A stretch of DNA of 64,000 nucleotides from Procambarus clarkii (taxonomy: Eukaryota; Arthropoda; Malacostraca; Decapoda; Cambaridae). The stretch's first letter is position 1. The number at the start of each line of letters is the position of its first letter. Positions 1 to 64,000 of this stretch are shown here, in pieces. The notes beneath the pieces are model-generated. The model saw only the letters and a program-made list of their open reading frames with translations, had not been told where the DNA came from and searched no databases. A program made the translations under genes and the position numbers. Location of the stretch: contig NC_091156.1 in the NCBI RefSeq assembly GCF_040958095.1, positions 23,987,729-24,051,728 on the forward strand. Direction: 5' to 3'.

Positions 1-219
1 ACAAGAGGATGTTTGACAGACGTCTTAATAATCAACCAAGAACAATTAAGGACTTTATAAAGTCTTCACAATAAAGTCAGATTTCTGGACTATTGATAGT
101 GCATGTGACGAGGTAAAGCAAACAACACTAAGAAATGACCTTTGGCCTATGTCAAGTCTGTTTCCTGAGGAAAATGACAAGGCAGATTTTGAAAGATTTA
201 CAGCGAAGAAAGTTTGTCA
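1..219 (+). pseudogene. Tigger/pogo-like DDE transposase fragment, upstream part
   Basis: Two reading frames joined by a frameshift near position 80 resemble the end of the DDE_1 domain of Tigger/jerky-like transposases: an R-R-L...TIKDFIKS stretch, then DFWTIDSACDEVKQTT and DLWPM. The family shows a comparable K-E-F/Y-W-K...I...AW-x-E-V-K-x-T-L...LWP pattern here. These enzymes cut and paste Tc1/mariner-superfamily elements. The fragment stops where the CR1-A element begins, and an acidic Tigger-like tail resumes beyond 17,237, so I read it as one transposase relic split by the LINE. The catalytic aspartates lie outside the window. Assignment is by motif resemblance only. Confidence 0.5.
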
Positions 220-468
220 CTTCGAGGAACGAACGAACGTCAACAACACCTGTCGGCCCTGCCCTCCCTTCTCTTTTATCAGGTGATCCTTGAGCTCTCG
301 GCTACCAACAAATGATCTAGCATCACCCGAAGGCACCTAAGTACACAGTGACCCAAATGTGATTGAAAAAACCAACAAGACCAACCCGTATTCTCTCATT
401 TCGACCTCACTAGTGTTTCTCCCTGGAGGAAACTGTACCCGACGTTCACTGCTGCCTCATCAACGAGT

Positions 469-483
469 CTTCCCTATTGTTCC
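469..483 (+). repeat. 5' target-site duplication of I-group LINE
   Basis: CTTCCCTATTGTTCC is repeated exactly at 5,736-5,750. The sequence on either side is continuous CR1-A 5' UTR, which identifies it as the insertion site of the element between the two copies. Confidence 0.9.
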
Positions 484-1013
484 CCCTCCCCGCTCAGCTC
501 GTTGTCGCCGTGTGGGGGCTTAGTGGGCGGCTGCCGGAGTGTGATGCTCCTTGGGACAGTCCTCTGTCCTTTTCTAGCCTTGTGCTCCTGCTGCCGTCCT
601 CTCCAATTCTGATAGGCATCTTTTCCTTTTCCTTCTGTTTCGTTTTTCTCCCCCTCTTCTCCTATCTGCTTGCCGTTTCCAGCCGACCTTTTGCTCGTTC
701 TGGTTCTTCCCTTGGACTTCTTCTATTTTGACGCCCGGGTGCTTGAGGAGGCATACTCTTGCACCCGTAGAACTGCAGTACCCGACGTCGAGAGCGAGGG
801 GAACCTTTTATTGTCAATCCCCACTTCGTCACTGAACCCGATCTCGACGGACTGTCGGTTTCTTAAGGTGGCGTTTGTGGGGCGTATACTCACGACGCAC
901 CCCTAGGAGGCCCCGGCAAGATCGGCGATAGCTTCTTGTTGGGTGTCCTGCCTCTAATTGTGGCTCCGTGGTGGGTGTGGGGGCACATTCGTGAATGAAT
1001 TCTTCTGTTCGTC

Positions 1014-2414
1014 ATGATGATACTCCCTGTTTCGGCTGCTTCTGGTTTACCTTCTCAGGCTCGTGGGGTGGGCGACCAAGCCCCCGGGTCGGTCCGTATT
1101 GGAAGACCGGGCTCTGTAGCCTCCGCTGCATTGGGCCCCGACCTTGCTCCTCCTTTGGCCTCTCTGACTCCTTCCCCTGGCTCCCCTCCCTCCTCTGTGG
1201 TTGGGTCGAGCCCCAAGCCCTCGGTGGTGACTACCTCGTCCCCTGGCGCGGCTCCTTCTCTAGTTGTAGCTACTGCGCCTTTTAACCCCTCTCTCTCTGG
1301 GGGTTCTCACCGCCGTCCTCGTCACGGCCGCCCTCGCTCGATTCCTTCCAGTTCTGCTACCTATCAAGCCTTGTTTGGTCCCGCTTCGTGGGCCAAATAT
1401 TTTGATCTCCTCCCTCTTGATTCTGCGCCTCCTGACGATTTCTCCCTCCATCGACATCTCGTTGATTCCGTGGATGCCTCCATTACTTTCAACGCCACTC
1501 GTCTCGGTACACGTATCGTTGCTGCTCCTTCTCAGGATGCTGCTTCCCGCTTGGCTGCCTTATCCTGCCTTGGCGAGACCCCTGTTCGGGTCTCGAAGAA
1601 CGCTCAGTTGAATGCCAGTGCTGGCACTATTTTGCTCCCGCCCCATGTTGCGACCGGTGTTCGGGACCTGCGCGACTGCCACGACGATATTCAACATATC
1701 CTCGCTGCCCAGGGCCATTCTATTCTCCAGGTGGACACGTTTACTCGTCCCCCTCGTGGTAGTCGTCGTCAACCCCTCCGGGTTGTGAAGGTTACCTTTG
1801 ATGGTAGGACCCTTCCACCCTCTGTCATTCTTGCTGGTGCCAGGTACTCTGTCCAGGAGTACATTCCTTCTCCTCGGCTCTACAACAAGTGCTGGAGGTT
1901 TGGGCATGGTGCCCTCCGCTGCTCTGGGACTGTCTCTCTCTGTCCTTTGTGTGGTGGCGAAGGTCACTCTAAGTCGGAGTGCACTTCTCCCCAGGCTCGT
2001 TGCCTCAACTGCGGTGAGGCCCATCCTACCTTCTCCCGTGCGTGTGTCCATTACAAGCTTGAGGCAGCCGTCCTCAACTTGAAGCACCGGGAGCGTTTAT
2101 CGTTTCCTGAGGCGAGACGCCAGGTTCGCCGGCTCCCACCTTATGCTAATGTCTCTTATGCTCGCGTGTTGCACTCTTCCTCTCCTCGTCCTTCCCGCCT
2201 TCCCCAGACTCACAACCGTTTCCGGGCCTTGGACCCTGATGCGCCCACTGCCCCCTCCTTTGTTCCTTTGGGTTCTCTCCCGAGGGATCCTCCTCCTGGT
2301 CCTCTGTCTGGGGTTCCCCTTCCTTCTACCCGGTCTGTCGTGTCTCCTGTGTCTTCTTCCTCGTCCCCCTCCGATCCTCCTTCCCATCCTCTTCCTCCAT
2401 CTATGAGGAGCTGA
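1014..2414 (+). CDS. LINE ORF1 gag-like protein with zinc knuckles
   Basis: The 466-codon ORF encodes a nucleic-acid-binding protein expected to coat the element RNA. The N-terminal 90 residues are rich in Pro/Ser/Gly. The middle part resembles the gag-like region of I-group and jockey ORF1 proteins. A cysteine-rich block near residues 285-345 has three CCHC-like knuckles: one begins C-W-R-F-G-H, the next CPLCGGEGHSKSEC, the last CLNCGEAHPTFSRAC. The C-terminal 100 residues are Pro/Ser-rich and probably disordered. The ATG at 1,014 starts two methionines in a row; the true start could be slightly different. The stop at 2,412 falls in the first copy of a 29-bp direct repeat, where the endonuclease deletion begins. 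Confidence 0.85.
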   Translation: MMILPVSAASGLPSQARGVGDQAPGSVRIGRPGSVASAALGPDLAPPLASLTPSPGSPPSSVVGSSPKPSVVTTSSPGAAPSLVVATAPFNPSLSGGSHRRPRHGRPRSIPSSSATYQALFGPASWAKYFDLLPLDSAPPDDFSLHRHLVDSVDASITFNATRLGTRIVAAPSQDAASRLAALSCLGETPVRVSKNAQLNASAGTILLPPHVATGVRDLRDCHDDIQHILAAQGHSILQVDTFTRPPRGSRRQPLRVVKVTFDGRTLPPSVILAGARYSVQEYIPSPRLYNKCWRFGHGALRCSGTVSLCPLCGGEGHSKSECTSPQARCLNCGEAHPTFSRACVHYKLEAAVLNLKHRERLSFPEARRQVRRLPPYANVSYARVLHSSSPRPSRLPQTHNRFRALDPDAPTAPSFVPLGSLPRDPPPGPLSGVPLPSTRSVVSPVSSSSSPSDPPSHPLPPSMRS

Positions 2415-2489
2415 GCCCACTCATTTGGACTCTCGGACTCATTTGGACTCTTCGTCCAAATGAGCCCACTCATTTGGACTCTCGGACTC
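2412..2489 (+). repeat. 29-bp direct repeat at endonuclease deletion junction
   Basis: Positions 2,412-2,440 and 2,461-2,489 are identical (starting TGAGCCCACTCATTTGGACT), separated by 20 bp that repeat part of the unit again (ATTTGGACTC). They lie where ORF1 ends and ORF2 should begin with about 200 endonuclease residues. This looks like the scar of an internal deletion. Confidence 0.85.
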
Positions 2490-5400
2490 GCACCCTTTCT
2501 TGTCTTGATCTTTCTCTCTGCTCTTCTTCTCTTTACTTAGATTTCACGTGGCAGGTTCTTGATGACCTCCATGGAAGTGATCATTTCCCCATCCTTGTTT
2601 CCTTTTTCTCTTTTCGCCCTTCCCTCTTTTTCCCTAGGTGGCAGTTTGCTAAGGCAGACTGGACCCTATTTACCCTCAGTGCTGCTCTCTCTGACCTCTC
2701 CCCTCTGCCTCTCTCTCGCGCTCTCCTCCTTTTTCATGACACTGTCTTCAACGCTGCCCTCCGCTCTATTCCTCGCTCTTCCTCCCGGGGTCCACGGAAG
2801 TGCGTTCCCTGGTGGAATGCGGACTGTGCTCGGGCTGTCCGCTGTAAGCGTGCAGCCTGGAAGAGGCACCGCCGTAGGCAGACGACCGATTCTTTTCTTT
2901 TCTTTCGGAAAGCGAGTGCGGTGGCCCGTAGGGCCATCCGTACGGCTAAACGTGAATGTTGGGCATCTTATGTCTCAACAATTATGTCCGAAACCCCTCT
3001 GGCCCAGATCCGGAAGCGTATCCACAAGATAGCGGGTAAGTTCGTTCCCGATGTTTCACCGGTCCTTCACCTCCATGATACTCTTGTGGCGGACCCGTTG
3101 CAGGTCGCTTCCGAACTGGGTTCCCACTTTTCTTCTGTTAGCTCTGGTCTTCATCTTCCCCAATCTTTCCTTCTTCGTAAACCTGTCCTTGAGTCTCGTC
3201 CTTTAGATTTCTGCACTCATCTTCAGCTTCCCTATAATGATCCCTTCTCTCTCTCTGAACTTCGTTCTGCCCTGGCCCTCTGCGGTTCTACGGCGGCGGG
3301 CTCCGATGGTATTCATTATGAGATGCTTCGCCATCTCCCTCCGAGCACGTCTCAGTATTTACTGAGTCTGTATAATCGGATCTGGGAGTCGTCGTCAGTC
3401 CCTGAGGGCTGGCTCGATGCCGTTGTCCTCCCTGTTCGCAAACCGGGGTCTCTGGGTACTTCCCCTAAGGACTTTCGCCCTATTGCTCTCACAAGTTGTG
3501 TCTGCAAACTCTTTGAAGGTATGGTTAACGTTCGTCTGATGTGGTTCCTGGAACACCATCACCTCCTCTCCCCTTCTCAATTTGGTTTCCGCAAGTGCCG
3601 CAGCACGACAGATGTCCTTGTGAACTTGGAGGTCTATATTCGTACTGCTTTTGCTGCGAAGACCTCCGTTGTTGCCGTCCTTTTTGACCTGGAAAAGGCT
3701 TACGACACCACTTGGCGTTATCATATCCTATCTCAACTTCATTCTTTTGGCCTTCGTGGTCATCTCCCTCTCTTTCTCCGCAGCTTCCTCTCTCGTAGTT
3801 CCTTTCGGGTGCGCCATGGTACCGCTCTCTCTCCCTCTTTTCAGCAATACGAAGGTGTGCCCCAGGGTAGTGTTCTGAGCACTACTCTTTTTCTGGTTGC
3901 CCTCAATGGTCTTCTTTCCTCTCTTCCTTCTGGTGTCTTCTCCGCTCTCTATGTCGATGATCTTACCCTTTGTTGTCAGGGTGATGATTCGCCTCTCCTT
4001 CAACGCCGGCTTCAACTTGCAATTGATGCCGTGTCGTCTTGGGCCACAGATCATGGCTTCAAGTTCTCTGCTTCTAAGACTTGTGCCATGACTTTTACGC
4101 GGAAACGGGTTGTTCTTCGTCCCTCTTTGTCACTTTATGGTCATCCCCTTGAATACAAAGATTCCGCGAAGCTTTTGGGGTTATTCCTTGACACTCGTTT
4201 GTCTTGGTCTCCCCATATCTCTTACCTCCGTGTTGAGTGCTCTAAGGCCCTTACCCTCCTTCGGGTCTTGTCCCATACTTCTTGGGGGGCAGATAGGCGC
4301 ACTCTCCTTGCTTTACATTCCTCTCTCGTCCTGTCTAAGCTCGATTATGGTTGCCCAGCTTACTCGTCTGCTTCTCCTTCTACTCTTCGCCGTCTTGATG
4401 CTTTGCACCATACTGGGTTGCGCCTCAGTTCTGGTGCCTTTCGTTCGACTCCCATCCTTAGCTTGTATGTTGACACTGGCTTCCTGTCTCTCCAGGACCG
4501 CCGTGATCGCTACTGTCTTCGCTATCTTGCGCGGTCCTTGCAACATCCTTCCTCTCACCTCTGTCGTGCTTTAACTTTTACCCCTCCTGCGGTTCCTGTT
4601 CCTCTTCACCACCTCCCTCTTTCTGTCCGGTTATCTCGCCTGCAGGATTCTCTTTCCGTTCGTATTTCTGATGTTTCTCCTCGTGTTGTTCCTTCTTTGC
4701 CCCCGTGGAGGGTCCCTCTTCCGCGGTTTTGTACATCCTTGACCCGTATCACTAAAGCTTTTACCCCTCCTACGGTTCTAAAACGCCTTTTCCTCGAGCA
4801 CTTTTCTTCTCACTCCCGCTCCGTTTCTGTCTTCACCGATGGGTCTAAGTCAGCGGACGGTGTTGGCTACTCTGTTGTTTTTCCTGATCGCACTTATATG
4901 TGTCACTTGCCTCCGGAGACTAGCATCTTTACAGCGGAACTTTATGCTATTCTCTATGCTCTTCGTCTCCTGCTTTCTCGTTGTCAGTCTTCCTTTGTAG
5001 TTGTTGTTGACTCTCGTAGTGCCGTCATGGCTCTCGGGTCCTTTAACCCGGTTCATCCAGTAGTTGTCGAGATCCAGCATTGGCTGTTTCTCGTTCACAG
5101 TAAATTTAAGTCGGCTGAGTTTTGTTGGGTTCCCAGCCATATTGGTGTGTCTTTAAATGAACGTGCGGATGCTGCCGCCAAGGAAGCTGTCCGCTCTTGT
5201 CCCGTCTCTCGTAAAGGCATTTCGTATTCCGACTTTTACCCGGTTATCCATTCCTCAGTCCTTACCCGTTGGCAGGCTTCTTGGTTGTCTGTTACTGGTA
5301 ACAAGCTCCGTACTCTTAAATGTTGTGTTTCCTCGTGGCAGTCCTCCTTCCACCGTAACCGGCGGTGGGAAACAGCTCTGGCGAGGTCGCGTATTGGCCA

Positions 5401-5650
5401 TACTCGCTTAACCCATGGTCACTTGATGGAGCGCCGCCCTGCTCCTTATTGTCCTAGTTGCATTGTCCCTCTTACGGTCGTGCATGTCCTTCTTGAATGT
5501 CCTGACTTCCAGGACGAGCGTGTGTCTTGCTTTCCGACCGCCCCTCGCGGTCACCTGTCCCTCGATAGAATTCTTGGTGACTCGGATACTTTTGATATCG
5601 TTCGCCTTATGCGTTTTTGTTCTCGTATTGGCATCCTTGGTGATATTTAG
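2474..5650 (+). CDS. LINE ORF2: reverse transcriptase-RNase H, endonuclease truncated
   Basis: The 1,058-codon frame has no ATG; it is open upstream through the 29-bp repeat, and a TTG at 2,474 is only a nominal start. Only the last strand of the apurinic-like endonuclease remains (HGSDHFPI, residues 34-41). RT motifs follow: GSDGIHYEML near 276, FDLEKAYD near 403, GVPQGS near 461, and catalytic YVDD near 493. RNase H starts near 787 with FTDGSKS, with an acidic T-A-E-L-Y, VVDSRSAV and WVPSHIG...ERAD following. A C-terminal zinc-binding CPSC...HV...C motif sits near 993. Polymerase and RNase H look intact. Without the endonuclease it could insert only at existing nicks, or help other templates in trans. 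Confidence 0.85.
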   Translation: MDSRTRTLSCLDLSLCSSSLYLDFTWQVLDDLHGSDHFPILVSFFSFRPSLFFPRWQFAKADWTLFTLSAALSDLSPLPLSRALLLFHDTVFNAALRSIPRSSSRGPRKCVPWWNADCARAVRCKRAAWKRHRRRQTTDSFLFFRKASAVARRAIRTAKRECWASYVSTIMSETPLAQIRKRIHKIAGKFVPDVSPVLHLHDTLVADPLQVASELGSHFSSVSSGLHLPQSFLLRKPVLESRPLDFCTHLQLPYNDPFSLSELRSALALCGSTAAGSDGIHYEMLRHLPPSTSQYLLSLYNRIWESSSVPEGWLDAVVLPVRKPGSLGTSPKDFRPIALTSCVCKLFEGMVNVRLMWFLEHHHLLSPSQFGFRKCRSTTDVLVNLEVYIRTAFAAKTSVVAVLFDLEKAYDTTWRYHILSQLHSFGLRGHLPLFLRSFLSRSSFRVRHGTALSPSFQQYEGVPQGSVLSTTLFLVALNGLLSSLPSGVFSALYVDDLTLCCQGDDSPLLQRRLQLAIDAVSSWATDHGFKFSASKTCAMTFTRKRVVLRPSLSLYGHPLEYKDSAKLLGLFLDTRLSWSPHISYLRVECSKALTLLRVLSHTSWGADRRTLLALHSSLVLSKLDYGCPAYSSASPSTLRRLDALHHTGLRLSSGAFRSTPILSLYVDTGFLSLQDRRDRYCLRYLARSLQHPSSHLCRALTFTPPAVPVPLHHLPLSVRLSRLQDSLSVRISDVSPRVVPSLPPWRVPLPRFCTSLTRITKAFTPPTVLKRLFLEHFSSHSRSVSVFTDGSKSADGVGYSVVFPDRTYMCHLPPETSIFTAELYAILYALRLLLSRCQSSFVVVVDSRSAVMALGSFNPVHPVVVEIQHWLFLVHSKFKSAEFCWVPSHIGVSLNERADAAAKEAVRSCPVSRKGISYSDFYPVIHSSVLTRWQASWLSVTGNKLRTLKCCVSSWQSSFHRNRRWETALARSRIGHTRLTHGHLMERRPAPYCPSCIVPLTVVHVLLECPDFQDERVSCFPTAPRGHLSLDRILGDSDTFDIVRLMRFCSRIGILGDI

Positions 5651-5735
5651 AGCCCTCTGATTATTTTGCGTATTTGATGGTGCTACATAGCCTTCCCGGT
5701 TTGGTGCCTTCTTTTGATAATTACTTACTTACTTA

Positions 5736-5750
5736 CTTCCCTATTGTTCC
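5736..5750 (+). repeat. 3' target-site duplication of I-group LINE
   Basis: Exact copy of 469-483, directly after the TTAC-repeat tail. Confidence 0.9.
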
Positions 5751-5817
5751 TCCCTACATTTATCCTGCTTCCATACATAACAAGACCGGTAAGGCCCTTA
5801 AGAAAGGAAGCACACCA

Positions 5818-6276
5818 ATGACGAATAACCCTACGAGCCAGGCTAGCATCATGATTAGTTCAGCTATCTCCCCCTCAGTGGCGGCCGTGGGGGGTACCGA
5901 CTCTCTCCTCGTCAACAATAACAAACAATCTCAGCTGGGCGGAGCGCCGTCTCTGACTCGGGCCATACAACTATTATGTAGCCATATGGACCAACTTCAA
6001 CGAGCAGCTGCCCCTTGTTCTGACTTCAAGCGCCTTGCTGATAACCCTTGGCTCAAGTTATTAACCCAAGTTCATGATGACCAAATGTCAGTAATCAAAG
6101 AGCAGTCGGCTTTAATAATGAACCTGCAAGGTTCATTATTATCTTTGCAGAATGAAGCTGGAGCCTTACTCAAGAATAATCAAGATCTATCTACCAAAGT
6201 CGTCCACCTCGAACAAGAATTAAACCTTCTCAAGAACACAGTTACTAACTTCAAACCAGATGAAACGACTAGTTAG
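5818..6276 (+). pseudogene. CR1-A ORF1, N-terminal half
   Basis: The frame begins MTNNPTSQAS and aligns with the CR1-B ORF1 on the minus strand (matching N-P-T-S-Q-A-S, then CSDFKRLADNPW). A Ser/Gly-rich N-terminus is followed, from about residue 75, by a heptad-rich coiled coil (Q-S-A-L-I-M-N-L-Q-G-S-L-L-S-L and H-L-E-Q-E-L-N-L-L). ORF1 proteins of this type form RNA-binding trimers. The frame is cut by the reverse I-like LINE at 6,273 and resumes at 9,026. The in-frame upstream extension to 5,674 crosses the insertion boundary and is not part of this gene. Confidence 0.75.
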
Positions 6277-6662
6277 TTTAGTTTAGTTAATTTATTATGC
6301 ACCCCATACCCATCTTGTGGGCGGTAGTGGAAAGGGTTACAGAGGCACATATTGGGCTCAGGGACTGAACCCCACAATACATTTAGCTAAGCAAGTTACA
6401 ATCTTGATGAGCTAGTTACAAAATTCAATATAAGTCCTCACATCAACAATGGGTTCGAGATCGACCTCAAGTACAGGTTCTAAATTAAGCAACTAACATA
6501 TGTGGAGAGCTAGTGTCACAATTTATATGTTTGTCCGGCACACCGCCCCCCATCCAGTGGGCAGCGGTGGATAGGTTACAATCACTCAGTTGCTACCTAC
6601 AGTTAGCAAACTGGGGATATTTGGCTAAAATTTCTGGTAGCAGATCATTTTAAATGAAATAT

Positions 6663-7440
6663 TTACACATTGCTGGAACATTGGTTATCTCTAAATTCAC
6701 TTATCTTTTCGCACTCCATCACATAGTGACGGAGGGTGTGCAAATAATTTTGTTGACACAGTTTACATTTGGTCAGGTCTACATCGGCAGATAATGAGAA
6801 TTCCCAGAGATATTTGTAACCGAGTCTAAGCCGAGAAGTAGTAACATCTAGATGTCTGCTTATTTTATTGGATGATCCATAGATGTGTGGCTCCTCTTGC
6901 ATGATAGTATGATGATAGATGGAAATACTGGTGTCAATTTCACTTTGTCTCAGATCTACAAGATCTTGTTGAAGTTCTCGGTGTACTGCTGCTCTCAGAT
7001 TGCTCATTGACAATCCAAGGTTACACTCAACGGCTCCTTTAAAGGCAGATTCTTTGGCTAACTTATCAGCTCTATCATGCATTCGGAGGCCAACATGAGA
7101 TGGAGACCACATGAAATGAACTCTGTTACCATCCTTAATAATTTTGTTGTATTTGTGTCTAGCTTCGGACACAAGCATGTTACAGTTATGTCTTAAGGAG
7201 TTGAGAGCATTTAAGGATGATAAGGAGTCACTTACAATTAATGTATCAAGTTTGGAGACTTAACACATTTCAGTGCAAGGAGCAAGGCAAATAGTTCAGT
7301 CTGAAGGGTAGAGGCCCAGTTGTTTATACGGACTCCCCACTCAAAGTACAAGCCATCGCCCATTGTCAGAACAACTGCACTTCCAGCTGCATCCGTGGTG
7401 CGGTGTAGGGAACCATCAGTGTATATGATTTGAGAGAGAG
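6663..7440 (-). pseudogene. I-like LINE RNase H and C-terminal zinc motif remnant
   Basis: The start Y-T-D-G-S-L-H lies near 7,415 in a frame broken before 7,178. A T-E-L-F-A-L-L-L-A-L-K block near 7,290 supplies the acidic residue. The last frame has MWSPSHVG...DRADKLAKESA (RNase H end) and C-K-L-C...H-Y-V-M-E-C, a C2HC-type zinc motif shared with other RNase H-bearing LINEs. The same C-terminal arrangement recurs at 37,190-37,470 and 52,164-52,680, so these belong to one family group. Confidence 0.7.
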
Positions 7441-7603
7441 AATACTCTGTGGACAGAGCATCAATATGGCTTAAGGCGTTGAGCTTTGCCTCAAGACGAA
7501 GCTTGGGCTGATCTCAAATTTGCTTCTTGGGTGGAAAGGGAGGGATTAAAACTGGAAAGGGTGTAACCTCCAACGGTGCAGGAAAGTGTCGTTGTTGTTT
7601 CTC

Positions 7604-8990
7604 TTAGTACAGATCATGAACCTGATACATTCTGAGTTGAGTTCCAGTTTTTGTTATCCATTTGGAACAATGCTGATATTCAATAAAGAAATTCTGGAGG
7701 GCTTCTGTGCAAGGATTAGGATGAGTTAGCCTAAGCATTTTTATACCAATTTGACAGTTAATTTCAGTAACACGATCAACAACACTTGGAATATTAAGTT
7801 CCTTTCTCATATTAAGTATCTTTGTGGTACGAGGGCACCCAAGGAGTATCCTCAGGGCTTCGTTCTGCAATTTTTCAAGCCCTCAAAGCTTTCTTTCAGT
7901 CATCAAAACAAGCAGAGGTGTAGCATAATCCACTAAAGATCTGATGTATGCAAGGTACATCATTTTGACAATTCTGACATTGGCACCATATCCTGAGTGA
8001 TAACCTGCAACAGCCTTGAGAACTCGGAGCCTCTCTTTATACTGACGACAGAGTCTGAATACAACAGGACCATACAGTGGCACCTCAAGGCCAAGGTATT
8101 TGAATCTGTTTACATAGTCAAGCTGGGAGCCATCAGACAGTTGCATCTTGCGAACAGCTCCTCCCTGCCTGGGGTGGGCGCCGATTTAGCATCTTTGTTT
8201 TCTCTGCTGAGATAATTAAACCTAGGTCCTGACATGAGTCTAATACAGAGTTAAGAATGTTCTGCATGTTAGCATACCCAGTGGTGTGTATCATTATATC
8301 ATCAGCATAGCTAATGATGTGGACGTTGGGTTTGCTCGGTATAGAGTTTAACAGCGTGTTTATTAAGATATTAAATAAGGTAGGACTGAGGACACCTCCC
8401 TGCGGGGTACCTAGTTCAAAGTCTCTTGTTACACGCCTATGCCCCTGGAAAAATACAGATGACTTCCTGTTGGATAAGTAACCCCTGATCCAACAAAGAA
8501 GTCGACCACCAATATTCATTCTTGCAAGCTCACTCAAGATAACATGTCTATTTGCAATATCAAAGGCAGACTGAAGATCTAGGAAGGTGGTATATGACTT
8601 TTCAGTGTGCAGGGTAAGAAAGGTGGTGATGCAATGATGCACACTCCTTCCATGCATGAAGCCATATATCTGGGGGGATAGCATGGTTCTTATTCTATGG
8701 AGGAGACGGTTTAGGACCATTCTCTCGAATGTTTTGCAAATGCAGCTAGTAAGGGAAATTGGGCGGAAAGCATTCTCTTGATTTCGCTTGGGAATTGGAA
8801 TGATTATACTGTTGGTCCAAGAGTTAGGAAGCTTCCCTGTAACATAGCTCATATTATACAGCTCAAGCAGGGAATTCCCTGGTACTAAAGGGAGCAGACG
8901 CAATATGTCATAAGTGATACCATCTTCACCGGGGGATGTGGCTTTGCCTTTGTTTGGGCCGCGAGTAATTCAAACTCAGTAAATGGCACG
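7604..8990 (-). pseudogene. I-like LINE reverse transcriptase remnant
   Basis: Three frames read downward. The first has P-G-E-D-G-I-T-Y (near 8,930, before a frameshift), FRPISLTSC, FLDLQSAFD, GTPQGGVLSPTLFN and the catalytic motif SYADD. The second continues through the thumb region (near 8,146-7,883, V-N-R-F-K-Y-L-G-L-E). The third ends near 7,604. All core RT motifs are recognisable, but frameshifts near 8,135, 7,880 and 8,905 inactivate it. No endonuclease is present because the 5' end is truncated near 9,020. Confidence 0.75.
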
Positions 8991-9025
8991 TTTCATTTAT
9001 CTTCCTTGTGGAGCATGAAGTCAAC

Positions 9026-9589
9026 GAAAACCACTAGAAAACAGGAAGAAATGTTGCAAAAGTTTGAGAACCATCTGAACAACCTACAACAGCAACACAC
9101 TGTTACTCAAGACGAAACAGATCAACATAAACTACTTGAGCCTGTAATTATCTCTTCACATGATTTTCCCCATGAAACTGATGGAGAAGACTGTGCTGCC
9201 ATCGTGATCAAGGTATTGCAGGATAAGTTAAGGTATTCAATCCAAAAAAATGACATCAAATCAGCTTATAGAGTGGGTACCAAATCATCTGGTACAAATA
9301 ACAGGAGAATTCGAATTAATTAGATAGCTGCTCCCGCAAGTCTGATCTTATCACATCTGCAGTCGCTCATAAATCCACTGTTTATGTGAATGAATGTCTG
9401 ACCAGGTTCAGGCAAAATCTCTTTTTTAAACTGCGTGGTTTTTGCAAAAAATCCCCTATAATTAAACACTGTTTTGTGCGAGATGGTAAAATTATTGCTA
9501 GGAGGACTGACACTGGAAAAACCTATTCAATAACCACTGAAGCTCACCTTAATTCTTTCCTCAGTGACTGTGGGATAGCTGCTGTATAG
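9026..9589 (+). pseudogene. CR1-A ORF1, C-terminal half
   Basis: It continues the coiled coil (QEEMLQKFENHL), then a globular domain with DIKSAYRVGTKS, YVNECLTRFRQNL and CFVRDGKIIARR ending near TTEAHLNSFL. This resembles the C-terminal domain shared by LINE ORF1 proteins and baculovirus FP-type proteins (a family resemblance judged by eye). A stop at 9,321 in place of the homologous codon in CR1-B (27,950 region) breaks the frame; it is picked up again near 9,386. Confidence 0.7.
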
Positions 9590-9791
9590 CCAGAATTCAA
9601 ATTCTAATCTCATTTAACTACCATTGTGTACTTTAGCTCTGCCTTTCCTTTTAAAAGGTTTTAACTTTATTTAAAAAAAATTGTCATCTATATTATTGTC
9701 TTTTTTTTTTTACTCCCATGTTCCATAGTACACTGGCTTTGCCTCTGTCCTCTAGTATTAACTTCATTATCCAGTGCTCCTGAGTGTATCT
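9590..9791 (+). other. CR1-A inter-ORF spacer, first part
   Basis: AT-rich sequence with T- and A-runs (9,700-9,712) between ORF1 and ORF2 of CR1-A. It continues at 12,225-12,647 after the RTE insertion. No gene is seen. Confidence 0.6.
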
Positions 9792-9846
9792 CTATTTAAA
9801 CTAGTAGTAGGCATCCATCAGTCTAGGGAGACTATGGAGTTGCGCC

Positions 9847-12211
9847 CTAGTTGTCAATCCGGGTGCAGCGTCTGGTGTGACTGATGAGGCCAATCCGAGA
9901 GTGGCAGTCCATCCCACAACAAGCACCAACAAAGTCCGATTCTGGTCTGTCTTCCTGGCTACCGGCTTTCCTTCTCTGTCTCTTTGCCTCCGATTCCTTG
10001 GCAAGTGACTCCTTGAACTTGGAGAGACCTCTTTGAACAGACTGCCCCCAGGCTGAACGGTCTGCAGCCAGTGTCTCCCATATAGCAAGATCGACGTCCA
10101 TGGCTTTCAGGTCCCTCTTGCATACGTCTTTGTACCGCAGCTGGGGCTTGCCTGTTGAACGCTTTCCCTGCATCAGCTCTCCGTACAGGAGATCCTTGGG
10201 GATCCTGCCGTCGCCCATTCGCACAACGTGCCCGAGCCAGCGCATTCGTCTAGCTCAGTTTCAGCATTGTGTACATGCTGATGTTTTCTTGCTCTCCCCA
10301 AGACGTTGTTGTTTGTCACCTTGTCCTGCCAGGTGATGTCCAAGATGTGTCGAAGGCAGCGCATGTGGTAAGCATTCAGCTGTCTTTCCTGACGGGCGCG
10401 GAGTGTCCAAGACTCACTGCCATAAAGGAGAGTGCTCAGGACACAGGCTCTGTAAACCTGATTCTTAGTATACTCAGTTAGCCTATTGTTGGCCCACACT
10501 CTCTTTGTCAGTCTGGACATGGTAGTAGATGCCTTACCGATGCGTTTGTTTAGCTCCGTATCAAGAGAGAGGGAGTCAGAGATTGTGGAGCCCAGGTACA
10601 CGAAGTCGTGAACGACTTCCAGTTTGGAATTGGAGACGCCGATGTCAGGTAGGGAGTCCACTCCTTATCCCATGACTTGTGTTTTCTTCAGACTGATGGC
10701 GAGTCCGAAAGTCTGAGAGGCCTTGCTGAAGCGGGTTATGAGCCATTGGAGGTCTTCGGCTGAGTGGGCAGTGACTGCTGCGTCGTCGGCAAAAAGGAAG
10801 TCACGCAGACACCTCAGCCGAACCTTCGTCTTGGCTCTCAGCCTGGCGAGCTTAAAGAGCTTTCCATCCGACCTGGTCTGGAGGTCGGATGGAATCCGAC
10901 CAGTGGTCGGATGGAGGTCGGTCGCCTTCCGTGACAGTGGTCGGATGGAGGTCGGTCGCCTTCCGTGACAGTGGTCGGATGGAGGTCGGTCGCCTTCCGT
11001 GACAGATCCGAAGGCGTGCCGCAGCGTAACTGCAAAGAAAGTCCCGAATAGGGTTGGAGCCAGTACGCAGCCCTGCTTTACTCCACTTCGGATGTCAAAG
11101 GCGTCTGATGTTAGGCCATCAAAGACCACGGTGCCCCTCATGTTCTCATGGAAAGATCTGATGATGCTGAGGAGCCTGGGTGGGCTTCCGATCTTGGGGA
11201 GGATCTTGAACAGGCCATCCCTGCTGACGAGGTCGAAGGCCTTCGTCAGATCTATGAAGGCTACGAAGAGTGGCTGCTTCTGTTCCCTGCATTTCTCCTG
11301 CAGTTGTCTGAGGGAAAAGACCATGTCGATGGTGGACCTGTCAGCTCTGAATCCGCATTGTGATTCTGGATAAACTCTCTCTGCAAGTACTTGGAGCCTC
11401 TTCAATGCGTCTCGAGCAAACAGCTTTCCAACAATACTGAGGAGGGAGATTCCACGGTAGTTGTTGCAGTCGCCCCTGTCACCTTTATTCTTATACAGCG
11501 TGACGATGTTGGCATCCCTCATGTCCTGTGGCACCTCTCCTTCTTCCCAGCAGAGGCAGAGAATTTCATGCAGCTCCATGAGCAGGCTACCTCTGCAGCA
11601 CTTCATGGTCTCAGCAGGAATGCCATCTTTGCCAGGAGCTTTACCAAAAGCAAGGGAGTCTAGGGCATCGCTGAGTTCTTCCAGGGTCGGTTCGCTGTCG
11701 AGCTCCATTAACACAGGCTGACACTCAATGGAGCTCAGGGCGACTTCGGTGACCACATTGTCCCTGGTGTATAGCTCAGAGTAGTGCTCGACCCAGCGCT
11801 TCAGCTGCAGTGTCTGGTCCTGAATCGCCTCGCCAGAGGCAGATTTCAGAGGAGCGGTCTTCCTCTGAATTGAGCCGAGGGCCTGCTTGATGCCGTCATA
11901 CATTGCCTGTATCCACTGCAGTCTATATCTGGGAGCAGAGCTGGAGCCAATAGTTGTTGGCACATCGCCTGGCGCTCTCCTGCACTTTGCAGCGGACGGC
12001 CCGAAGAATCTGTATGTTGCGCTGACTTGGGCAGGCTTTGTAGGCTGCCAAGGCGTTTCTCTTCTCTTCGATGACAGGTGTCATCTCTTCCGAGTGAGCC
12101 TCGAACCAGTTTGCCGACCTGCTGGTCTTCTTCCCAAAGGTGGAAATGGCAGCGTTGAACACAGCGTCTCTGAAGTGCTCCCATCTTTTACAGGCAGTGA
12201 CCCTGGCTGTC
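9847..12211 (-). pseudogene. RTE reverse transcriptase, broken
   Basis: Reading downward: a connector region with W-F-E-A-H-S-E-E-M (near 12,110), then the RT with GKAPGKDGIPAE, NYRGISLLS, FIDLTKAFDLV, GVKQGCVLAPTLF and catalytic FADDAA (near 10,790). The C-terminal region follows with DFVYLGSTISD, LYGSESWTLRARQ, RWLGHVVRMGDGRIPKDLL and a terminal zinc-like C...C-G-M-D-C-H-S-R-I-G...H-T-R-R-C. Breaks are a TAA stop just after the motif K-K-T-Q-V-M-G at 10,662-10,664, a frameshift near 10,240, and a frame change near 11,960. A 34-bp tandem expansion lies just before the catalytic motif. The endonuclease is missing through 5' truncation. Confidence 0.8.
10903..11004 (-). repeat. Three tandem 34-bp units inside the RTE coding region
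   Basis: Units start at 10,903, 10,937 and 10,971 and are identical by eye (starting GTGGTCGGATGGAGGTCGGT on the plus strand). Since 34 is not a multiple of three, the three copies are read in three different frames (DRPPSDH, GRRPTSIRP, KATDLHPTT), but 102 bp in total keeps the outer frame open. Confidence 0.9.
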
Positions 12212-12647
12212 ACTATTTAAACTACCTCATTTTGTTTAAGTGTAACCTTAGTATTCAACTATAGTGTACTTATAGTAGTATAGTAAGTAAGCTCTTCATT
12301 TTATAGATTTCATAATGGCTTTTTTACTTTTTGGTCATCTATTGTTATTAAGTATTCTAGTTCATTTTTTACATTCCTAAGTTCCCATTAAGTTTTTATT
12401 ACTTAAATTACCATTAAGTTTATATTACTTTAGAATTTTTATTCTACTTTTTCTTTGTAACCCAGCTTGCCTAACCTCACCACCCTTGCTCCATTGTGCT
12501 CTTTTGATTTGCCTTTGCAATTTTGATCATTAGTGCCAATAATTACCTACAGTGTACCTGAAAGTACTTTTAAGCAACCTACCTCTTTTTTGTGTATAGT
12601 CTTGTATACATATTTTTCTCATAGATAGTTCTTTTATCATTGTCTTT

Positions 12648-13801
12648 TTGGTTTTTCTGTACAACAGCCCTCTTATGCAAACTATTATAGATCCAGACCT
12701 TAACCTCTTATCTAGTATCTGTGACAATCAGCACTTTAATGATCTAAATTGCAGATATTACACAGCACATGATGTAAACAATGTTTTAGCGTGTAATCAC
12801 AATGTTTCTGTAATTAACTTGAATATAAGATCTCTTTGCAAGCACTTTGATGATGTTAATGCCCTGATTCAAACAGTTGACAACAAATTCTCTATTATTG
12901 TGTTTACTGAAACGTGGTTAAAAGAGGACACTTCTCAACTCTACAACATACCAAACTACTCAGCCATTCAAAACTGTCGTCCTATAAAAAGAGGTGGTGG
13001 TATTTCTCTTTACTACCACCATGCACTGACTTGCTTAAAAGTAATTAAATCTAGAGACCCTTATGGAGAGTATATATTTGTCTCTTTCAGAGTCAAGGAT
13101 AACGATGCTGTCTTGACTGTGTGGGCAGTCTATAGGGTTCCTAACACTGATGTGACTGAATTTAACTCAGACCTTAGAAATCTTATACTAGAGAATCGAC
13201 TGAACAAAAACCACTTAATTATTTCTGGTGACTTTAACGTTGACCTCTGCGTGCCTGATAACTCTCCTGCTGCTAGTTTCCTCAACTGTATGAATTCCTG
13301 CTTCCTCATACCCTTAATCACTAGACCTACTAGAATCACTGACAGTACTGCCACGGCTCTTGATCACATCTGGACCAACATAACCTCTCCACTTACTTTA
13401 GGGATAATCATCGATAGCACTACAGACCATTACTCCACATTTCTCCTAACCAACATTAACAAACCACCTCTAGAAGCAAGGGAGATAAGCTTTAGGCTGT
13501 ACAATGAAACAGCTATAGGCAGTTTTATAGCTGCTGCTGCTAATATCAACTGGGAATCTGAATTAGGGAACATCAACCTAGCAGTGCAATCATTTCTTCA
13601 AAAAACTCTCAGCCTTTATAACACCCACTGTCCTATGCTAACGAAACAAGTCACAACTAAAAGGCTAAACAATCCTTGGCTTACAAAGGGGATACTTAAA
13701 TCCATTAATAAAAAACATGACCTTGAGAAAAAAGTATAGGCTAGGAATCGTCTCCAAAGAAATCTCAAAGAATAACTCATCATTGCTATCTAAAATAATT
13801 A
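12648..13801 (+). pseudogene. CR1-A ORF2, endonuclease domain
   Basis: The frame starts near MQTIIDPDLNLL and carries an exonuclease-endonuclease-phosphatase type domain: N-I-R-S-L at the start, the acidic motif FTETWL, SGDFNVDL, and a terminal T-D-H-Y-S-T-F. It then runs into the linker (NNPWLTKGILKSINKK). The endonuclease nicks target DNA to prime reverse transcription. The frame shifts near 13,735 and is then interrupted at 13,802 by another CR1 fragment. The RT half resumes at 15,125. Confidence 0.8.
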
Positions 13802-15124
13802 TATGTTTTAATTATAATTAATTGTATGTAAAAAAATAAGTATGTTTCTGTGAATAATTCAATTTCTCCCACCCTACCCATAAACATTGGTGTTCCTCAG
13901 GGCAGCATACTTAGCCCTCTCCTCTTTCTCATCTACATTAATGATCTTCCAAATGCCTCCCAACACCTCAAACCAATTCTATTTGCTGACGACACAACCT
14001 TCATTTACTCCAGTCCTAACCCCCCCCCCCCCCTTTGCTCTAAATACTGAGCTGAATAAAGTCCATCTTTGGCTAACTGCCAACAAACTCACCTTTAACA
14101 TTGACAAAACTTTCTATATTCTGTTTGGCAATAAATCCTCAAATCAAATATATCTCAAAATAAACAATACCCAAATTTGTAACAAATTAGATGGCAAATT
14201 CCTTGGCATTCTCATTGACCACAAGCTGAATTTCCAGGGACACATTCTAAATATATAAAAAATAGTTTCAAAAACTGTTGGCATTCTTTCTAAGATCAGA
14301 TATTATGTACCCCGCCCTGCCCTGGTGACTCTCTATTACTCCCTCATCTATCCATATCTCAACTATGGTATTTGTGCTTGGGGTTCTACTACCCAAAATC
14401 ATTTACGTCCTCTAATTACTCAACACAAAGCTGCTATTAGGACAATATCCAACTCTGGCCCCAGACATCACTCGGCATCCCTACTCAAATCTCTGAATAT
14501 GTTAGATATTAAGTCGCACATTCTCTCATGTGTATTATACATATATAAAACGCTGAACTGTAATGCCAATCCTGACCTCAAAAGCTTCATAGAAGGTTGT
14601 AACAGAACCCATGAGCACCACACCAGAAATAAATACAGTTTTGATATTCCAAGAGTACGACTTAATCAAACTAGAAATGCTCAACAAATCAAGGGACCCA
14701 GAATGTGGAATGACCTTCCCAACCATGTTAAAGACTGTACCTCTCTCAACCAGTTTAAGATAAAAACGAAGCTATATCTAATAAATTCCCTGTAACCTAC
14801 CTTACCCCTCTATTGTCAACCTATGTCTGGTTTTTTTTAAACGATGCTGTTTGTCGACCTAATTGTATTTGTGCTGCTTTTTCAGCCATGTTCCCCCCTT
14901 TTTATCTCTTTTTTTTATTTGTTCTCAACTCATTTTATTCTTTATGCTCAATTAGTATTAAGCTTTAGTCATTTAAGTTTTTCATGCCCGAAACGCTTTG
15001 CGTAATAGTGGATTTAGGCATTGTATGTATTAGCCTTATCTATAAATCCATCATTCTTTGTAAAATCTCTTGTATGTATGTACCTTACCTAAATAAACAT
15101 TTATTTATTTATTTATTATATTTA
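13802..15124 (+). mobile_element. 5'-truncated CR1-A copy nested in CR1-A ORF2
   Basis: The host sequence reads AAAATAATT just before and ATAATTAGGAGAGCC just after, so the linker of the older copy is continuous across it. The insert starts with about 40 bp of AT-rich filler, then RT from [14 protein letters not shown] and FADDTT. A C-run expansion (14,023-14,033) breaks the frame. Downstream come the C-terminal region (WGSTTQNHL...NKYSFDIPRVRL), the CR1-A 3' UTR with its CCCGAAACGCTTTGCGTAAT hairpin, and a TTTA-repeat tail. Confidence 0.8.
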
Positions 15125-17231
15125 TTATAATTAGGAGAGCCAAAACTAAATACTACGAAGACAAATTTACCCAAACAAAGGGCAACATTAAGAAAACATG
15201 GAGCACAATTTCTCAAATATTGGGATCAAAGAAGATTATAAATAACAAACCAATACTCCTATCAAATAATGATGGTCTGCTTTCAGGCTCTGACACCGCT
15301 CTTGAGATCAATAGGTTCTTCTCTTCCACTGGGTCATCCCTTGCAAATAATATTCCATCGTCCAGTACTAATATTCAGGACTATCTTACAGGAAACTATC
15401 CACAGTCTCTGTACCTAATGCCTACTAATTCCACTGATGTTACTGACATAATCCTTTCCCTTAAAACCAAGTCTAGTGCCCATAAGGAGATACCAACTCT
15501 TATTTACAAAAAAGCCTCCAGATTTTTAGCTCCTGCCATTGCATTGCTCTTCAACAAGTTACTTGAACACCAAACCTTTCCAGATATTCTAAAAAAGCGA
15601 GATTAACCCCTGTCCACAAATGTGGTGATCCCACTGATGTTAACAACTTCAGACCTATATCAATTCTGCCAAACTTGTCAAAAATATTTGAAAAACTAAT
15701 TTATAAGCAGCTTTATTCTTATCTAGCCAAACTCAATATACTTAGCTCTTGTCAATATGGCTTCAGACCCCCAAAAAAGCACTAACGATGCACTTATTAG
15801 TATGATTAACTTGATACATACAGCTCTTGATAAAAATGAGTTCCCTGTTGGGTTATTTGTAGACCTGCGTAAGGCTTTTGACACTGTTAACCACCAAAAC
15901 CTTCTTCTTAAATTGCAATATTATGGAGTCAGAGGTCCAGTATGTTTCTGTGAATAATTCAATTTCTCCCACCCTACCCATCAACATTGGTGTTCCCCAG
16001 GGGCAGCATACTTGGCCCTCTCTTCTTTCTCATCTCCATCAATGACCTTCCAAATGCCTCCCAGCATCCTAAACCAATTCTATTTGCTGACGATACGACC
16101 TTCATTTACTCCAGTCCTGACGCCCTTGCTCTAAATGTCACAGTGAATACTGAGCTAAATAAAGTCCATCACTAGCCAACTGCCAACAAACTCACCCTCA
16201 ATATTGACAAAACTTTCTATATTTTGTTTGGCAATAAATCCTCAAATCAAATAAATCTCAGGATTAACAATACCCAAATTTGTAACAAGTAGATGGCAAA
16301 TTCCTTGGCTTTCTCATTGACCGCAAGCTGAATTTCTAGGGACACATTCTAAATATATAAAAAAAAAGTTTCAAAAACTGTTGGCATTCTTTCTAAGATC
16401 AGATATTATGTACCTCGCCCTGCCCTGGTGACACTCTATTATTCTCTCATCTATCCATATCTCAACTATGGTATTTGTGCTTGGGGTTCTACTACCCAAA
16501 ATCATTTACGTCCTCTAATTACTCAACACAAAGCTGCTATTAGGACAATATCTCACTCTGGCCTCAGACATCACTCGGTACCCTTACTCAAATCTCTGAA
16601 TATGTTAGATATTGAGCCCTGCACATCCTCTCATGTGTATTTTATATATATAAAACGCTGAACTGTAATGTCAGTCCTGACCTTAAAAGCTTCCAAGAAG
16701 GTTGTAACAGATCCCATGAGCACCACACCAGAAACAAATACCTATTTGATATTCCAAGAGTACGACTTAGTCAAACTAGAAATGCTTTACAAATCAAGGG
16801 ACCTTGAATGTGGAATGACCTTCCCAATTATGTTAAAGACTGTACCTCTCCCAACCAGTTTAAGATAAAAACTAAGTACTCCCTAATTAACTCCATGTAA
16901 CCTACCTCACCCCCAAAATGTCAACCCATGTCTACTATTTTAAACAATGCTGTTTTGTTGACCAAATTGTATTTTTGTTTTTTCTGCCATTTCCCCCCCC
17001 CCCCTCTTTTTTTCCATTCTTTTCTTATTTTTTCTCAACACAATTTATACTTAAATTTCAATTAGTAATAAGTTTTAGTCTTAGTGTTTTTCCTGCCCGA
17101 AACGCTTTGCGTAATAGTGGCTTTAGGCATTACATGTACTAGCTCTATCTATAAATCCATCAACTTTTGTATCTTACCTTGTATGTATGTACCTTACCTG
17201 AATAAAAAATTATTATTATTATTATTATTAG
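15125..17231 (+). pseudogene. CR1-A ORF2, reverse transcriptase half, and 3' UTR
   Basis: It resumes at R-R-A-K-T-K-Y-Y-E-D. Frames then carry SRFLAPAIALLFNKLL (15,480-15,606), DLRKAFDTVNH (15,850-15,900), ILGPLFFLISINDLP and [10 protein letters not shown] (about 16,090). Frameshifts occur at 15,600, 15,957, 16,176, 16,290 and 16,625. About 60 bp of the finger/palm region are missing at 15,936, where GVRG joins directly to the YVSVNN-coding sequence. The 3' UTR (16,903-17,231) ends with the CR1-A hairpin and an ATT-repeat tail. Long dead. Confidence 0.75.
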
Positions 17232-17236
17232 CAAGG

Positions 17237-17852
17237 GGGAGCAATTAAGAGAGGAACTCCCCTAGTCAAGGGGATTAAGGTCCCGAAACTGAGAGCAGAA
17301 CTGGTGATGAAATAATAGAAGATATAGATAAGTGGATAGATTTTGACGAAGAAGCCCCAAACAATCAAAACATGACCAGTGATGAAATTATAGAATTAGT
17401 ATGTTCATCAAAAAAGACAGAAGAGTGAAATGAAGAAAATGGTGAAGAAGGAGAAGAGGAAGAGGACTAGGATGAAGAAGTGTTAAAGGAAAATTGTAAT
17501 ATGGAACAAGTTCAGAAATATTTTGAATGCATTCTGGAATTTATGGAAATGAGTAACAGTGAGTTTGAAACTAAGGACATGATGAAGCTGTACAATTTGT
17601 ATATGAAGTTTTTGAAAACAAGCTCAAAGGGAATGAAACAAATGTCAGTTAAAGAGTCTTTTTGCAAAGGTTTCCAAGAAAGCTCACATTGCCCCACCTG
17701 TACCTGACTCATCACATGTTGAACCAAATGCGTCAAAATCTGAGGTTACCTTATCACTATTATTCTTCACTTCAGTCAACCCAATACCAACATCCACCAC
17801 CACGTCTTCCACGGAAATAACTGATCCATCAACAATGATCAGGGATAATCAA
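17237..17852 (+). pseudogene. Tigger/jerky-like transposase acidic tail, downstream part
   Basis: A frame with two stops reads TGDEIIEDIDKWIDFDEE...MTSDEIIEL, then a Glu-rich tract, then MEQVQKYFECILEFMEM. Tigger/jerky-like transposases end with such an acidic D/E-rich region containing a D-D-E-I-V motif, followed by a short helical segment. It sits immediately after the CR1-A tail, matching the transposase fragment at 1-219. An alternative is an unrelated acidic host-gene relic. Confidence 0.4.
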
Positions 17853-20585
17853 CATAACTCATCATTCTAGAAGGTGATTTCAATATTGACCTGGATCTTC
17901 AAAACAACCCTCAAGTGGACTATTTCCGTAACAGCATGCATTCCTGTATGCTAATCCCCACAATCACCAAGCCCACCCGAGTCACTTAAACATCTGCCAC
18001 TACCTTGGATCACTCATGGACTAATAAAACAGCTCCCCTTACATCTGGGGTAATCTATGATAGAACAACTGACCACTATCCTACCTTCCTCACAGCAAAC
18101 TTGGATACAATACCTCCAGAAAGCAAGAAACTCTCATTCAGGCTACACAGTGAATCGGCTTTAGGCAATCTCTCTAATGCACTCCACAATATTAACTGGG
18201 AATCTGAATTCAATAATACACAGGATATAAACTCATTAACTAACCTCTTTCTTTCCTAAACTCTAAGCCTCTACAACACTCACTGTCCCCTCCTTACCAA
18301 ACAAATAACTGTCAAAAGAAAAACAATCCGTGGCTCACAAGTGGCATAATCAAATCAATCAACAAAAACATGAATATGAAAAGAAATTTAGGATTGGCCT
18401 AGTTACAAAGGAAGTAGTTAAGAGGTACTCATCAGTGCTTACCAGTATCATAAGAAAAGCCAAGCTTTCATATTATGAGACTAGACTCAAAGAAGCAAAA
18501 GGCAATATGAAAAGCACATGGAATACCATCTTTAATATCCTAGGAACAAAACAACAATCCCACAAACAGATAACACTCTCTAAGGATGGCTTTACACCGT
18601 CAACTGATTTAGAAATGGCAAATGAATTTAATAGCTTCTTTTCATCGGTTGGTGCTAACCTTGCTAGTAAAATCCCACAGACTCAAACACATATCAACAC
18701 ATATCTCTCAGGCAGCTATCCAAACTCTCTTCTCCTTTTACCAGTCAGCCCGACAGATGTTGTGTCCATCATACACTCACTAAAAACCAAAGCTGGGAAC
18801 ATCTGTGAAATCCTATCCATTGTATACAAGAGATCCTCCCAAGCCCTTGCGCCACCCATAGCTCTGCTGTTCAATAAACCCCTTGAGTGTCATACTTTCC
18901 CTGATATTCTTAAAGTAGCAAGAGTAACGCCAGTTCATAAAGGAGGTAATCCGGCAGACATAAACAATTATAGACCAATATCTAACCTACACATCCTATC
19001 AAAAATATTTGAAAAAATGATCTACAAACAGCTTTACTCCTACCTCGTAAAATTCGACATTCTTAGCCCCTGTCAGTTTGGCTTCCGCTCACAAAAGAGT
19101 ACCAACGATGCAATTATTAGTCTCCTTGATATAATTTACTCAGCCCTTGACAAAAATGAGTTTCCGATTGGACTCTTCATTGACCTGAGAAAGGCCTTTG
19201 ACACTGTTAATCACAATTACCTCTTACGTAAACTCCATCATTATGGAATCCGAGGCCATGCACTAATCCGGCAGACTAGTGCATGATAGGATTGGGATTA
19301 AGATAGGATTGGATTATATCCAATGTCTCTAACATTCTGAAACCTATTTTGTTTGCTGATGATACTACCGTCATCTACTCTAACCCCAACCCACATACAC
19401 TAAATGATGTTGTTAATAATGAACTAAAAAAAGTCCTCTTATGGATGTCAACCAATAAACTAACACTTAACATAGAAAAAACCTACTACATCTTATTTGG
19501 AAGCAAATCTACAAATGCAATTCAGCTTCAGATAGATAATGTAAACATTAGCAATAAAAATGATGGAAAGTTTCTTGGCCTATTCCTAGACCAGAGACTC
19601 AACTTCAGCACCCACATACAACACATAACTAAGAAAGTCTCTAAAACAGTTGGGATACTCTCCAAAATCAGATATTATGTACCTAACTCTGCTCTCATCT
19701 CTCTATATTATGCACTAATCTATCCCTATCTTAATTATGGTATCTGTGCATGGGGTTCAACCACTGCAAACCACCTCAAGTCCATCATCACCCACCAAAA
19801 TCTGCTATCAGAATAATAACAAATTCTGCTTTCAGACAACACTCAGCCCCCTTGTTTAACTCCCTTAACATGCTAAACATAATCTCACTCCACAAATTTT
19901 CTTGTCAATTACATTTACAAAACCCTGTTCTTAAACGCAAATCCTGCTCTGAAACTCTCCCTGGACAGATGTAATAGGACCCATTATCACCACACCAGAA
20001 ATAAATATCTCTCTTTGATATCCCCAGAGACAAACTTAATCTGTGTAAACACTCTATGCAAATAAAGGGACCCAGTCTATGGAACTCACACCCTAATGAA
20101 TTGAAAAGCTGTCCAACTTTTGCGTCATTCAAAAACAAAACTAAAAAGTACCTAATCTCATCTGCATAGTTTTTTTTTTACCTTGTTGCTTTAAAATTGC
20201 ACTGTATCTATTGCTACCCAATCTCCCTATCTTTATGTACCCAATCTGAACATCTTTACCAATGTGATCACTACTGTCTTCTTATATGTGCTATCAATCT
20301 GCTGTACGGTGTCTGTTAATCTTGTTTGAATTACCAATCAAGTTGTCAATGTAATCAGAGCTTTAATATACCAATGTGCTTTAATATACTTACTATTCTC
20401 TCTCATCTCATTTTTTTTTCTTGCAATGTATCTGTTATCATTTTATTAATTCTGCTAGAATTTGCCTACTTAAAATTATCTGTTAGATTAAGGACTTGCC
20501 CGAAACACTGCGCGTACTAGTGACTTTAGAAGATTGTAAATACTATGCTATGTATTCTCTCTAACCCAATGTACCTTCTTGTATA

Positions 20586-20616
<31 letters not shown>

Positions 20617-20620
20617 ACAA
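17853..20620 (+). mobile_element. CR1-B LINE copy, 5'-truncated, internally rearranged
   Basis: It starts within the endonuclease (EGDFNIDLDLQ near 17,872 in a broken frame) and runs to a 3' UTR with the CR1-B hairpin region (about 20,500) and an AAAT-repeat tail (20,585-20,620). It aligns along its length with the minus-strand copy at 23,594-26,975. Confidence 0.8.
18005..20168 (+). pseudogene. CR1-B ORF2 remnant (end of endonuclease, RT)
   Basis: Frames carry TTDHYPTFL (endonuclease end), a linker (18,330-18,560), PVHKGGNPADINNYRPISNL, QFGFRSQKSTNDA, DLRKAFDTVNH and FADDTTVIYS (19,360). About 200 bp between GIRGHA and the SNILKPILF segment are replaced by roughly 60 bp of unrelated filler (19,262-19,320) that includes GCACTA...TAGTGC inverted arms. 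Further frameshifts follow near 19,815 and 19,960. It is not functional. Confidence 0.75.
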
Positions 20621-20862
20621 GTGGATCAGTACTCTTATTGGTGAGCACAAACATTTATACTGTCATGAGTACTGTCACATTTATACTATGAACCTATAAG
20701 ATTTTTTCCCTACATTTCTCGTTTATTTTTTTCTACATTTCTCGTTTATTTTTGTTTCTACATTTCTCGTTTACGAACTTACAGGGTAACCGACGGGTCT
20801 CATCCCTAAGGGGCTTACAAAGCAAATGGTCCTCTGTAATTCCACCCCTAACAATATAGGCA
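20621..20862 (+). other. Intergenic stretch with a short triplicated motif
   Basis: No gene is seen. CTACATTTCTCGTTTA occurs three times between about 20,722 and 20,775, each separated by a T-rich spacer (period about 20-27 bp). Confidence 0.6.
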
Positions 20863-21346
20863 CATATAGGCAGGGTGACATTGGCAGCGTATGGGACGTT
20901 TGCAAACATTAGAATGTCATTAAGAAGCCTAAATCAGGACACGTTCAAAGCAATGTACACAGTGGTTGATAGACCAGTACTGGAATATGCAGCACCTGCT
21001 TGGAATCTGTACCTTGTGAAACATATTACTAAAACCGAAAAAGCTCAGAGGTTTGCTACTTGTTTAGTGCCAGAGCTTAGTGGGTTAAGTTGAGAATAGG
21101 CTGAAGGAATTGGATCTCACAACCTTAGAGGACAGAAGAAATAGAAGAGATATGATAACAACTTAGAAGATACTGAAGGGAATAGACAAGGTCGACATGG
21201 ACAGCCTCTTTAAGTTGAGAGATAGTAGGACAAAAGGACACAAGTGGAAGTTGGAATAAAAAATGAGTCAAAGAAATGTAAGGAAATACTTGTACCCTGT
21301 AGTGGTGGAATGCACTAAGAGAAGAAGTTGTAGAAGCCACCTCCAT
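20863..21346 (+). pseudogene. L2/CR1-clade LINE ORF2 C-terminal fragment
   Basis: The fragment begins near TLAAYGTF and contains V-D-R-P-V-L-E-Y-A-A-P-A-W-N and EKAQRFATCLVPELSGLS. In other frames it goes on to LKELDLTTLEDRR and MSQRNVRKYLYP. These are the thumb and C-terminal motifs of L2-type reverse transcriptases. It appears unrelated to the adjacent CR1-B and closer to the L2 element at 62,340, although that ORF leaves the window before the comparable region. Confidence 0.6.
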
Positions 21347-21615
21347 TCACAACTTTTTTTTTATACAAGAGTTGTTACAGTCTTGTACAGCCACGAGTCC
21401 GCGTGGCATTTCGGGCAAGTCCTTAATCCTAAGAGCCCCGGAATACGACCCCCGAGAAGAATCATTTAACAACCAGGTACCAATTTTACTGTTGTGTTAA
21501 ACAGAGGCTACAGTTAAGGATTTGCGCCCAGTAAATCCTCCCCAGCCAGGATACGATCATAGGACAAAGCACTCGCGGAACGCCAAGTGAGCATCTTACC
21601 ACTACGCCACGGAGA
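21347..21615 (-). mobile_element. tRNA-derived SINE (family S2), minus strand
   Basis: On the minus strand: a tRNA-like head with A-box-like GTGGCGTAGTGGTAAGATGC (near 21,610-21,590), a degraded B box, and a body ending in CTTGCCCGAAATGCCACGCG, followed by CTCTTGTATAAAAAAAA. It matches the plus-strand copy at 38,857-39,131. The final 50-60 bp resemble the 3' end of CR1-B, indicating mobilisation by that LINE. It is inserted at the edge of a BEL gag relic. Confidence 0.75.
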
Positions 21616-22565
21616 ATGCCACGGAGATTTGTTAGTCACATGTTGGGTGATGAACGTTTTCTGCAACCCTTGGTCGAATAGACCATGTGTAGTGATCTTA
21701 GATTTTTTATTCGTTAGTAGCAATTGGGCAGTAGATAATGTTGCATTGTTGTCAGATTTGGAGGTAAGCACATTAACCTCCTGCCGTACTTTGCAGTACT
21801 GCACGGTGGTGGAAGTTTCTTGTTCCACCTGAAGTTTAAACGATTTTGGTCTAGTGACTCCACACAATACAGAGTGATGCTGACCTTTATGACACCTGTT
21901 ACAAGTGTGTAATGGTGTTGTACAGGTACTGGGATCATGTTGCTTCAAGAATCCGGTGCATTTGTGCAGCTCCTTGAGGTGTTTTACTCTGGATGTATGA
22001 TCAGGGTAAGTTTGGCATTGATAAATAGAATGTTCGCCTTGACAGAACAAACAGCCTCTCCATTCTGTTGTAATCTTAGGAGTTACAGCCTTGGGTGACG
22101 CATTGACTACAAGTTTGGAGGGACTTTCTGTATATGCACCTATCGTGCTATTCCTCCATTTTGGAGTGGAAGTAGATATTTTAGACTTAAGTTTTATGGA
22201 AGTACTTGTTGTACTCTGTGATTTATGATAGTATTGGTTGAAGGCGTTTAGGTGCTCATACCCTCCTGGTTTGCTCGTTGTCTTTTTACTACAGAGCATA
22301 AACCTTCTGTTATCTCTGTCACATTCAGAGACATTTTGTTGTGCAAGGTACACAACTTGGCCAATGTTTCACTGGGCAACTTGCATCTTACAATTACTTT
22401 GGTTAACCACTCAGCATCCTTTAGGTTAACTTTAAGACTTAATGCCTTAAGTAAGGACTCGAGCTGCAATCTAAAAGTTTGGAGTGAGTCAGAGGAACTA
22501 TCTGTTGATGGTAAGTCCAACAGTTTTTGGACTAGGGTTGTAACAGCTATTTCTGTGTCAGCATT
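21616..22565 (-). pseudogene. BEL/Pao gag-protease fragment
   Basis: Reading downward: SDSLQTFRLQLESLLKALS...LPSETLAKLC (gag), then a frame change near 22,260. Cysteine-rich knuckles follow (CLFCQGEHSIYQC, C-N-R-C-H-K-G-Q-H-H), and then GLFDQGLQKTFITQ, the start of the aspartic protease domain with DQG in place of the canonical D-T/S-G. The order and motifs match the complete BEL gag at 47,283-49,226, but the sequence is clearly another family member. It is truncated at both ends, by the SINE on one side and the DIRS-like element on the other. Confidence 0.75.
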
Positions 22566-22569
22566 CCCC

Positions 22570-22717
22570 TTTTCTGATCAGGGGAAAAAGACACCGACAG
22601 AATGGGGGCTTATTTATTACGTGGTAGAAGTACAAGTAAAATAATTTCTGCAGAACATGCAAATAATTAAGAAATAACAAATGTAACATGTCCATGTCAA
22701 ATTGAGTACTATCATTT
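22570..22717. repeat. Terminal repeat block X, copy 1
   Basis: About 148 bp starting TTTTCTGATCAGGGG and ending TACTATCATTT. It is nearly identical to 23,444-23,593 and is directly followed by block Y. Confidence 0.85.
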
Positions 22718-23180
22718 AACTTAAAATGTACACCCGTAGTAAGTAAGAGTAAGCTTAGTCTAGTGACATGGAAACGAATTCTGCAGAAACTTAATAGCTT
22801 ATCTGGTACTAGAGTAAGGCAGTGTAAATGTAATATAATTATATAACACTATGTATAGCAGTCAGGACACAAAGTGTAAATATATAAAGTGAATAGGCCA
22901 CATAACACTTAATGAAGCCCGACCAAGAGGACGGAAAGACATAATGGTAAATCCTGGGTGAATTAACGGGAATTAAACAGGCGGGCAGAAAATACCTAGA
23001 GACTGGAAAAACCTGATATGACAATGGGTGAAAATTTAACCCTAGGGCGTGAGGCCGTGCCGCCAAGGAATAAGGAGAAGGATTTCCTGACTATAGGTAG
23101 GGCTTACTAGCACCTAGACTGACTGTAAAGGCAAAGTATTAGCTGCAGACAGCGGAACACTTGGGGACCAACGCTGCACC
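22718..23180. repeat. Terminal repeat block Y, copy 1
   Basis: 463 bp from AACTTAAAATGTACACCC to GCTGCACC, about 95% or more identical by eye to 31,443-31,906. Diagnostic differences are scattered (for example GGCCAC here, GGTCAC there). No coding potential is seen. Confidence 0.9.
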
Positions 23181-23443
23181 CTTCTCCCCACTTTGCAGCG
23201 GGTAGAGACTGGAGGGACACTGGCACAAAGCATGACAGGGAAACAGGCAATTGCATGAAGGGGAGGCGGGCGGGTGTTTAGAATGCAGCGGCTGAAGCGG
23301 GCAAAGTGAGGGCAGAGCCCCTCTTTGCCCCGGTATTTATATGCCCCCAGAACTGCCCGCGCAGCGCCTGCAGGTCACGCTATGCAATTGTCTCTTTCTT
23401 CCCCATCAGAAACAGCTCCGCTTTTCTTGCAAAGCAGAGGCCA
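23181..23443. repeat. Terminal region block Z, single copy
   Basis: GC-rich 263 bp between Y and X'. No match is seen in the window; in a split-direct-repeat model it should match the lost or diverged 5' end of the element. Confidence 0.5.
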
Positions 23444-23593
23444 TTTTCTGATCAGGGGAAAAAAAGACACCGACAGAATGGGGGCTTATTTGTTACTTGG
23501 TAGAAGTAGAAGTAAAATAATTTCTGCAGAACATGCAAATAATTAAGAAATAACAAACGTAACATGTCCATGTCAAATTGAGTACTATCATTT
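23444..23593. repeat. Terminal repeat block X, copy 2
   Basis: Second copy of X, ending TACTATCATTT exactly where the CR1-B tail (ATTTATTTGTTT) begins. Its natural continuation, block Y', lies beyond the CR1-B at 31,443. Confidence 0.85.
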
Positions 23594-24037
23594 ATTTATT
23601 TGTTTATTTATTTATTTATTTATTTATTTATGCATATACAAGAAGGTACATTGGGATTGTGAGGATACATGATATGGTAATTACAATCTTGTAAAGCAAC
23701 TAGTACGCGCAGCGTTTCGGGCAGGTCCTTAATCTAAGAAAATTTTAAGTAGGTAAATACTTGCAAATTTTATAAAAAATGATAACAGTTACAAGGCAAG
23801 AAAAAAAAAATGAGAGAAAATTGTAGGTATGTTAAAGCACATAGGGCGCTCAGATTGATTGCAATGACAGCGTGAATGGTAGTTGACAAAAATTGGTATG
23901 CACAATACAGCATATGGCTAGCACATAAAAGAAGACAGCAATGAACACAATGATAAGGTCGTTTGCATTAAATACATAAAAATTAGCAGATTGGGTAACA
24001 CTAAGTACAGAGCAAATTTAAAACTCAGTGTAGGAAA

Positions 24038-26975
24038 CTAAGAAGATGAAATTAGGTACTTTTTGGTTTTGCTTTTAAATAAGGCAAAAGTTTGATAACT
24101 TTTCAATTCCCTAGGGAGTGAGTTCCATAGACTACGTCCCTTAATTTGCATAGAGTGTTTACACAGATTAAGTTTGACCCTGGGGATATCAAAGAGATAT
24201 TTATTTCTGGTGTGGTGATAATGGGTCCTATTACATCTGTCCAGGGAGAGTTTCAGAGCATGGTTTGCATTTAAGAACAGAGTTTTGTAGATGTAGTTGA
24301 CACAAGAGAATGTGTGGAGGGAGTTAATATTTAGCAAGTTTAGGGATTTAAACGAGGGAGCTGAGTGTTGTCTGAAAGCAGAGTTAGTTATTATTCTGAT
24401 AGCAGATTTTTGCTGGGTGATGATAGGCTTAAGGTGGTTTGCAGTGGTAGACCCCCATGCACAGATACCATAATTAAGATAGGGGTAGATTAGTGCATAA
24501 TATAGTGAGAGGAGAGCAGAGTTAGGAACATAATATCTTATTTTAGAGAATATGACAACTGTCTTAGAGACTTTCTTAGTTATGTGTTGAATGTGGGTGC
24601 TGAAGTTGAGTCTCTTGTCTAGGAAAAGGCCAAGAAACTTGCCATCATTTTTATTACTGATGTTAATGTTGTCTATCTGTAGCTGAATTGCATTTGATGA
24701 TTTGCTTCCAAATAAGATGTAGTAAGTCTTTTCTATGTTTAATGTTAGTTTGTTAGTTGACATCCATAAGTGGACTTTTTTTAATTCATTATTTACAACA
24801 TTATTTAGCGTATGTGGGTTGAGGTCTGAATAGATAAGGGTAGTATCGTCAGCAAACAATATAGGTTTAAGAATATTAGAGACATTAGGCAGATCGTTTA
24901 TATATATAAGAAATAGAAGAGGTCCTAAGGTCCCCTGTGGCACTCCAACGGTAATTGGTAGAGTGGAAGAAGTTGTATCATTGATGGTTACATATTGGTG
25001 TCTGTCACTAAGATAGGATCGGATGTAGTCAAGAGCAAGGCCTCGGATTCCATAATGCTGGAGTTGAAGTAAGAGGTAGTTGTGATTAACAGTATCAAAG
25101 GCTTTTCTTAGGTCAATGAAGAGTCCAATCGGAAACTCATTTTTGTCAAGGGCTGAGTAGAATACGTCAAGGAGACTAATGATTGCATCGTTGGTGCTCT
25201 TTTGGGACCGGAAGCCAAACTGGCAGGGGCTGAGTATGTCGAATTTTACGAGGTAGGAATAGAGCTGTTTGTAAATAATTTTTTCAAATATTTTTGATAG
25301 AATGGGTAGATTTGATATTGGTCTATAATTGTTTATGTCCGCCGGATTGCCTCCTTTATGGACTGGCGTTACTCTTGCTTTTTTGAGGATATCAGGGAAG
25401 GTGTGACACTATAGATTTGTTGAACAATAGGGCTATGGGTGGGGCAAGGGCATGGGAGGCGCTCTTGTATACAATGGACAGAATTTCACTGGTGTTCCCT
25501 GCCTTGGTTTTTAGAGAGTGTATGATGGACACAACATCTGCCGGGCTGATTGGTGAAAGGAGAAGATAGTTTGGATAGCTGCCTGAGAGATATGTGGTAA
25601 TATGTGTCTGAGTCTGTGGGATTTTACTGGCAAGATTAGCACCAACCGATGAAAAGAAACTATTAAATTCATTTGCCATTTCTAAATCAGTTGACGGTAT
25701 ATCCCCATCCTTGTAGAGTTTTATTTGGTTATGTGAGTGTTGTTTAGTTTCTAGGATACTAGAGATTGTTTTCCAAGTGCTTTTCATGTTGCCTTTTGCT
25801 TCATTGATTCTATTAACATAATATGCAAGTTTTGCCTTTCTTATGATACTGGTAAGCATTGATGAGTACCTTTTAGCTACTTCCTTTGAAACTAGGCCAA
25901 TCCTAAGTTTCTTTTCATATTCATGTTTCTTGTTGACTGAGTTGAGAATGCCACTTGTGAGCCATGGATTGTTTAATCTTTTGTCAGTTACTTGCTTGGT
26001 AAGAAGGGGACAATGAAGGTTGTAGAGGCTTAGAGTTTTGGAGAGGAAGAGGTTAGCTAATGAATTTATATCATGGGTATTATTGAATTCAGAATCCCAG
26101 TTAATATTGTGAAGTGCATCTGTAAGATTGCCTAAAGCTGATTCACTGTGTAGCCTAAATGAAAGTTTCTTGCTTTTTGGTGGTGTTATGTCCATGTTCG
26201 CTATGAGAAAGGTAGGATAGTGGTCAGTTGTTCTGTCGTAGATTATACCAGATACAAGGGGAGCTGTTATGTTTGTCCATATGTGGTCCAAGGTAGTGGC
26301 TGATGTTTGAGTAACGCGGGTAGGTTTGGTGATTGTGGGGACTAGCATACAGGAGTTCATGCTGTTAAGGAAATAGTCAACTTGAGAGCAATTTTGTTGA
26401 CCCAGGTCAATATTAAAGTCTCCTCCCAGAATGATGTGGTTTTTGTTGAGATTGTTGTTTATAATAAGATTCCTTAGGTTATCTGAGAAAGAAGCTATGT
26501 TAGTATTGGGAAATCTATAGGTGGCTCCAATAGTCAAAGAGGATTTAAGGGATTTAATTGTAAACTGAACAAAAGTATATTCACAGTAGTCATCTCTGTC
26601 ACTAATAACACTGTTGCAGATAAATGTATCTCGGTAATATATAGCTGTGCCACCACCTTTTTTATTAGGCCTACAGTTATGAATGGCTTTATAACCAGCT
26701 AAGTTGTAGAGTTGGGTACAGGCTTTATTTAGCCAAGTTTCTGTTAAAATAATGAACGATAAGTTAGTACCTAGTGCTGTGAGTAATGCATTTATATCGT
26801 CAAAATGTTTACCAAGTGATCTAACATTTTGGTTATAAACTGATAGACAGGTGCTATTTTGGAGTTTGTTTTTAGCCTGGTGTGCTGTGAAATACTTGCA
26901 ATAATGATGATCAATGTGCTGGTTGGTGTAGATATGAGACAGAAGATTTTGATCAGGATCAATATCAGTGTGCAT
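24038..26975 (-). pseudogene. CR1-B ORF2: endonuclease-reverse transcriptase with one main frameshift
   Basis: The first frame (26,975-25,392) starts MHTDIDPDQNLL. Its endonuclease has QNVRSLGKHF, LTETWL, GGDFNIDLG and TTDHYPTFL, followed by the linker and the start of the RT (ALAPPIALLFNK). A small net deletion near 25,400 shifts the frame. The second frame carries NNYRPISNLPILSK, the segment G-F-R-S-Q-K-S-T-N-D-A, DLRKAFDTVNH and FADDTTLIYS, and ends with KTKKYLISSS at 24,038. The palm motif GVPQG is followed by TLGPL rather than SILGPL, a one-codon loss. The protein would nick target DNA and copy the LINE RNA; this copy is probably inactive. Confidence 0.8.
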
Positions 26976-27679
26976 AGAGATGCAGAGGGATCACGATACA
27001 AGATAAACGATAAAGCAAAACACAAGAATAAAAGCAAATACAATATAATAGTAACAAATTAGAAGTAAAATAAAGATCCAATAGATAGCCAGGAAGGACA
27101 CAGAAGTTAGATAAAATAAAAAACAAAAAATCAGTAGAGACTGACAATATAAATGTAAAATAAAAAATAATAAGAAAAATAATGATCATAAAGTAAAATG
27201 TTCTTAAAGATAATTAGCTTAGTAATGGTTAATTAAAATCCTATAATTAGTATGAACCTAAGAAAACAAAGTGAGCTCAACTAGATAATTCCAAGAAAAA
27301 AAAAGATGACGTAAATCTAGAAATTCACTCAAATATAAATCTAAGTGTAAAAATAAACAGGGTGAGAGTATATTCATGTGGAAGATTTTACTACGATAAT
27401 GAGGTAGATGCTTATATAAACAATTATACTATTAATTAATTCCAATAAATTAACAAGAAACAAATACCAACTTACTTTAAATATAACAGGGTAATAAAAA
27501 GCCCTAGGTTTAGTGACAAGGGGAGTAACTAAGAACAAATAATTAAGTGTAAAAAACAAGCAATTTCAACAACAAAGGTGACAAACAAAAAATAAAAATA
27601 AAATTAAAAAACCTTTGGAAAGGAAAGGCAGAGCTTAAGTACACTTTGGTAGTATGTGAGACTACAAATTATGTTCTGG
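26976..27679 (-). other. CR1-B inter-ORF spacer
   Basis: About 700 bp of strongly AT-rich sequence between ORF1 and ORF2. No gene is seen; open frames here are composed of low-complexity Leu/Ile/Phe-rich translation. Confidence 0.6.
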
Positions 27680-28503
27680 TTATTCAGCTGATATCCCACA
27701 GTCATCCAGGAAAGAAGTGAGGTGTGCCTCAGTGGTTATGACATAAGTTTTTCCAGAGTCAGTCTTCCTAGCTATTATTTTACCATCGCGCACAAAACAA
27801 TGTTTAATAGCAGAGGATCTTTTGCAGATTGCACGTAGTTTAAATAAGAGATTTTGTCTGAATCTGGTTAGACATTCGTTCACATAAACATTGGATTTCA
27901 TAGCGACTGCAGCAGTGATAAGGTCTGACTTGCGGGAGCAGCTATCTAATTTCACGCGAATCTTTCTGTTGTTTGTACCAGATGATTTCGTACCCACTCT
28001 ATAAGCTGACTTGATGTCACTTGCTTCGATTGAATAATTCAACTTAGTACGCAATTCCTGGATCACGATGGCAGTACAGTCTTCTCTGTCAGTTTCATGG
28101 GGAAAATCATGTGATGAGATGATGACAGAATCAAGGAGCTTAAGTTGATCTGATTCATCTTGGGTTGCAGTGTGTTGCTGTTGTAGGGAGTTAAAATGGT
28201 TCTCTAACTTTTGTAACATATCTTCTTGCTTCTTAGATGTTTCTGCTGATTTACAGTTAGTAACCGAGATCTGAAGAGAGCTTAATTCCTGTTCGAGGTG
28301 GCCGACTCTGGCAGACAGATCTTAGTTAATTTTGTGCATGGCCAAAGCATCACTCTGTAGCTTCATTATCAGGTCAGACTGCTCTCGGATTATAGACTTT
28401 TGGTCATTATGTATCTGAGTCAATAGTTTGAGTCATGGATTATCAGCGAGACGCTTAAAGTCAGAACATGGGGAGGCAGCTAGTTTAAGTTGCTCCATAT
28501 GGT
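27680..28503 (-). pseudogene. CR1-B ORF1, main part
   Basis: The segment from CSDFKRLADNP (about 28,440) through a broken coiled coil leads to MLQKLENHFNSLQQQH and the C-terminal domain: DIKSAYRVGTKS, I-R-V-K-L-D-S-C-S-R-K-S-D-L, YVNECLTRFRQNLLF and HCFVRDGKIIARK. In-frame stops near 28,325 and 28,435 break the coiled-coil part, but the 179-codon C-terminal domain is intact. The N-terminal residues are beyond the inserted element (30,630-30,834). Confidence 0.75.
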
Positions 28504-28513
28504 TACATAACTG
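28504..28513. repeat. Target-site duplication of ORF1-only element, left
   Basis: TACATAACTG, matched exactly at 30,620-30,629. CR1-B ORF1 is continuous across the pair. Confidence 0.75.
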
Positions 28514-30619
28514 TTGTTGTTGTTGTTGTTGAGTTAGGGGCGACGACGATCGTGGGATCGGATGCGCCCCGGCGTACCCGTGAAGGGTGAATCGCAAAGC
28601 CAGGAAAGGCGAAACGCTAAGCCAAAACACGAAACGAGTGACGCCAAGCACTAGAAACTAATATGCCACACGGCAAAGCTACGCACAAAGGGAGAGGCAG
28701 AAGCACATAATAGAACAGGGCAAACAAACAGCCAGAAGGGCACACAGCAGGTCAGAGCAAAGACACAAGAAATCAGAGCACATATTTGTCCGGGAACTTG
28801 GCCCGCGGGAATCTTACATTGAACGCCTCCCAGAGCACCCATTGCCAAGGGTCTCGTCCATCCACCGGGGACGCCATAACATCCGGAACCGGGACATCAA
28901 ACGCCCGCAAACTGGGGACCCAGATGGTAGAACTCTTGAGGCGAGAAGTCGCCACTCGCCCCCACAGGAAGGGAACTTGCCCCCCACGAAAGCACTCCGG
29001 TCCGTCAGACAGCAGTAACTCGGCAATCTTCGACCAGTGACCCGGTGGCATCACAGACGCCGGCAACACGTCCCCCAGGGCCCCAACGCGCACCTGCACC
29101 ACAGGGGTACTCGCGGCCCCGGGCACACCACCAGACGACAGCAGGGAACCCGGACGGCGCGCATCCTTCCGTAACGTCACCATCAGGCCACGCCCAGCAC
29201 CAGAGTCCACACCATCCCTGTCAGCGGAAGCCACCACCCCCCACTGTGGAGAGTCCCCCGGCGGAGAAAGAACCGAAGGCACGTCCGAGACACAGGCATC
29301 AACACCGGCAGGCACATGGACCTCCGCCACCACGAACCGCGGAGACATCGACGCATCCGTATCTACACTGTCAACATCCGAAGCCCCACAGTCACTGAAG
29401 TCACCAGCGTCGGCCCAGGAAGAAGACGAACGCCGGGAACGTTTGGGCACCGGCCGGATGTCGTCAGAGCCGGTAAGTGACCCAGAAACACGGGTACCAC
29501 GAGCCGAAGGAACCGACGCCAGGACGGCAGCAGCCTCAACCACAGGGGGAACCGGACCACACACAGCAGGAGGCTCCGCAGCCACCCCAGCACCAAGCAC
29601 ATCCGGGACCCGAGGCACGGACACATGGCCAGGCGCAGCATCAGAAGACGAGGGAGAATACAGCGACGGCACACAGGGAGCTCCAGGAAGGCCCACGGGA
29701 GCAGCTGGGACAGCGACAGGATCAGGCAGACCAACCGACGGCACCTCAAGAACCGGAGGAGGGACGGCAACAATCGGAGGAACGGCAGGCGCCGCCGGGG
29801 AAGCTGCAGCAGCGAACGGCACGCTCACCTCCTCACCCCCGGAGTCCTCCTCCAGAGGGAGCGGTGGGAAATCCTCCTCACGGAACAAGTTCACAGGAGC
29901 GACCGGATCAGCAGTACACCCGGCAGCCTGATGCCCCAACAAGCCACACCGGAAGCAAGTACGGGGTTGCCGGGCATAAAACACACGCACGTAGTACCCC
30001 AACAGCCGGACAGAGCACGGTATGTCCGACCTCAGTCGCATCCCGAGGGTCCGAATGTTGGTCTTCACACCCGTATACGTGCCAGACGACAGGGAGTTCA
30101 TCCGCACACTGACGACGGAGCCGTACCTCTGGAAGAACCTCCGGAGGAAAGTCTCAGGAAACTCCATGGGGGCGCCATGAACACTGACATACGTCACAAC
30201 ACTACTACGGTCTGAAATGGTCACAGACTCGGTGCCGTCCTGTAACTGCAAAGTACGTCCCTCGTACCTCCATAAGAAAGCACGGTACACTGCCTCACCC
30301 ACAAACTTGATAACAACACGGTGAGCAGTTACCAGCTCAATGCTATATACGTCCCCAACTGGGACACGAAGCATGTCACTCAACACCGCGTCCACCAGCG
30401 GGTAACCAGCACGGCCAGTAAACTCCAATCCGATGGAGTTTAACCGCAAGACAGTGGGAATAGGGCCGCCCATCGCAAAACACGCCACGTCTCCACCACC
30501 AGGAACAGCAGGGAGGGTAAACACCCCCACACCCCCTGCTGGCGAAAACGGCAACTACCACAAACTGCTGGAGCGGACAAGCGACACGTCCTCACTCAAC
30601 GGCAGCGCAGGTGGAACTC
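28514..30619 (-). mobile_element. ORF1-only LINE derivative inserted in CR1-B ORF1
   Basis: A 2.1-kb minus-strand element: 65-bp 5' UTR, one 593-codon ORF, about 240-bp 3' UTR and a CAA-repeat tail (28,514-28,530), flanked by a 10-bp target duplication. There is no trace of an endonuclease or reverse transcriptase. It therefore must be moved by another element in trans. Its ORF is uninterrupted, so the insertion is young or recently purified. Confidence 0.75.
28773..30554 (-). CDS. LINE ORF1-type RNA-binding protein with one CCHC knuckle
   Basis: The 593-codon ORF starts MPFSPAGGVGVFTLP. Residues about 30-200 form a folded region (GPIPTVLRLNSIG, VSVHGAPMEFPETFLRRFF, GYYVRVFYARQPRTC) like the RRM-like domain of Tx1-type LINE ORF1 proteins, followed by a knuckle CFRCGLLGHQAAGC near 205-218. 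The region after it is a long Pro/Ala/Val-rich linker (about 230-400). The C-terminal 100 residues regain hydrophobic pattern (LPASVMPPGHWSKIAELLL, WQWVLWEAFNVRF). The role expected is RNA packaging into ribonucleoprotein. GC-rich codon use differs sharply from the flanking CR1-B. The Tx1 assignment is tentative. Confidence 0.7.
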   Translation of the reverse strand: MPFSPAGGVGVFTLPAVPGGGDVACFAMGGPIPTVLRLNSIGLEFTGRAGYPLVDAVLSDMLRVPVGDVYSIELVTAHRVVIKFVGEAVYRAFLWRYEGRTLQLQDGTESVTISDRSSVVTYVSVHGAPMEFPETFLRRFFQRYGSVVSVRMNSLSSGTYTGVKTNIRTLGMRLRSDIPCSVRLLGYYVRVFYARQPRTCFRCGLLGHQAAGCTADPVAPVNLFREEDFPPLPLEEDSGGEEVSVPFAAAASPAAPAVPPIVAVPPPVLEVPSVGLPDPVAVPAAPVGLPGAPCVPSLYSPSSSDAAPGHVSVPRVPDVLGAGVAAEPPAVCGPVPPVVEAAAVLASVPSARGTRVSGSLTGSDDIRPVPKRSRRSSSSWADAGDFSDCGASDVDSVDTDASMSPRFVVAEVHVPAGVDACVSDVPSVLSPPGDSPQWGVVASADRDGVDSGAGRGLMVTLRKDARRPGSLLSSGGVPGAASTPVVQVRVGALGDVLPASVMPPGHWSKIAELLLSDGPECFRGGQVPFLWGRVATSRLKSSTIWVPSLRAFDVPVPDVMASPVDGRDPWQWVLWEAFNVRFPRAKFPDKYVL

Positions 30620-30629
30620 TACATAACTG
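30620..30629. repeat. Target-site duplication of ORF1-only element, right
   Basis: TACATAACTG, exact copy of 28,504-28,513. Confidence 0.75.
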
Positions 30630-30834
30630 GCTCGTGTAAGTGACGACGCTTCACTCAGCTGGGAAGGTTTGTTATTGTTGACGCAGTGAGGGTCGGTACC
30701 CCCCCCCCCCCCCCGGCAGCTACTAAGGGGGAGACAGCCGCGTTATTCCTGTTGCTAGCTTGGCTGGTTGGGTTCATCCTGATAGGTGTGCTATCTTTCT
30801 TTGCGGCCTTGCCGAGCTTAGAATTGTTTTGCAT
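30630..30834 (-). pseudogene. CR1-B ORF1, N-terminal part
   Basis: It starts MQNNSKLGKAAKK and reads through NPTSQASNRNNAAVSP, homologous to the CR1-A start at 5,818. A long C/G homopolymer (30,701-30,714) encodes a poly-Gly run and probably shifts the frame. The ORF is then interrupted by the ORF1-only element. Confidence 0.65.
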
Positions 30835-30926
30835 TGTAGCAGCAGAGATGTACGCAGGCAGATGGGGTAGACTCGTTGATGTGGCAGCAGCAAACGTCAA
30901 GTTAGTTTCTTCCAGGGAGCAACAGG

Positions 30927-31173
30927 GAGCCGGTCGGCCGAGCGGACAGCACGCGGGACTTGTGATCCTGTGGTCCTGGGTTCGATCCCAGGCGCCGGCG
31001 AGAAACACTGGGCAAAGTTTCTTTCACCCTATGCCCCTGTTACCTAGCAGTAAAATAGGTACCTGGGTGTTAGTCAGCTGTCACGGGCTGCTTCCTGGGG
31101 GTGGAGGCCTGGTCGAGGACCGGGCCGCGGGGACACTAAAGCCCCGAAATCATCTCAAGATAACCTCAAGATA
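30927..31173 (+). mobile_element. tRNA-derived SINE (family S1)
   Basis: The head is tRNA-like: GCCGGTCGGCCGAGCGGAC with an A box, an anticodon arm CGGGA-CTTGTGA-TCCTG (apparent anticodon TGT, Thr-like), a T arm with CCTGGGTTCGATCCCAGG (B box), and an acceptor match GCGCCGGC. The body contains ACCTAGCAGTAAAATAGGTA and ends CTCAAGATAACCTCAAGATAAC. It sits inside the CR1-B 5' UTR, which is colinear with CR1-A on either side. It is not a functional tRNA gene because the body continues directly into SINE sequence. Confidence 0.8.
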
Positions 31174-31365
31174 ACACTATTGAGGTCGAGATGAGCTAGT
31201 AGGTTAGGTTTTGTCGTATATTTCGGTCACATTTAGGTCACTGGGTACTTGGGTGCCTTCTGGGGTTGTTACATCATGTTTGGGATGTTGTGGGCTCAAG
31301 GAGCACTTGATAAAGTTGGAGGGGCAGCAGGGTCGTCAGGAGCGGATGAGCGTTCGAGCGTTAAC

Positions 31366-31442
31366 CATTTAACTTATTATCATTTAACTATATTATCATT
31401 AACTCTTTAACTATATTAACTATTAACATCATTATATCATTT
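31366..31442. repeat. Junction filler made of imperfect target copies
   Basis: At the 5' end of CR1-B, ATCATTTAAC-like motifs recur at least five times (31,374-31,442), matching the target TACTATCATTTAAC between blocks X' and Y'. It is neither CR1 nor terminal-repeat sequence. Confidence 0.7.
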
Positions 31443-31906
31443 AACTTAAAATGTACACCCATAGTAAGTAAGAGTAAGCTTAGCCTAGTGACATGGAAAC
31501 GAATTCTGCAGAAACTTAATAGCTTATCTGGTACTAGAGTAAGGCAGTGTAAATGTAATATAAATATATAACACTATGTATAGCAGTCAGGACACAAAGA
31601 GTAAATATATAAAGTGAATAGGTCACATAACACTTAATGAAGCCCGACCAAGAGGCCGGAAAGACATAATGGTAAATCCTAGGTGAATTAACAGGAATTA
31701 AACAGGCGGGCAGAAAATACCTAGAGACTGGGAAAAACCTGATATGACAATGGGTGAAAATTTAACCCCAGGGCGTGAGGCCGTGCCGCCAAGGAATAAG
31801 GAGAAGGATTTCCTGATTATAGGTAGGGCTTACTAACACCTAGACTGACTGTAAAGGCAAAGTATTAGCTGCGGACAGCGAAACACTTGGGGACCGGCGC
31901 TGCACC
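31443..31906. repeat. Terminal repeat block Y, copy 2 (Y')
   Basis: 464 bp matching 22,718-23,180, next to the 3' end of the recombinase gene. Part of it (31,598-31,709) is copied again at 32,781-32,891. Confidence 0.9.
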
Positions 31907-31985
31907 TCCACTCCGCAGGCCAGCAGGCCGGATCCCGCCCCCCCCCCCCTCCGAAGGGAGAGTGCCCGCTGGCCGCGGGGAGGGC

Positions 31986-32770
31986 TCAGGGTGGCAGAGC
32001 GACAACGTCCTGCCTGACGTAGGAAGTAAACGCGTTACTCTTCCACCTGCCGACTGCCATTATCTCCGCTGGGGCGAGCCCGTCTAGAGACAGCTGGGTG
32101 GCCCTGCCGATGCGAAAGGAATGCGGGGCGTAGTCAGCTGGGGGGCAAGCCTAGCCCCATGAGGGCAGCGCGAAGCATCCTGGAGAAATCTTGCCTGGTA
32201 TCAGGTGCGCCTGTGGCATGTTTGAATATGGGCCCTGGGCCTGCGCCCCTGTAGTTAAAGTATTTAGACAGGGCGCGGACCGGGCAGTACTTGCTGGAAG
32301 AATTCGCTCTCAGGGAGAGGGTGGGCTTGCGACCTGTACTGTGCTTGTAAGAGTTGAAGACAATATCAATTCCTACCCTCGTAATTGATACCTGTTCCAT
32401 GCTGAGCGTGTGTCGTCCTCGTTCCGCGTAGACCGCCTCACCTGGGCGTAGGCAGGCATGGAAAGCCAGGGAAAAGAGCGCCCAGTAGCAAGACTTCTCA
32501 TAGGCAGTGTTACATACGCCTCCCAGTGCCCGCAGCAGGCGATGCAGGAGGCGCCTCGTCACAAGGAGATGCCACGCAGGGGCCCGTCGAGCGGAGTTTC
32601 GTGCCTCTTTGAAGAGTTGAGTGACCAGGAACTGTCGGGTTGGGTCCCTCCTACCATGCAACTTGCAGACGAAGGCGATGGCCGCTAGGTAAGCGTGAAG
32701 AGAACGGAACTCCAGGCCCCGCGAGAGCAGGGATTGCAGGAAGTTCACCAGGGTCGAGGGATTAGCATCT
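31986..32770 (-). pseudogene. DIRS-type tyrosine recombinase, frameshifted
   Basis: Reading downward: a core-binding part (NFLQSLLSRGLEFRS, YLAAIAFVCK), then a catalytic domain with the first arginine in F-H-A-C-L-R-P-G-E-A and a central KHSTGRKPTLSLR region. The second frame holds HSFRIGRAT (the H-x-x-R box), L-D-G-L-A-P-A-E-I-M-A-V-G-R-W-K-S and the nucleophile region S-Y-V-R-Q (tyrosine codon at about 32,019-32,021). The two frames are separated by one extra base in a C run near 32,142. The enzyme would integrate circular cDNA without target duplication. The N-terminal end is split by a 111-bp terminal-repeat copy. Confidence 0.8.
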
Positions 32771-32780
32771 CCACACCTAG

Positions 32781-32891
32781 AGAGTAAATATATAAAGTGA
32801 ATAGGTCACATAACACTTAATGAAGCCCGACCAAGAGGCCGGAAAGACATAATGGTAAATCCTAGGTGAATTAACAGGAATTAACAGGCGG
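32781..32891. repeat. 111-bp copy of terminal block Y' inside the recombinase gene
   Basis: Identical to 31,598-31,709 apart from one missing A. It shares the variants of Y' (GGTCAC, GGCCGG, CCTAGG), not those of Y. It separates A-E-Y-A-T-Y-V-L (RT frame end) from the recombinase frame starting D-A-N-P-S-T-L. Confidence 0.9.
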
Positions 32892-34535
32892 CGAGGGGCA
32901 TTCTCCTCGCCGCCCTGCCAAGACGTAGGTAGCATACTCTGCCAACTTAGCCCGGTAAACTTGCCGCGTCGCTGGTTGCAGTGAGTTAAACAGGGTCCTT
33001 ACAGTTGCAGGGTGAAGTTGCAGGGCAGGTGGTGTGCGGAAACTACGGTCGGCGTCTCGCAGGAACAAGGGCGGCAGCGTCTGTAAGCGGGAAAGAGCGT
33101 CACAAACCCCGTTTAGTTTGCCTGGGAGGTGGGAGGGGATGAGCGTAATGTTATGTTTGAGCAGGAGCACTGCCAAAGGCCTGACAAGTTTCATTAGGAG
33201 GGGGCACCTAGCAGAGAGAGAGATGAGCACATTTACCACAGCACTGTTGTCCGATTTGCACACCAGCCTCTTATTGGCCAATACTGGGGCGAAGAGTGCT
33301 ATACCTATGTAGAAAGGGTAGAGCTCGAGCAATGCAATGTTGAGCCGACACCAGTCCTGTGGCCACGTTCCCCTGAACCAGGCCGCCCCTAGCATTTGTC
33401 CATACCCCTTGGAAGAAGCGTCGGCGCACATTGAAAGTGATGGAGCACTTCCCCATCCACCATCTGGGGAAAAGACTGTTACTCCATTGAAGTCGCTGAG
33501 GAAGGAGCGCCAGGCGGCGAGGTCGAGCTTAGCCTCAGCGTCCAAGTGGCATAGTTGTGAGGGGCGCTGGACACCCCGCATGAGCAGGTGCAGACGACGC
33601 AGGAAGGCCCGGCCGCCCAGAATTACCGCAGTGGCGAATTGCAACTTTCCAATGATCACCTGCGGGTCCCGGAGGGGGATGCGCTCTAGACTCAGCGCGT
33701 CTTCCACCACCGCCGTGTACTTCGTTTTCTTGTCCTCGGGGAGTCTTGTTTTCATCCTACGAGCATCAATCTCTAGGCCTAGGAACGTGAGGCAGGAGCA
33801 CGGACACTCGGTCTTGTGTGGTGCCAAGGGAACCCCCAATCGCACGCAGAGGGCGGAGAACACCTGCAGGCTTCGTTGGCACTCATTGAAAGTGAAACTG
33901 ACGAAGAGGAAGTCGTCCAGTACCTTCACAACGTCTCGCACCCCGAACTTCTCGGCGAGGATCCATTGCAGAGCACTGGAAAAGGTCTCGAAGATCCGGC
34001 AGGAGGGGACGGCTCCCATGCTGAGCATCTTTTCATAGTAGTACTTGCCGCCATAAGAAAACCTAAGGAGATGGTAGTCGCTCGGGTGTACTGGGACGAT
34101 CCGGAACGCTTCTGCGATGTCGCACTTTGCCAGGTGAGCCCCTGGCGAACGGCTGACAACCATCACCACCACGTCATTGATAGACTGGTAGGTGACGGAC
34201 GTCGATTCCTTAGGGATGTTGGCGTTCACACGGTCAGAGGAGTAAGGGTAGCTGAGGGGTTGCAGGAGTCGGTACTTGCCCGGCGTAGACTTCTCCCTCA
34301 AGGCTATGGGCGAACACTTGAAATTCTCGAAAGGGGGGGCTTCGAAGGGGCCGGCGATGCGTCCTAGACTCAACTCCTTGTCGAGCATGGGCCCGACGAT
34401 GTGCGGGAGGTCCGTCGTAGCCTGAGGGTTGCGTGAAGAAAGGGGGGTCCGCGTCCCTTCAAAGCCGAGTAGGAACCCCCTTTGAAACCCCCACGACGTA
34501 GTCCTGTAGGGAGTAACCCACCAGCAAAGCATCAA
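32871..34535 (-). CDS. DIRS-type reverse transcriptase-RNase H
   Basis: The 554-codon frame has RT motifs CDIAEAFRIVPVHP, Y-E-K-M-L-S-M-G-A-V-P-S and the catalytic VLDDFLFV (near residue 207); LDDF is the DIRS-type form of YxDD. An RNase H domain begins near 375 with CADASSKGYGQML, and has LELYPFYIGI and CKSDNSAVVNVL. The final residues (A-T-R-Q-V-Y-R-A-K-L-A-E-Y) are the beginning of the recombinase core-binding domain; the frame then ends inside the inserted terminal-repeat copy. The first codons overlap the end of gag by 77 nt in another frame, suggesting translational coupling or frameshifting. Confidence 0.8.
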   Translation of the reverse strand: MMLCWWVTPYRTTSWGFQRGFLLGFEGTRTPLSSRNPQATTDLPHIVGPMLDKELSLGRIAGPFEAPPFENFKCSPIALREKSTPGKYRLLQPLSYPYSSDRVNANIPKESTSVTYQSINDVVVMVVSRSPGAHLAKCDIAEAFRIVPVHPSDYHLLRFSYGGKYYYEKMLSMGAVPSCRIFETFSSALQWILAEKFGVRDVVKVLDDFLFVSFTFNECQRSLQVFSALCVRLGVPLAPHKTECPCSCLTFLGLEIDARRMKTRLPEDKKTKYTAVVEDALSLERIPLRDPQVIIGKLQFATAVILGGRAFLRRLHLLMRGVQRPSQLCHLDAEAKLDLAAWRSFLSDFNGVTVFSPDGGWGSAPSLSMCADASSKGYGQMLGAAWFRGTWPQDWCRLNIALLELYPFYIGIALFAPVLANKRLVCKSDNSAVVNVLISLSARCPLLMKLVRPLAVLLLKHNITLIPSHLPGKLNGVCDALSRLQTLPPLFLRDADRSFRTPPALQLHPATVRTLFNSLQPATRQVYRAKLAEYATYVLAGRRGECPSPPVNSC

Positions 34536-35562
34536 GGGCGTCGGTGTCCACCGGCATTGTTACTGCCGGCGTTCTTCTTACCCTTATCCTGTGAGTGTCG
34601 TCGAGGGCGCTGGTCGTGGGAGGGTTCGTCGCGTGGCTGAGCGGGGGACAAGTGGTGTAAGCCGGGTGCCTTCTTCGACAGCGCGGGCAGTAGTGCTTGA
34701 AGGAACATGATGTAAAATTGCAGCCGGGTCCCCTCGAGTGGTAGGAAAAGCAGTAGCCCGGGGGGAGCCATGCAACCCGGGCGCTAGAGAGTGTAAGTGC
34801 CGCCGATCGCCCCACCTCCTGCCTTGTCGTCTGGACAGTGGCCTGGGCGATGCGCTGGACCGAGCGGAATTCCAAGTCTAGCCTGTAATCAAGCCAAGAA
34901 CAGTCCGACCTCTCCTTGTCCCATCTGAAGGCCTTGTCGTACCACATCCAATCGCCTCTGAGGGTCGCCTTCATGGTCTTGACGTACCGTGCATAGGTGA
35001 ACAGCGCCTGGGCCTCGGCTGGGTGCTTCTCGATGTAGATCACTGCATAGATGTCGAAGCCATGCGCCCACTGGTCCGGCGTCAGGGGCGGCTGCTTCTT
35101 AGCAGGCGTCTGGGAGTCAGGGATGGACACAGGGTGAGTCTCGAAGGGTCCTGCTTCGCGCTCGTGAGTGAGCAACTCCCTGAGGTCAACGTACTTGTTA
35201 GCCCAGACCTTCTCCCGGAGGGCCTGAGGGACGTGCACGCCCAGGAGTGGGATAGTGGAACCCTGGGGCGCCCGAAGGTGTCCCAGCCAGGGACTAGTAA
35301 GTGGGGGAGAAGCACTCACCCTGGGAGACTCACCATAAGAGGACGGGCTGGAGGAGCTGGCACGGCGCCTCGACGTATGCCCCCTGGACCGAGGGCGACG
35401 CTCGGTGGGGGAGGGCGAGGCGGCTGTGACAGCCACGGCAGGGGCGGCCACGGTGCCTCCCCCATCCCGGAGGCCTGTGACTAGGGAGGGGCCCCGTGCC
35501 TGCGCGATGAGGGCCTGCAGCGTCGCCCAGTCGTCTGCTGAAAGGGTTGGTTGCTGTGTCAC
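34459..35562 (-). CDS. DIRS-type gag-like ORF1
   Basis: The 367-codon frame starts MTQQPTLSADDWATLQAL, has a Ser/Arg/Pro-rich stretch (residues about 50-95), a conserved helical region (HVPQALREKVWANKYVDL...WAHGFDIYAVIY, near 130-215) and a cysteine/histidine cluster (C-F-S-Y-H-S-R-G-P-G-C...C-S-F-K-H-Y-C-P-R-C, about 285-312). It is typical in position and layout for gag of DIRS/Ngaro-like elements. The C-terminal 25 codons overlap the RT frame. The frame is intact. Confidence 0.7.
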   Translation of the reverse strand: MTQQPTLSADDWATLQALIAQARGPSLVTGLRDGGGTVAAPAVAVTAASPSPTERRPRSRGHTSRRRASSSSPSSYGESPRVSASPPLTSPWLGHLRAPQGSTIPLLGVHVPQALREKVWANKYVDLRELLTHEREAGPFETHPVSIPDSQTPAKKQPPLTPDQWAHGFDIYAVIYIEKHPAEAQALFTYARYVKTMKATLRGDWMWYDKAFRWDKERSDCSWLDYRLDLEFRSVQRIAQATVQTTRQEVGRSAALTLSSARVAWLPPGYCFSYHSRGPGCNFTSCSFKHYCPRCRRRHPAYTTCPPLSHATNPPTTSALDDTHRIRVRRTPAVTMPVDTDALDALLVGYSLQDYVVGVSKGVPTRL

Positions 35563-36215
35563 TGTTCAACCCGTTGCTTTGCCAGTAGTACGCAGCTGGG
35601 AGCTCGCCGTCCGTGTCCGAGCCGCCCGAGGAGGCCTCTGTAGAACAGACGGTAAACCATAGGCTCGAAAGAGGGGGGGGGGCAAAGAAAAGCTGACGTA
35701 GGAGGACAGCCTCAACTATGGGCTAAAGGGCAATACACGGGGAAAACAGCAAAACCCGGCCGCAACAAGGCCGAGAGACCAGAGCCCCATGAGCAGATAA
35801 GAGAACGGGGACGGGAAACCCAGTTAAGACAGCATGAGTTGACGAGATAAAAGTCTCGGCAACGAAAGGCCGGCACTACTAATACCTAAGTGAATTGAAG
35901 CCTTACAAGGACTGAAAGAGGAGCCTGCACTGCAAGTGCAGAGAGAGAAGGGGAAACACTCTGAGGGGGGGGGGGGCCCTGCCCGCCCCCCCTGGAATGT
36001 TTCCTTGGCTTGCAAGGGCCAAGGAAACCTCCGCCGGGAATGGCACGCGATACACCTAAGACACTTGGGCGTTGGCAAACAAAGGAGGCGGCTCCCGCAG
36101 GACGCACGCACAACTGGGAGGGAAAGGGAATTAGCAGTGGGTTGAGGAGAAGAGAGCGTCGCCGAAGGCTAACTGAAAGGCAAACAAGGAGGCCTGAGTA
36201 AGGACATAGGTCCTT
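35563..36215 (-). other. 5' non-coding region of the DIRS-like element
   Basis: GC-rich, no gene seen. It holds a 13-base G run (about 35,964-35,976) and a perfect inverted repeat, GTTTCCTTGGC (35,999-36,009) pairing with GCCAAGGAAAC (36,018-36,028) around an 8-base loop. The boundary with the AT-rich DNA beyond about 36,215 is set by composition change only. Confidence 0.5.
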
Positions 36216-37048
36216 TTATATAATATATACTGAAATATTGTTACATTTAACGTATGAAACAAAGTTTATATCTGTATTTTTAATAAAATATAAAACATTA
36301 ATATTTATCAACGTATCTCTGTGAATTACATAATTTATCAGTATTGTACAGCCTGTGATCTCCACCTGGCTGGCCACTGATACCTAAGTAGCTTTCATGT
36401 GTCCGGACACCGGCGATAGGATTGTATTATTTTAACTTGAGAGAGAGAGAGATATTTCTTGAAATGTTGTCACATTAACGTCTACATATTCCTTCCTTCT
36501 GACATATAGATTTTAAGGTTAATTAGCATATATGGAAATAAATTACACAATTTATAGGCTGGTGTGAAGGGCTTCACACTCTTAGAGCAAGCCATCAAGA
36601 AACTGTACAGTATCAAGTAGCTATACAAATGCATATATCTTCGCTTTCACTTCAGTTATATTTATGACAAGTATTTAAAGTGTAGCTTATATTTCTGCCT
36701 TTCTGTTGACATAGAAAACTTTCGTTTATTACATTATCTAGATAAAATTAGCATTGATCTTCAAAAGGTTGTAGTTGTAACATCCATTATAAACAACATT
36801 ATTATTGCAAACAGTAGGAGTTTCAAAGTCTAATTTGTATGGATACCTTCTCATATAGGTGTTGTCCAGCATGATGACACAAACAAGGCAGCTAAAACTG
36901 AATGTGATAAGCCTGAAGTTGAGTGGGATATGGGCATTCCAATCTCTTCTGTCAAAGCCGCAATATTTTAGGAAATTAGGGAAGACAGAAGAGCAGTCAC
37001 TGACACACAAAAGCCAGAAAGCAAGAGTATAAAGAGCTATGACATGTT
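36216..37048. repeat. AT-rich, diverged satellite-like modules
   Basis: No gene is seen. Related modules about 200-220 bp apart (near 36,265, 36,495 and 36,690) each contain a TTTCTG-CTTTCTT-GACATA-like block followed by TTTATTAACG-like and ATTACA-like blocks. The same blocks recur at 38,600-38,860, 39,260, 39,450, 40,690 and 40,890. A GA repeat lies at 36,438-36,450. Confidence 0.45.
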
Positions 37049-37124
37049 TATGTGCCTCTGTAACCTTTTCCACTACCGCCCACAAGATGATATATGGGGT
37101 GCATAATTAATGAACTAAACTAAG
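37049..37124 (+). mobile_element. I-like LINE 3'-end scrap
   Basis: About 75 bp matching the 3' end of the I-like LINE at 6,277-6,350 in the opposite orientation: GTGCCTCTGTAACC, CACTACCGCCCACAAGATG, GGGGTGCATAAT, then AACTAAACTAA. Confidence 0.7.
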
Positions 37125-37189
37125 TAAACATGTTTAGAATCGAGAATTATATGAACGGACAGCATAAAACTTCCACTAGTGTCACAATG

Positions 37190-37700
37190 ACAGTGTGACA
37201 TTGTAATTGCCAGAATTAGGCTAGGATATCGATATGTATCGCAGGTGGCTGCAGGTAATGAATAGCCCCCAATGGTGAATATTCCAATTGTGAACTATGT
37301 GAACAAGAGCTGGGACATACTCACCAACACTATATCTGTGATTGCCCAGTTATAAGTGACTTGAGACTAAATGGTATAAGGTACTTTGAACTCTGTAATT
37401 ACTTCATACACTTAGGAATATTGGAAGATATTCTTATGCTGTACCCGGACTTTGCTAACGGAGGCTAATATATCAGCCTTGTATTTTATGTTCTCACCTG
37501 ATTGTTAGTCACAGTTGATTTTTTTTTATTGAGGCTGGTATTTTATCCCCTGATTCCATGTATAACTAACCATCCTGTGAGATGGGAATATTTGATGAAC
37601 TTATAGCTAGTTTTTTATATACACTGTGTAATCTTTCATATAGAATAGGGTAGCAGCACATTGCTGTGTATACCTAAGCTTGTTAATAATAACAAAAAAA
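37190..37700 (+). pseudogene. I-like LINE C-terminus and 3' UTR, truncated
   Basis: A broken frame reads ARIRLGYRYVSQVA, then CELCEQELGHTHQHYICDCP, then RYFELCNYFIHLGILEDIL (to about 37,470). This matches the zinc motif and C-terminus of the I-like LINEs at 6,663 and 41,700. The 3' UTR contains CCATCCTGTGAGATGGG, related to the minisatellite monomer, and ends with an A run at 37,692-37,702. Confidence 0.65.
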
Positions 37701-38856
37701 AAAGTTAGTTTCTATCGATAGGGAGAGCGATGGTTCAAAAATCCTTCTTTAAAATATGAATATCTTTCCTATCTCACTAAGATCTAATCTCTGTGATTAA
37801 AACGCAAAAATGACTTTGTCACTGCCTTTTTGATAACGTATACAATCATAAGCTTTATTTGTGAATCTCTATTAAACAGTAAATCAGAGAGCGTGTAAGG
37901 TTCCGTGTTCCATGTGCGAAGAAACAGGGAGATTTTACATAAATTCAGTACATGATAGTTTAAGTAGCGAACGCATACCAACAAAATAACGATTAGTATC
38001 TATAACAAAAATATTGTTCTATGGAGTTGATTTAACTTCCAGCCATGTATTTTTAAATAATCTTTAACGTTTTCTGGCTAGTTATGTTAGATTTGATTAA
38101 AAATACGCATTCTACTTGTTAACATCATAAATTAAATTTGCGATAATTTGAGCAGAGAAGTTTGACGACTGGATCACTGTGTACAGAAGGTTGATATGCC
38201 AGCAAACACTTTCCAGAGAGCAATATATCTTGGATAAGTCGCTCCACGATAGTGTTGCTTGGACCATCGACTTCCTTTGATATTACATATTTACATCTTA
38301 TTTTGTTATGAAATGATATTTTTTCAGAGTAAAATTATGTTTTCTCATGTTCTGCATCCAGCATCTACATTATAGTGAGTAAATATACCATATTACTTTA
38401 TTGCTTACGTAATGCTTGGAGGGTTTGAGTAGCTTTGGGTCTTTAGTGGACAGAATCTCCAATAGATGGGGCGAGAGTCGCCCCATCTCTCTCGCCCGGG
38501 CGGGAGTCGAAACTTTAATTAAAATTGCTATATCATTGGTCTCCAACATGATATATTTCCTTTAATGCACTCACAATAACGATTATAGCTCAGTCTTTCT
38601 GGAGGCATGTAATATTTTAGGCTTTATTAGCGTATCTTTGTTAATTACACAACATATTGGCAAGTGCGTAGGCGTCTGCACTCCATGCCCGAAAAGCTAC
38701 TGAACGAAACGATAAAAAACATATATATCTTCACTTGAGCATTAAATATGTCTAATGTAATGTATTTAAAATAAAACTTATATTTCTATCATTCTTAAGA
38801 ACGCATAAAACATTTGTGTTTATTAACGAATTTACGTAAAATAAACATAGACAGTC
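37701..38856. other. AT-rich intergenic stretch
   Basis: No gene is seen. Diverged satellite-like modules appear near 38,600 and 38,780. A perfect hairpin, GATGGGGCGA-gag-TCGCCCCATC, lies at about 38,465-38,487. Confidence 0.45.
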
Positions 38857-39101
38857 TCCGTGGTGTAGTGGTAAGACACTCGCCTGGCGTTCCGCGAGCG
38901 CTATGTCATGGGTTCGTATCCTGGCCGGGGAGGATTTACTGGGCGCAATTCCTTAACTGTAGCCTCTGTTTAACGCAACAGTAAAATGTGTACTTGGATG
39001 AAAAAACGATTCTTCGCGGCAGGGGATCGTATTCCAGGGACCTGCCCGAAACGCTACGCGTACTAGTGGCTGTACAAGAATATAACAACTCTTGTATATA
39101 T

Positions 39102-39131
<30 letters not shown>
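38857..39131 (+). mobile_element. tRNA-derived SINE (family S2), plus strand
   Basis: The head is CTCCGTGGTGTAGTGGTAAG (A box) with GGGTTCGTATCCTGG (B box) and a CGGGGAGGA acceptor-like end. The body has AACTGTAGCCTCTGTTTAAC, and the tail CCTGCCCGAAACGCTACGCG is followed by TACTAGTGGCTGTACAAGAA, then CTTGTATATA and about 24 A. The tail is shared with CR1-B. It is better preserved than the copy at 21,347-21,615. Confidence 0.8.
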
Positions 39132-39132
<1 letters not shown>

Positions 39133-39607
39133 GTTCTGAGAGAGAGTTGCTCCGTCGATCGAGCTGTCCGGAGTCGGAGCTCGGCTATTATAAAAGTACA
39201 CGTATCTTCGCTTTAAATTTAAATATGCCCATGGTAAGGTATTTAGAACGAAGCTTATATATCTGTCTTTCTTGTGACATATAAAACTCTTACGTTTATT
39301 AAGGAATCTGCGTGAAATAGGCATGGTTCTGAGATGACTGCTGCGGTTTTCGAGCTCGACGAGCGATGAAAACTGACAATTTTATACAACTACAAATATG
39401 TTCGGTTTTACTTAAAATATTTGTCTGGTAGAGGTTTTACATATAGATCGCGTTTCTGTCTTTCTTCTGACTAATAAATAATTTTGGTTTAATCAGTTAT
39501 CAAGATGTTTTCAACAATATTCTTTCAGCGTTCGTCTTTTCCAACTTGGGCGACCCTTTTGGAAGCACGATACTTGGGTTAACCCATCCTATAGTTGGGT
39601 CTGTTTC
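39132..39607 (+). repeat. 475-bp direct repeat, copy 1
   Basis: It runs from GTTCTGAGAGAGAGTTGCTC to ATAGTTGGGTCTGTTTC and is about 93-95% identical by eye to 40,563-41,043. Composed of two of the satellite-like modules. Confidence 0.85.
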
Positions 39608-40464
39608 TAACTCCCTAAATATGCTAAACATAATCTCAATCCATAAATTCTCTTGTGTCAACTACATTTACAAAACCCTGTTCTTAAATGCAAATCCTTG
39701 TCTGAAACTCTTCCTGGACAGATGTAATAGGACCCATTATCACCACACCAGAAATAAATATATCTTTGATATCCCCAGAGTTAAACTTAATCTGTGTAAA
39801 CACTCTATGCAAATAAAGGGACCCAGTTTATGGAACTCACTCCCTACTGAATTGAAAATCTGTCCAACTTTTACATCATTCAAAATCAACACTAAAAAGT
39901 ACCTAATTTCATCTTCATAGTTTTTCACTTTTTGCCTTAAAATTGCACTGTATCTATTGCTACCCAATCTCCCAACCTTTATGTTCCCAATTTGAACATC
40001 TTTACCATTGTGATCATTGCTGTCTTATATGTGCTGCCAATCTGCTGTATGGTGTTTATAAATCTTGTTTATCTGTATCTTTTGCTACCCAGTCTCCCAA
40101 TCTTTATGTACCCAATCTGAACATCTTTACCATTGTGATCATTGCTGTCTTATATGTGCTGTCAATCTGCTGTATGGTGTGTATTAATCTTGTTTAAATT
40201 ACCAATCAAGCTGTCAATGTAATCAATCAGAGCTTTAATATAACAATGTGCTTTAATATACTTACTAAGCTCTCTCATCTCATTTTTCTCTTGCAATGTA
40301 TCTTTATCATTTATCAATTCTGTTAGAAATTACCTACTTAAAATTATCTGCTAGATTAAGGACCTGCCCGAAACGCTGCGCGTACTAGTGGCTTTACAAG
40401 AATGTAAATACTGTACTATCCAATGTATTCTCACAAACCCAATGTACCTTCTTGTATATATATA

Positions 40465-40543
<79 letters not shown>

Positions 40544-40545
40544 AC
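39608..40545 (+). mobile_element. CR1-B 3' fragment with duplicated 3' UTR segment
   Basis: ORF2 C-terminus (SLNMLNIISIHKFSC to KKYLISSS, 39,608-39,920), then a 3' UTR in which 39,948-40,073 is tandemly repeated at 40,074-40,199, the CCCGAAACGCTGCGCGTACT hairpin, and a long AAAT-repeat tail (about 40,462-40,545). It lies between the two 475-bp repeats. Confidence 0.8.
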
Positions 40546-40562
40546 TGGGGTTCGAATATAAA

Positions 40563-41043
40563 CATTGTTCTGAGAGAGAGTTGCTCGGTCGATCGATTTG
40601 TCCGGGGTCGGAGCTCGGCTATTATAAAAGTACATGTATCTTCGCTTTAAATTTAAATATGCAGATGGTAAGGTATTTAGAATGAAGCTTATATTTCTAT
40701 CTTTCTTGTGACATATAAAACTCTTACGTTTATTAAGGAATCTGCGTGAAATAGGCATGGTTCTGAGATGAATGCTGCGGTTTTCGAGCTCGACGAGCGA
40801 TGAAAACTGCCCTTTTTATAAAATTACAAATATCTTCGGTTTTACTTAAAATATTTGTCTGGTAGAGGTTTTACAGATAGATCGCGTTTTTGTCTTTCTA
40901 CTGACTAATAAATAATTATAGTTTAATAAGTCATCAATATGTTTTCAACAATATTCTTTTGGCGTTCGTCTTTTCCAACATGGGCGACCCTTTTGGAAAC
41001 GCGATACTTGGGTTAACCCATCCCATAGTTGAGTCTGTTTCCA
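40563..41043 (+). repeat. 475-bp direct repeat, copy 2
   Basis: Second copy of 39,132-39,607, ending where the 30-bp minisatellite begins. Confidence 0.85.
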
Positions 41044-41130
41044 TTATGGTTCGGAACACCTGTCGACCCTGTGGACGCCCTACTGCCCCTGTGGACGGCA
41101 GTTGACCCCTTACCGACCCTGTGTGCGGTA
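41044..41130 (+). repeat. 30-bp minisatellite, left fragment
   Basis: About three units with GACCCTGTGGACGCC / CCCCTGTGGACGGCAGT / GACCCTGTGTGCGGTAG spacing near 30 bp. It ends at the A-tail of the I-like LINE (T run at 41,131). The same family resumes at 52,683. Confidence 0.75.
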
Positions 41131-41639
41131 GTTTTTTTTTTTATTATTATTTTCTACCACAAACGTGGCCACACATTTACAATGCTAACCAGCATATATA
41201 CATTTTCTTCTGTCCTCCATGGACAGGGTTAGAGATCAGTTAAACATATAGTTCAGGGATTTATTGAACAATCAACCACAGAAGGTGATTCGGTACTTTT
41301 AAAATGCTAAGCTAACCTACATACGTAAATACATAGATTTACGTATGCCCTACATAAAGTGTTCGAAGTGTCATTAATGTGCATTTACAAAGGTGAAATG
41401 CAATTCTGATCAGCTTCCATATGTACTTTATACACATACATATACATACACACACATATATACGTATATATACATATATACATGCATATATACACACACA
41501 CATGCATTCACATACATTTGTCTCTTTTACTCTGGCAGGGTGAGATAGCTGGCAGAGTAACTAGTGTGCAATTAGGCACTTAATCACTGAAGGTGATTAA
41601 GGTGCTTTTACAAGCTCAGGTTATATACTTACATCGCAT

Positions 41640-41784
41640 ACATACATTGTATAAATGATACATTACATGGTCAATCTTGGATACAAGTCCAATATATCAT
41701 CAAGTGTTCCAGTACTCATATAGTAATTACACAGTTCAGCATACCTCAGCCCAGAAAGGCAAAAGTCAGACAATATGGGACATT
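41640..41784 (-). pseudogene. I-like LINE C-terminal residues after the BEL insertion
   Basis: The minus-strand frame encodes CPILSDF, then LRYAELCNYYMSTG and LDDILDLYPRL, corresponding to CPVISDLR...RYFELCNYFIHLG...LEDILMLYP at 37,330-37,460. It continues the sequence EHYIVE encoded just before 52,164, so the BEL element lies within one former reading frame. Confidence 0.7.
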
Positions 41785-43383
41785 TGTGGGATATTTGGGG
41801 CTTGAACATGATTATTTAAATATTAATGTAGTAAATTAAATTACGAAGGACCACCCACTTTTATAGGAAAGAGGGAAACTGAGAATTTCTGATCATTAGA
41901 TAATTCCTAGATGATACCAGTAACTATGGATAAACTAGAAAATATGATCATAGAAATAATTAATGGGCTGTATTATTAAATGAAACAAACCTCAAACGCC
42001 TACATTGGGGGGTTATTACTGGAGGTAAGTACGTCCAGGAATTAGTGTGGTTCGTTCACTAATTTAATTAATAATAATCTAATCCTATAAAATAATATTA
42101 AACTGATATCATTACCATAAAGGGGAACATAGATTATGAGCATAGTAATGAATTACAGTAAACCACATATCAATCCCAAAGAATTCTGCACACAAGAAAT
42201 TGCAATAGAATCATAAAAGGAAATAAATCTTAGCTTAATGAAGATTCCTTTAGAAAGCCATGGAAGTTCCTCTTATTCTCTGGACTCGGTCGACTGACGA
42301 GTAGAACGGGTTAACATGGGAGGAGGCAGCATGGAGAATTCTTCTCTCGTGCTGCAAGACAAATATTTTACAGTAGCAACTGATTTACCTACTGAATCTA
42401 TATATTCAAGAAAATTAATAGTTACAGGTGACAAATTTTAATCACCTGTTATTAGATGTTATCGTGCGTCATAACGGACAATCACCCAGCTACTATTAAA
42501 CCTTTTACCTGATGCATCACATAAAGGAATATACTTTGCTGTGGGCACTGTATAAGTATTAAGATTGCCGTGCTTCGCGTCCCAGGCTCTGGTTAACCCT
42601 ATCCTGGATAGTGACGCGCTTCGCTGGCCGGTCACGTGTCGTCAAGAACCAAGTCAAAGAGCTCCTTATTCGACACCAGCACCAGCTGAAGATACTATCT
42701 GCAAGGTTATTCACGCCTCACAGTGGCGACTTTCATCTGAGGATGGATAACGCCTGTCCTAGTTGCTGGACAATGGCGTCTTCTTATGAGTACGGTAAGC
42801 GCAGGTCTGCCTCTGAACGGCTCTCCACGTGTACTGAGCTGGCCTTCCTCTACCCACGCTGAGTCCGCGTTCATAAAACAAATTATTGTCTCGGACATTA
42901 ATATTTCTCGCATTTACGCTTGAAACGTTAAAGACTGGACGGGTATATTATTTAGAGGAAGAAAATATTGTTATTTACCAATTTAAGAATAGTAAATATA
43001 TAAGGGAGAGGAATTAATGTCTTCCCATGGCATTCACTGGTGCCGTTAACTTTATCACGAGATAGACGCTATGATTCCAACGCTCTATTCGGCTTTTTGT
43101 TAGAGATCAATTCGTCTGCAATTAGTTATCATACAGAATGCTTTAATTATGGAGAATCGAATTTAATTCTCACATACATTGGATATAATGTGTTTACTGT
43201 AAGGAAATCTGACGCAATACTGGCGTCAGGTGACATGAGAATTCTAGCCTACTGCACAGATGAAATTATTAGTACATGAGAATTCTACGTGTTGTTAATT
43301 TTACTTACTACAATAATTAGTATGGTTAGTAATAAGTAATGAGAATACAACAATGTTGTATTCGGTGTTGGAAATATCCAACA
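41785..43383 (-). repeat. BEL/Pao 3' LTR
   Basis: On the plus strand it begins TGTGGGATATTTGG and ends GGAAATATCCAACA, short imperfect inverted ends with TG...CA. At 1.6 kb it is long for this superfamily. Short open frames inside it (for example 42,565-42,750 and 43,040-43,279) are present in both LTRs but show no recognisable motif. Confidence 0.95.
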
Positions 43384-43735
43384 TAACTCCGGGGGGAGGA
43401 TTCTAGGGTCGTAGTGTACTGTGTTGTACTGACCTATCCCGAAGTGATATAAAGATTAATACATTAGTATGTTAATATGTTAGTATGTTAGTACACACAT
43501 AACGAACGTCCCAGATTTATCAAGGACTTACAAGAACTTGAGTCTTGCTATTTACATGTCAAATGAAACATGTTGTTTGTAGCCTACACAATATTTATAG
43601 AATTTAACTCACCCCATTTAAACTAACAGAATCTACGGTGATGCGATATCCTGGGTCATAGTGACGTGTAATGTTTTGTTATGTGATATCACATCGTAGC
43701 TTCATCATAGTTATCTCAGTGGGAAGTGAAGTAAA
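43384..43735 (-). other. BEL/Pao 3' untranslated region
   Basis: Non-coding stretch between the pol stop and the 3' LTR. The sequence next to the LTR reads, in the sense direction, CCTCCCCCCGGAGTTA, which is pyrimidine-rich rather than the purine-rich primer tract expected. Confidence 0.6.
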
Positions 43736-45718
43736 TTATTCTTCTTCAGAGTGGTAATAGGCTTGCAAATTCCGCCTACATTGTTGAGCTGCAGCTCTAG
43801 TGGGGCGGTTGCTTGGAGGAACAAATTCATTGTCCTCTGAAATTACTGGGGAAACTGGATCTGGCTGATATTCTTGTTCAGTCAGTTCAAGGGGAACCAG
43901 CTTCTCTAAAGTTTTTAGAGTAGTGTTGCCTCTGCATAAGACTTTAACCACTCTTAGGACACCTTGTCGATCTGGATGAATGGTGACAATTTTACCTATA
44001 GGCCACTCGGACCTTGGTCCATCACTGTCGACTAGTACTAGGTCTCCCGGTTTTAATTGCACCTTATTGTAAGGACTCGAAGCTCCGTAGTGGTACTCTC
44101 GTAGAGCTGTGAGGTACTCTCGAGTCCACACCTCATTCCACCTGTTAATAACTCTAGAAAGATGTTGGTAGCTTTCCACCAAGTCTCCTCTGGTCACATG
44201 GGACGGGTCTACAGGGTCCTCTTCGGCTAAAGGGATGAGAGGGCTCAGTAGACCTCCATGGATCAAGTGAGAGGGGCTCAGTGGTTCTCTCTGGGTATAA
44301 TCATCAGACAGGTAGGTGATGGGGCGGTTATTGACTCGCGCCTCGATTTCCACAACAATAGTTTGGAGTTCTGAATAACTGACCTTTTGTCGGTGTAAAG
44401 TTTTCCTTAGACACTTCTTGACTGTGCCTACCATTCGCTCATAGAACCCACCTTGCCAAGGGGCTCTCGGTGCTATGAATTTCCAGTGACATTGTCTTCT
44501 TTGTAAGACTGACTGTACTTCAGGGTGGTTCCAGACTTCTCGCAAACAACTTTCTCCTGCCACAAAATTAGATCCGTTGTCTGATATCATTAATCTAGCA
44601 CATGATCGGCGGGCAGCAAATCTGCGGAAAGCTTGAATGAAAGCTTCAGCACTCATGTCTGGGGTGACCTCTAAGTGCACGCCTCTGGTTGTAGCACATG
44701 TAAAGAGACAAATGTACGCCTTCACTGGTATATTATCTGGGTTACCAGTGAGGAGTAAGGCTTCTGTATAATCAACTCCAGTGGTTTCGAAAGGACGAAG
44801 ATGAACCACTCGCTCTTCTGGGAGTGGGGGAGGTCCTGGGTAAGGACACACTCTAGCGTCGTATCTCTTACAGATTACACAAGATTTAATAATGGTCTTA
44901 ACAGTCTGACGACCTTGAGGAAGCCAGTACTTTTGTCTAAGGTCGGTGAGAGTATCTAAAACTCCACCATGTAGTGTACCATATTGATGGTGATGTAAGA
45001 CAAGAAGTTTAGTTATGATGTGTTGACGAGGTAAAAGAATTGGATTTTTAGTGTCTAAGTCAATCTTTGCATGCAGCAAACGTCCTCCACATCGTAGTAT
45101 GTTATGAGTGTTGACATCGTACCAGATGCCCAGAGACTTAGTGAGTTTATCCGGAAGATTCTCAAATTCGTTTCCGTAAGTCTCTTTCTGTGCACGCTTG
45201 ATCCAATAGTGGACAGGATTGGGAAATTTATGTCGAATTCCTACTTTAGTAAGGAAATCAAACACGTGCGCAGTCACTCGTAACAATTTGCTTAAGTTGG
45301 AATAGTGATGAGGATCAATGGCTAATATTCGCTGAGGCTCTGGTTCCTTCATGGGAGTGGTGATATTGGTCACTATGACTTGTGGCTTTTGTTTGGGCCA
45401 CTGACCACCAACAAGCCATGAAGGTCCATTGAACCACAGCGAAGACTTGACAAGTTGTTTTAATGTCAATCCTCTTGATAAATAATCTGCAGGATTGTCC
45501 TTGGTAGGGACATGTCTAAACTTATATCCTGTGGATAAATCATGAATCTCCCTGACGCGATTACTGACGTAAGGAGTTTTGTTGTTATTGTTTCTTACCC
45601 ATTGTAAGACTGCCTCGTTGTCTGACCACACTACAATCTCACCAAAGTGGATATTACTGAGTGTCTTTGCCAGGCAATGGGCCAATCTTACTCCCACTAG
45701 CAATGCAGTCAACTCCAT
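43736..45718 (-). CDS. BEL/Pao pol: RNase H, integrase, C-terminal domain
   Basis: The 660-codon open frame starts MELTALLVGVRLA (RNase H acidic residue) with VVWSDNEAVLQW and a K-D-N-P-A-D motif. The integrase zinc domain has LHHHQYGTLHGGV...CVICKRY. The catalytic core has D in TGVDYTEALL, D in MISDNGSNFV and E in WQGGFYERMV. A C-terminal domain of the type found after BEL integrases follows (WNEVWTREYLTALRE, LKPGDLVLV). Integrase inserts the cDNA; this domain looks intact. The frame is separated from the RT by a CR1-A fragment, so it would not be made as part of a full polyprotein in this copy. Confidence 0.9.
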   Translation of the reverse strand: MELTALLVGVRLAHCLAKTLSNIHFGEIVVWSDNEAVLQWVRNNNNKTPYVSNRVREIHDLSTGYKFRHVPTKDNPADYLSRGLTLKQLVKSSLWFNGPSWLVGGQWPKQKPQVIVTNITTPMKEPEPQRILAIDPHHYSNLSKLLRVTAHVFDFLTKVGIRHKFPNPVHYWIKRAQKETYGNEFENLPDKLTKSLGIWYDVNTHNILRCGGRLLHAKIDLDTKNPILLPRQHIITKLLVLHHHQYGTLHGGVLDTLTDLRQKYWLPQGRQTVKTIIKSCVICKRYDARVCPYPGPPPLPEERVVHLRPFETTGVDYTEALLLTGNPDNIPVKAYICLFTCATTRGVHLEVTPDMSAEAFIQAFRRFAARRSCARLMISDNGSNFVAGESCLREVWNHPEVQSVLQRRQCHWKFIAPRAPWQGGFYERMVGTVKKCLRKTLHRQKVSYSELQTIVVEIEARVNNRPITYLSDDYTQREPLSPSHLIHGGLLSPLIPLAEEDPVDPSHVTRGDLVESYQHLSRVINRWNEVWTREYLTALREYHYGASSPYNKVQLKPGDLVLVDSDGPRSEWPIGKIVTIHPDRQGVLRVVKVLCRGNTTLKTLEKLVPLELTEQEYQPDPVSPVISEDNEFVPPSNRPTRAAAQQCRRNLQAYYHSEEE

Positions 45719-45723
45719 CTCAG

Positions 45724-45857
45724 ATTCAGATTCAGATGTTTATTCAGGTAAGGTATATACATACAAGTGATGTTACATTAATGGATTGATATATAGATAG
45801 AGCTAGTGCATACAATGCCTAAAGCCACTATTACGCAATGCGTTTCGGGCAAACCTT
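45724..45857 (-). mobile_element. CR1-A 3'-end fragment inside BEL pol
   Basis: About 134 bp of the CR1-A 3' end (minus strand GCCCGAAACGCATTGCGTAA ... TACCTTACCTGAATAAAC) followed by three ATCTGA repeats. The flanks ATCTCAG (45,717-45,723) and ATCTGAG (45,858-45,864) look like a 7-bp target duplication with one mismatch. It splits the RT/RNase H junction of pol. Confidence 0.8.
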
Positions 45858-47282
45858 ATCTGAGGTAAGGATCTCTTCTTGATGGGAGCAACTCTTGCTT
45901 TAGATGTGAGTAAAATTGATTGAGCACTGTTAACTAAATAGGCTACTGCGCCATATGCTTTGCCAGAGGCATCGCAAAAAACGTGCAAATTGGTGGGTAA
46001 GTTTGGTCCTGAAGCATTACGAGGAAATTTCAAAACGCCTAACTGATTAAAATCCGTTGAGAGTATTTGCCATTTGGCTTGTAACTCACTTGATAACGAA
46101 TCATCCCATCGCATATGTTTCTGCCAGCACTCCTGCATTAGGAGTTTGCCCCTTATTAATATAGGACTAAGTAGGCCTAAAGGGTCAAATGGTTGACTGA
46201 CAAATGAGAGCAGTGTTCTCATGGTAAGGGTTGAATTATCAGTTTGCACTGACTTGACATTCATCTCGTCAGTGCTGGTGTTCCATTCCACGCCTAGAAC
46301 CTTTAATTTACTGGGTACCTGATAATCGGGAAATTCTTTCTCGATTATCTGGTTAAGCAGTTTATTATTTGAGGCCCATGACTGTAGAGGCATATTGGCT
46401 CCTAACAGTTCACGGTTAGCCTCATGGAAGATTTCTACCAGATCAGCTTGATCATTAGTTGTCCCCTGGAAGTTGTCGACATACAAGTTGTCGCTAATGG
46501 TTGCCTTATAAGGGCTGTCTGATTTCCTCAAATGAGTGTCTAATGTTGCTTGCAAAAGAAACGGTGAGGACGTAGCACCAAATAATACGGAGGCAAACCG
46601 ATAGGTGATTACTTCACTGTTAGGATCCAGTGGATCCTTGAACCAGAGGAATTTTGTGTAGTCACGATCTTCCTCCTGCAATCCTACTCGGAGAAAGGCT
46701 TTGCTGATGTCAGCTGTATAGGCAAAAATGCCTGTGCGAAATCGTAACAACACGTCATGTAGCCTTTGTGTTAGGCTAGGTCCCGTTTGGAGACATTCAT
46801 TTAAGACACACTGCTCGGCTTTACTTTAGCACTGCAGTTAAAGACAATACGAATAGGTGTTGTCAATGAGTCTTTCACCACAGCATGGTGAGGTAAATAA
46901 TGACCTGTTTTTCGGTCATCGTGTTCAACAACTTCAATGAACTTATTGTCAAGTTGTTGTTGGATAAGTTGGTGATACATGGTTAGTTTGTCTGGCTGCT
47001 TCTGCAGTCGTGTTAATTGAGACCGCAATTGTGAGGCTGCCATAAAATAATTCACTGGAAGTTGGGAATGATCTAACTTCCATGGAAGTCTTACCCAGTA
47101 TTGTTTATTTGAGTAGACAACTGTATCCAGATATTGCTGGTAAGTCCACGTATCATCAGGACTTGGTTGCTCAGGGATGATGCCTAACGTATCTAAATCC
47201 CACAAACGATGTATTGGTGGGTCAGACTCAATGTCCTCGGCTCAATGTCCCTGAAGCGTAGGGGTGACTGCTCTAAACCTAG
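45858..47282 (-). pseudogene. BEL/Pao pol: reverse transcriptase, frameshifted
   Basis: The first part (to 46,801) carries the IHRLWDLD lead-in and IRIVFNCSAKV. The second (46,753-45,858) has YTADISKAFLRVGL, SVLFGATSSPFLL and the catalytic-site motif LYVDNF, with N where D is usual. Q-P-F-D-P-L-G-L-L-S-P and HVFCDASGKAYGA (RNase H start) follow. Lesions: a 14-bp tandem duplication near 47,235-47,262 shifts the frame after gag; a single-base loss near 46,800 shifts it again; and the CR1-A fragment interrupts it at 45,857. RT and RNase H would make cDNA in capsid-like particles; this copy cannot. Confidence 0.85.
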
Positions 47283-49226
47283 TTACGCCACAATTACATT
47301 ATTGGTTTGTTGGTTTGTGGACGCTGGACCTTGCCTGAAAAGCACGGGTCCTGTGAGCAATTTGCCCCCTGCGGACGACAACAAATTCATACCATGTTGT
47401 CTAGTGCATCCAGTTATAAACTTGTAATAATGATCCGCGCCTATTAATATTCCAATATCTGTGAGGCAATCGGAATTTATTTTATGATCCGCTAGCCTCA
47501 TGCGGTTTCGCTTAAGGTGTCTCGCAGTGCGAGCTAATCCTGTGACCTGCAGGTCCGTAGGAATCTTATCCACTACCACCGCATGGATTGGGCTAGTAGA
47601 GGATCCTAATCTAACTAGTAATTTAACTACTTTGTAGTCACGAGGTCCACTATTTGACAGGAAACCAGAAATGTTTAACTTCACACTTTTGGTAGGTTTT
47701 AAATTTAACTCATCTACCAGCTGTTGTGTAATGAAGGTTTTTTGTGAACCTTGGTCAAAAAGACCCATAGTGTTAATTCTAGATCTTCGGTTTATTAATT
47801 TAAGTTGAGCGGTAGGCAAAGTAGTATTATTGCCTGACTCAGTAGCAAGTACATTCACTTCGTGATGTACTTTACAATATTGCACTGCAGTAGAATTAGT
47901 AAAATTCTCTCCAGTGGTCATGGTTGGTGTAGAAGATTTTCTACATAAGGCGTAGTGGTGTACACCTTGGTTACAACGGTTGCAGGTGCGTAGTGGTACT
48001 ACACATTTCTTGGGATCATGAGAACCCATGCATTTGGTGCATTTGTGCAATTCCTGTAACCTTTTAACTCTAGCATTATACGTAGGATAAGCAGAGCATT
48101 GGTAAGTGGTGTGTTCCTGATTGCAGAACAGACACTTTCTCTGGTTAATAGACTTAGTCTCTTTAATAGACAAGTCATTGGTTATCTCTGAAGGAGATAC
48201 TGAATAGGTACCCACATTTCCACTTCTTTTCTTAGTGGATGGAGTAGGTTTGGATTTATATTTATTAGACTTACTTGGAGTCTGTTTAGGTTTGACTGAA
48301 ATATCAGTATTAATTGGTTTAGACTCAGGTTTAATTTTGTCATGAGTCTTTAACCTGTTAACTGTGATCCTCAACCCCTCGAAAATCTGATCGAGAGTAA
48401 GAAACTCAGTATTATAATGTAAGCAGAGCTCTGTCAAGACATTTCGAGGTAATTTCCTCTGTAACAATAGCTTGATAGACCATTCAGAACTAGGTATATT
48501 AACCTTGGTACCTAAGGCCTTTACTAGAGACTCTACTTCTAGTCTGAAGCTTTGAAGTGACTCTGGTCTACTGTTTGGTGCATTCAGATCTAGTAATTGA
48601 TAATAAAGGGTAGCTATGCTTAACTCTTTGTTGCAATAGTTCAACTTCAGGAGTTTTATAGCTTCCTCATAATTACTCTCATCAAGAGTAAGGTTATGTA
48701 TGACCTTTTTAGCCTCTCCTGTGAGAAGACTGAGTAGGTATGAAAATTTAGAAACTTTGTCTAGAGACTGTTTCTTATGGATGTGAACTTCAAAGGAAGT
48801 CCAAAAATTGTCCCAATTTTCTGTATCTAATCCTGAAAAGGTGGGCAAGTCTAGAGTAGGTAAACGAACCTCGGGTAAGTGATTATTGAAGTGAGACCCA
48901 GTGTTGCTGGCATTGGATCCAGACTGTTTGGCTAATTTAGATAGCCTGAAAATTTTATCATGAGTCTCCTCTTCATATTGGGAGATGTCGGTTACTATTT
49001 GACTTACTTCATCAGGATCAGTTTCTACAGTATTTAGCAGATCAAAGTAAGATTGACCTGCAGATCTGACTTGATCAAATTTCAGATCAGCCAATCTAAC
49101 TAATGACTCTAAGTGATAAGAGTCAATGGGATTATCTTTAGTTAAGCCCTCAGCCTTATTAATTAATCTGGTCAGGTGACCTTTAAGGCTAATGTAGGTT
49201 CTCCTCAATTGTTCAGGAGTAGCCAT
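47283..49226 (-). CDS. BEL/Pao gag and aspartic protease
   Basis: The start at 49,226 (MATPEQLRRTYISLKGHL) fits BEL gag N-termini better than the upstream ATG at 49,301. Domains: an N-terminal helical region; LPTFSGLDTENWDNFWTSF (residues about 130-150), the hallmark of BEL gag; a capsid-like segment; a Lys/Ser/Thr-rich linker (about 325-370); three Cys/His knuckles (CLFCNQEHTTYQC, CTKCMGSHDPKKC, CNRCNQGVHHYALC); then protease with GLFDQGSQKTFIT, where the active-site triad reads DQG. It ends at a TAA followed by CTA. BEL elements normally read gag-pol as one frame, so the stop may be a mutation, though readthrough cannot be excluded. Confidence 0.85.
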   Translation of the reverse strand: MATPEQLRRTYISLKGHLTRLINKAEGLTKDNPIDSYHLESLVRLADLKFDQVRSAGQSYFDLLNTVETDPDEVSQIVTDISQYEEETHDKIFRLSKLAKQSGSNASNTGSHFNNHLPEVRLPTLDLPTFSGLDTENWDNFWTSFEVHIHKKQSLDKVSKFSYLLSLLTGEAKKVIHNLTLDESNYEEAIKLLKLNYCNKELSIATLYYQLLDLNAPNSRPESLQSFRLEVESLVKALGTKVNIPSSEWSIKLLLQRKLPRNVLTELCLHYNTEFLTLDQIFEGLRITVNRLKTHDKIKPESKPINTDISVKPKQTPSKSNKYKSKPTPSTKKRSGNVGTYSVSPSEITNDLSIKETKSINQRKCLFCNQEHTTYQCSAYPTYNARVKRLQELHKCTKCMGSHDPKKCVVPLRTCNRCNQGVHHYALCRKSSTPTMTTGENFTNSTAVQYCKVHHEVNVLATESGNNTTLPTAQLKLINRRSRINTMGLFDQGSQKTFITQQLVDELNLKPTKSVKLNISGFLSNSGPRDYKVVKLLVRLGSSTSPIHAVVVDKIPTDLQVTGLARTARHLKRNRMRLADHKINSDCLTDIGILIGADHYYKFITGCTRQHGMNLLSSAGGKLLTGPVLFRQGPASTNQQTNNVIVA

Positions 49227-49301
49227 GTTGGGCTTAGGTTCAAACTTCACAGTGTTAGTACAGGTATATGTATTACTAATGAAGCTTGGGTACTTGTTCA
49301 T

Positions 49302-49845
49302 TAGTGAACAGGTAACATTAATTGTAGCCTAATTTAAGGTGACTACTTTATATTTTACCTCACTTGAAGTTGAATGTACCTACCTACCTAACAACAAATA
49401 GCTAGATATTTTGTGCACTGTCTGAACTTCACCATTAGTTCTCGTCCGGTTAGCTCATCCATATCACCATCAGAGTTAATGGAGAGAATCCAGCAATACA
49501 CAAAATAGATACACAAAATAATGCATACAAGAGAAATATTATGGAGACACTCCAATCAGAGTTATCTCAAAAATTAATCCCACCCTGTATAGGGTCAGCA
49601 CAAATAATATAATACATACAACACTGACTAGTTTAGATCTAGTCGTAATAATTCCTAACTAAGAACTATAAAGTTATTTAGTCTGGGCTTGTACCAAATT
49701 CAGCACAATCTCAGCCTAAATTCTACCTAATAGCATTGGTAAAGATTATTGTGGTGCAGTAAGGTGAATATAGTTGTGCTGTATTTTTTGGGTTTTTTGT
49801 TTTATAAGAGTGCTCTTGCACACACAAGTGAACAATTATGTACAG
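49302..49845 (-). other. BEL/Pao leader between extra ORF and gag
   Basis: About 540 bp, AT-rich, no gene and no boundary of a foreign insertion seen. It separates the SGNH-like ORF from gag. Confidence 0.55.
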
Positions 49846-50391
49846 TTAAGTTTGGCTTGCTAGCCACAGCCTTTTGTGATGGTTGATGGTGTTAATTAAC
49901 TTGTCAACCACATGCAACCTAGATTCCCCTGACAAGTGTACACCATCTCTGGTCAGGTTCTGTCTATAAGGTCTGGCTGTAAATTGGATATATGTGGCAT
50001 CCAATCTCACTCGCTTTTTCAGCCTGAAATTTATGTACTTAGCAGCTCTCAGGTAGTATTCCGGAGTTACTCCCCAACGATTATCTTGACTTGGTTGGCG
50101 AGGTTCCACTAATGTGAATACTACTGATTCACTGATGAGCTTGAAAGAAGAAATTATGGCTTTGAGGTGTTTGATCACCTCGGCTGGATGACGAGTGGGG
50201 TGGATGTCATTACCACCTAAGTATATAATGGTTAGATGGTGAGGCCACTCTAACGCAGGTGTTAGGGTGAGGTTATTATAAAAGTTATGAGCTGTTGCTC
50301 CTGGTGATCTAAAGATTCTCACCTCGGTGTGAGGTATAGGTCTAAGTGTTGTGGGTAATTGGCTATGACCCACTAAAGCTACCTTATACAT
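49846..50391 (-). CDS. SGNH/GDSL-hydrolase-like ORF in BEL/Pao leader
   Basis: The 181-codon intact frame begins MYKVALVGHSQLP, 172 nt inside the 5' LTR. All SGNH blocks are present: nucleophile Ser10 in VGHSQ, oxyanion Gly31 in SPGATAHNF, Asn61 in YLGGNDIHP, and Asp149/His152 in TRDGVHLS. Length, strand order and a terminal amphipathic helix (RLHVVDKLINTINHH) fit a single-domain esterase/acyl hydrolase. There is no signal peptide or membrane segment, so it should be cytosolic. It is transcribed, if at all, from the 5' LTR upstream of gag. SGNH domains are known in ORF1 of some CR1/L2 LINEs, including the one at 61,477 here, but this sequence is different. Substrate unknown. Confidence 0.8.
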   Translation of the reverse strand: MYKVALVGHSQLPTTLRPIPHTEVRIFRSPGATAHNFYNNLTLTPALEWPHHLTIIYLGGNDIHPTRHPAEVIKHLKAIISSFKLISESVVFTLVEPRQPSQDNRWGVTPEYYLRAAKYINFRLKKRVRLDATYIQFTARPYRQNLTRDGVHLSGESRLHVVDKLINTINHHKRLWLASQT

Positions 50392-50537
50392 GAGGTGAAA
50401 GTAGCAATATGTTAGTGTGATCTAGGCTAACTGATGTGTTACAATGTTAGTTGACACAATTAATTAAATAGTTAGTCTAGCTTCTATCACACAAGGATTA
50501 GTTATTAATGGTTAATAATTTAATTATAAATTTAATG

Positions 50538-50560
50538 CCTATCCGGTTCGATAAGGACCA
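50538..50560 (-). other. Putative primer-binding site of BEL/Pao, tRNA-Tyr-like
   Basis: Three bases after the 5' LTR end, the sense strand reads TGGTCCTTATCGAACCGG. TGGTCCTT is complementary to the AAGGACCA end of metazoan tRNA-Tyr, and ATCGAACC matches its T-loop region, with about nine bases missing between. Assigned from memory of tRNA-Tyr. Confidence 0.45.
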
Positions 50561-50563
50561 TAA

Positions 50564-52163
50564 TGTGGGATATTTGGGGCTTGAACATGATTATTTAAAT
50601 ATTAATGTAGTAAATTAAATTACGAAGGACCACCCACTTTTATAGAAAAGAGGGAAACTGAGAATTTCTGATCATTAGATAATTCCTAGATGATACCAGT
50701 AACTATGGATAAACTAGAAAATATGATCATAGAAATAATTAATGGGCTGTATTATTAAATGAAACAAACCTCAAATGCCTACATTGGGGGGTTATTACTG
50801 GAGGTAAGTACGTCCAGGAATTAGTGTGGTTCGTTCACTAATTCAATTAATAATAATCTAATCCTATAAAATAATATTGAAACTGATATCATTACCATAA
50901 AGGGGAACATAGATTATGAGCATAGTAATGAATTACAGTAAACCACATATCAATCCCAAAGAATTCTGCACACAAGAAATTGCAATAAAATCATAAAAGG
51001 AAATAAATCTTAGCTTAATGAAGATTCCTTTAGAAAGCCATGGAAGTTCCTCTTATTCTCTGGACTCGGTCGACTGACGAGTAGAACGGGTTAACATGGG
51101 AGGAGGCAGCATGGAGAATTCTTCTCTCGTGCTGCAAGACAAATATTTTACAGTAGCAACTGATTTACCTACTGAATTTATATATTCAAGAAAATTAATA
51201 GTTACAGGTGACAAATTTTAATCACCTGTTATTAGATGTTATCGTGCGTCATAACGGACAATCACCCTGCTACTATTAAACCTTTTACCTGATGCATCAC
51301 ATAAAGGAATATACTTAGCTGTGGGCACTGTATAAGTATTAAGATTGCCGTGCTTCGCGTCCCAGGCTCTGGTTAACCCTATCCTGGATAGTGACGCGCT
51401 TCGCTGGCCGGTCACGTGTCGTCAAGAACCAAGTCAAAGAGCTCCTTATTCGACACCAGCACCAGCTGAAGATACTATCTGCAAGGTTATTCACGCCTCA
51501 CAGTGGCGACTTTCATCTGAGGATGGATAACGCCTGTCCTAGTTGCTGGACAATGGCGTCTTCTTATGAGTACGGTAAGCGCAGGTCTGCCTCTGAACGG
51601 CTCTCCACGTGTACTGAGCTGGCCTTCCTCTACCCACGCTGAGTCTGCATTCATAAAACAAATTATTGTCTCGGACATTAATATTTCTCGCATTTACGCT
51701 TGAAACGTTGAAGACTGGACGGGTTTATTATTTAGAGGAAGAAAATATTGTTATTTACCAATTTAAGAATAGTAAATATATAAGGGAGAGGAATTAATGT
51801 CTCCCCATGGCATTCACTGGTGCCGTTAACTTTATCACGAGATAGACGGTATGATTCCAACGCTCTATTCGGCTTTTTGTTAGAGATCAATTCGTCTGCA
51901 ATTAGTTATCATACAGAATGCTTTAATTATGAAGAATCGAATTTAATTCTCACATACATTGGATATAATGTGTTTACTGTAAGGAAATCTGACGCAATAC
52001 TGGCGTCAGGTGACGTGAGAATTCTAGCCTACTGCACAGATGAAATTATTAGTACATGAGAATTCTACGTGTTGTTAATTTTACTTACTTCAATAATTAG
52101 TATGGTTAGTAATAAGTAATGAGAATACAACAATGTTGTATTCGGTGTTGGAAATATCCAACA
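50564..52163 (-). repeat. BEL/Pao 5' LTR
   Basis: 1,600 bp, about 99% identical to 41,785-43,383 with the same ends. It contains the presumed promoter for the element, read leftward. The insertion point lies within the coding sequence of an I-like LINE. Confidence 0.95.
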
Positions 52164-52682
52164 ATATTCTACAATATAATGTTCAAGAGAGTGCATGTTT
52201 TCTCTTTCACAAAGTTGACACATTGTGTACTCGACATTTGGGTTTTGAGAAAGTTGCCAGATACGTCTATATCCCAGGCGAATTCTGGCCACTATAACAT
52301 CACATTGCCGGGTTCTTGTTCTATTAGTCCCATATGTGAATATCTCCTCACGATATCTATCATAATATTTAATGCTACAACTTTCCGGTCTTTGTGAATT
52401 TGTTAGGTCGGTGAGATCTTCATTAGATATTTGTTTAAGTATTCTCTTTGTCACTGCTAATGAAACACCCATATAAATTTCTACCACTGGTTTTTCTACA
52501 GGCTGTCTTTGCAAGCATATCAACAGTGTTATGCCTTGAGATGCCAACATGTGATGGTATCCATAGGAATTTAATTTCAAATCTGTTTTCTTTAGCAGCT
52601 AAAACATTCATTCGAATATCACTGACTATTTTATGGGTGTCACTGCTATGTGCGTTCAATGCCAGGAGTGCACTCTGCGATA
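52164..52682 (-). pseudogene. I-like LINE RNase H end and zinc motif before the BEL insertion
   Basis: The minus-strand frames read KFLWIPSHVGISRHNTVDMLAK (RNase H end, with a D-to-N-like change at R-A-D), then VIVARIRLGYRRIWQLS and MCQLCERENMHSLEHYIV, the C2HC motif. It matches 6,690-6,900 and 37,190-37,330. The frame is cut by the BEL LTR at 52,163. Confidence 0.7.
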
Positions 52683-52935
52683 GTGGGCGGTAGTGGACCC
52701 CCTACCGACCCTGTGGGTGGTAGTGGACCCCTTACCGACCCTGTGGGCGGCAATGGACCCCTTACCGACCCTGTGGGCGGCAGTGGACCCCCTACCGACC
52801 CTGTGGGCGGCAATGGACCCCTTACCGACTCTGTGGGCGGTAGTGGACCCCCCTACTAACCCAGTCGGCGGTAGTGGACTCCTTACCGACCCTGTGGGCG
52901 GCAGTGGACCCTATATACTAATCCTGTGGGCGATA
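52683..52935 (+). repeat. 30-bp minisatellite, middle array
   Basis: About eight units of 30 bp, each with GACCCTGTGGGCGG followed by TAGTGGACCCC or CAATGGACCCC and TACC. Free of stops in two frames because 30 is divisible by three; not coding. It continues at 55,698 beyond a CR1-A insertion. Confidence 0.9.
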
Positions 52936-52944
52936 CTAAAATAA

Positions 52945-55697
52945 AAATAAATAAAATAAAATGTTTATTTAGGTAAGGTACATACATACAATAAATTTTT
53001 ACAAGGATTGTTTGACTTATAGGTAGAGCTAGTACATACAATGCCTAAAGCCACTATTACGCAAAGCGTTTCGGGCATGATAAACTTAAATGACAAGCTT
53101 AATACTAATTGAGCATAATGAGTAGAATGAAAACAAGAAATGAAAAACATAGATGAAAAAGCAGCACAAATACAATTATGTCGACAAACAGCGCTCTTTA
53201 AAAAAAAAAAAAAAAAACAGACATTGGTTGACAATAGAAGGGTATGGTAGGTTACAGGGAATTTATTAGGTATAGCTTCGTTTTTAACTTAAACTGGTTG
53301 AGAGAGGTACAGTCTTTAACATGGTTGGGAAGGTCATTCCACATTCTGGGCCCCTTGATTTGTAGTGCATTTCTAGTTTGATTAAGTCGTACTCTAGGAA
53401 TATCAAAACTGTATTTATTTCTGGTGTGGTGCTCATGGGTTCTGTTACAACCTTCTATGAAGCTTTTGAGATCAGGATTGGCATTATAGTTTAGCGTTTT
53501 ATATATGTATAATACACATGAGAGAATGTGCAGTGACTTAATGTCTAACATATTCAGAGATTTGAGTAGGGGTACCGAGTGATGTCTGGGGCCAGAGTTG
53601 GATATTGTCCTAATAGCAGCTTTGTGTTGAGTAATTAGAGGATGTAAGTGATTTTGGGTAGTAGAGCCCCAAGCACAAATACCATAGTTGAGATATGGAT
53701 AGATAAGGGAGTAATAGAGAGTCACCAGGGCAGGGCGTGGTACATAATATCTGATCTTAGAAAGAATGCCCACAGTTTTTGAAACTTTTTTAGATATATT
53801 TAGAATGTGTCCCTGGAAATTCAGCTTGTGGTCAATGAGAATGCCAAGGAATTTGCCATCTGATTTGTTACAAATTTGGGTATTGTTTATTTTGAGATTT
53901 ATTTGATTAGAGGATTTATTGCCAAACAGAATATAGAAAGTTTTGTCAATGTTAAGGGTGAGTTTGTTGGCAGTTAGCCAAAGATGGACTTTATTTAGCT
54001 CAGTATTTACTGTGGCATTTAGAGCAAGGGGGTCAGGACTGGAGTAAATGAAGGTTGTGTCGTCAGCAAATAGAATTGGTTTGAGGTGTTGGGAGGCATT
54101 TGGAAGGTCATTAATGTAGATGAGAAAGAGGAGAGGGCCAAGTATGCTGCCCTGAGGAACACCAATGTTGATGGGTAGGGTGGGAGAAATTGTATTATTC
54201 ACAGAAACATATTGGAGCCTGTCAGTAAGGTAGGATTTGAGGTATTGTAGGGAGTGTCCTCTGACTCCATAATGATGTAATTTAAGAAGAAGGTTTTGGT
54301 GGTTGACAGTATCAAAAGCTTTACGCAGGTCCACAAATAACCCAAAGGCAAGGGCTAAGTATATTGAGTTTGGCTAGATATGAGTAAAGCTGCTTATAGA
54401 TTAGTTTTTCAAAAATCTGTGAGATCACCACATTTGTGGACAGGCGTTACTCTCGCTTTTTTTTAGAATATCTGGAAAGGTTTGGAGTTTAAGTGACTTG
54501 TTGAAGAGCAAAGCAAGAGCAGGGGCTAAAGATCTGGAGGCTTTTTTGTAAATTAAAGTTGGTATCTCCTCAAGGGCACCAGACTTGGTTTTAAGGGAAA
54601 GGATTATCTCATTGACGTCAGTGGAATTAATAGGCTTTAGGTACAGAGACTGTGGATAGTTACCTGTAAGATAGTCATTAATGTCAGTACTGGAAGATGG
54701 AATATCATTTGCAAGGGATGAACCAATGGAAGAGAAGAACCTATTGAACTCAATAGCAGAATCAGAGACTGAAAGCTGACCATCGTTATTAGACAGGAGA
54801 GTCGGTTTGTTATTTAAAGACTTCTTTGATCCCAATATTTGTGAAATTGTTCTCCAAGTTTGTTTAATGTTGCTCTTTATTTGGGTAAATTTATCTTCGT
54901 AGTATTTAGTTTTGGCTCGTCTAATTATCTTAGATAGCAATAATGAGTAATTCTTTGAGAATTCTTTGGAGACAATTCCTAACCTATACTTCTTCTCAAG
55001 GTCATGTTTTTTATTAATAGATTTAAGTATTCCCTTTGTAAGCCAGGGATTGTTAAGCCTTTTGATTGTGACTTGTTCTGTAAGCATAGGACAGTGGGTA
55101 TTATAAAGGCTAAGAGTTTTTTGAAGAAAAGATTGCACTGCTAGGTTGATGTCCTCTATGTTTCCTAACTCGGACTCCCAGTTGATATTATCAGCAGCAG
55201 TTATAAAATTGTCTATAGCAGTTTCATTGTGCAGTCTAAAACGTATCTCTCTTGACTCAAGAGGTGGTTTGCTAATGTTAGTTAAGAGAAATGTGGGGTA
55301 ATGGTCTGTAGTGCTATCGGTGATTATACCTGAAGTAAGCGGAGAGGTTATGTTTGTCCAGATGTGATCTAGAGTCGTGGCAGTGCTATCAGTGATTCTA
55401 GTAGGTCTAGTGATTAAAGGTATGAGGAAGCAGGAATTCATACAGTTGAGGAAGCTAACAGCAGTAGGGTGTTCTGGCTCGCAAAGGTCAATATTAAAGT
55501 CCCCTGCGATAATTAGGTGGTTTTTGTTCAGTCTGTTATCAAGTATTAGATTTCTAAGGTTTGAGTTGAATTCGGACACATCAGTGTTAGGAATTCTATA
55601 AACTGCACCCACAGACAGGACAGACTCGGCACCCTTGACTCTGAAGCTGGCGAAGATATACTCCCGAAGCTGGCGAAGATATACTCCGAAGATATAC
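52945..55697 (-). mobile_element. CR1-A LINE copy, 5'-truncated, in the minisatellite
   Basis: 3' tail of TAAAA-type repeats (52,940-52,965), 3' UTR with the hairpin CCCGAAACGCTTTGCGTAAT on the minus strand, ORF2 remnants, and a 5' break near 55,650-55,697. Minisatellite units flank both ends. At the 5' junction GAAGCTGGCGAAGATATACT is repeated twice and GAAGATATACT a third time. Confidence 0.85.
53252..55650 (-). pseudogene. CR1-A ORF2 with internal deletion
   Basis: The first segment (to 54,425) carries the end of the endonuclease (IAGDFNIDLC, TTDHYPTFLLT), the linker (NNPWLTKGILKSINKK) and the start of the RT (PALALLFNKSLK). A frameshift at a run of T/A near 54,460 and a deletion of about 130 bp near 54,345 remove Q-Y-G-F-R and flanking residues. 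The second segment has [35 protein letters not shown] and an intact C-terminus (PRVRLNQTRN...KLYLINSL). Apart from these breaks it is the best-preserved CR1-A RT in the window. Confidence 0.8.
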
Positions 55698-55990
55698 TGG
55701 ACCCTATACTCATCCTGTGGGCGGCAATGGACGACATACACATCCAGTGGGTGTTATTGCACCCCATACCCATTCTATGGGTGGTTTGAGTCCCATACCC
55801 ATCCTGTGGGTGGTAGTGGACGCCATCCACATCCAGTGGATGGTATTGGACCCCATGCATACCCTCTCTGTGGGTGGATGTGTTCCCCCATACCCATCCT
55901 GCAGGTGGATGTGAACCCCCCCCCCATACCCATCTTGTGGGTGGTATTGGACCCCTTACCCACCTAACAGGTGGTAGTGGACAATATACT
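55698..55990 (+). repeat. 30-bp minisatellite, diverged edge array
   Basis: About ten diverged units with CCATACCCATCCTGTGGGTGG, GTAGTGGAC and variants. They are closest of all arrays to the I-like LINE 3' UTR motif at 6,299-6,333 (CCCATACCCATCTTGTGGGC). Confidence 0.85.
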
Positions 55991-56520
55991 CATCCTATAG
56001 TTGGTATGGTAGACATCATACCATCTTGTTTGCAGTAGTTTACCCCATTGACATTCCAACGTAACATCGTTTTCTGTTAGCGTTCCTACAAAACATTCTT
56101 TAAAGATTTTTAAATCACAAACAATGGTATATAATATTGATTGGTGAAGCACTGTTATTCTATGTAATAATTTATAGTGCTTATTATAATTTACTAAGAA
56201 CAACTAATATTTCTCAAAACAAAACTACGAGCCTTCAATAGGATGTTGCTGATCTGTAATATTCTAAGAGCATGGACAATAGTAGGTAAGTTTCACAACC
56301 CATGTGGGACCTGAAAACTACAATTTTCATTATAATTGAATCAATCACGACTATTCTGCTATCTACGTTGATGGACGGGTACTGTGAGACGTAAATTGGT
56401 ACGTGAGGAAGAGTTTGGGCCTTGGAAAAAAAGGTAACTGGGAATATATCACATATATACTAATTCACATTCAACATATTGACTTTAAGCATTAAGTCTT
56501 ATATGTGCTGTCTTGTGTGA
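55991..56520. other. AT-rich stretch between opposite minisatellite arrays
   Basis: No gene is seen. The first 60 bp contain decayed minisatellite units; the rest is unique AT-rich sequence. Confidence 0.55.
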
Positions 56521-59500
56521 AAACGGTTGGGGCTCCACCACCACCCACGGGACCGGTAAGGGCTCCACCATCTCCCACGGGACGAGTATGGGCTCCACCA
56601 CCACACACGGGACGGGTATGGGCTCCACCATCACCCACGGGACGGGTATGGGCTCCACCGCCACCCACGGGACGAATATCGGCTCCACCACCACCCACGG
56701 GACAGGTATGGGCTCCACCATCACCCACGGGACAGGTATGGGCTCCACCACCGCCCACGGGATGGGTATGGGCTACACCTCCGCCCACAAGAAGGATATG
56801 GGCTCCACCGCCGCCCCACAGAATGGGTGTGGACTTCACCACCGCCCACGTCACAAGTATGGGCTCCACCACCGCCCACGGGACAGGTATTAGCTCCACC
56901 ACCACCCACGGGACGGGTATGGGCTCCACCACCACCCACGGGACGGGTATGGGCTCCACCACCACCCACGGCACAGATATGGGCTCCACCATCACCCACG
57001 GGACGGATATGGGCTCTACCACCACCCACGGGACGAATATCAGCTCCACCATCACCCACGGGACGGGTATGGGCTCCACCACCACCCACGGGATGGGTAT
57101 GGGCTCCACCACCACCCACGGGACGGATATGGGCTCCACCACCACCCACGGGACGGATATGGGCTCCACCACCGCCCACGGGACGGGTATGGGCTCCACC
57201 ATCACCCACGGGACGGGTATGGGCTCCACCATCACCCACGGGACGGGTATGGGGCTCCACCATCACCCACGGGACGAGTATGGGCTCCACCACCACCCAC
57301 GGGACGGGTATGGGCTCCACCACCGCCCACGGGACGGGTATGGGCTCCACCATCACCCACGGGACGGGTATGGGCTCCACCACCACCCACGGGACGGGTA
57401 TGGGCTCCATCATCACCCACGGGACGAGTATGGGCTCCACCACCACCCACGGGACGAATATGGGCTCCATCTCCACCCATGGGACGGGTATGGGCTCCAC
57501 CATCACAAATGGGACGGTTCTGGGCTCCACCATCACCCACGAGACGGGAATGGGCTCCACCATCACCCACGGGACGGGTATGGGCTCCACCACCACCCAC
57601 GGGACGGGTATGGGCTCCACCATCACCCACGGGACGAATATCGGCTCCACCATCACCCACGGGACGAGTATGGGCTCCACCACCACCCACGGGACGAATA
57701 TGGGCTCCATCTCCACCCATGGGACGGGTATGGGCTCCACCATCACAAATGGGACGGTTCTGGGCTCCACCATCACCCACGAGACGGGTATGGGCTCCAC
57801 CATCACCCACGGGACGGGTATGGGCTCCACCACCACCCACGGGACGGATATGGGCTCCACCACCACCCACGGGATGGGTATGGGCTCCACCATCACCCAC
57901 GGGACGGGTATGGGCTCCACCACCGCCCACGGGACGGGTATGGGTTCCACCACCACCCACGGGACGAATATGGGCTCCATCTCCACCCATGGGACGGGTA
58001 TGGGCTCAACCATCACCCATGGGACGGGTATGGGCTCCACCATCACCCACAGGACAAGTATGGGCTCCACCACCGCACACGGGACGGGTATGGGCTCCCC
58101 TACCACCCACGGGACTGATATGGACTCCACCATCACCCACGGGACGGGTATGGGCTCCACCATCACCCACGGGACGGGTATGGGCTCCCACCATCACCCA
58201 CGGGATGGGTACAAGCTCCACCACCTCCCACTGGACGGGTATGGGCTCCGCCACCCCCACGGGACGGGTATGGGCTGCACCATCACCCACGGGACGAGTA
58301 TGGGCTCCTCCACCGCACACGGGACGGTTATGGCCGCCACCACCACCCACGGGACGGATATGGGCTCCACCATCTCCCACGGGACGGGTATGGGCTCCAC
58401 CACCACCCACGGGACGGGTATGGGCTCCACCATCACCCACGGGACGGGTATGGGCTCCACCATCACCCACGGTATGAATATCGGCTCCACCATCACCCAC
58501 GGGACGGGTATGGGCTCCACCACCGCCCATGGGACGGGTATGGGCTCCACCATCACCAACGGGACGAGTATGGGCTCCACCTCCGCCCACGGGACGGGTA
58601 TGGGCCCCACCACCACCCACGGGACGGGTATGGGCTCCACCATCTCCCACGGGACGGGTATGGGCTCCACCACCACCCACGGGACGGGTATGGGCTCCAC
58701 CACCACCCACGGGAAGGGTATGGGCTCCACCACCGCCCACGGGACGGGTATGGGCTCCACCATCACCCACGGGACGGGTATGGGCTCCACCATCTCCCAC
58801 GGGACGGGTATGGGCTCCACCACCACCCACGGGACGGGTATGGGCTCCACCATCACCCACGGGACGGGTATGGGCTCCACCATCACCCACGGGACGGATA
58901 TGGGCTCCACCATCTCCCACGGGACGGGTATGGGCTCCACCACCGCCCATGGGACAGGTATGGGCTCCATCATCACCAACGGGACGAGTATGGGCTCCAC
59001 CACCGCCCACAGGACGGGTATGGGCTCCACCACCACCTACGGGACGGGTATGGGCTCCACCATCTCCCACGGGACGGGTATGGGCTCCACCACCACTCAC
59101 GGGACGGGTATGGGCTCCACTACCACCCACGGGACGGGCATGGGCTCCACCATCTCCCACGGGACGGGTATGGGCTCCACCACCACCCACGGGAAGGGTA
59201 TGGACTCCACCACCGCCCACGGGACGGGTATGGGCTCCAAAACAGCCCACGGGACGAATATCGGCTCCACCACCTCCCACGGGACGGGTATGGGCTCCAC
59301 CACCGCCCACGGGACGGGTATGGGCTCCACCACCGCCCACGGGACGAGTATGGGCTCCACCATCCCCCACGGGACGGGTATGGGCTCCCACCATCACCCA
59401 CGGGACGGGTATGGGCTCCACCACCTCCCACGGGACGGGTATGGGCTCCACCACCCCCACGGGACGGGTATGGGTTGCACCATCACCCACGGGACGAGTA

Positions 59501-60020
59501 TGGGCTCCACCACTGCACACGGGACGGTTATGGGCGCCACCACCACCCACGGGACGGATATGGGCTCCACCACCACCCACGGGACGGATATGGACTTCAC
59601 TATCACCCACGGGACGGGTATGGGCTCCACCACCGCCCATGGGACGGGTATGGGCTCCACCATCACCCACGGGACGGGTGTGGGCTCCACCATCACCCAC
59701 GGGACGGATATGGGCTCCACCACCACCCACGGGATGAATATCGGCTCCACCATCACCCACGGGACGGGTATGGGCTCCACCACCGCCCATGGGACGGGTA
59801 TAGGCTCCACCATCACCCACGGGACGGGTATGGGCTCCACCATCACCCACGGGACGGATATGGGCTCCACCATCTCCCACGGGACGGGTATGGGCTCCAC
59901 CACCACCCACGGGACGGGTATGGGCTCCACCATCACCCACGGGACGGGTATGGGCTCCACCACCATCCACGGGACGGGTATGGGCTCCATCACCACCCAC
60001 GGGATGAGTATAGGGTCCAT
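56521..60020 (-). repeat. Large 30-bp minisatellite, about 116 copies, inverted orientation
   Basis: Monomers read GGGACGGGTATGGGCTCC then ACCACCACCCAC on the plus strand; the reverse complement (GTGGGTGGTGGTGGAGCCCA then TACCCGTCCC) aligns with the units at 52,683-52,935 and 55,698-55,990. Higher-order structure: a five-unit block at 57,421-57,548 recurs exactly 240 bp later, and a distinctive block at 58,181-58,335 recurs exactly 1,200 bp later. Very long stop-free frames on both strands follow from the unit length being a multiple of three and the near absence of T/A-rich codons; I do not annotate them as genes. Confidence 0.95.
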
Positions 60021-60624
60021 AATAAATGACTCCATCAAGCCATGGGAGCAGCAGGTATCCCGTCATGCCGTTACGGTGGTTGGCGGGTGACTGAGTAACT
60101 GTGACACCGGGTTGGCTGTGATCCTCCTCATCCTCTGCTGCTGGGTTGCTGCCATTTTCCTCATTATTACATTTTGTATTTCTTATATTTATTTATCTGC
60201 AAATATTATTCACTCCATATCTTTTCTGCAATCAAAATGGAATTAATAAATTTAAACCATGTTAAAAATACTTTGATTTGACCTATTGAGTTAAACAAAA
60301 AACCTTCCATGTTTGTGTAATTTGCGGTTGGAAACTAAAAGTGAAGTCGAATCACAAAAAAGTAAATGTTGCCACAATATTTGATGAACCTTTTATGGTT
60401 TAGTAAATTTTAAACCTAAAACTTCCTCGATAAGTTGTTATCAGCAGTAAACTCATCCTTATGTTGGAAAAACTAGCATTAGAAACTAATATTAATGTAG
60501 GTGTGAGTTAGGATAGTAATATGTGTGATTATCAGGTGGTACTGTTCGGCAAGCTTGGAGCGTTGAGCTTCCTGGAGAGCCAGTGGTCCGTCCAGGTCGG
60601 CTCAGTACCCGCGCTCGGGTGATC
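60021..60624. other. Unassigned stretch between minisatellite and L2 5' arrays
   Basis: The first 100 bp are GC-balanced unique sequence (TGGTTGGCGGGTGACTGAGT), then AT-rich sequence to about 60,540. No gene is seen. The last 60-80 bp may be the start of the L2 5' UTR. Confidence 0.45.
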
Positions 60625-61045
60625 TCACTCGCGTGTGTTGATGTCCTGGGTGTTGGTGACGTGTGTTGATCTTACTCGCGCCTGTTGACGTCCTGGGTGT
60701 TGGTGACGTGTGTTGATCTTACTCGCGCGTGTTGACGTCCTGGGTGTTGGCGACGTGTGTTGATCTTACTCGCGCGTGTTGACGTCCTGGGTGTTGGTGA
60801 CGTGTGTTGATCTTACTCGCGCGTGTTGACGTCCTGGGTGTTGGTGACATGTGTTGATCTTACTCGCGCGTTTTGACGTCCTGGGTGTTGGTGACGTGTG
60901 TTGATCTTACCTCGCGCGTGTTGACGTCCTGGGTGTTGGTGACGTGTGATCTTACTCGCGCGTGTTGAGTCTTGGGTGTTGGTGACGTGCGTTGATCTTA
61001 CTCGCGCCTGTTGACGTACTGTGTGTTACACTCGCTCGCGCCTGT
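60625..61045 (+). repeat. 47-bp tandem array upstream of L2 ORF1
   Basis: Eight to nine units of about 47 bp, each with GTTGACGTCCTGGGTGTTGG, TGACGTGTGTTGATCTTA and CTCGCGCG. Each unit has two TGACG motifs resembling ATF/CREB half-sites (family knowledge). It could form a monomer-type 5' UTR promoter for the L2 element. The link is by position only. Confidence 0.75.
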
Positions 61046-61253
61046 TGACTTACTCGCATGTCTTGTCTTCCGTCCATGAATTTAATTAAGTTTGGTGTAC
61101 AAATTGAGATGTTGTAGATAGTGCTTGTACAATTTAACTGATAATATCACTACGCTTCTCAAGGCAAGAAGATTGACTGATCAAGAAGGAGCCCTTATTC
61201 TAAAGGTAAAGTCTCTTCTTAACTTTTGGGTAGATCTAGGAGTTAAAGTGTTA

Positions 61254-61396
61254 AGGTATGCCCTGGTGCGTCAAGGTATGCCCTGGTGCGTCAAGGTATG
61301 TCCTGGTGCATCAAGGTATGCCCTGGTGCGTCAAGGTATGTCCTGGTGCATCAAGGTATGCCCTGGTGCGTCAAGGTATGTCCTGATGCATCAAGG
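61254..61396 (+). repeat. 20-bp tandem array upstream of L2 ORF1
   Basis: About seven units of AAGGTATGCCCTGGTGCGTC, alternating with AAGGTATGTCCTGGTGCATC, giving a 40-bp double period. It lies 80 bp before the ORF1 start. Confidence 0.9.
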
Positions 61397-61476
61397 TATA
61401 TAATTCACCAGGTGAATTCACAGTGAGAGGTTGTGTTAACCGGAGCTCCTGAGTGTTGTTATATTATCATTGCAAT

Positions 61477-62328
61477 ATGGAAGTTGTAGTTAAGGACCTG
61501 GTGACTCTAGTGGGAGCCCTGAGGACAGAGTTGGACTTTCTGCGGGAGGAGGTGCGTCAGCTGAAAGAACAACGAGAAGTAACGAAGGAGGAGACCAGCA
61601 GTAAAGGGACCTCGTCTTGGAGAGTTGTGAAAGACAGGGGCCTTAAGAAGACTTTGATAAAGCCGCCTTCAAACGCCATAGCAACTTCTAATTCATTTGA
61701 CGTTTTGGAGGACGAGTGCTGTGGAGAGACTGTGGATCGCGCAAAAGGGAAAGCAACGAAGAGAAAGGAAGCGCAGGCCCCTCAGAAAGTAAAGGAAGTA
61801 CCTAAGCAAACATTAGTTGTGGGAGATTCCCAGATAAGGTATTTGGATAGAACGTTTTGTGCTAGAGATAGGGGGAACAGGTTAAGGGTTTGCTATCCCG
61901 GAGCTGGCATTGGTGATATTATAAACAACATGAATGATATTATGGCTGGTAATGGGAACAATCCCATTATTTGCATTAGCGTGGGAGGAAATGATGTTGG
62001 TCGAGTTAGGAGTGAGGAACTGATTCAGAGGTATAAAACAGCCATAGAGTTAGTTAGGAGCAAGGGAGGAATCCCGATCATATGTGGCATTCTTCCAAGA
62101 AAGGGAGTGGGAAATGAATGGATATCGAGGGCACTTGGTGTCAATTGCCGGCTGGAAAGATATTGCAAATCAAATGCAATATCTTTCATAGACAACTGGG
62201 AACACTTCTATGGAAGAAATGAAATGTATGCTCGTGATGGGGTGCATCTATCGAGAGCTGGGGTTGTTGCTGTTGCGAACTCGTTAGAAGAAGTGGTTAG
62301 AGGTGTTTGTTTGGGTTTAAACTGTTAG
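61477..62328 (+). CDS. L2 ORF1: coiled coil plus SGNH esterase domain
   Basis: The start at 61,477 (MEVVVKDLVTLVGALRTELD) opens directly on a coiled coil (residues about 5-40). Next is a Lys-rich linker (about 45-112) and an SGNH domain: GDSQIR with Ser118, PGAG with Gly142, VGGNDV with Asn172 and RDGVHLS with Asp254/His257. CR1/L2-type LINEs are known to encode such esterase ORF1 proteins; coiled coil and domain probably form an RNA-binding or lipid-acting oligomer. An in-frame ATG at 61,453 would add eight residues. The stop is followed 11 nt later by the ORF2 ATG in another frame, favouring reinitiation. Confidence 0.85.
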   Translation: MEVVVKDLVTLVGALRTELDFLREEVRQLKEQREVTKEETSSKGTSSWRVVKDRGLKKTLIKPPSNAIATSNSFDVLEDECCGETVDRAKGKATKRKEAQAPQKVKEVPKQTLVVGDSQIRYLDRTFCARDRGNRLRVCYPGAGIGDIINNMNDIMAGNGNNPIICISVGGNDVGRVRSEELIQRYKTAIELVRSKGGIPIICGILPRKGVGNEWISRALGVNCRLERYCKSNAISFIDNWEHFYGRNEMYARDGVHLSRAGVVAVANSLEEVVRGVCLGLNC

Positions 62329-62339
62329 TAGACAGAGGT

Positions 62340-64000
62340 ATGGGAATTGATTTGGAGGAAGGAGGTAATAAAAGTATGTGTTTGTGGGAGAAAGGAATTG
62401 GCAAAACGATCAGGGAAAGAGAAGGTCCGCAAAATAACAATTCACTTAGGGTATATTACACTAACAGTAGAAGTCTAAGAAATAAAATTAACGAATTAAA
62501 TGCTCTTGTCTGCACAGAAAAAATAGATATTATTGCACTTACCGAAACGTGGATGAATGTAGAAAATAGAGAACTATTAGCTGAATATCAAATATATGGA
62601 TTTAAACTATTTCACACAGATAGATATATTAGACGAGGAGGTGGAGTAGCCATATATGTTAGGGACAATTTGAAATGTAGTCTCAAAGAGGGAATCAAAA
62701 CAGAGCCACACACAGAAACTATTTGGATTGAATTAAACGAAAAAGCTAATAATATTATAATAGGAGTAATATATAGGCCACCAAATTTAGACAGAATGGA
62801 AGCAAAGCATCTATGGGATGAAATATCTAGAGCATCTAGATCTAACAGTATTTATGTCATGGGTGACTTTAATTTTAGCGGAATAAACTGGTTGAACAAA
62901 ACAGGGAATAGTGAAGCAGAAGATTTTCTAGAATTAATTGACGATTGCTTTCTTACGCAACACATTAAGGAACCAACACGGGAAAATAATATTTTAGATT
63001 TAGTGTTAACTAACAGGGAAACGCAAATTAATGACATCGAAATAGGGAGTGAGCTAGGGAGCAGTGATCACAAAGAAATCAGATTTAGCATAGAATGGAA
63101 TAGACCAGTAGGAGAAAATTCTGTTAAAGTGCCAGATTTTCGAAAAGCTGATTTTAATAGCCTAAGAAATTTTTTGGGTCAAATTGATTGGAAAGTCTTG
63201 GGTATGGGGTGTGGGCCGGTCTTGGAGCGAGACATGAACCCAGCGATAGGTGACTTAAATGGGGATTTCGATGTGGATTCAATATATAACTTATTTAAGA
63301 ATATTCTAAACAAAGCACAGGAACGTAGTATACCATACAAATTGAATAGATCGAATACTAATGACCCAAAGCGGATAACAAAGAATTTTAAGAACCTTAT
63401 AGGTAAAAAGAGAGCTTGGTACAAAAGGATTAAAAATGGGGAGGTCACTTTAGAACAGGAATTCGTACAACTGGTTAGAAATGTTAAAAAAGAGATAAGG
63501 AAAGCAAAAAGAAACTATGAAGTTCGCACAGCAGGGCAAGCAAAGACAAATCCTAAAGGGTTTTTTCAGTTATATCGTACTAAGACTAGGGAAAGGATAG
63601 GTCCATTAAAAACTGAGACAGGTCAAATAACAGATAGTGATGAAGAGATGAGTAGTATTTTTAATAAATATTTTGTATCTGTATTTACTAAAGAGGAACT
63701 TATCAATATGCCTTCAGCCGAACAAGTCTATGTGGGTGGGGACGAGGACAGGTTGACGAGTTTAGCAGTTACCAGGGAGGATGTTCTTAAACAAATAGTA
63801 AAACTCAAACCAAACAAATTCCCAGGGCCGGATGAAGTGTTTGCCAGGGTGCTTAAAGAATGCAAAGAGGAGCTTTGTGACCCACTGTCAACCATATTTA
63901 ATAAATCAATAGAGTCAGGCAGAGTGCCAGAGTTTTGGAAAGTTGCTAATGTGATACCAGTTTTTAAGAAAGGAGATAGATCACTTGCGTCTAACTATCG
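62340..64000 (+). CDS. L2 ORF2: endonuclease-reverse transcriptase (partial at window end)
   Basis: The frame is open for all 553 complete codons to the window edge. It begins MGIDLEEGGNKSMCLW. The endonuclease has TNSRSLRNKINEL, IIALTETWMN, RGGGVAIYVRDNLK, VIYRPPN, VMGDFNF, ILDLVLTN and S-S-D-H-K-E-I, all the expected catalytic and binding motifs. A basic linker follows (RKAKRNYE), then the start of the RT with KPNKFPGPDEV, PEFWKVANVIPVFKKGD and SLASNYR. The catalytic YxDD lies beyond the window. It would nick target DNA and copy L2 RNA. Probably from a recently active element. Confidence 0.9.
   Translation, partial: MGIDLEEGGNKSMCLWEKGIGKTIREREGPQNNNSLRVYYTNSRSLRNKINELNALVCTEKIDIIALTETWMNVENRELLAEYQIYGFKLFHTDRYIRRGGGVAIYVRDNLKCSLKEGIKTEPHTETIWIELNEKANNIIIGVIYRPPNLDRMEAKHLWDEISRASRSNSIYVMGDFNFSGINWLNKTGNSEAEDFLELIDDCFLTQHIKEPTRENNILDLVLTNRETQINDIEIGSELGSSDHKEIRFSIEWNRPVGENSVKVPDFRKADFNSLRNFLGQIDWKVLGMGCGPVLERDMNPAIGDLNGDFDVDSIYNLFKNILNKAQERSIPYKLNRSNTNDPKRITKNFKNLIGKKRAWYKRIKNGEVTLEQEFVQLVRNVKKEIRKAKRNYEVRTAGQAKTNPKGFFQLYRTKTRERIGPLKTETGQITDSDEEMSSIFNKYFVSVFTKEELINMPSAEQVYVGGDEDRLTSLAVTREDVLKQIVKLKPNKFPGPDEVFARVLKECKEELCDPLSTIFNKSIESGRVPEFWKVANVIPVFKKGDRSLASNY

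Follow-up and report, generated by a model that had tools for sequence, protein, structure and literature searches.

Genes for SGNH hydrolases have been described in several kinds of retroelements, which include LINEs and Penelope-like elements (PMC3905857), the bdelloid Vesta LTR elements and Athena (PMC5408684), Ngaro (PMC9210276), and Terminons (PMC6431247), each according to the passages of these papers drawn on here. In LINEs of the CR1/L2/RTEX type such as ZfL2-1 (4c1b), the enzyme is encoded ahead of the reverse transcriptase and forms the C-terminal domain of a longer ORF1 protein, where in ZfL2-1 it follows a coiled coil (PMC3905857, in part). The ZfL2-1 esterase is active with a low turnover and, in the same passages, binds acidic liposomes mainly via its surface charge and independently of the active site (PMC3905857). 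The bdelloid Vesta elements belong to retrovirus-like LTR lineages in which the GDSL gene is an ORF3 placed after gag and pol, and the passages used report no significant departure of this ORF3 from neutrality within the genome (PMC5408684). Likewise, the Xenopus Ngaro-like DIRS elements are retroelements with an extra SGNH ORF, which in these tyrosine-recombinase elements follows the recombinase (PMC9210276, in part). BEL/Pao elements, as represented by the Pfam families DUF1759, DUF1758, and Peptidase_A17, share the order gag, protease, RT, RNase H, and integrase. A BEL/Pao element with an SGNH, GDSL, esterase, or hydrolase gene was not found among the papers listed in the literature covered, which was judged mainly by title and abstract and lay outside Repbase and most subscription articles. 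The passages used of PMC7599744 and PMC2774666 hold no SGNH BEL/Pao element, and no SGNH example emerged from the literature covered on ORFs upstream of gag in Pao or on BEL elements in the crayfish Procambarus clarkii.

The window, the whole stretch of P. clarkii DNA that was analysed, has a length of 64,000 nucleotides and contains a BEL/Pao element on its minus strand, spanning 52163 to 41785, with the following features.

52164..52168, strand not assigned: target-site duplication beside the 5' LTR, AATAT as read on the minus strand, 4/5 bases equal to the other flank
50564..52163, minus strand: 5' LTR, TG...CA, 1600 bp, 98.9% identity to 41785-43383
50543..50560, minus strand: primer binding site, TGG three bases inside the 5' LTR
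49846..50391, minus strand: SGNH-type hydrolase ORF, 181 aa, the first sizeable ORF past the primer site
49420..49845, minus strand: conserved non-coding stretch in the SGNH-gag interval, probably RNA-structured by conservation and folding energy
47283..49328, minus strand: gag-protease open frame, ATG candidates at 49301 and 49226; PF03564 (DUF1759) E 1.1e-22, PF05585 (DUF1758) E 3.4e-5
46801..47241, minus strand: N-terminal open piece of pol with a frame change at its 3' end, from the ORF list
45803..46825, minus strand: pol region with RT and Pao peptidase, PF05380 E 3.9e-35 and PF00078 E 8.1e-7; its final residues are part of a repeat piece
43739..45739, minus strand: pol open piece with RNase H-like and integrase parts, PF18701 and PF17921 over the cut-off, PF13456 and PF13683 below it
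41785..43383, minus strand: 3' LTR, pairing with the 5' LTR
41780..41784, strand not assigned: target-site duplication beside the 3' LTR, AATGT as read on the minus strand, 4/5 bases equal to the other flank

The assignment to BEL/Pao is based on the Pao peptidase A17 match adjoining RT, the DUF1759 gag, the DUF1758 protease, the order PR-RT-RH-IN, the TG...CA LTRs, and a short target duplication in which 4/5 bases agree. The two LTRs match at 1583/1600 positions, with 16 mismatches and one gap. When the flanks are joined without the element, an open frame results that continues the LINE-like protein of the 5' side, and hence the element landed in an older LINE. The SGNH-type ORF begins with an ATG at 50391 and extends to 49846 on the minus strand (191 codons from stop to stop, 50421-49846), and the plus-strand translation of the locus is riddled with stops. 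It sits, on the same strand as both, between the primer site (starting at 50560) and the frame of gag-protease (49328-47283), just where the sequence-only reading had placed a 181-codon frame in the sense of gag-pol. The same reading had described an intact ORF amid broken pol frames. The pol is indeed broken, its frame changing near 46.80-46.83 kb and a short piece of repeat lying near 45.74-45.86 kb, but the ORF is not the sole open frame, as those of gag-protease (681 codons) and RNase H/integrase (667 codons) are open as well.

Several other observations concern the surroundings. The coding strand has no purine tract directly 5' of the 3' LTR (43384-43420, minus strand), where a C-rich stretch is found instead. 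Further copies of the last 16 codons of the repeat piece within pol (45720-45860, minus strand) stand just behind LINE RT frames at 53029-53076 and 14986-15033, and a third is at 17095-17142. A fragment of another BEL gag at 21600-22560 (minus strand) is 43-49% identical to the gag of the SGNH element and is devoid of the N-terminal part. The region 32134-35565 (minus strand) is DIRS-like by its look, with an RT frame (PF00078 E 7.1e-9) and an adjoining frame that resembles a tyrosine recombinase without Pfam support. The region 56490-60090 is a long minisatellite-like repeat in which several frames of both strands are open.

Similar to Vesta, the crayfish element is an LTR retrotransposon with an SGNH/GDSL gene beside gag and pol, but its ORF precedes gag instead of following gag and pol (PMC5408684, in part). 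As in the LINEs, a transposon-encoded SGNH enzyme lies ahead of the reverse transcriptase; however, it is a stand-alone protein of 181 aa whose block I begins at residue 7 and not a C-terminal domain of a longer ORF1, and block I has GHS where ZfL2-1 has GDS (PMC3905857, in part). The transposon-specific His191 of ZfL2-1, located four residues before the Asn, corresponds to Tyr57 in the BEL protein and to Ser in the LINE of the same window (PMC3905857, in part). Unlike in LINEs, gag is present beside the SGNH gene. What distinguishes the element within its own class is the hydrolase ORF together with the conserved non-coding stretch between the primer site and gag. To our knowledge, ordinary BEL/Pao elements have neither of these ahead of gag. 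SGNH genes in retroelements, including LTR elements, are known, and a BEL/Pao element with such a gene ahead of gag is a variant that is new in the literature covered.

The probability that the ORF is a proper part of the element can be judged from its genomic copies. Copies were searched in one genome, that of P. clarkii (4.03 Gb), where the numbers of candidates are a loose first look and not copy numbers, and most sets were chosen by SGNH similarity, which biases them towards intact copies. In the DNA search, the best 40 scored of 2332 candidates were all at least 98% identical. Twenty of these were read, and the LTR end, the primer-site piece, and the SGNH ORF followed in order in 20/20; gag stood behind SGNH in 18 of them, one of which (L027) has an insertion in the stretch, and was not found within the 5 kb examined in L011 and L022. 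Of 19 copies, 95% or more conserve the LTR end with the first bases of the primer site (50566-50555). A search with P0001 yielded 3256 candidates, of which the best 150 were scored and 134 had no internal stop. Thirty divergent copies were read from it, with SGNH proteins 89-93% identical to that of the window (split in L053); the stretch and gag lay behind SGNH in 30/30, and LTR or primer-site sequence ahead of it in 29, neither being found in L039. The 24 bases directly after the LTR are identical in two of the divergent copies (L057 and L058). In a protein search with 8352 candidates, 147 of the best 150 scored matches were without an internal stop.

As the choice of copies by SGNH was to be avoided, the gag start was also used as a query (best 40 scored of 1731 candidates, 15 of the 40 read). 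SGNH was present in 14/15 of these gag-picked copies, with a full open 181-codon frame in nine and a damaged one in five (L079, L082, L083, L084, and L090), and L091 had no SGNH match within the 611 bases read. The expectation that other copies carry the ORF in the same place was borne out in the close, divergent, and gag-picked sets alike. A nested insertion of another element is rejected, since the neighbours are the same across the copies read. The BEL/Pao family that carries the SGNH ORF is very abundant in the crayfish. Apart from this family, an SGNH match on C2 (18797502-18798008) lies 1064 bases ahead of a DUF1759 match (18799072) on the same strand, a spacing close to the ~1020 bases of the window; matched by coordinates only, it may represent a further family.

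In 11/30 divergent copies the N half of gag is ~40% identical to that of the window, and in the other 19 it is 56-85% identical in matched pieces, except for L041 with just 52 residues at 44%. In both gag kinds, identity is mostly 80-90% for the gag C end and for RT (20 copies, two of them with no RT match). For example, the sequence from SGNH through the stretch (~1080 bases) is 95.4% identical between L035 and L038, and RT 97.0%, and no nucleotide match was found between their gag N halves. The nearest neighbour had the same gag kind in 12/19 copies by SGNH and in 11/19 by RT, after L030 and L032 had been dropped for having no RT match. A 5' module and RT that are shared between elements with differing gag N halves indicate that the gag N halves have been exchanged while the 5' module stayed constant, and the SGNH ORF is shown by these comparisons to be independent of the gag type. 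Template switching between co-packaged RNAs would be the simplest cause. In a group of copies (L035, L038, L029, L042, L034, L048, L040, L043, and L057) the gag N half is swapped as a cassette; these elements agree at ~93-97% in SGNH with the stretch and in RT, and by similarity in SGNH and RT the two kinds are interleaved.

The SGNH ORF is, by codon comparison, under strong purifying selection, with the lowest dN/dS of the parts compared, namely SGNH, gag N half, gag C end/protease, and RT. Between the window and 28 of the 30 divergent copies the median dN/dS is 0.047 (range 0.037-0.110), with a median dN of 0.048 and a median dS of 1.06, a value near 1 and hence close to saturation; L035 (gap) and L053 (split) were left out, and the stop codons of four others were skipped. 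By the same method, the gag N half gave 0.162-0.198 in 9 copies, and in 11 copies RT gave 0.084-0.150 and the gag C end/protease 0.068-0.118. The range of SGNH overlaps those of RT and gag C/protease, and copy by copy SGNH was lower than RT in 10/10 and lower than gag C/protease in 9/10 with both values; L034 had 0.110 for SGNH against 0.109 for gag C/protease, and in L048 SGNH (0.082) and RT (0.084) were equal. The pooled pN/pS of SGNH was 0.11 among 20 close copies (the window and 19 others, L020 left out) and 0.20 among eight of the nine intact gag-picked copies together with the window, L088, which looks like its neighbour L087, being excluded. The higher value in the less biased set is what a decay of copies once inserted would lead one to expect. 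Variation at codon positions 1, 2, and 3 of SGNH was 0.026, 0.015, and 0.094 over 19 copies. The most variable third positions, together with the relatives found by search, mark the ORF as more than a chance frame. A separate observation is that dS against the window was higher in SGNH (1.00-1.25) than in the gag N half (0.75-0.83) in L032, L039, L044-L047, and L051, that is in 7/9 copies (absent in L048 and L050), despite the highly conserved adjacent stretch; possible explanations are allele exchange, codon usage, and saturation.

The sequence-only reading had predicted a dN/dS well below 1, and the value of ~0.05 between subfamilies agrees with it. A neutral passenger is rejected by the same value. 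Nested repeats are abundant in the window, and on that account a captured gene or a nested insertion without function might be considered, but with this dN/dS, the fixed position, and most scored copies open, such a passenger is barely conceivable. Rather, a conservation stricter than that of the coat and copying genes compared suggests that the element needs its SGNH gene, and the SGNH-type gene as an integral and selected part of the BEL/Pao family at the 5' position is supported by the sequences of the copies. The protein could also act against a host defence, for instance by deacylating or deacetylating a host factor or a lipid signal. A first ORF would presumably be made early, and this one is kept across gag types, both of which would suit such a role. 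Genes that face the defence are often fast-evolving, whereas SGNH is the slowest-evolving of the parts compared, and the counter-defence role is very improbable.

The stretch between SGNH and gag (49845-49420) has a mean column identity of 92% over 17 copies and shows no codon periodicity, as positions 1, 2, and 3 vary by 0.069, 0.052, and 0.047 (19 copies). The sequence of the window folds better than 100/100 shuffles (z -3.12). The consensus fold has 106 pairs with 98.0% of the cells paired (97.8% in shuffles, a level reached by 2/500), and slid versions have 30-41% of cells paired. Covariation is weak, with four pairs showing double changes (2.0 in shuffles, reached by 37/500) and six double-change cells against 2.4 in shuffles (reached by 4/500). 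With so few double changes, an RNA structure of the stretch is likely but not proven, and its basis is mainly folding energy and conservation. An Rfam search over 43000-52300 gave no match. There are 12 ATGs between the SGNH start and the gag ATG at 49301, which makes plain scanning to gag unlikely, and gag presumably depends on internal entry or splicing. No convincing pair emerged when conserved splice sites were searched for. The stretch is a possible internal ribosome entry site or packaging signal.

The encoded protein of 181 aa (21 kDa, pI 10.2) carries the complete S-G-N-H set, consisting of Ser10, Gly31, Asn61, Asp149, and His152, each at the position given in the sequence-only reading. 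The pattern of the superfamily is present, with Ser, Gly, Asn, and His in four blocks and the Asp three residues before the His. Pfam matched the window copy weakly to Lipase_GDSL_2, with E 9.4e-5 and 23.4 bits, which is under the curated cut-off of 32.9. NCBIfam had no match to the protein, and the PDB search with the single sequence found no SGNH chain, its best match being a ribosomal protein (E 0.98). A one-sequence search found one relative with 40% identity over the full length (E 6.8e-30), and a two-sequence profile found 27 relatives at E <=0.01 among 2985 candidates. No relatives were found in the genome_contigs scan or in the viral_contigs scans with the ORF and three alignments. The alignment of the window ORF with the 27 relatives (A2, 28 proteins, some of them short) has V7 G8 H9 S10, G31, L58 G59, N61, E96, and R98 as invariant residues. 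A PF13472 match at E 0.01 or better was obtained for 27/28 members, and a precomputed PF13472 label exists for 21/27 relatives. Block I is GHS in 28/28, and His9 is present in 63/63 covered copies; the GDS(L) that marks a GDSL protein in the narrow sense is not found. According to these invariant residues, GHS in place of GDS is one hallmark and ExR the second, and the SGNH ORF family is by its alignment a coherent and distinct SGNH subfamily.

The conservation of the active site bears on whether the protein acts as an enzyme. Over 66 copies (21, 30, and 15 of the three sets), the covered cells retain S10 in 62/63, G31 in 64/64, N61 in 63/64, D149 in 64/65, and H152 in 65/65, the losses being one S10, one N61, and one D149 in single copies. 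Alternatively, the protein could be a binder that uses its basic fold to hold RNA or membrane, like Oskar, which is named as a non-catalytic SGNH protein (PMC3905857, in part). The pI of 10.2, at least 9.2 in 23/27 relatives, and the binding of liposomes by the LINE esterase without need of its active site (PMC3905857, in part) speak for such a role. A pure binder would not need catalytic residues, and yet S10, G31, and N61 are invariant in the 28 proteins and almost every copy retains S, N, D, and H, which leaves the binder unlikely. The same enzyme class in bdelloid Vesta, whose role is discussed in the passages used (PMC5408684), brings in an env-like or release factor that helps particles to cross host membranes. 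However, the crayfish ORF precedes gag while the bdelloid ORF3s follow gag and pol (PMC5408684, in part), the protein has no transmembrane-like stretch by hydropathy (highest 19-residue mean 1.38), and block I at residues 7-10 leaves no room for a signal peptide; a factor of this kind is improbable. Judged from the residues, it is likely that the SGNH protein works as an enzyme.

A second SGNH gene in the same window allows a direct comparison with LINE esterases. A CR1-type LINE at 61453-64000 (plus strand), matching 4c1b with E 1.5e-21, carries its own SGNH esterase ORF1 in a 291-codon frame and an endonuclease ORF2 that continues up to the end of the window. Its gene lies 11 kb from the BEL SGNH gene and belongs to another branch. 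The two share 28% identity (E 2.8e-7, within the window), and hhalign of the BEL family against the LINE ORF1 gave a probability of 92.8 with E 4e-7. The A2 profile scored 20.1 bits on the window LINE ORF1 (best domain 16.1) and, on PDB, 22.4 on 9hi6, a designed protein, 21.6 on 4c1b (second best), and 20.1 on 2hsj, a putative platelet-activating-factor enzyme. By these bits LINE esterases are no closer to the BEL protein than other SGNH proteins are, and as LINE and non-transposon proteins score alike, the LINE esterases are not singled out. The proposed capture of the gene from a LINE is not supported, and neither is a descent from LINE ORF1 esterases. From these scores, the BEL and LINE proteins appear related as members of one superfamily would be, and the split between them looks old. 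A genome search with PF13472 placed some of its best 150 scored matches in frames of a length similar to that of the LINE ORF1.

Taken as a whole, the evidence moderately favours a BEL/Pao lineage in which an SGNH hydrolase is a fixed and selected first sizeable ORF that acts in the following manner. The SGNH protein would be translated from the full-length RNA, stay inside the cell as a basic enzyme, and sit, by its charge, on acidic membranes or on the element RNA. An ester or acyl bond may be cut there, upon which the RNA or the Gag particle would be assembled, moved, or released, and translation of Gag itself would begin further downstream, through internal entry or splicing. The place of action proposed here, the cytosol with acidic membranes or the element RNA, is tentative. 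The precedent of ZfL2-1 fits with this mechanism but proves nothing for the crayfish element.

A wide spread of such elements is hinted at by the 27 relatives. It is plausible, though the balance tilts slightly against it, that they form an old enzyme-first BEL/Pao class extending far beyond the crayfish, in which SGNH and the structured leader would be a 5' module required for transposition and constant under gag exchange. On the question of why SGNH enzymes recur in unrelated retroelements, the crayfish offers an abundant LTR family in which SGNH is separate from gag/pol, lies below the other compared parts in dN/dS, and has an open frame in the majority of scored copies. Here the need for catalysis, the substrate, and the place of action would be directly testable in an element with an otherwise retrovirus-like life cycle.
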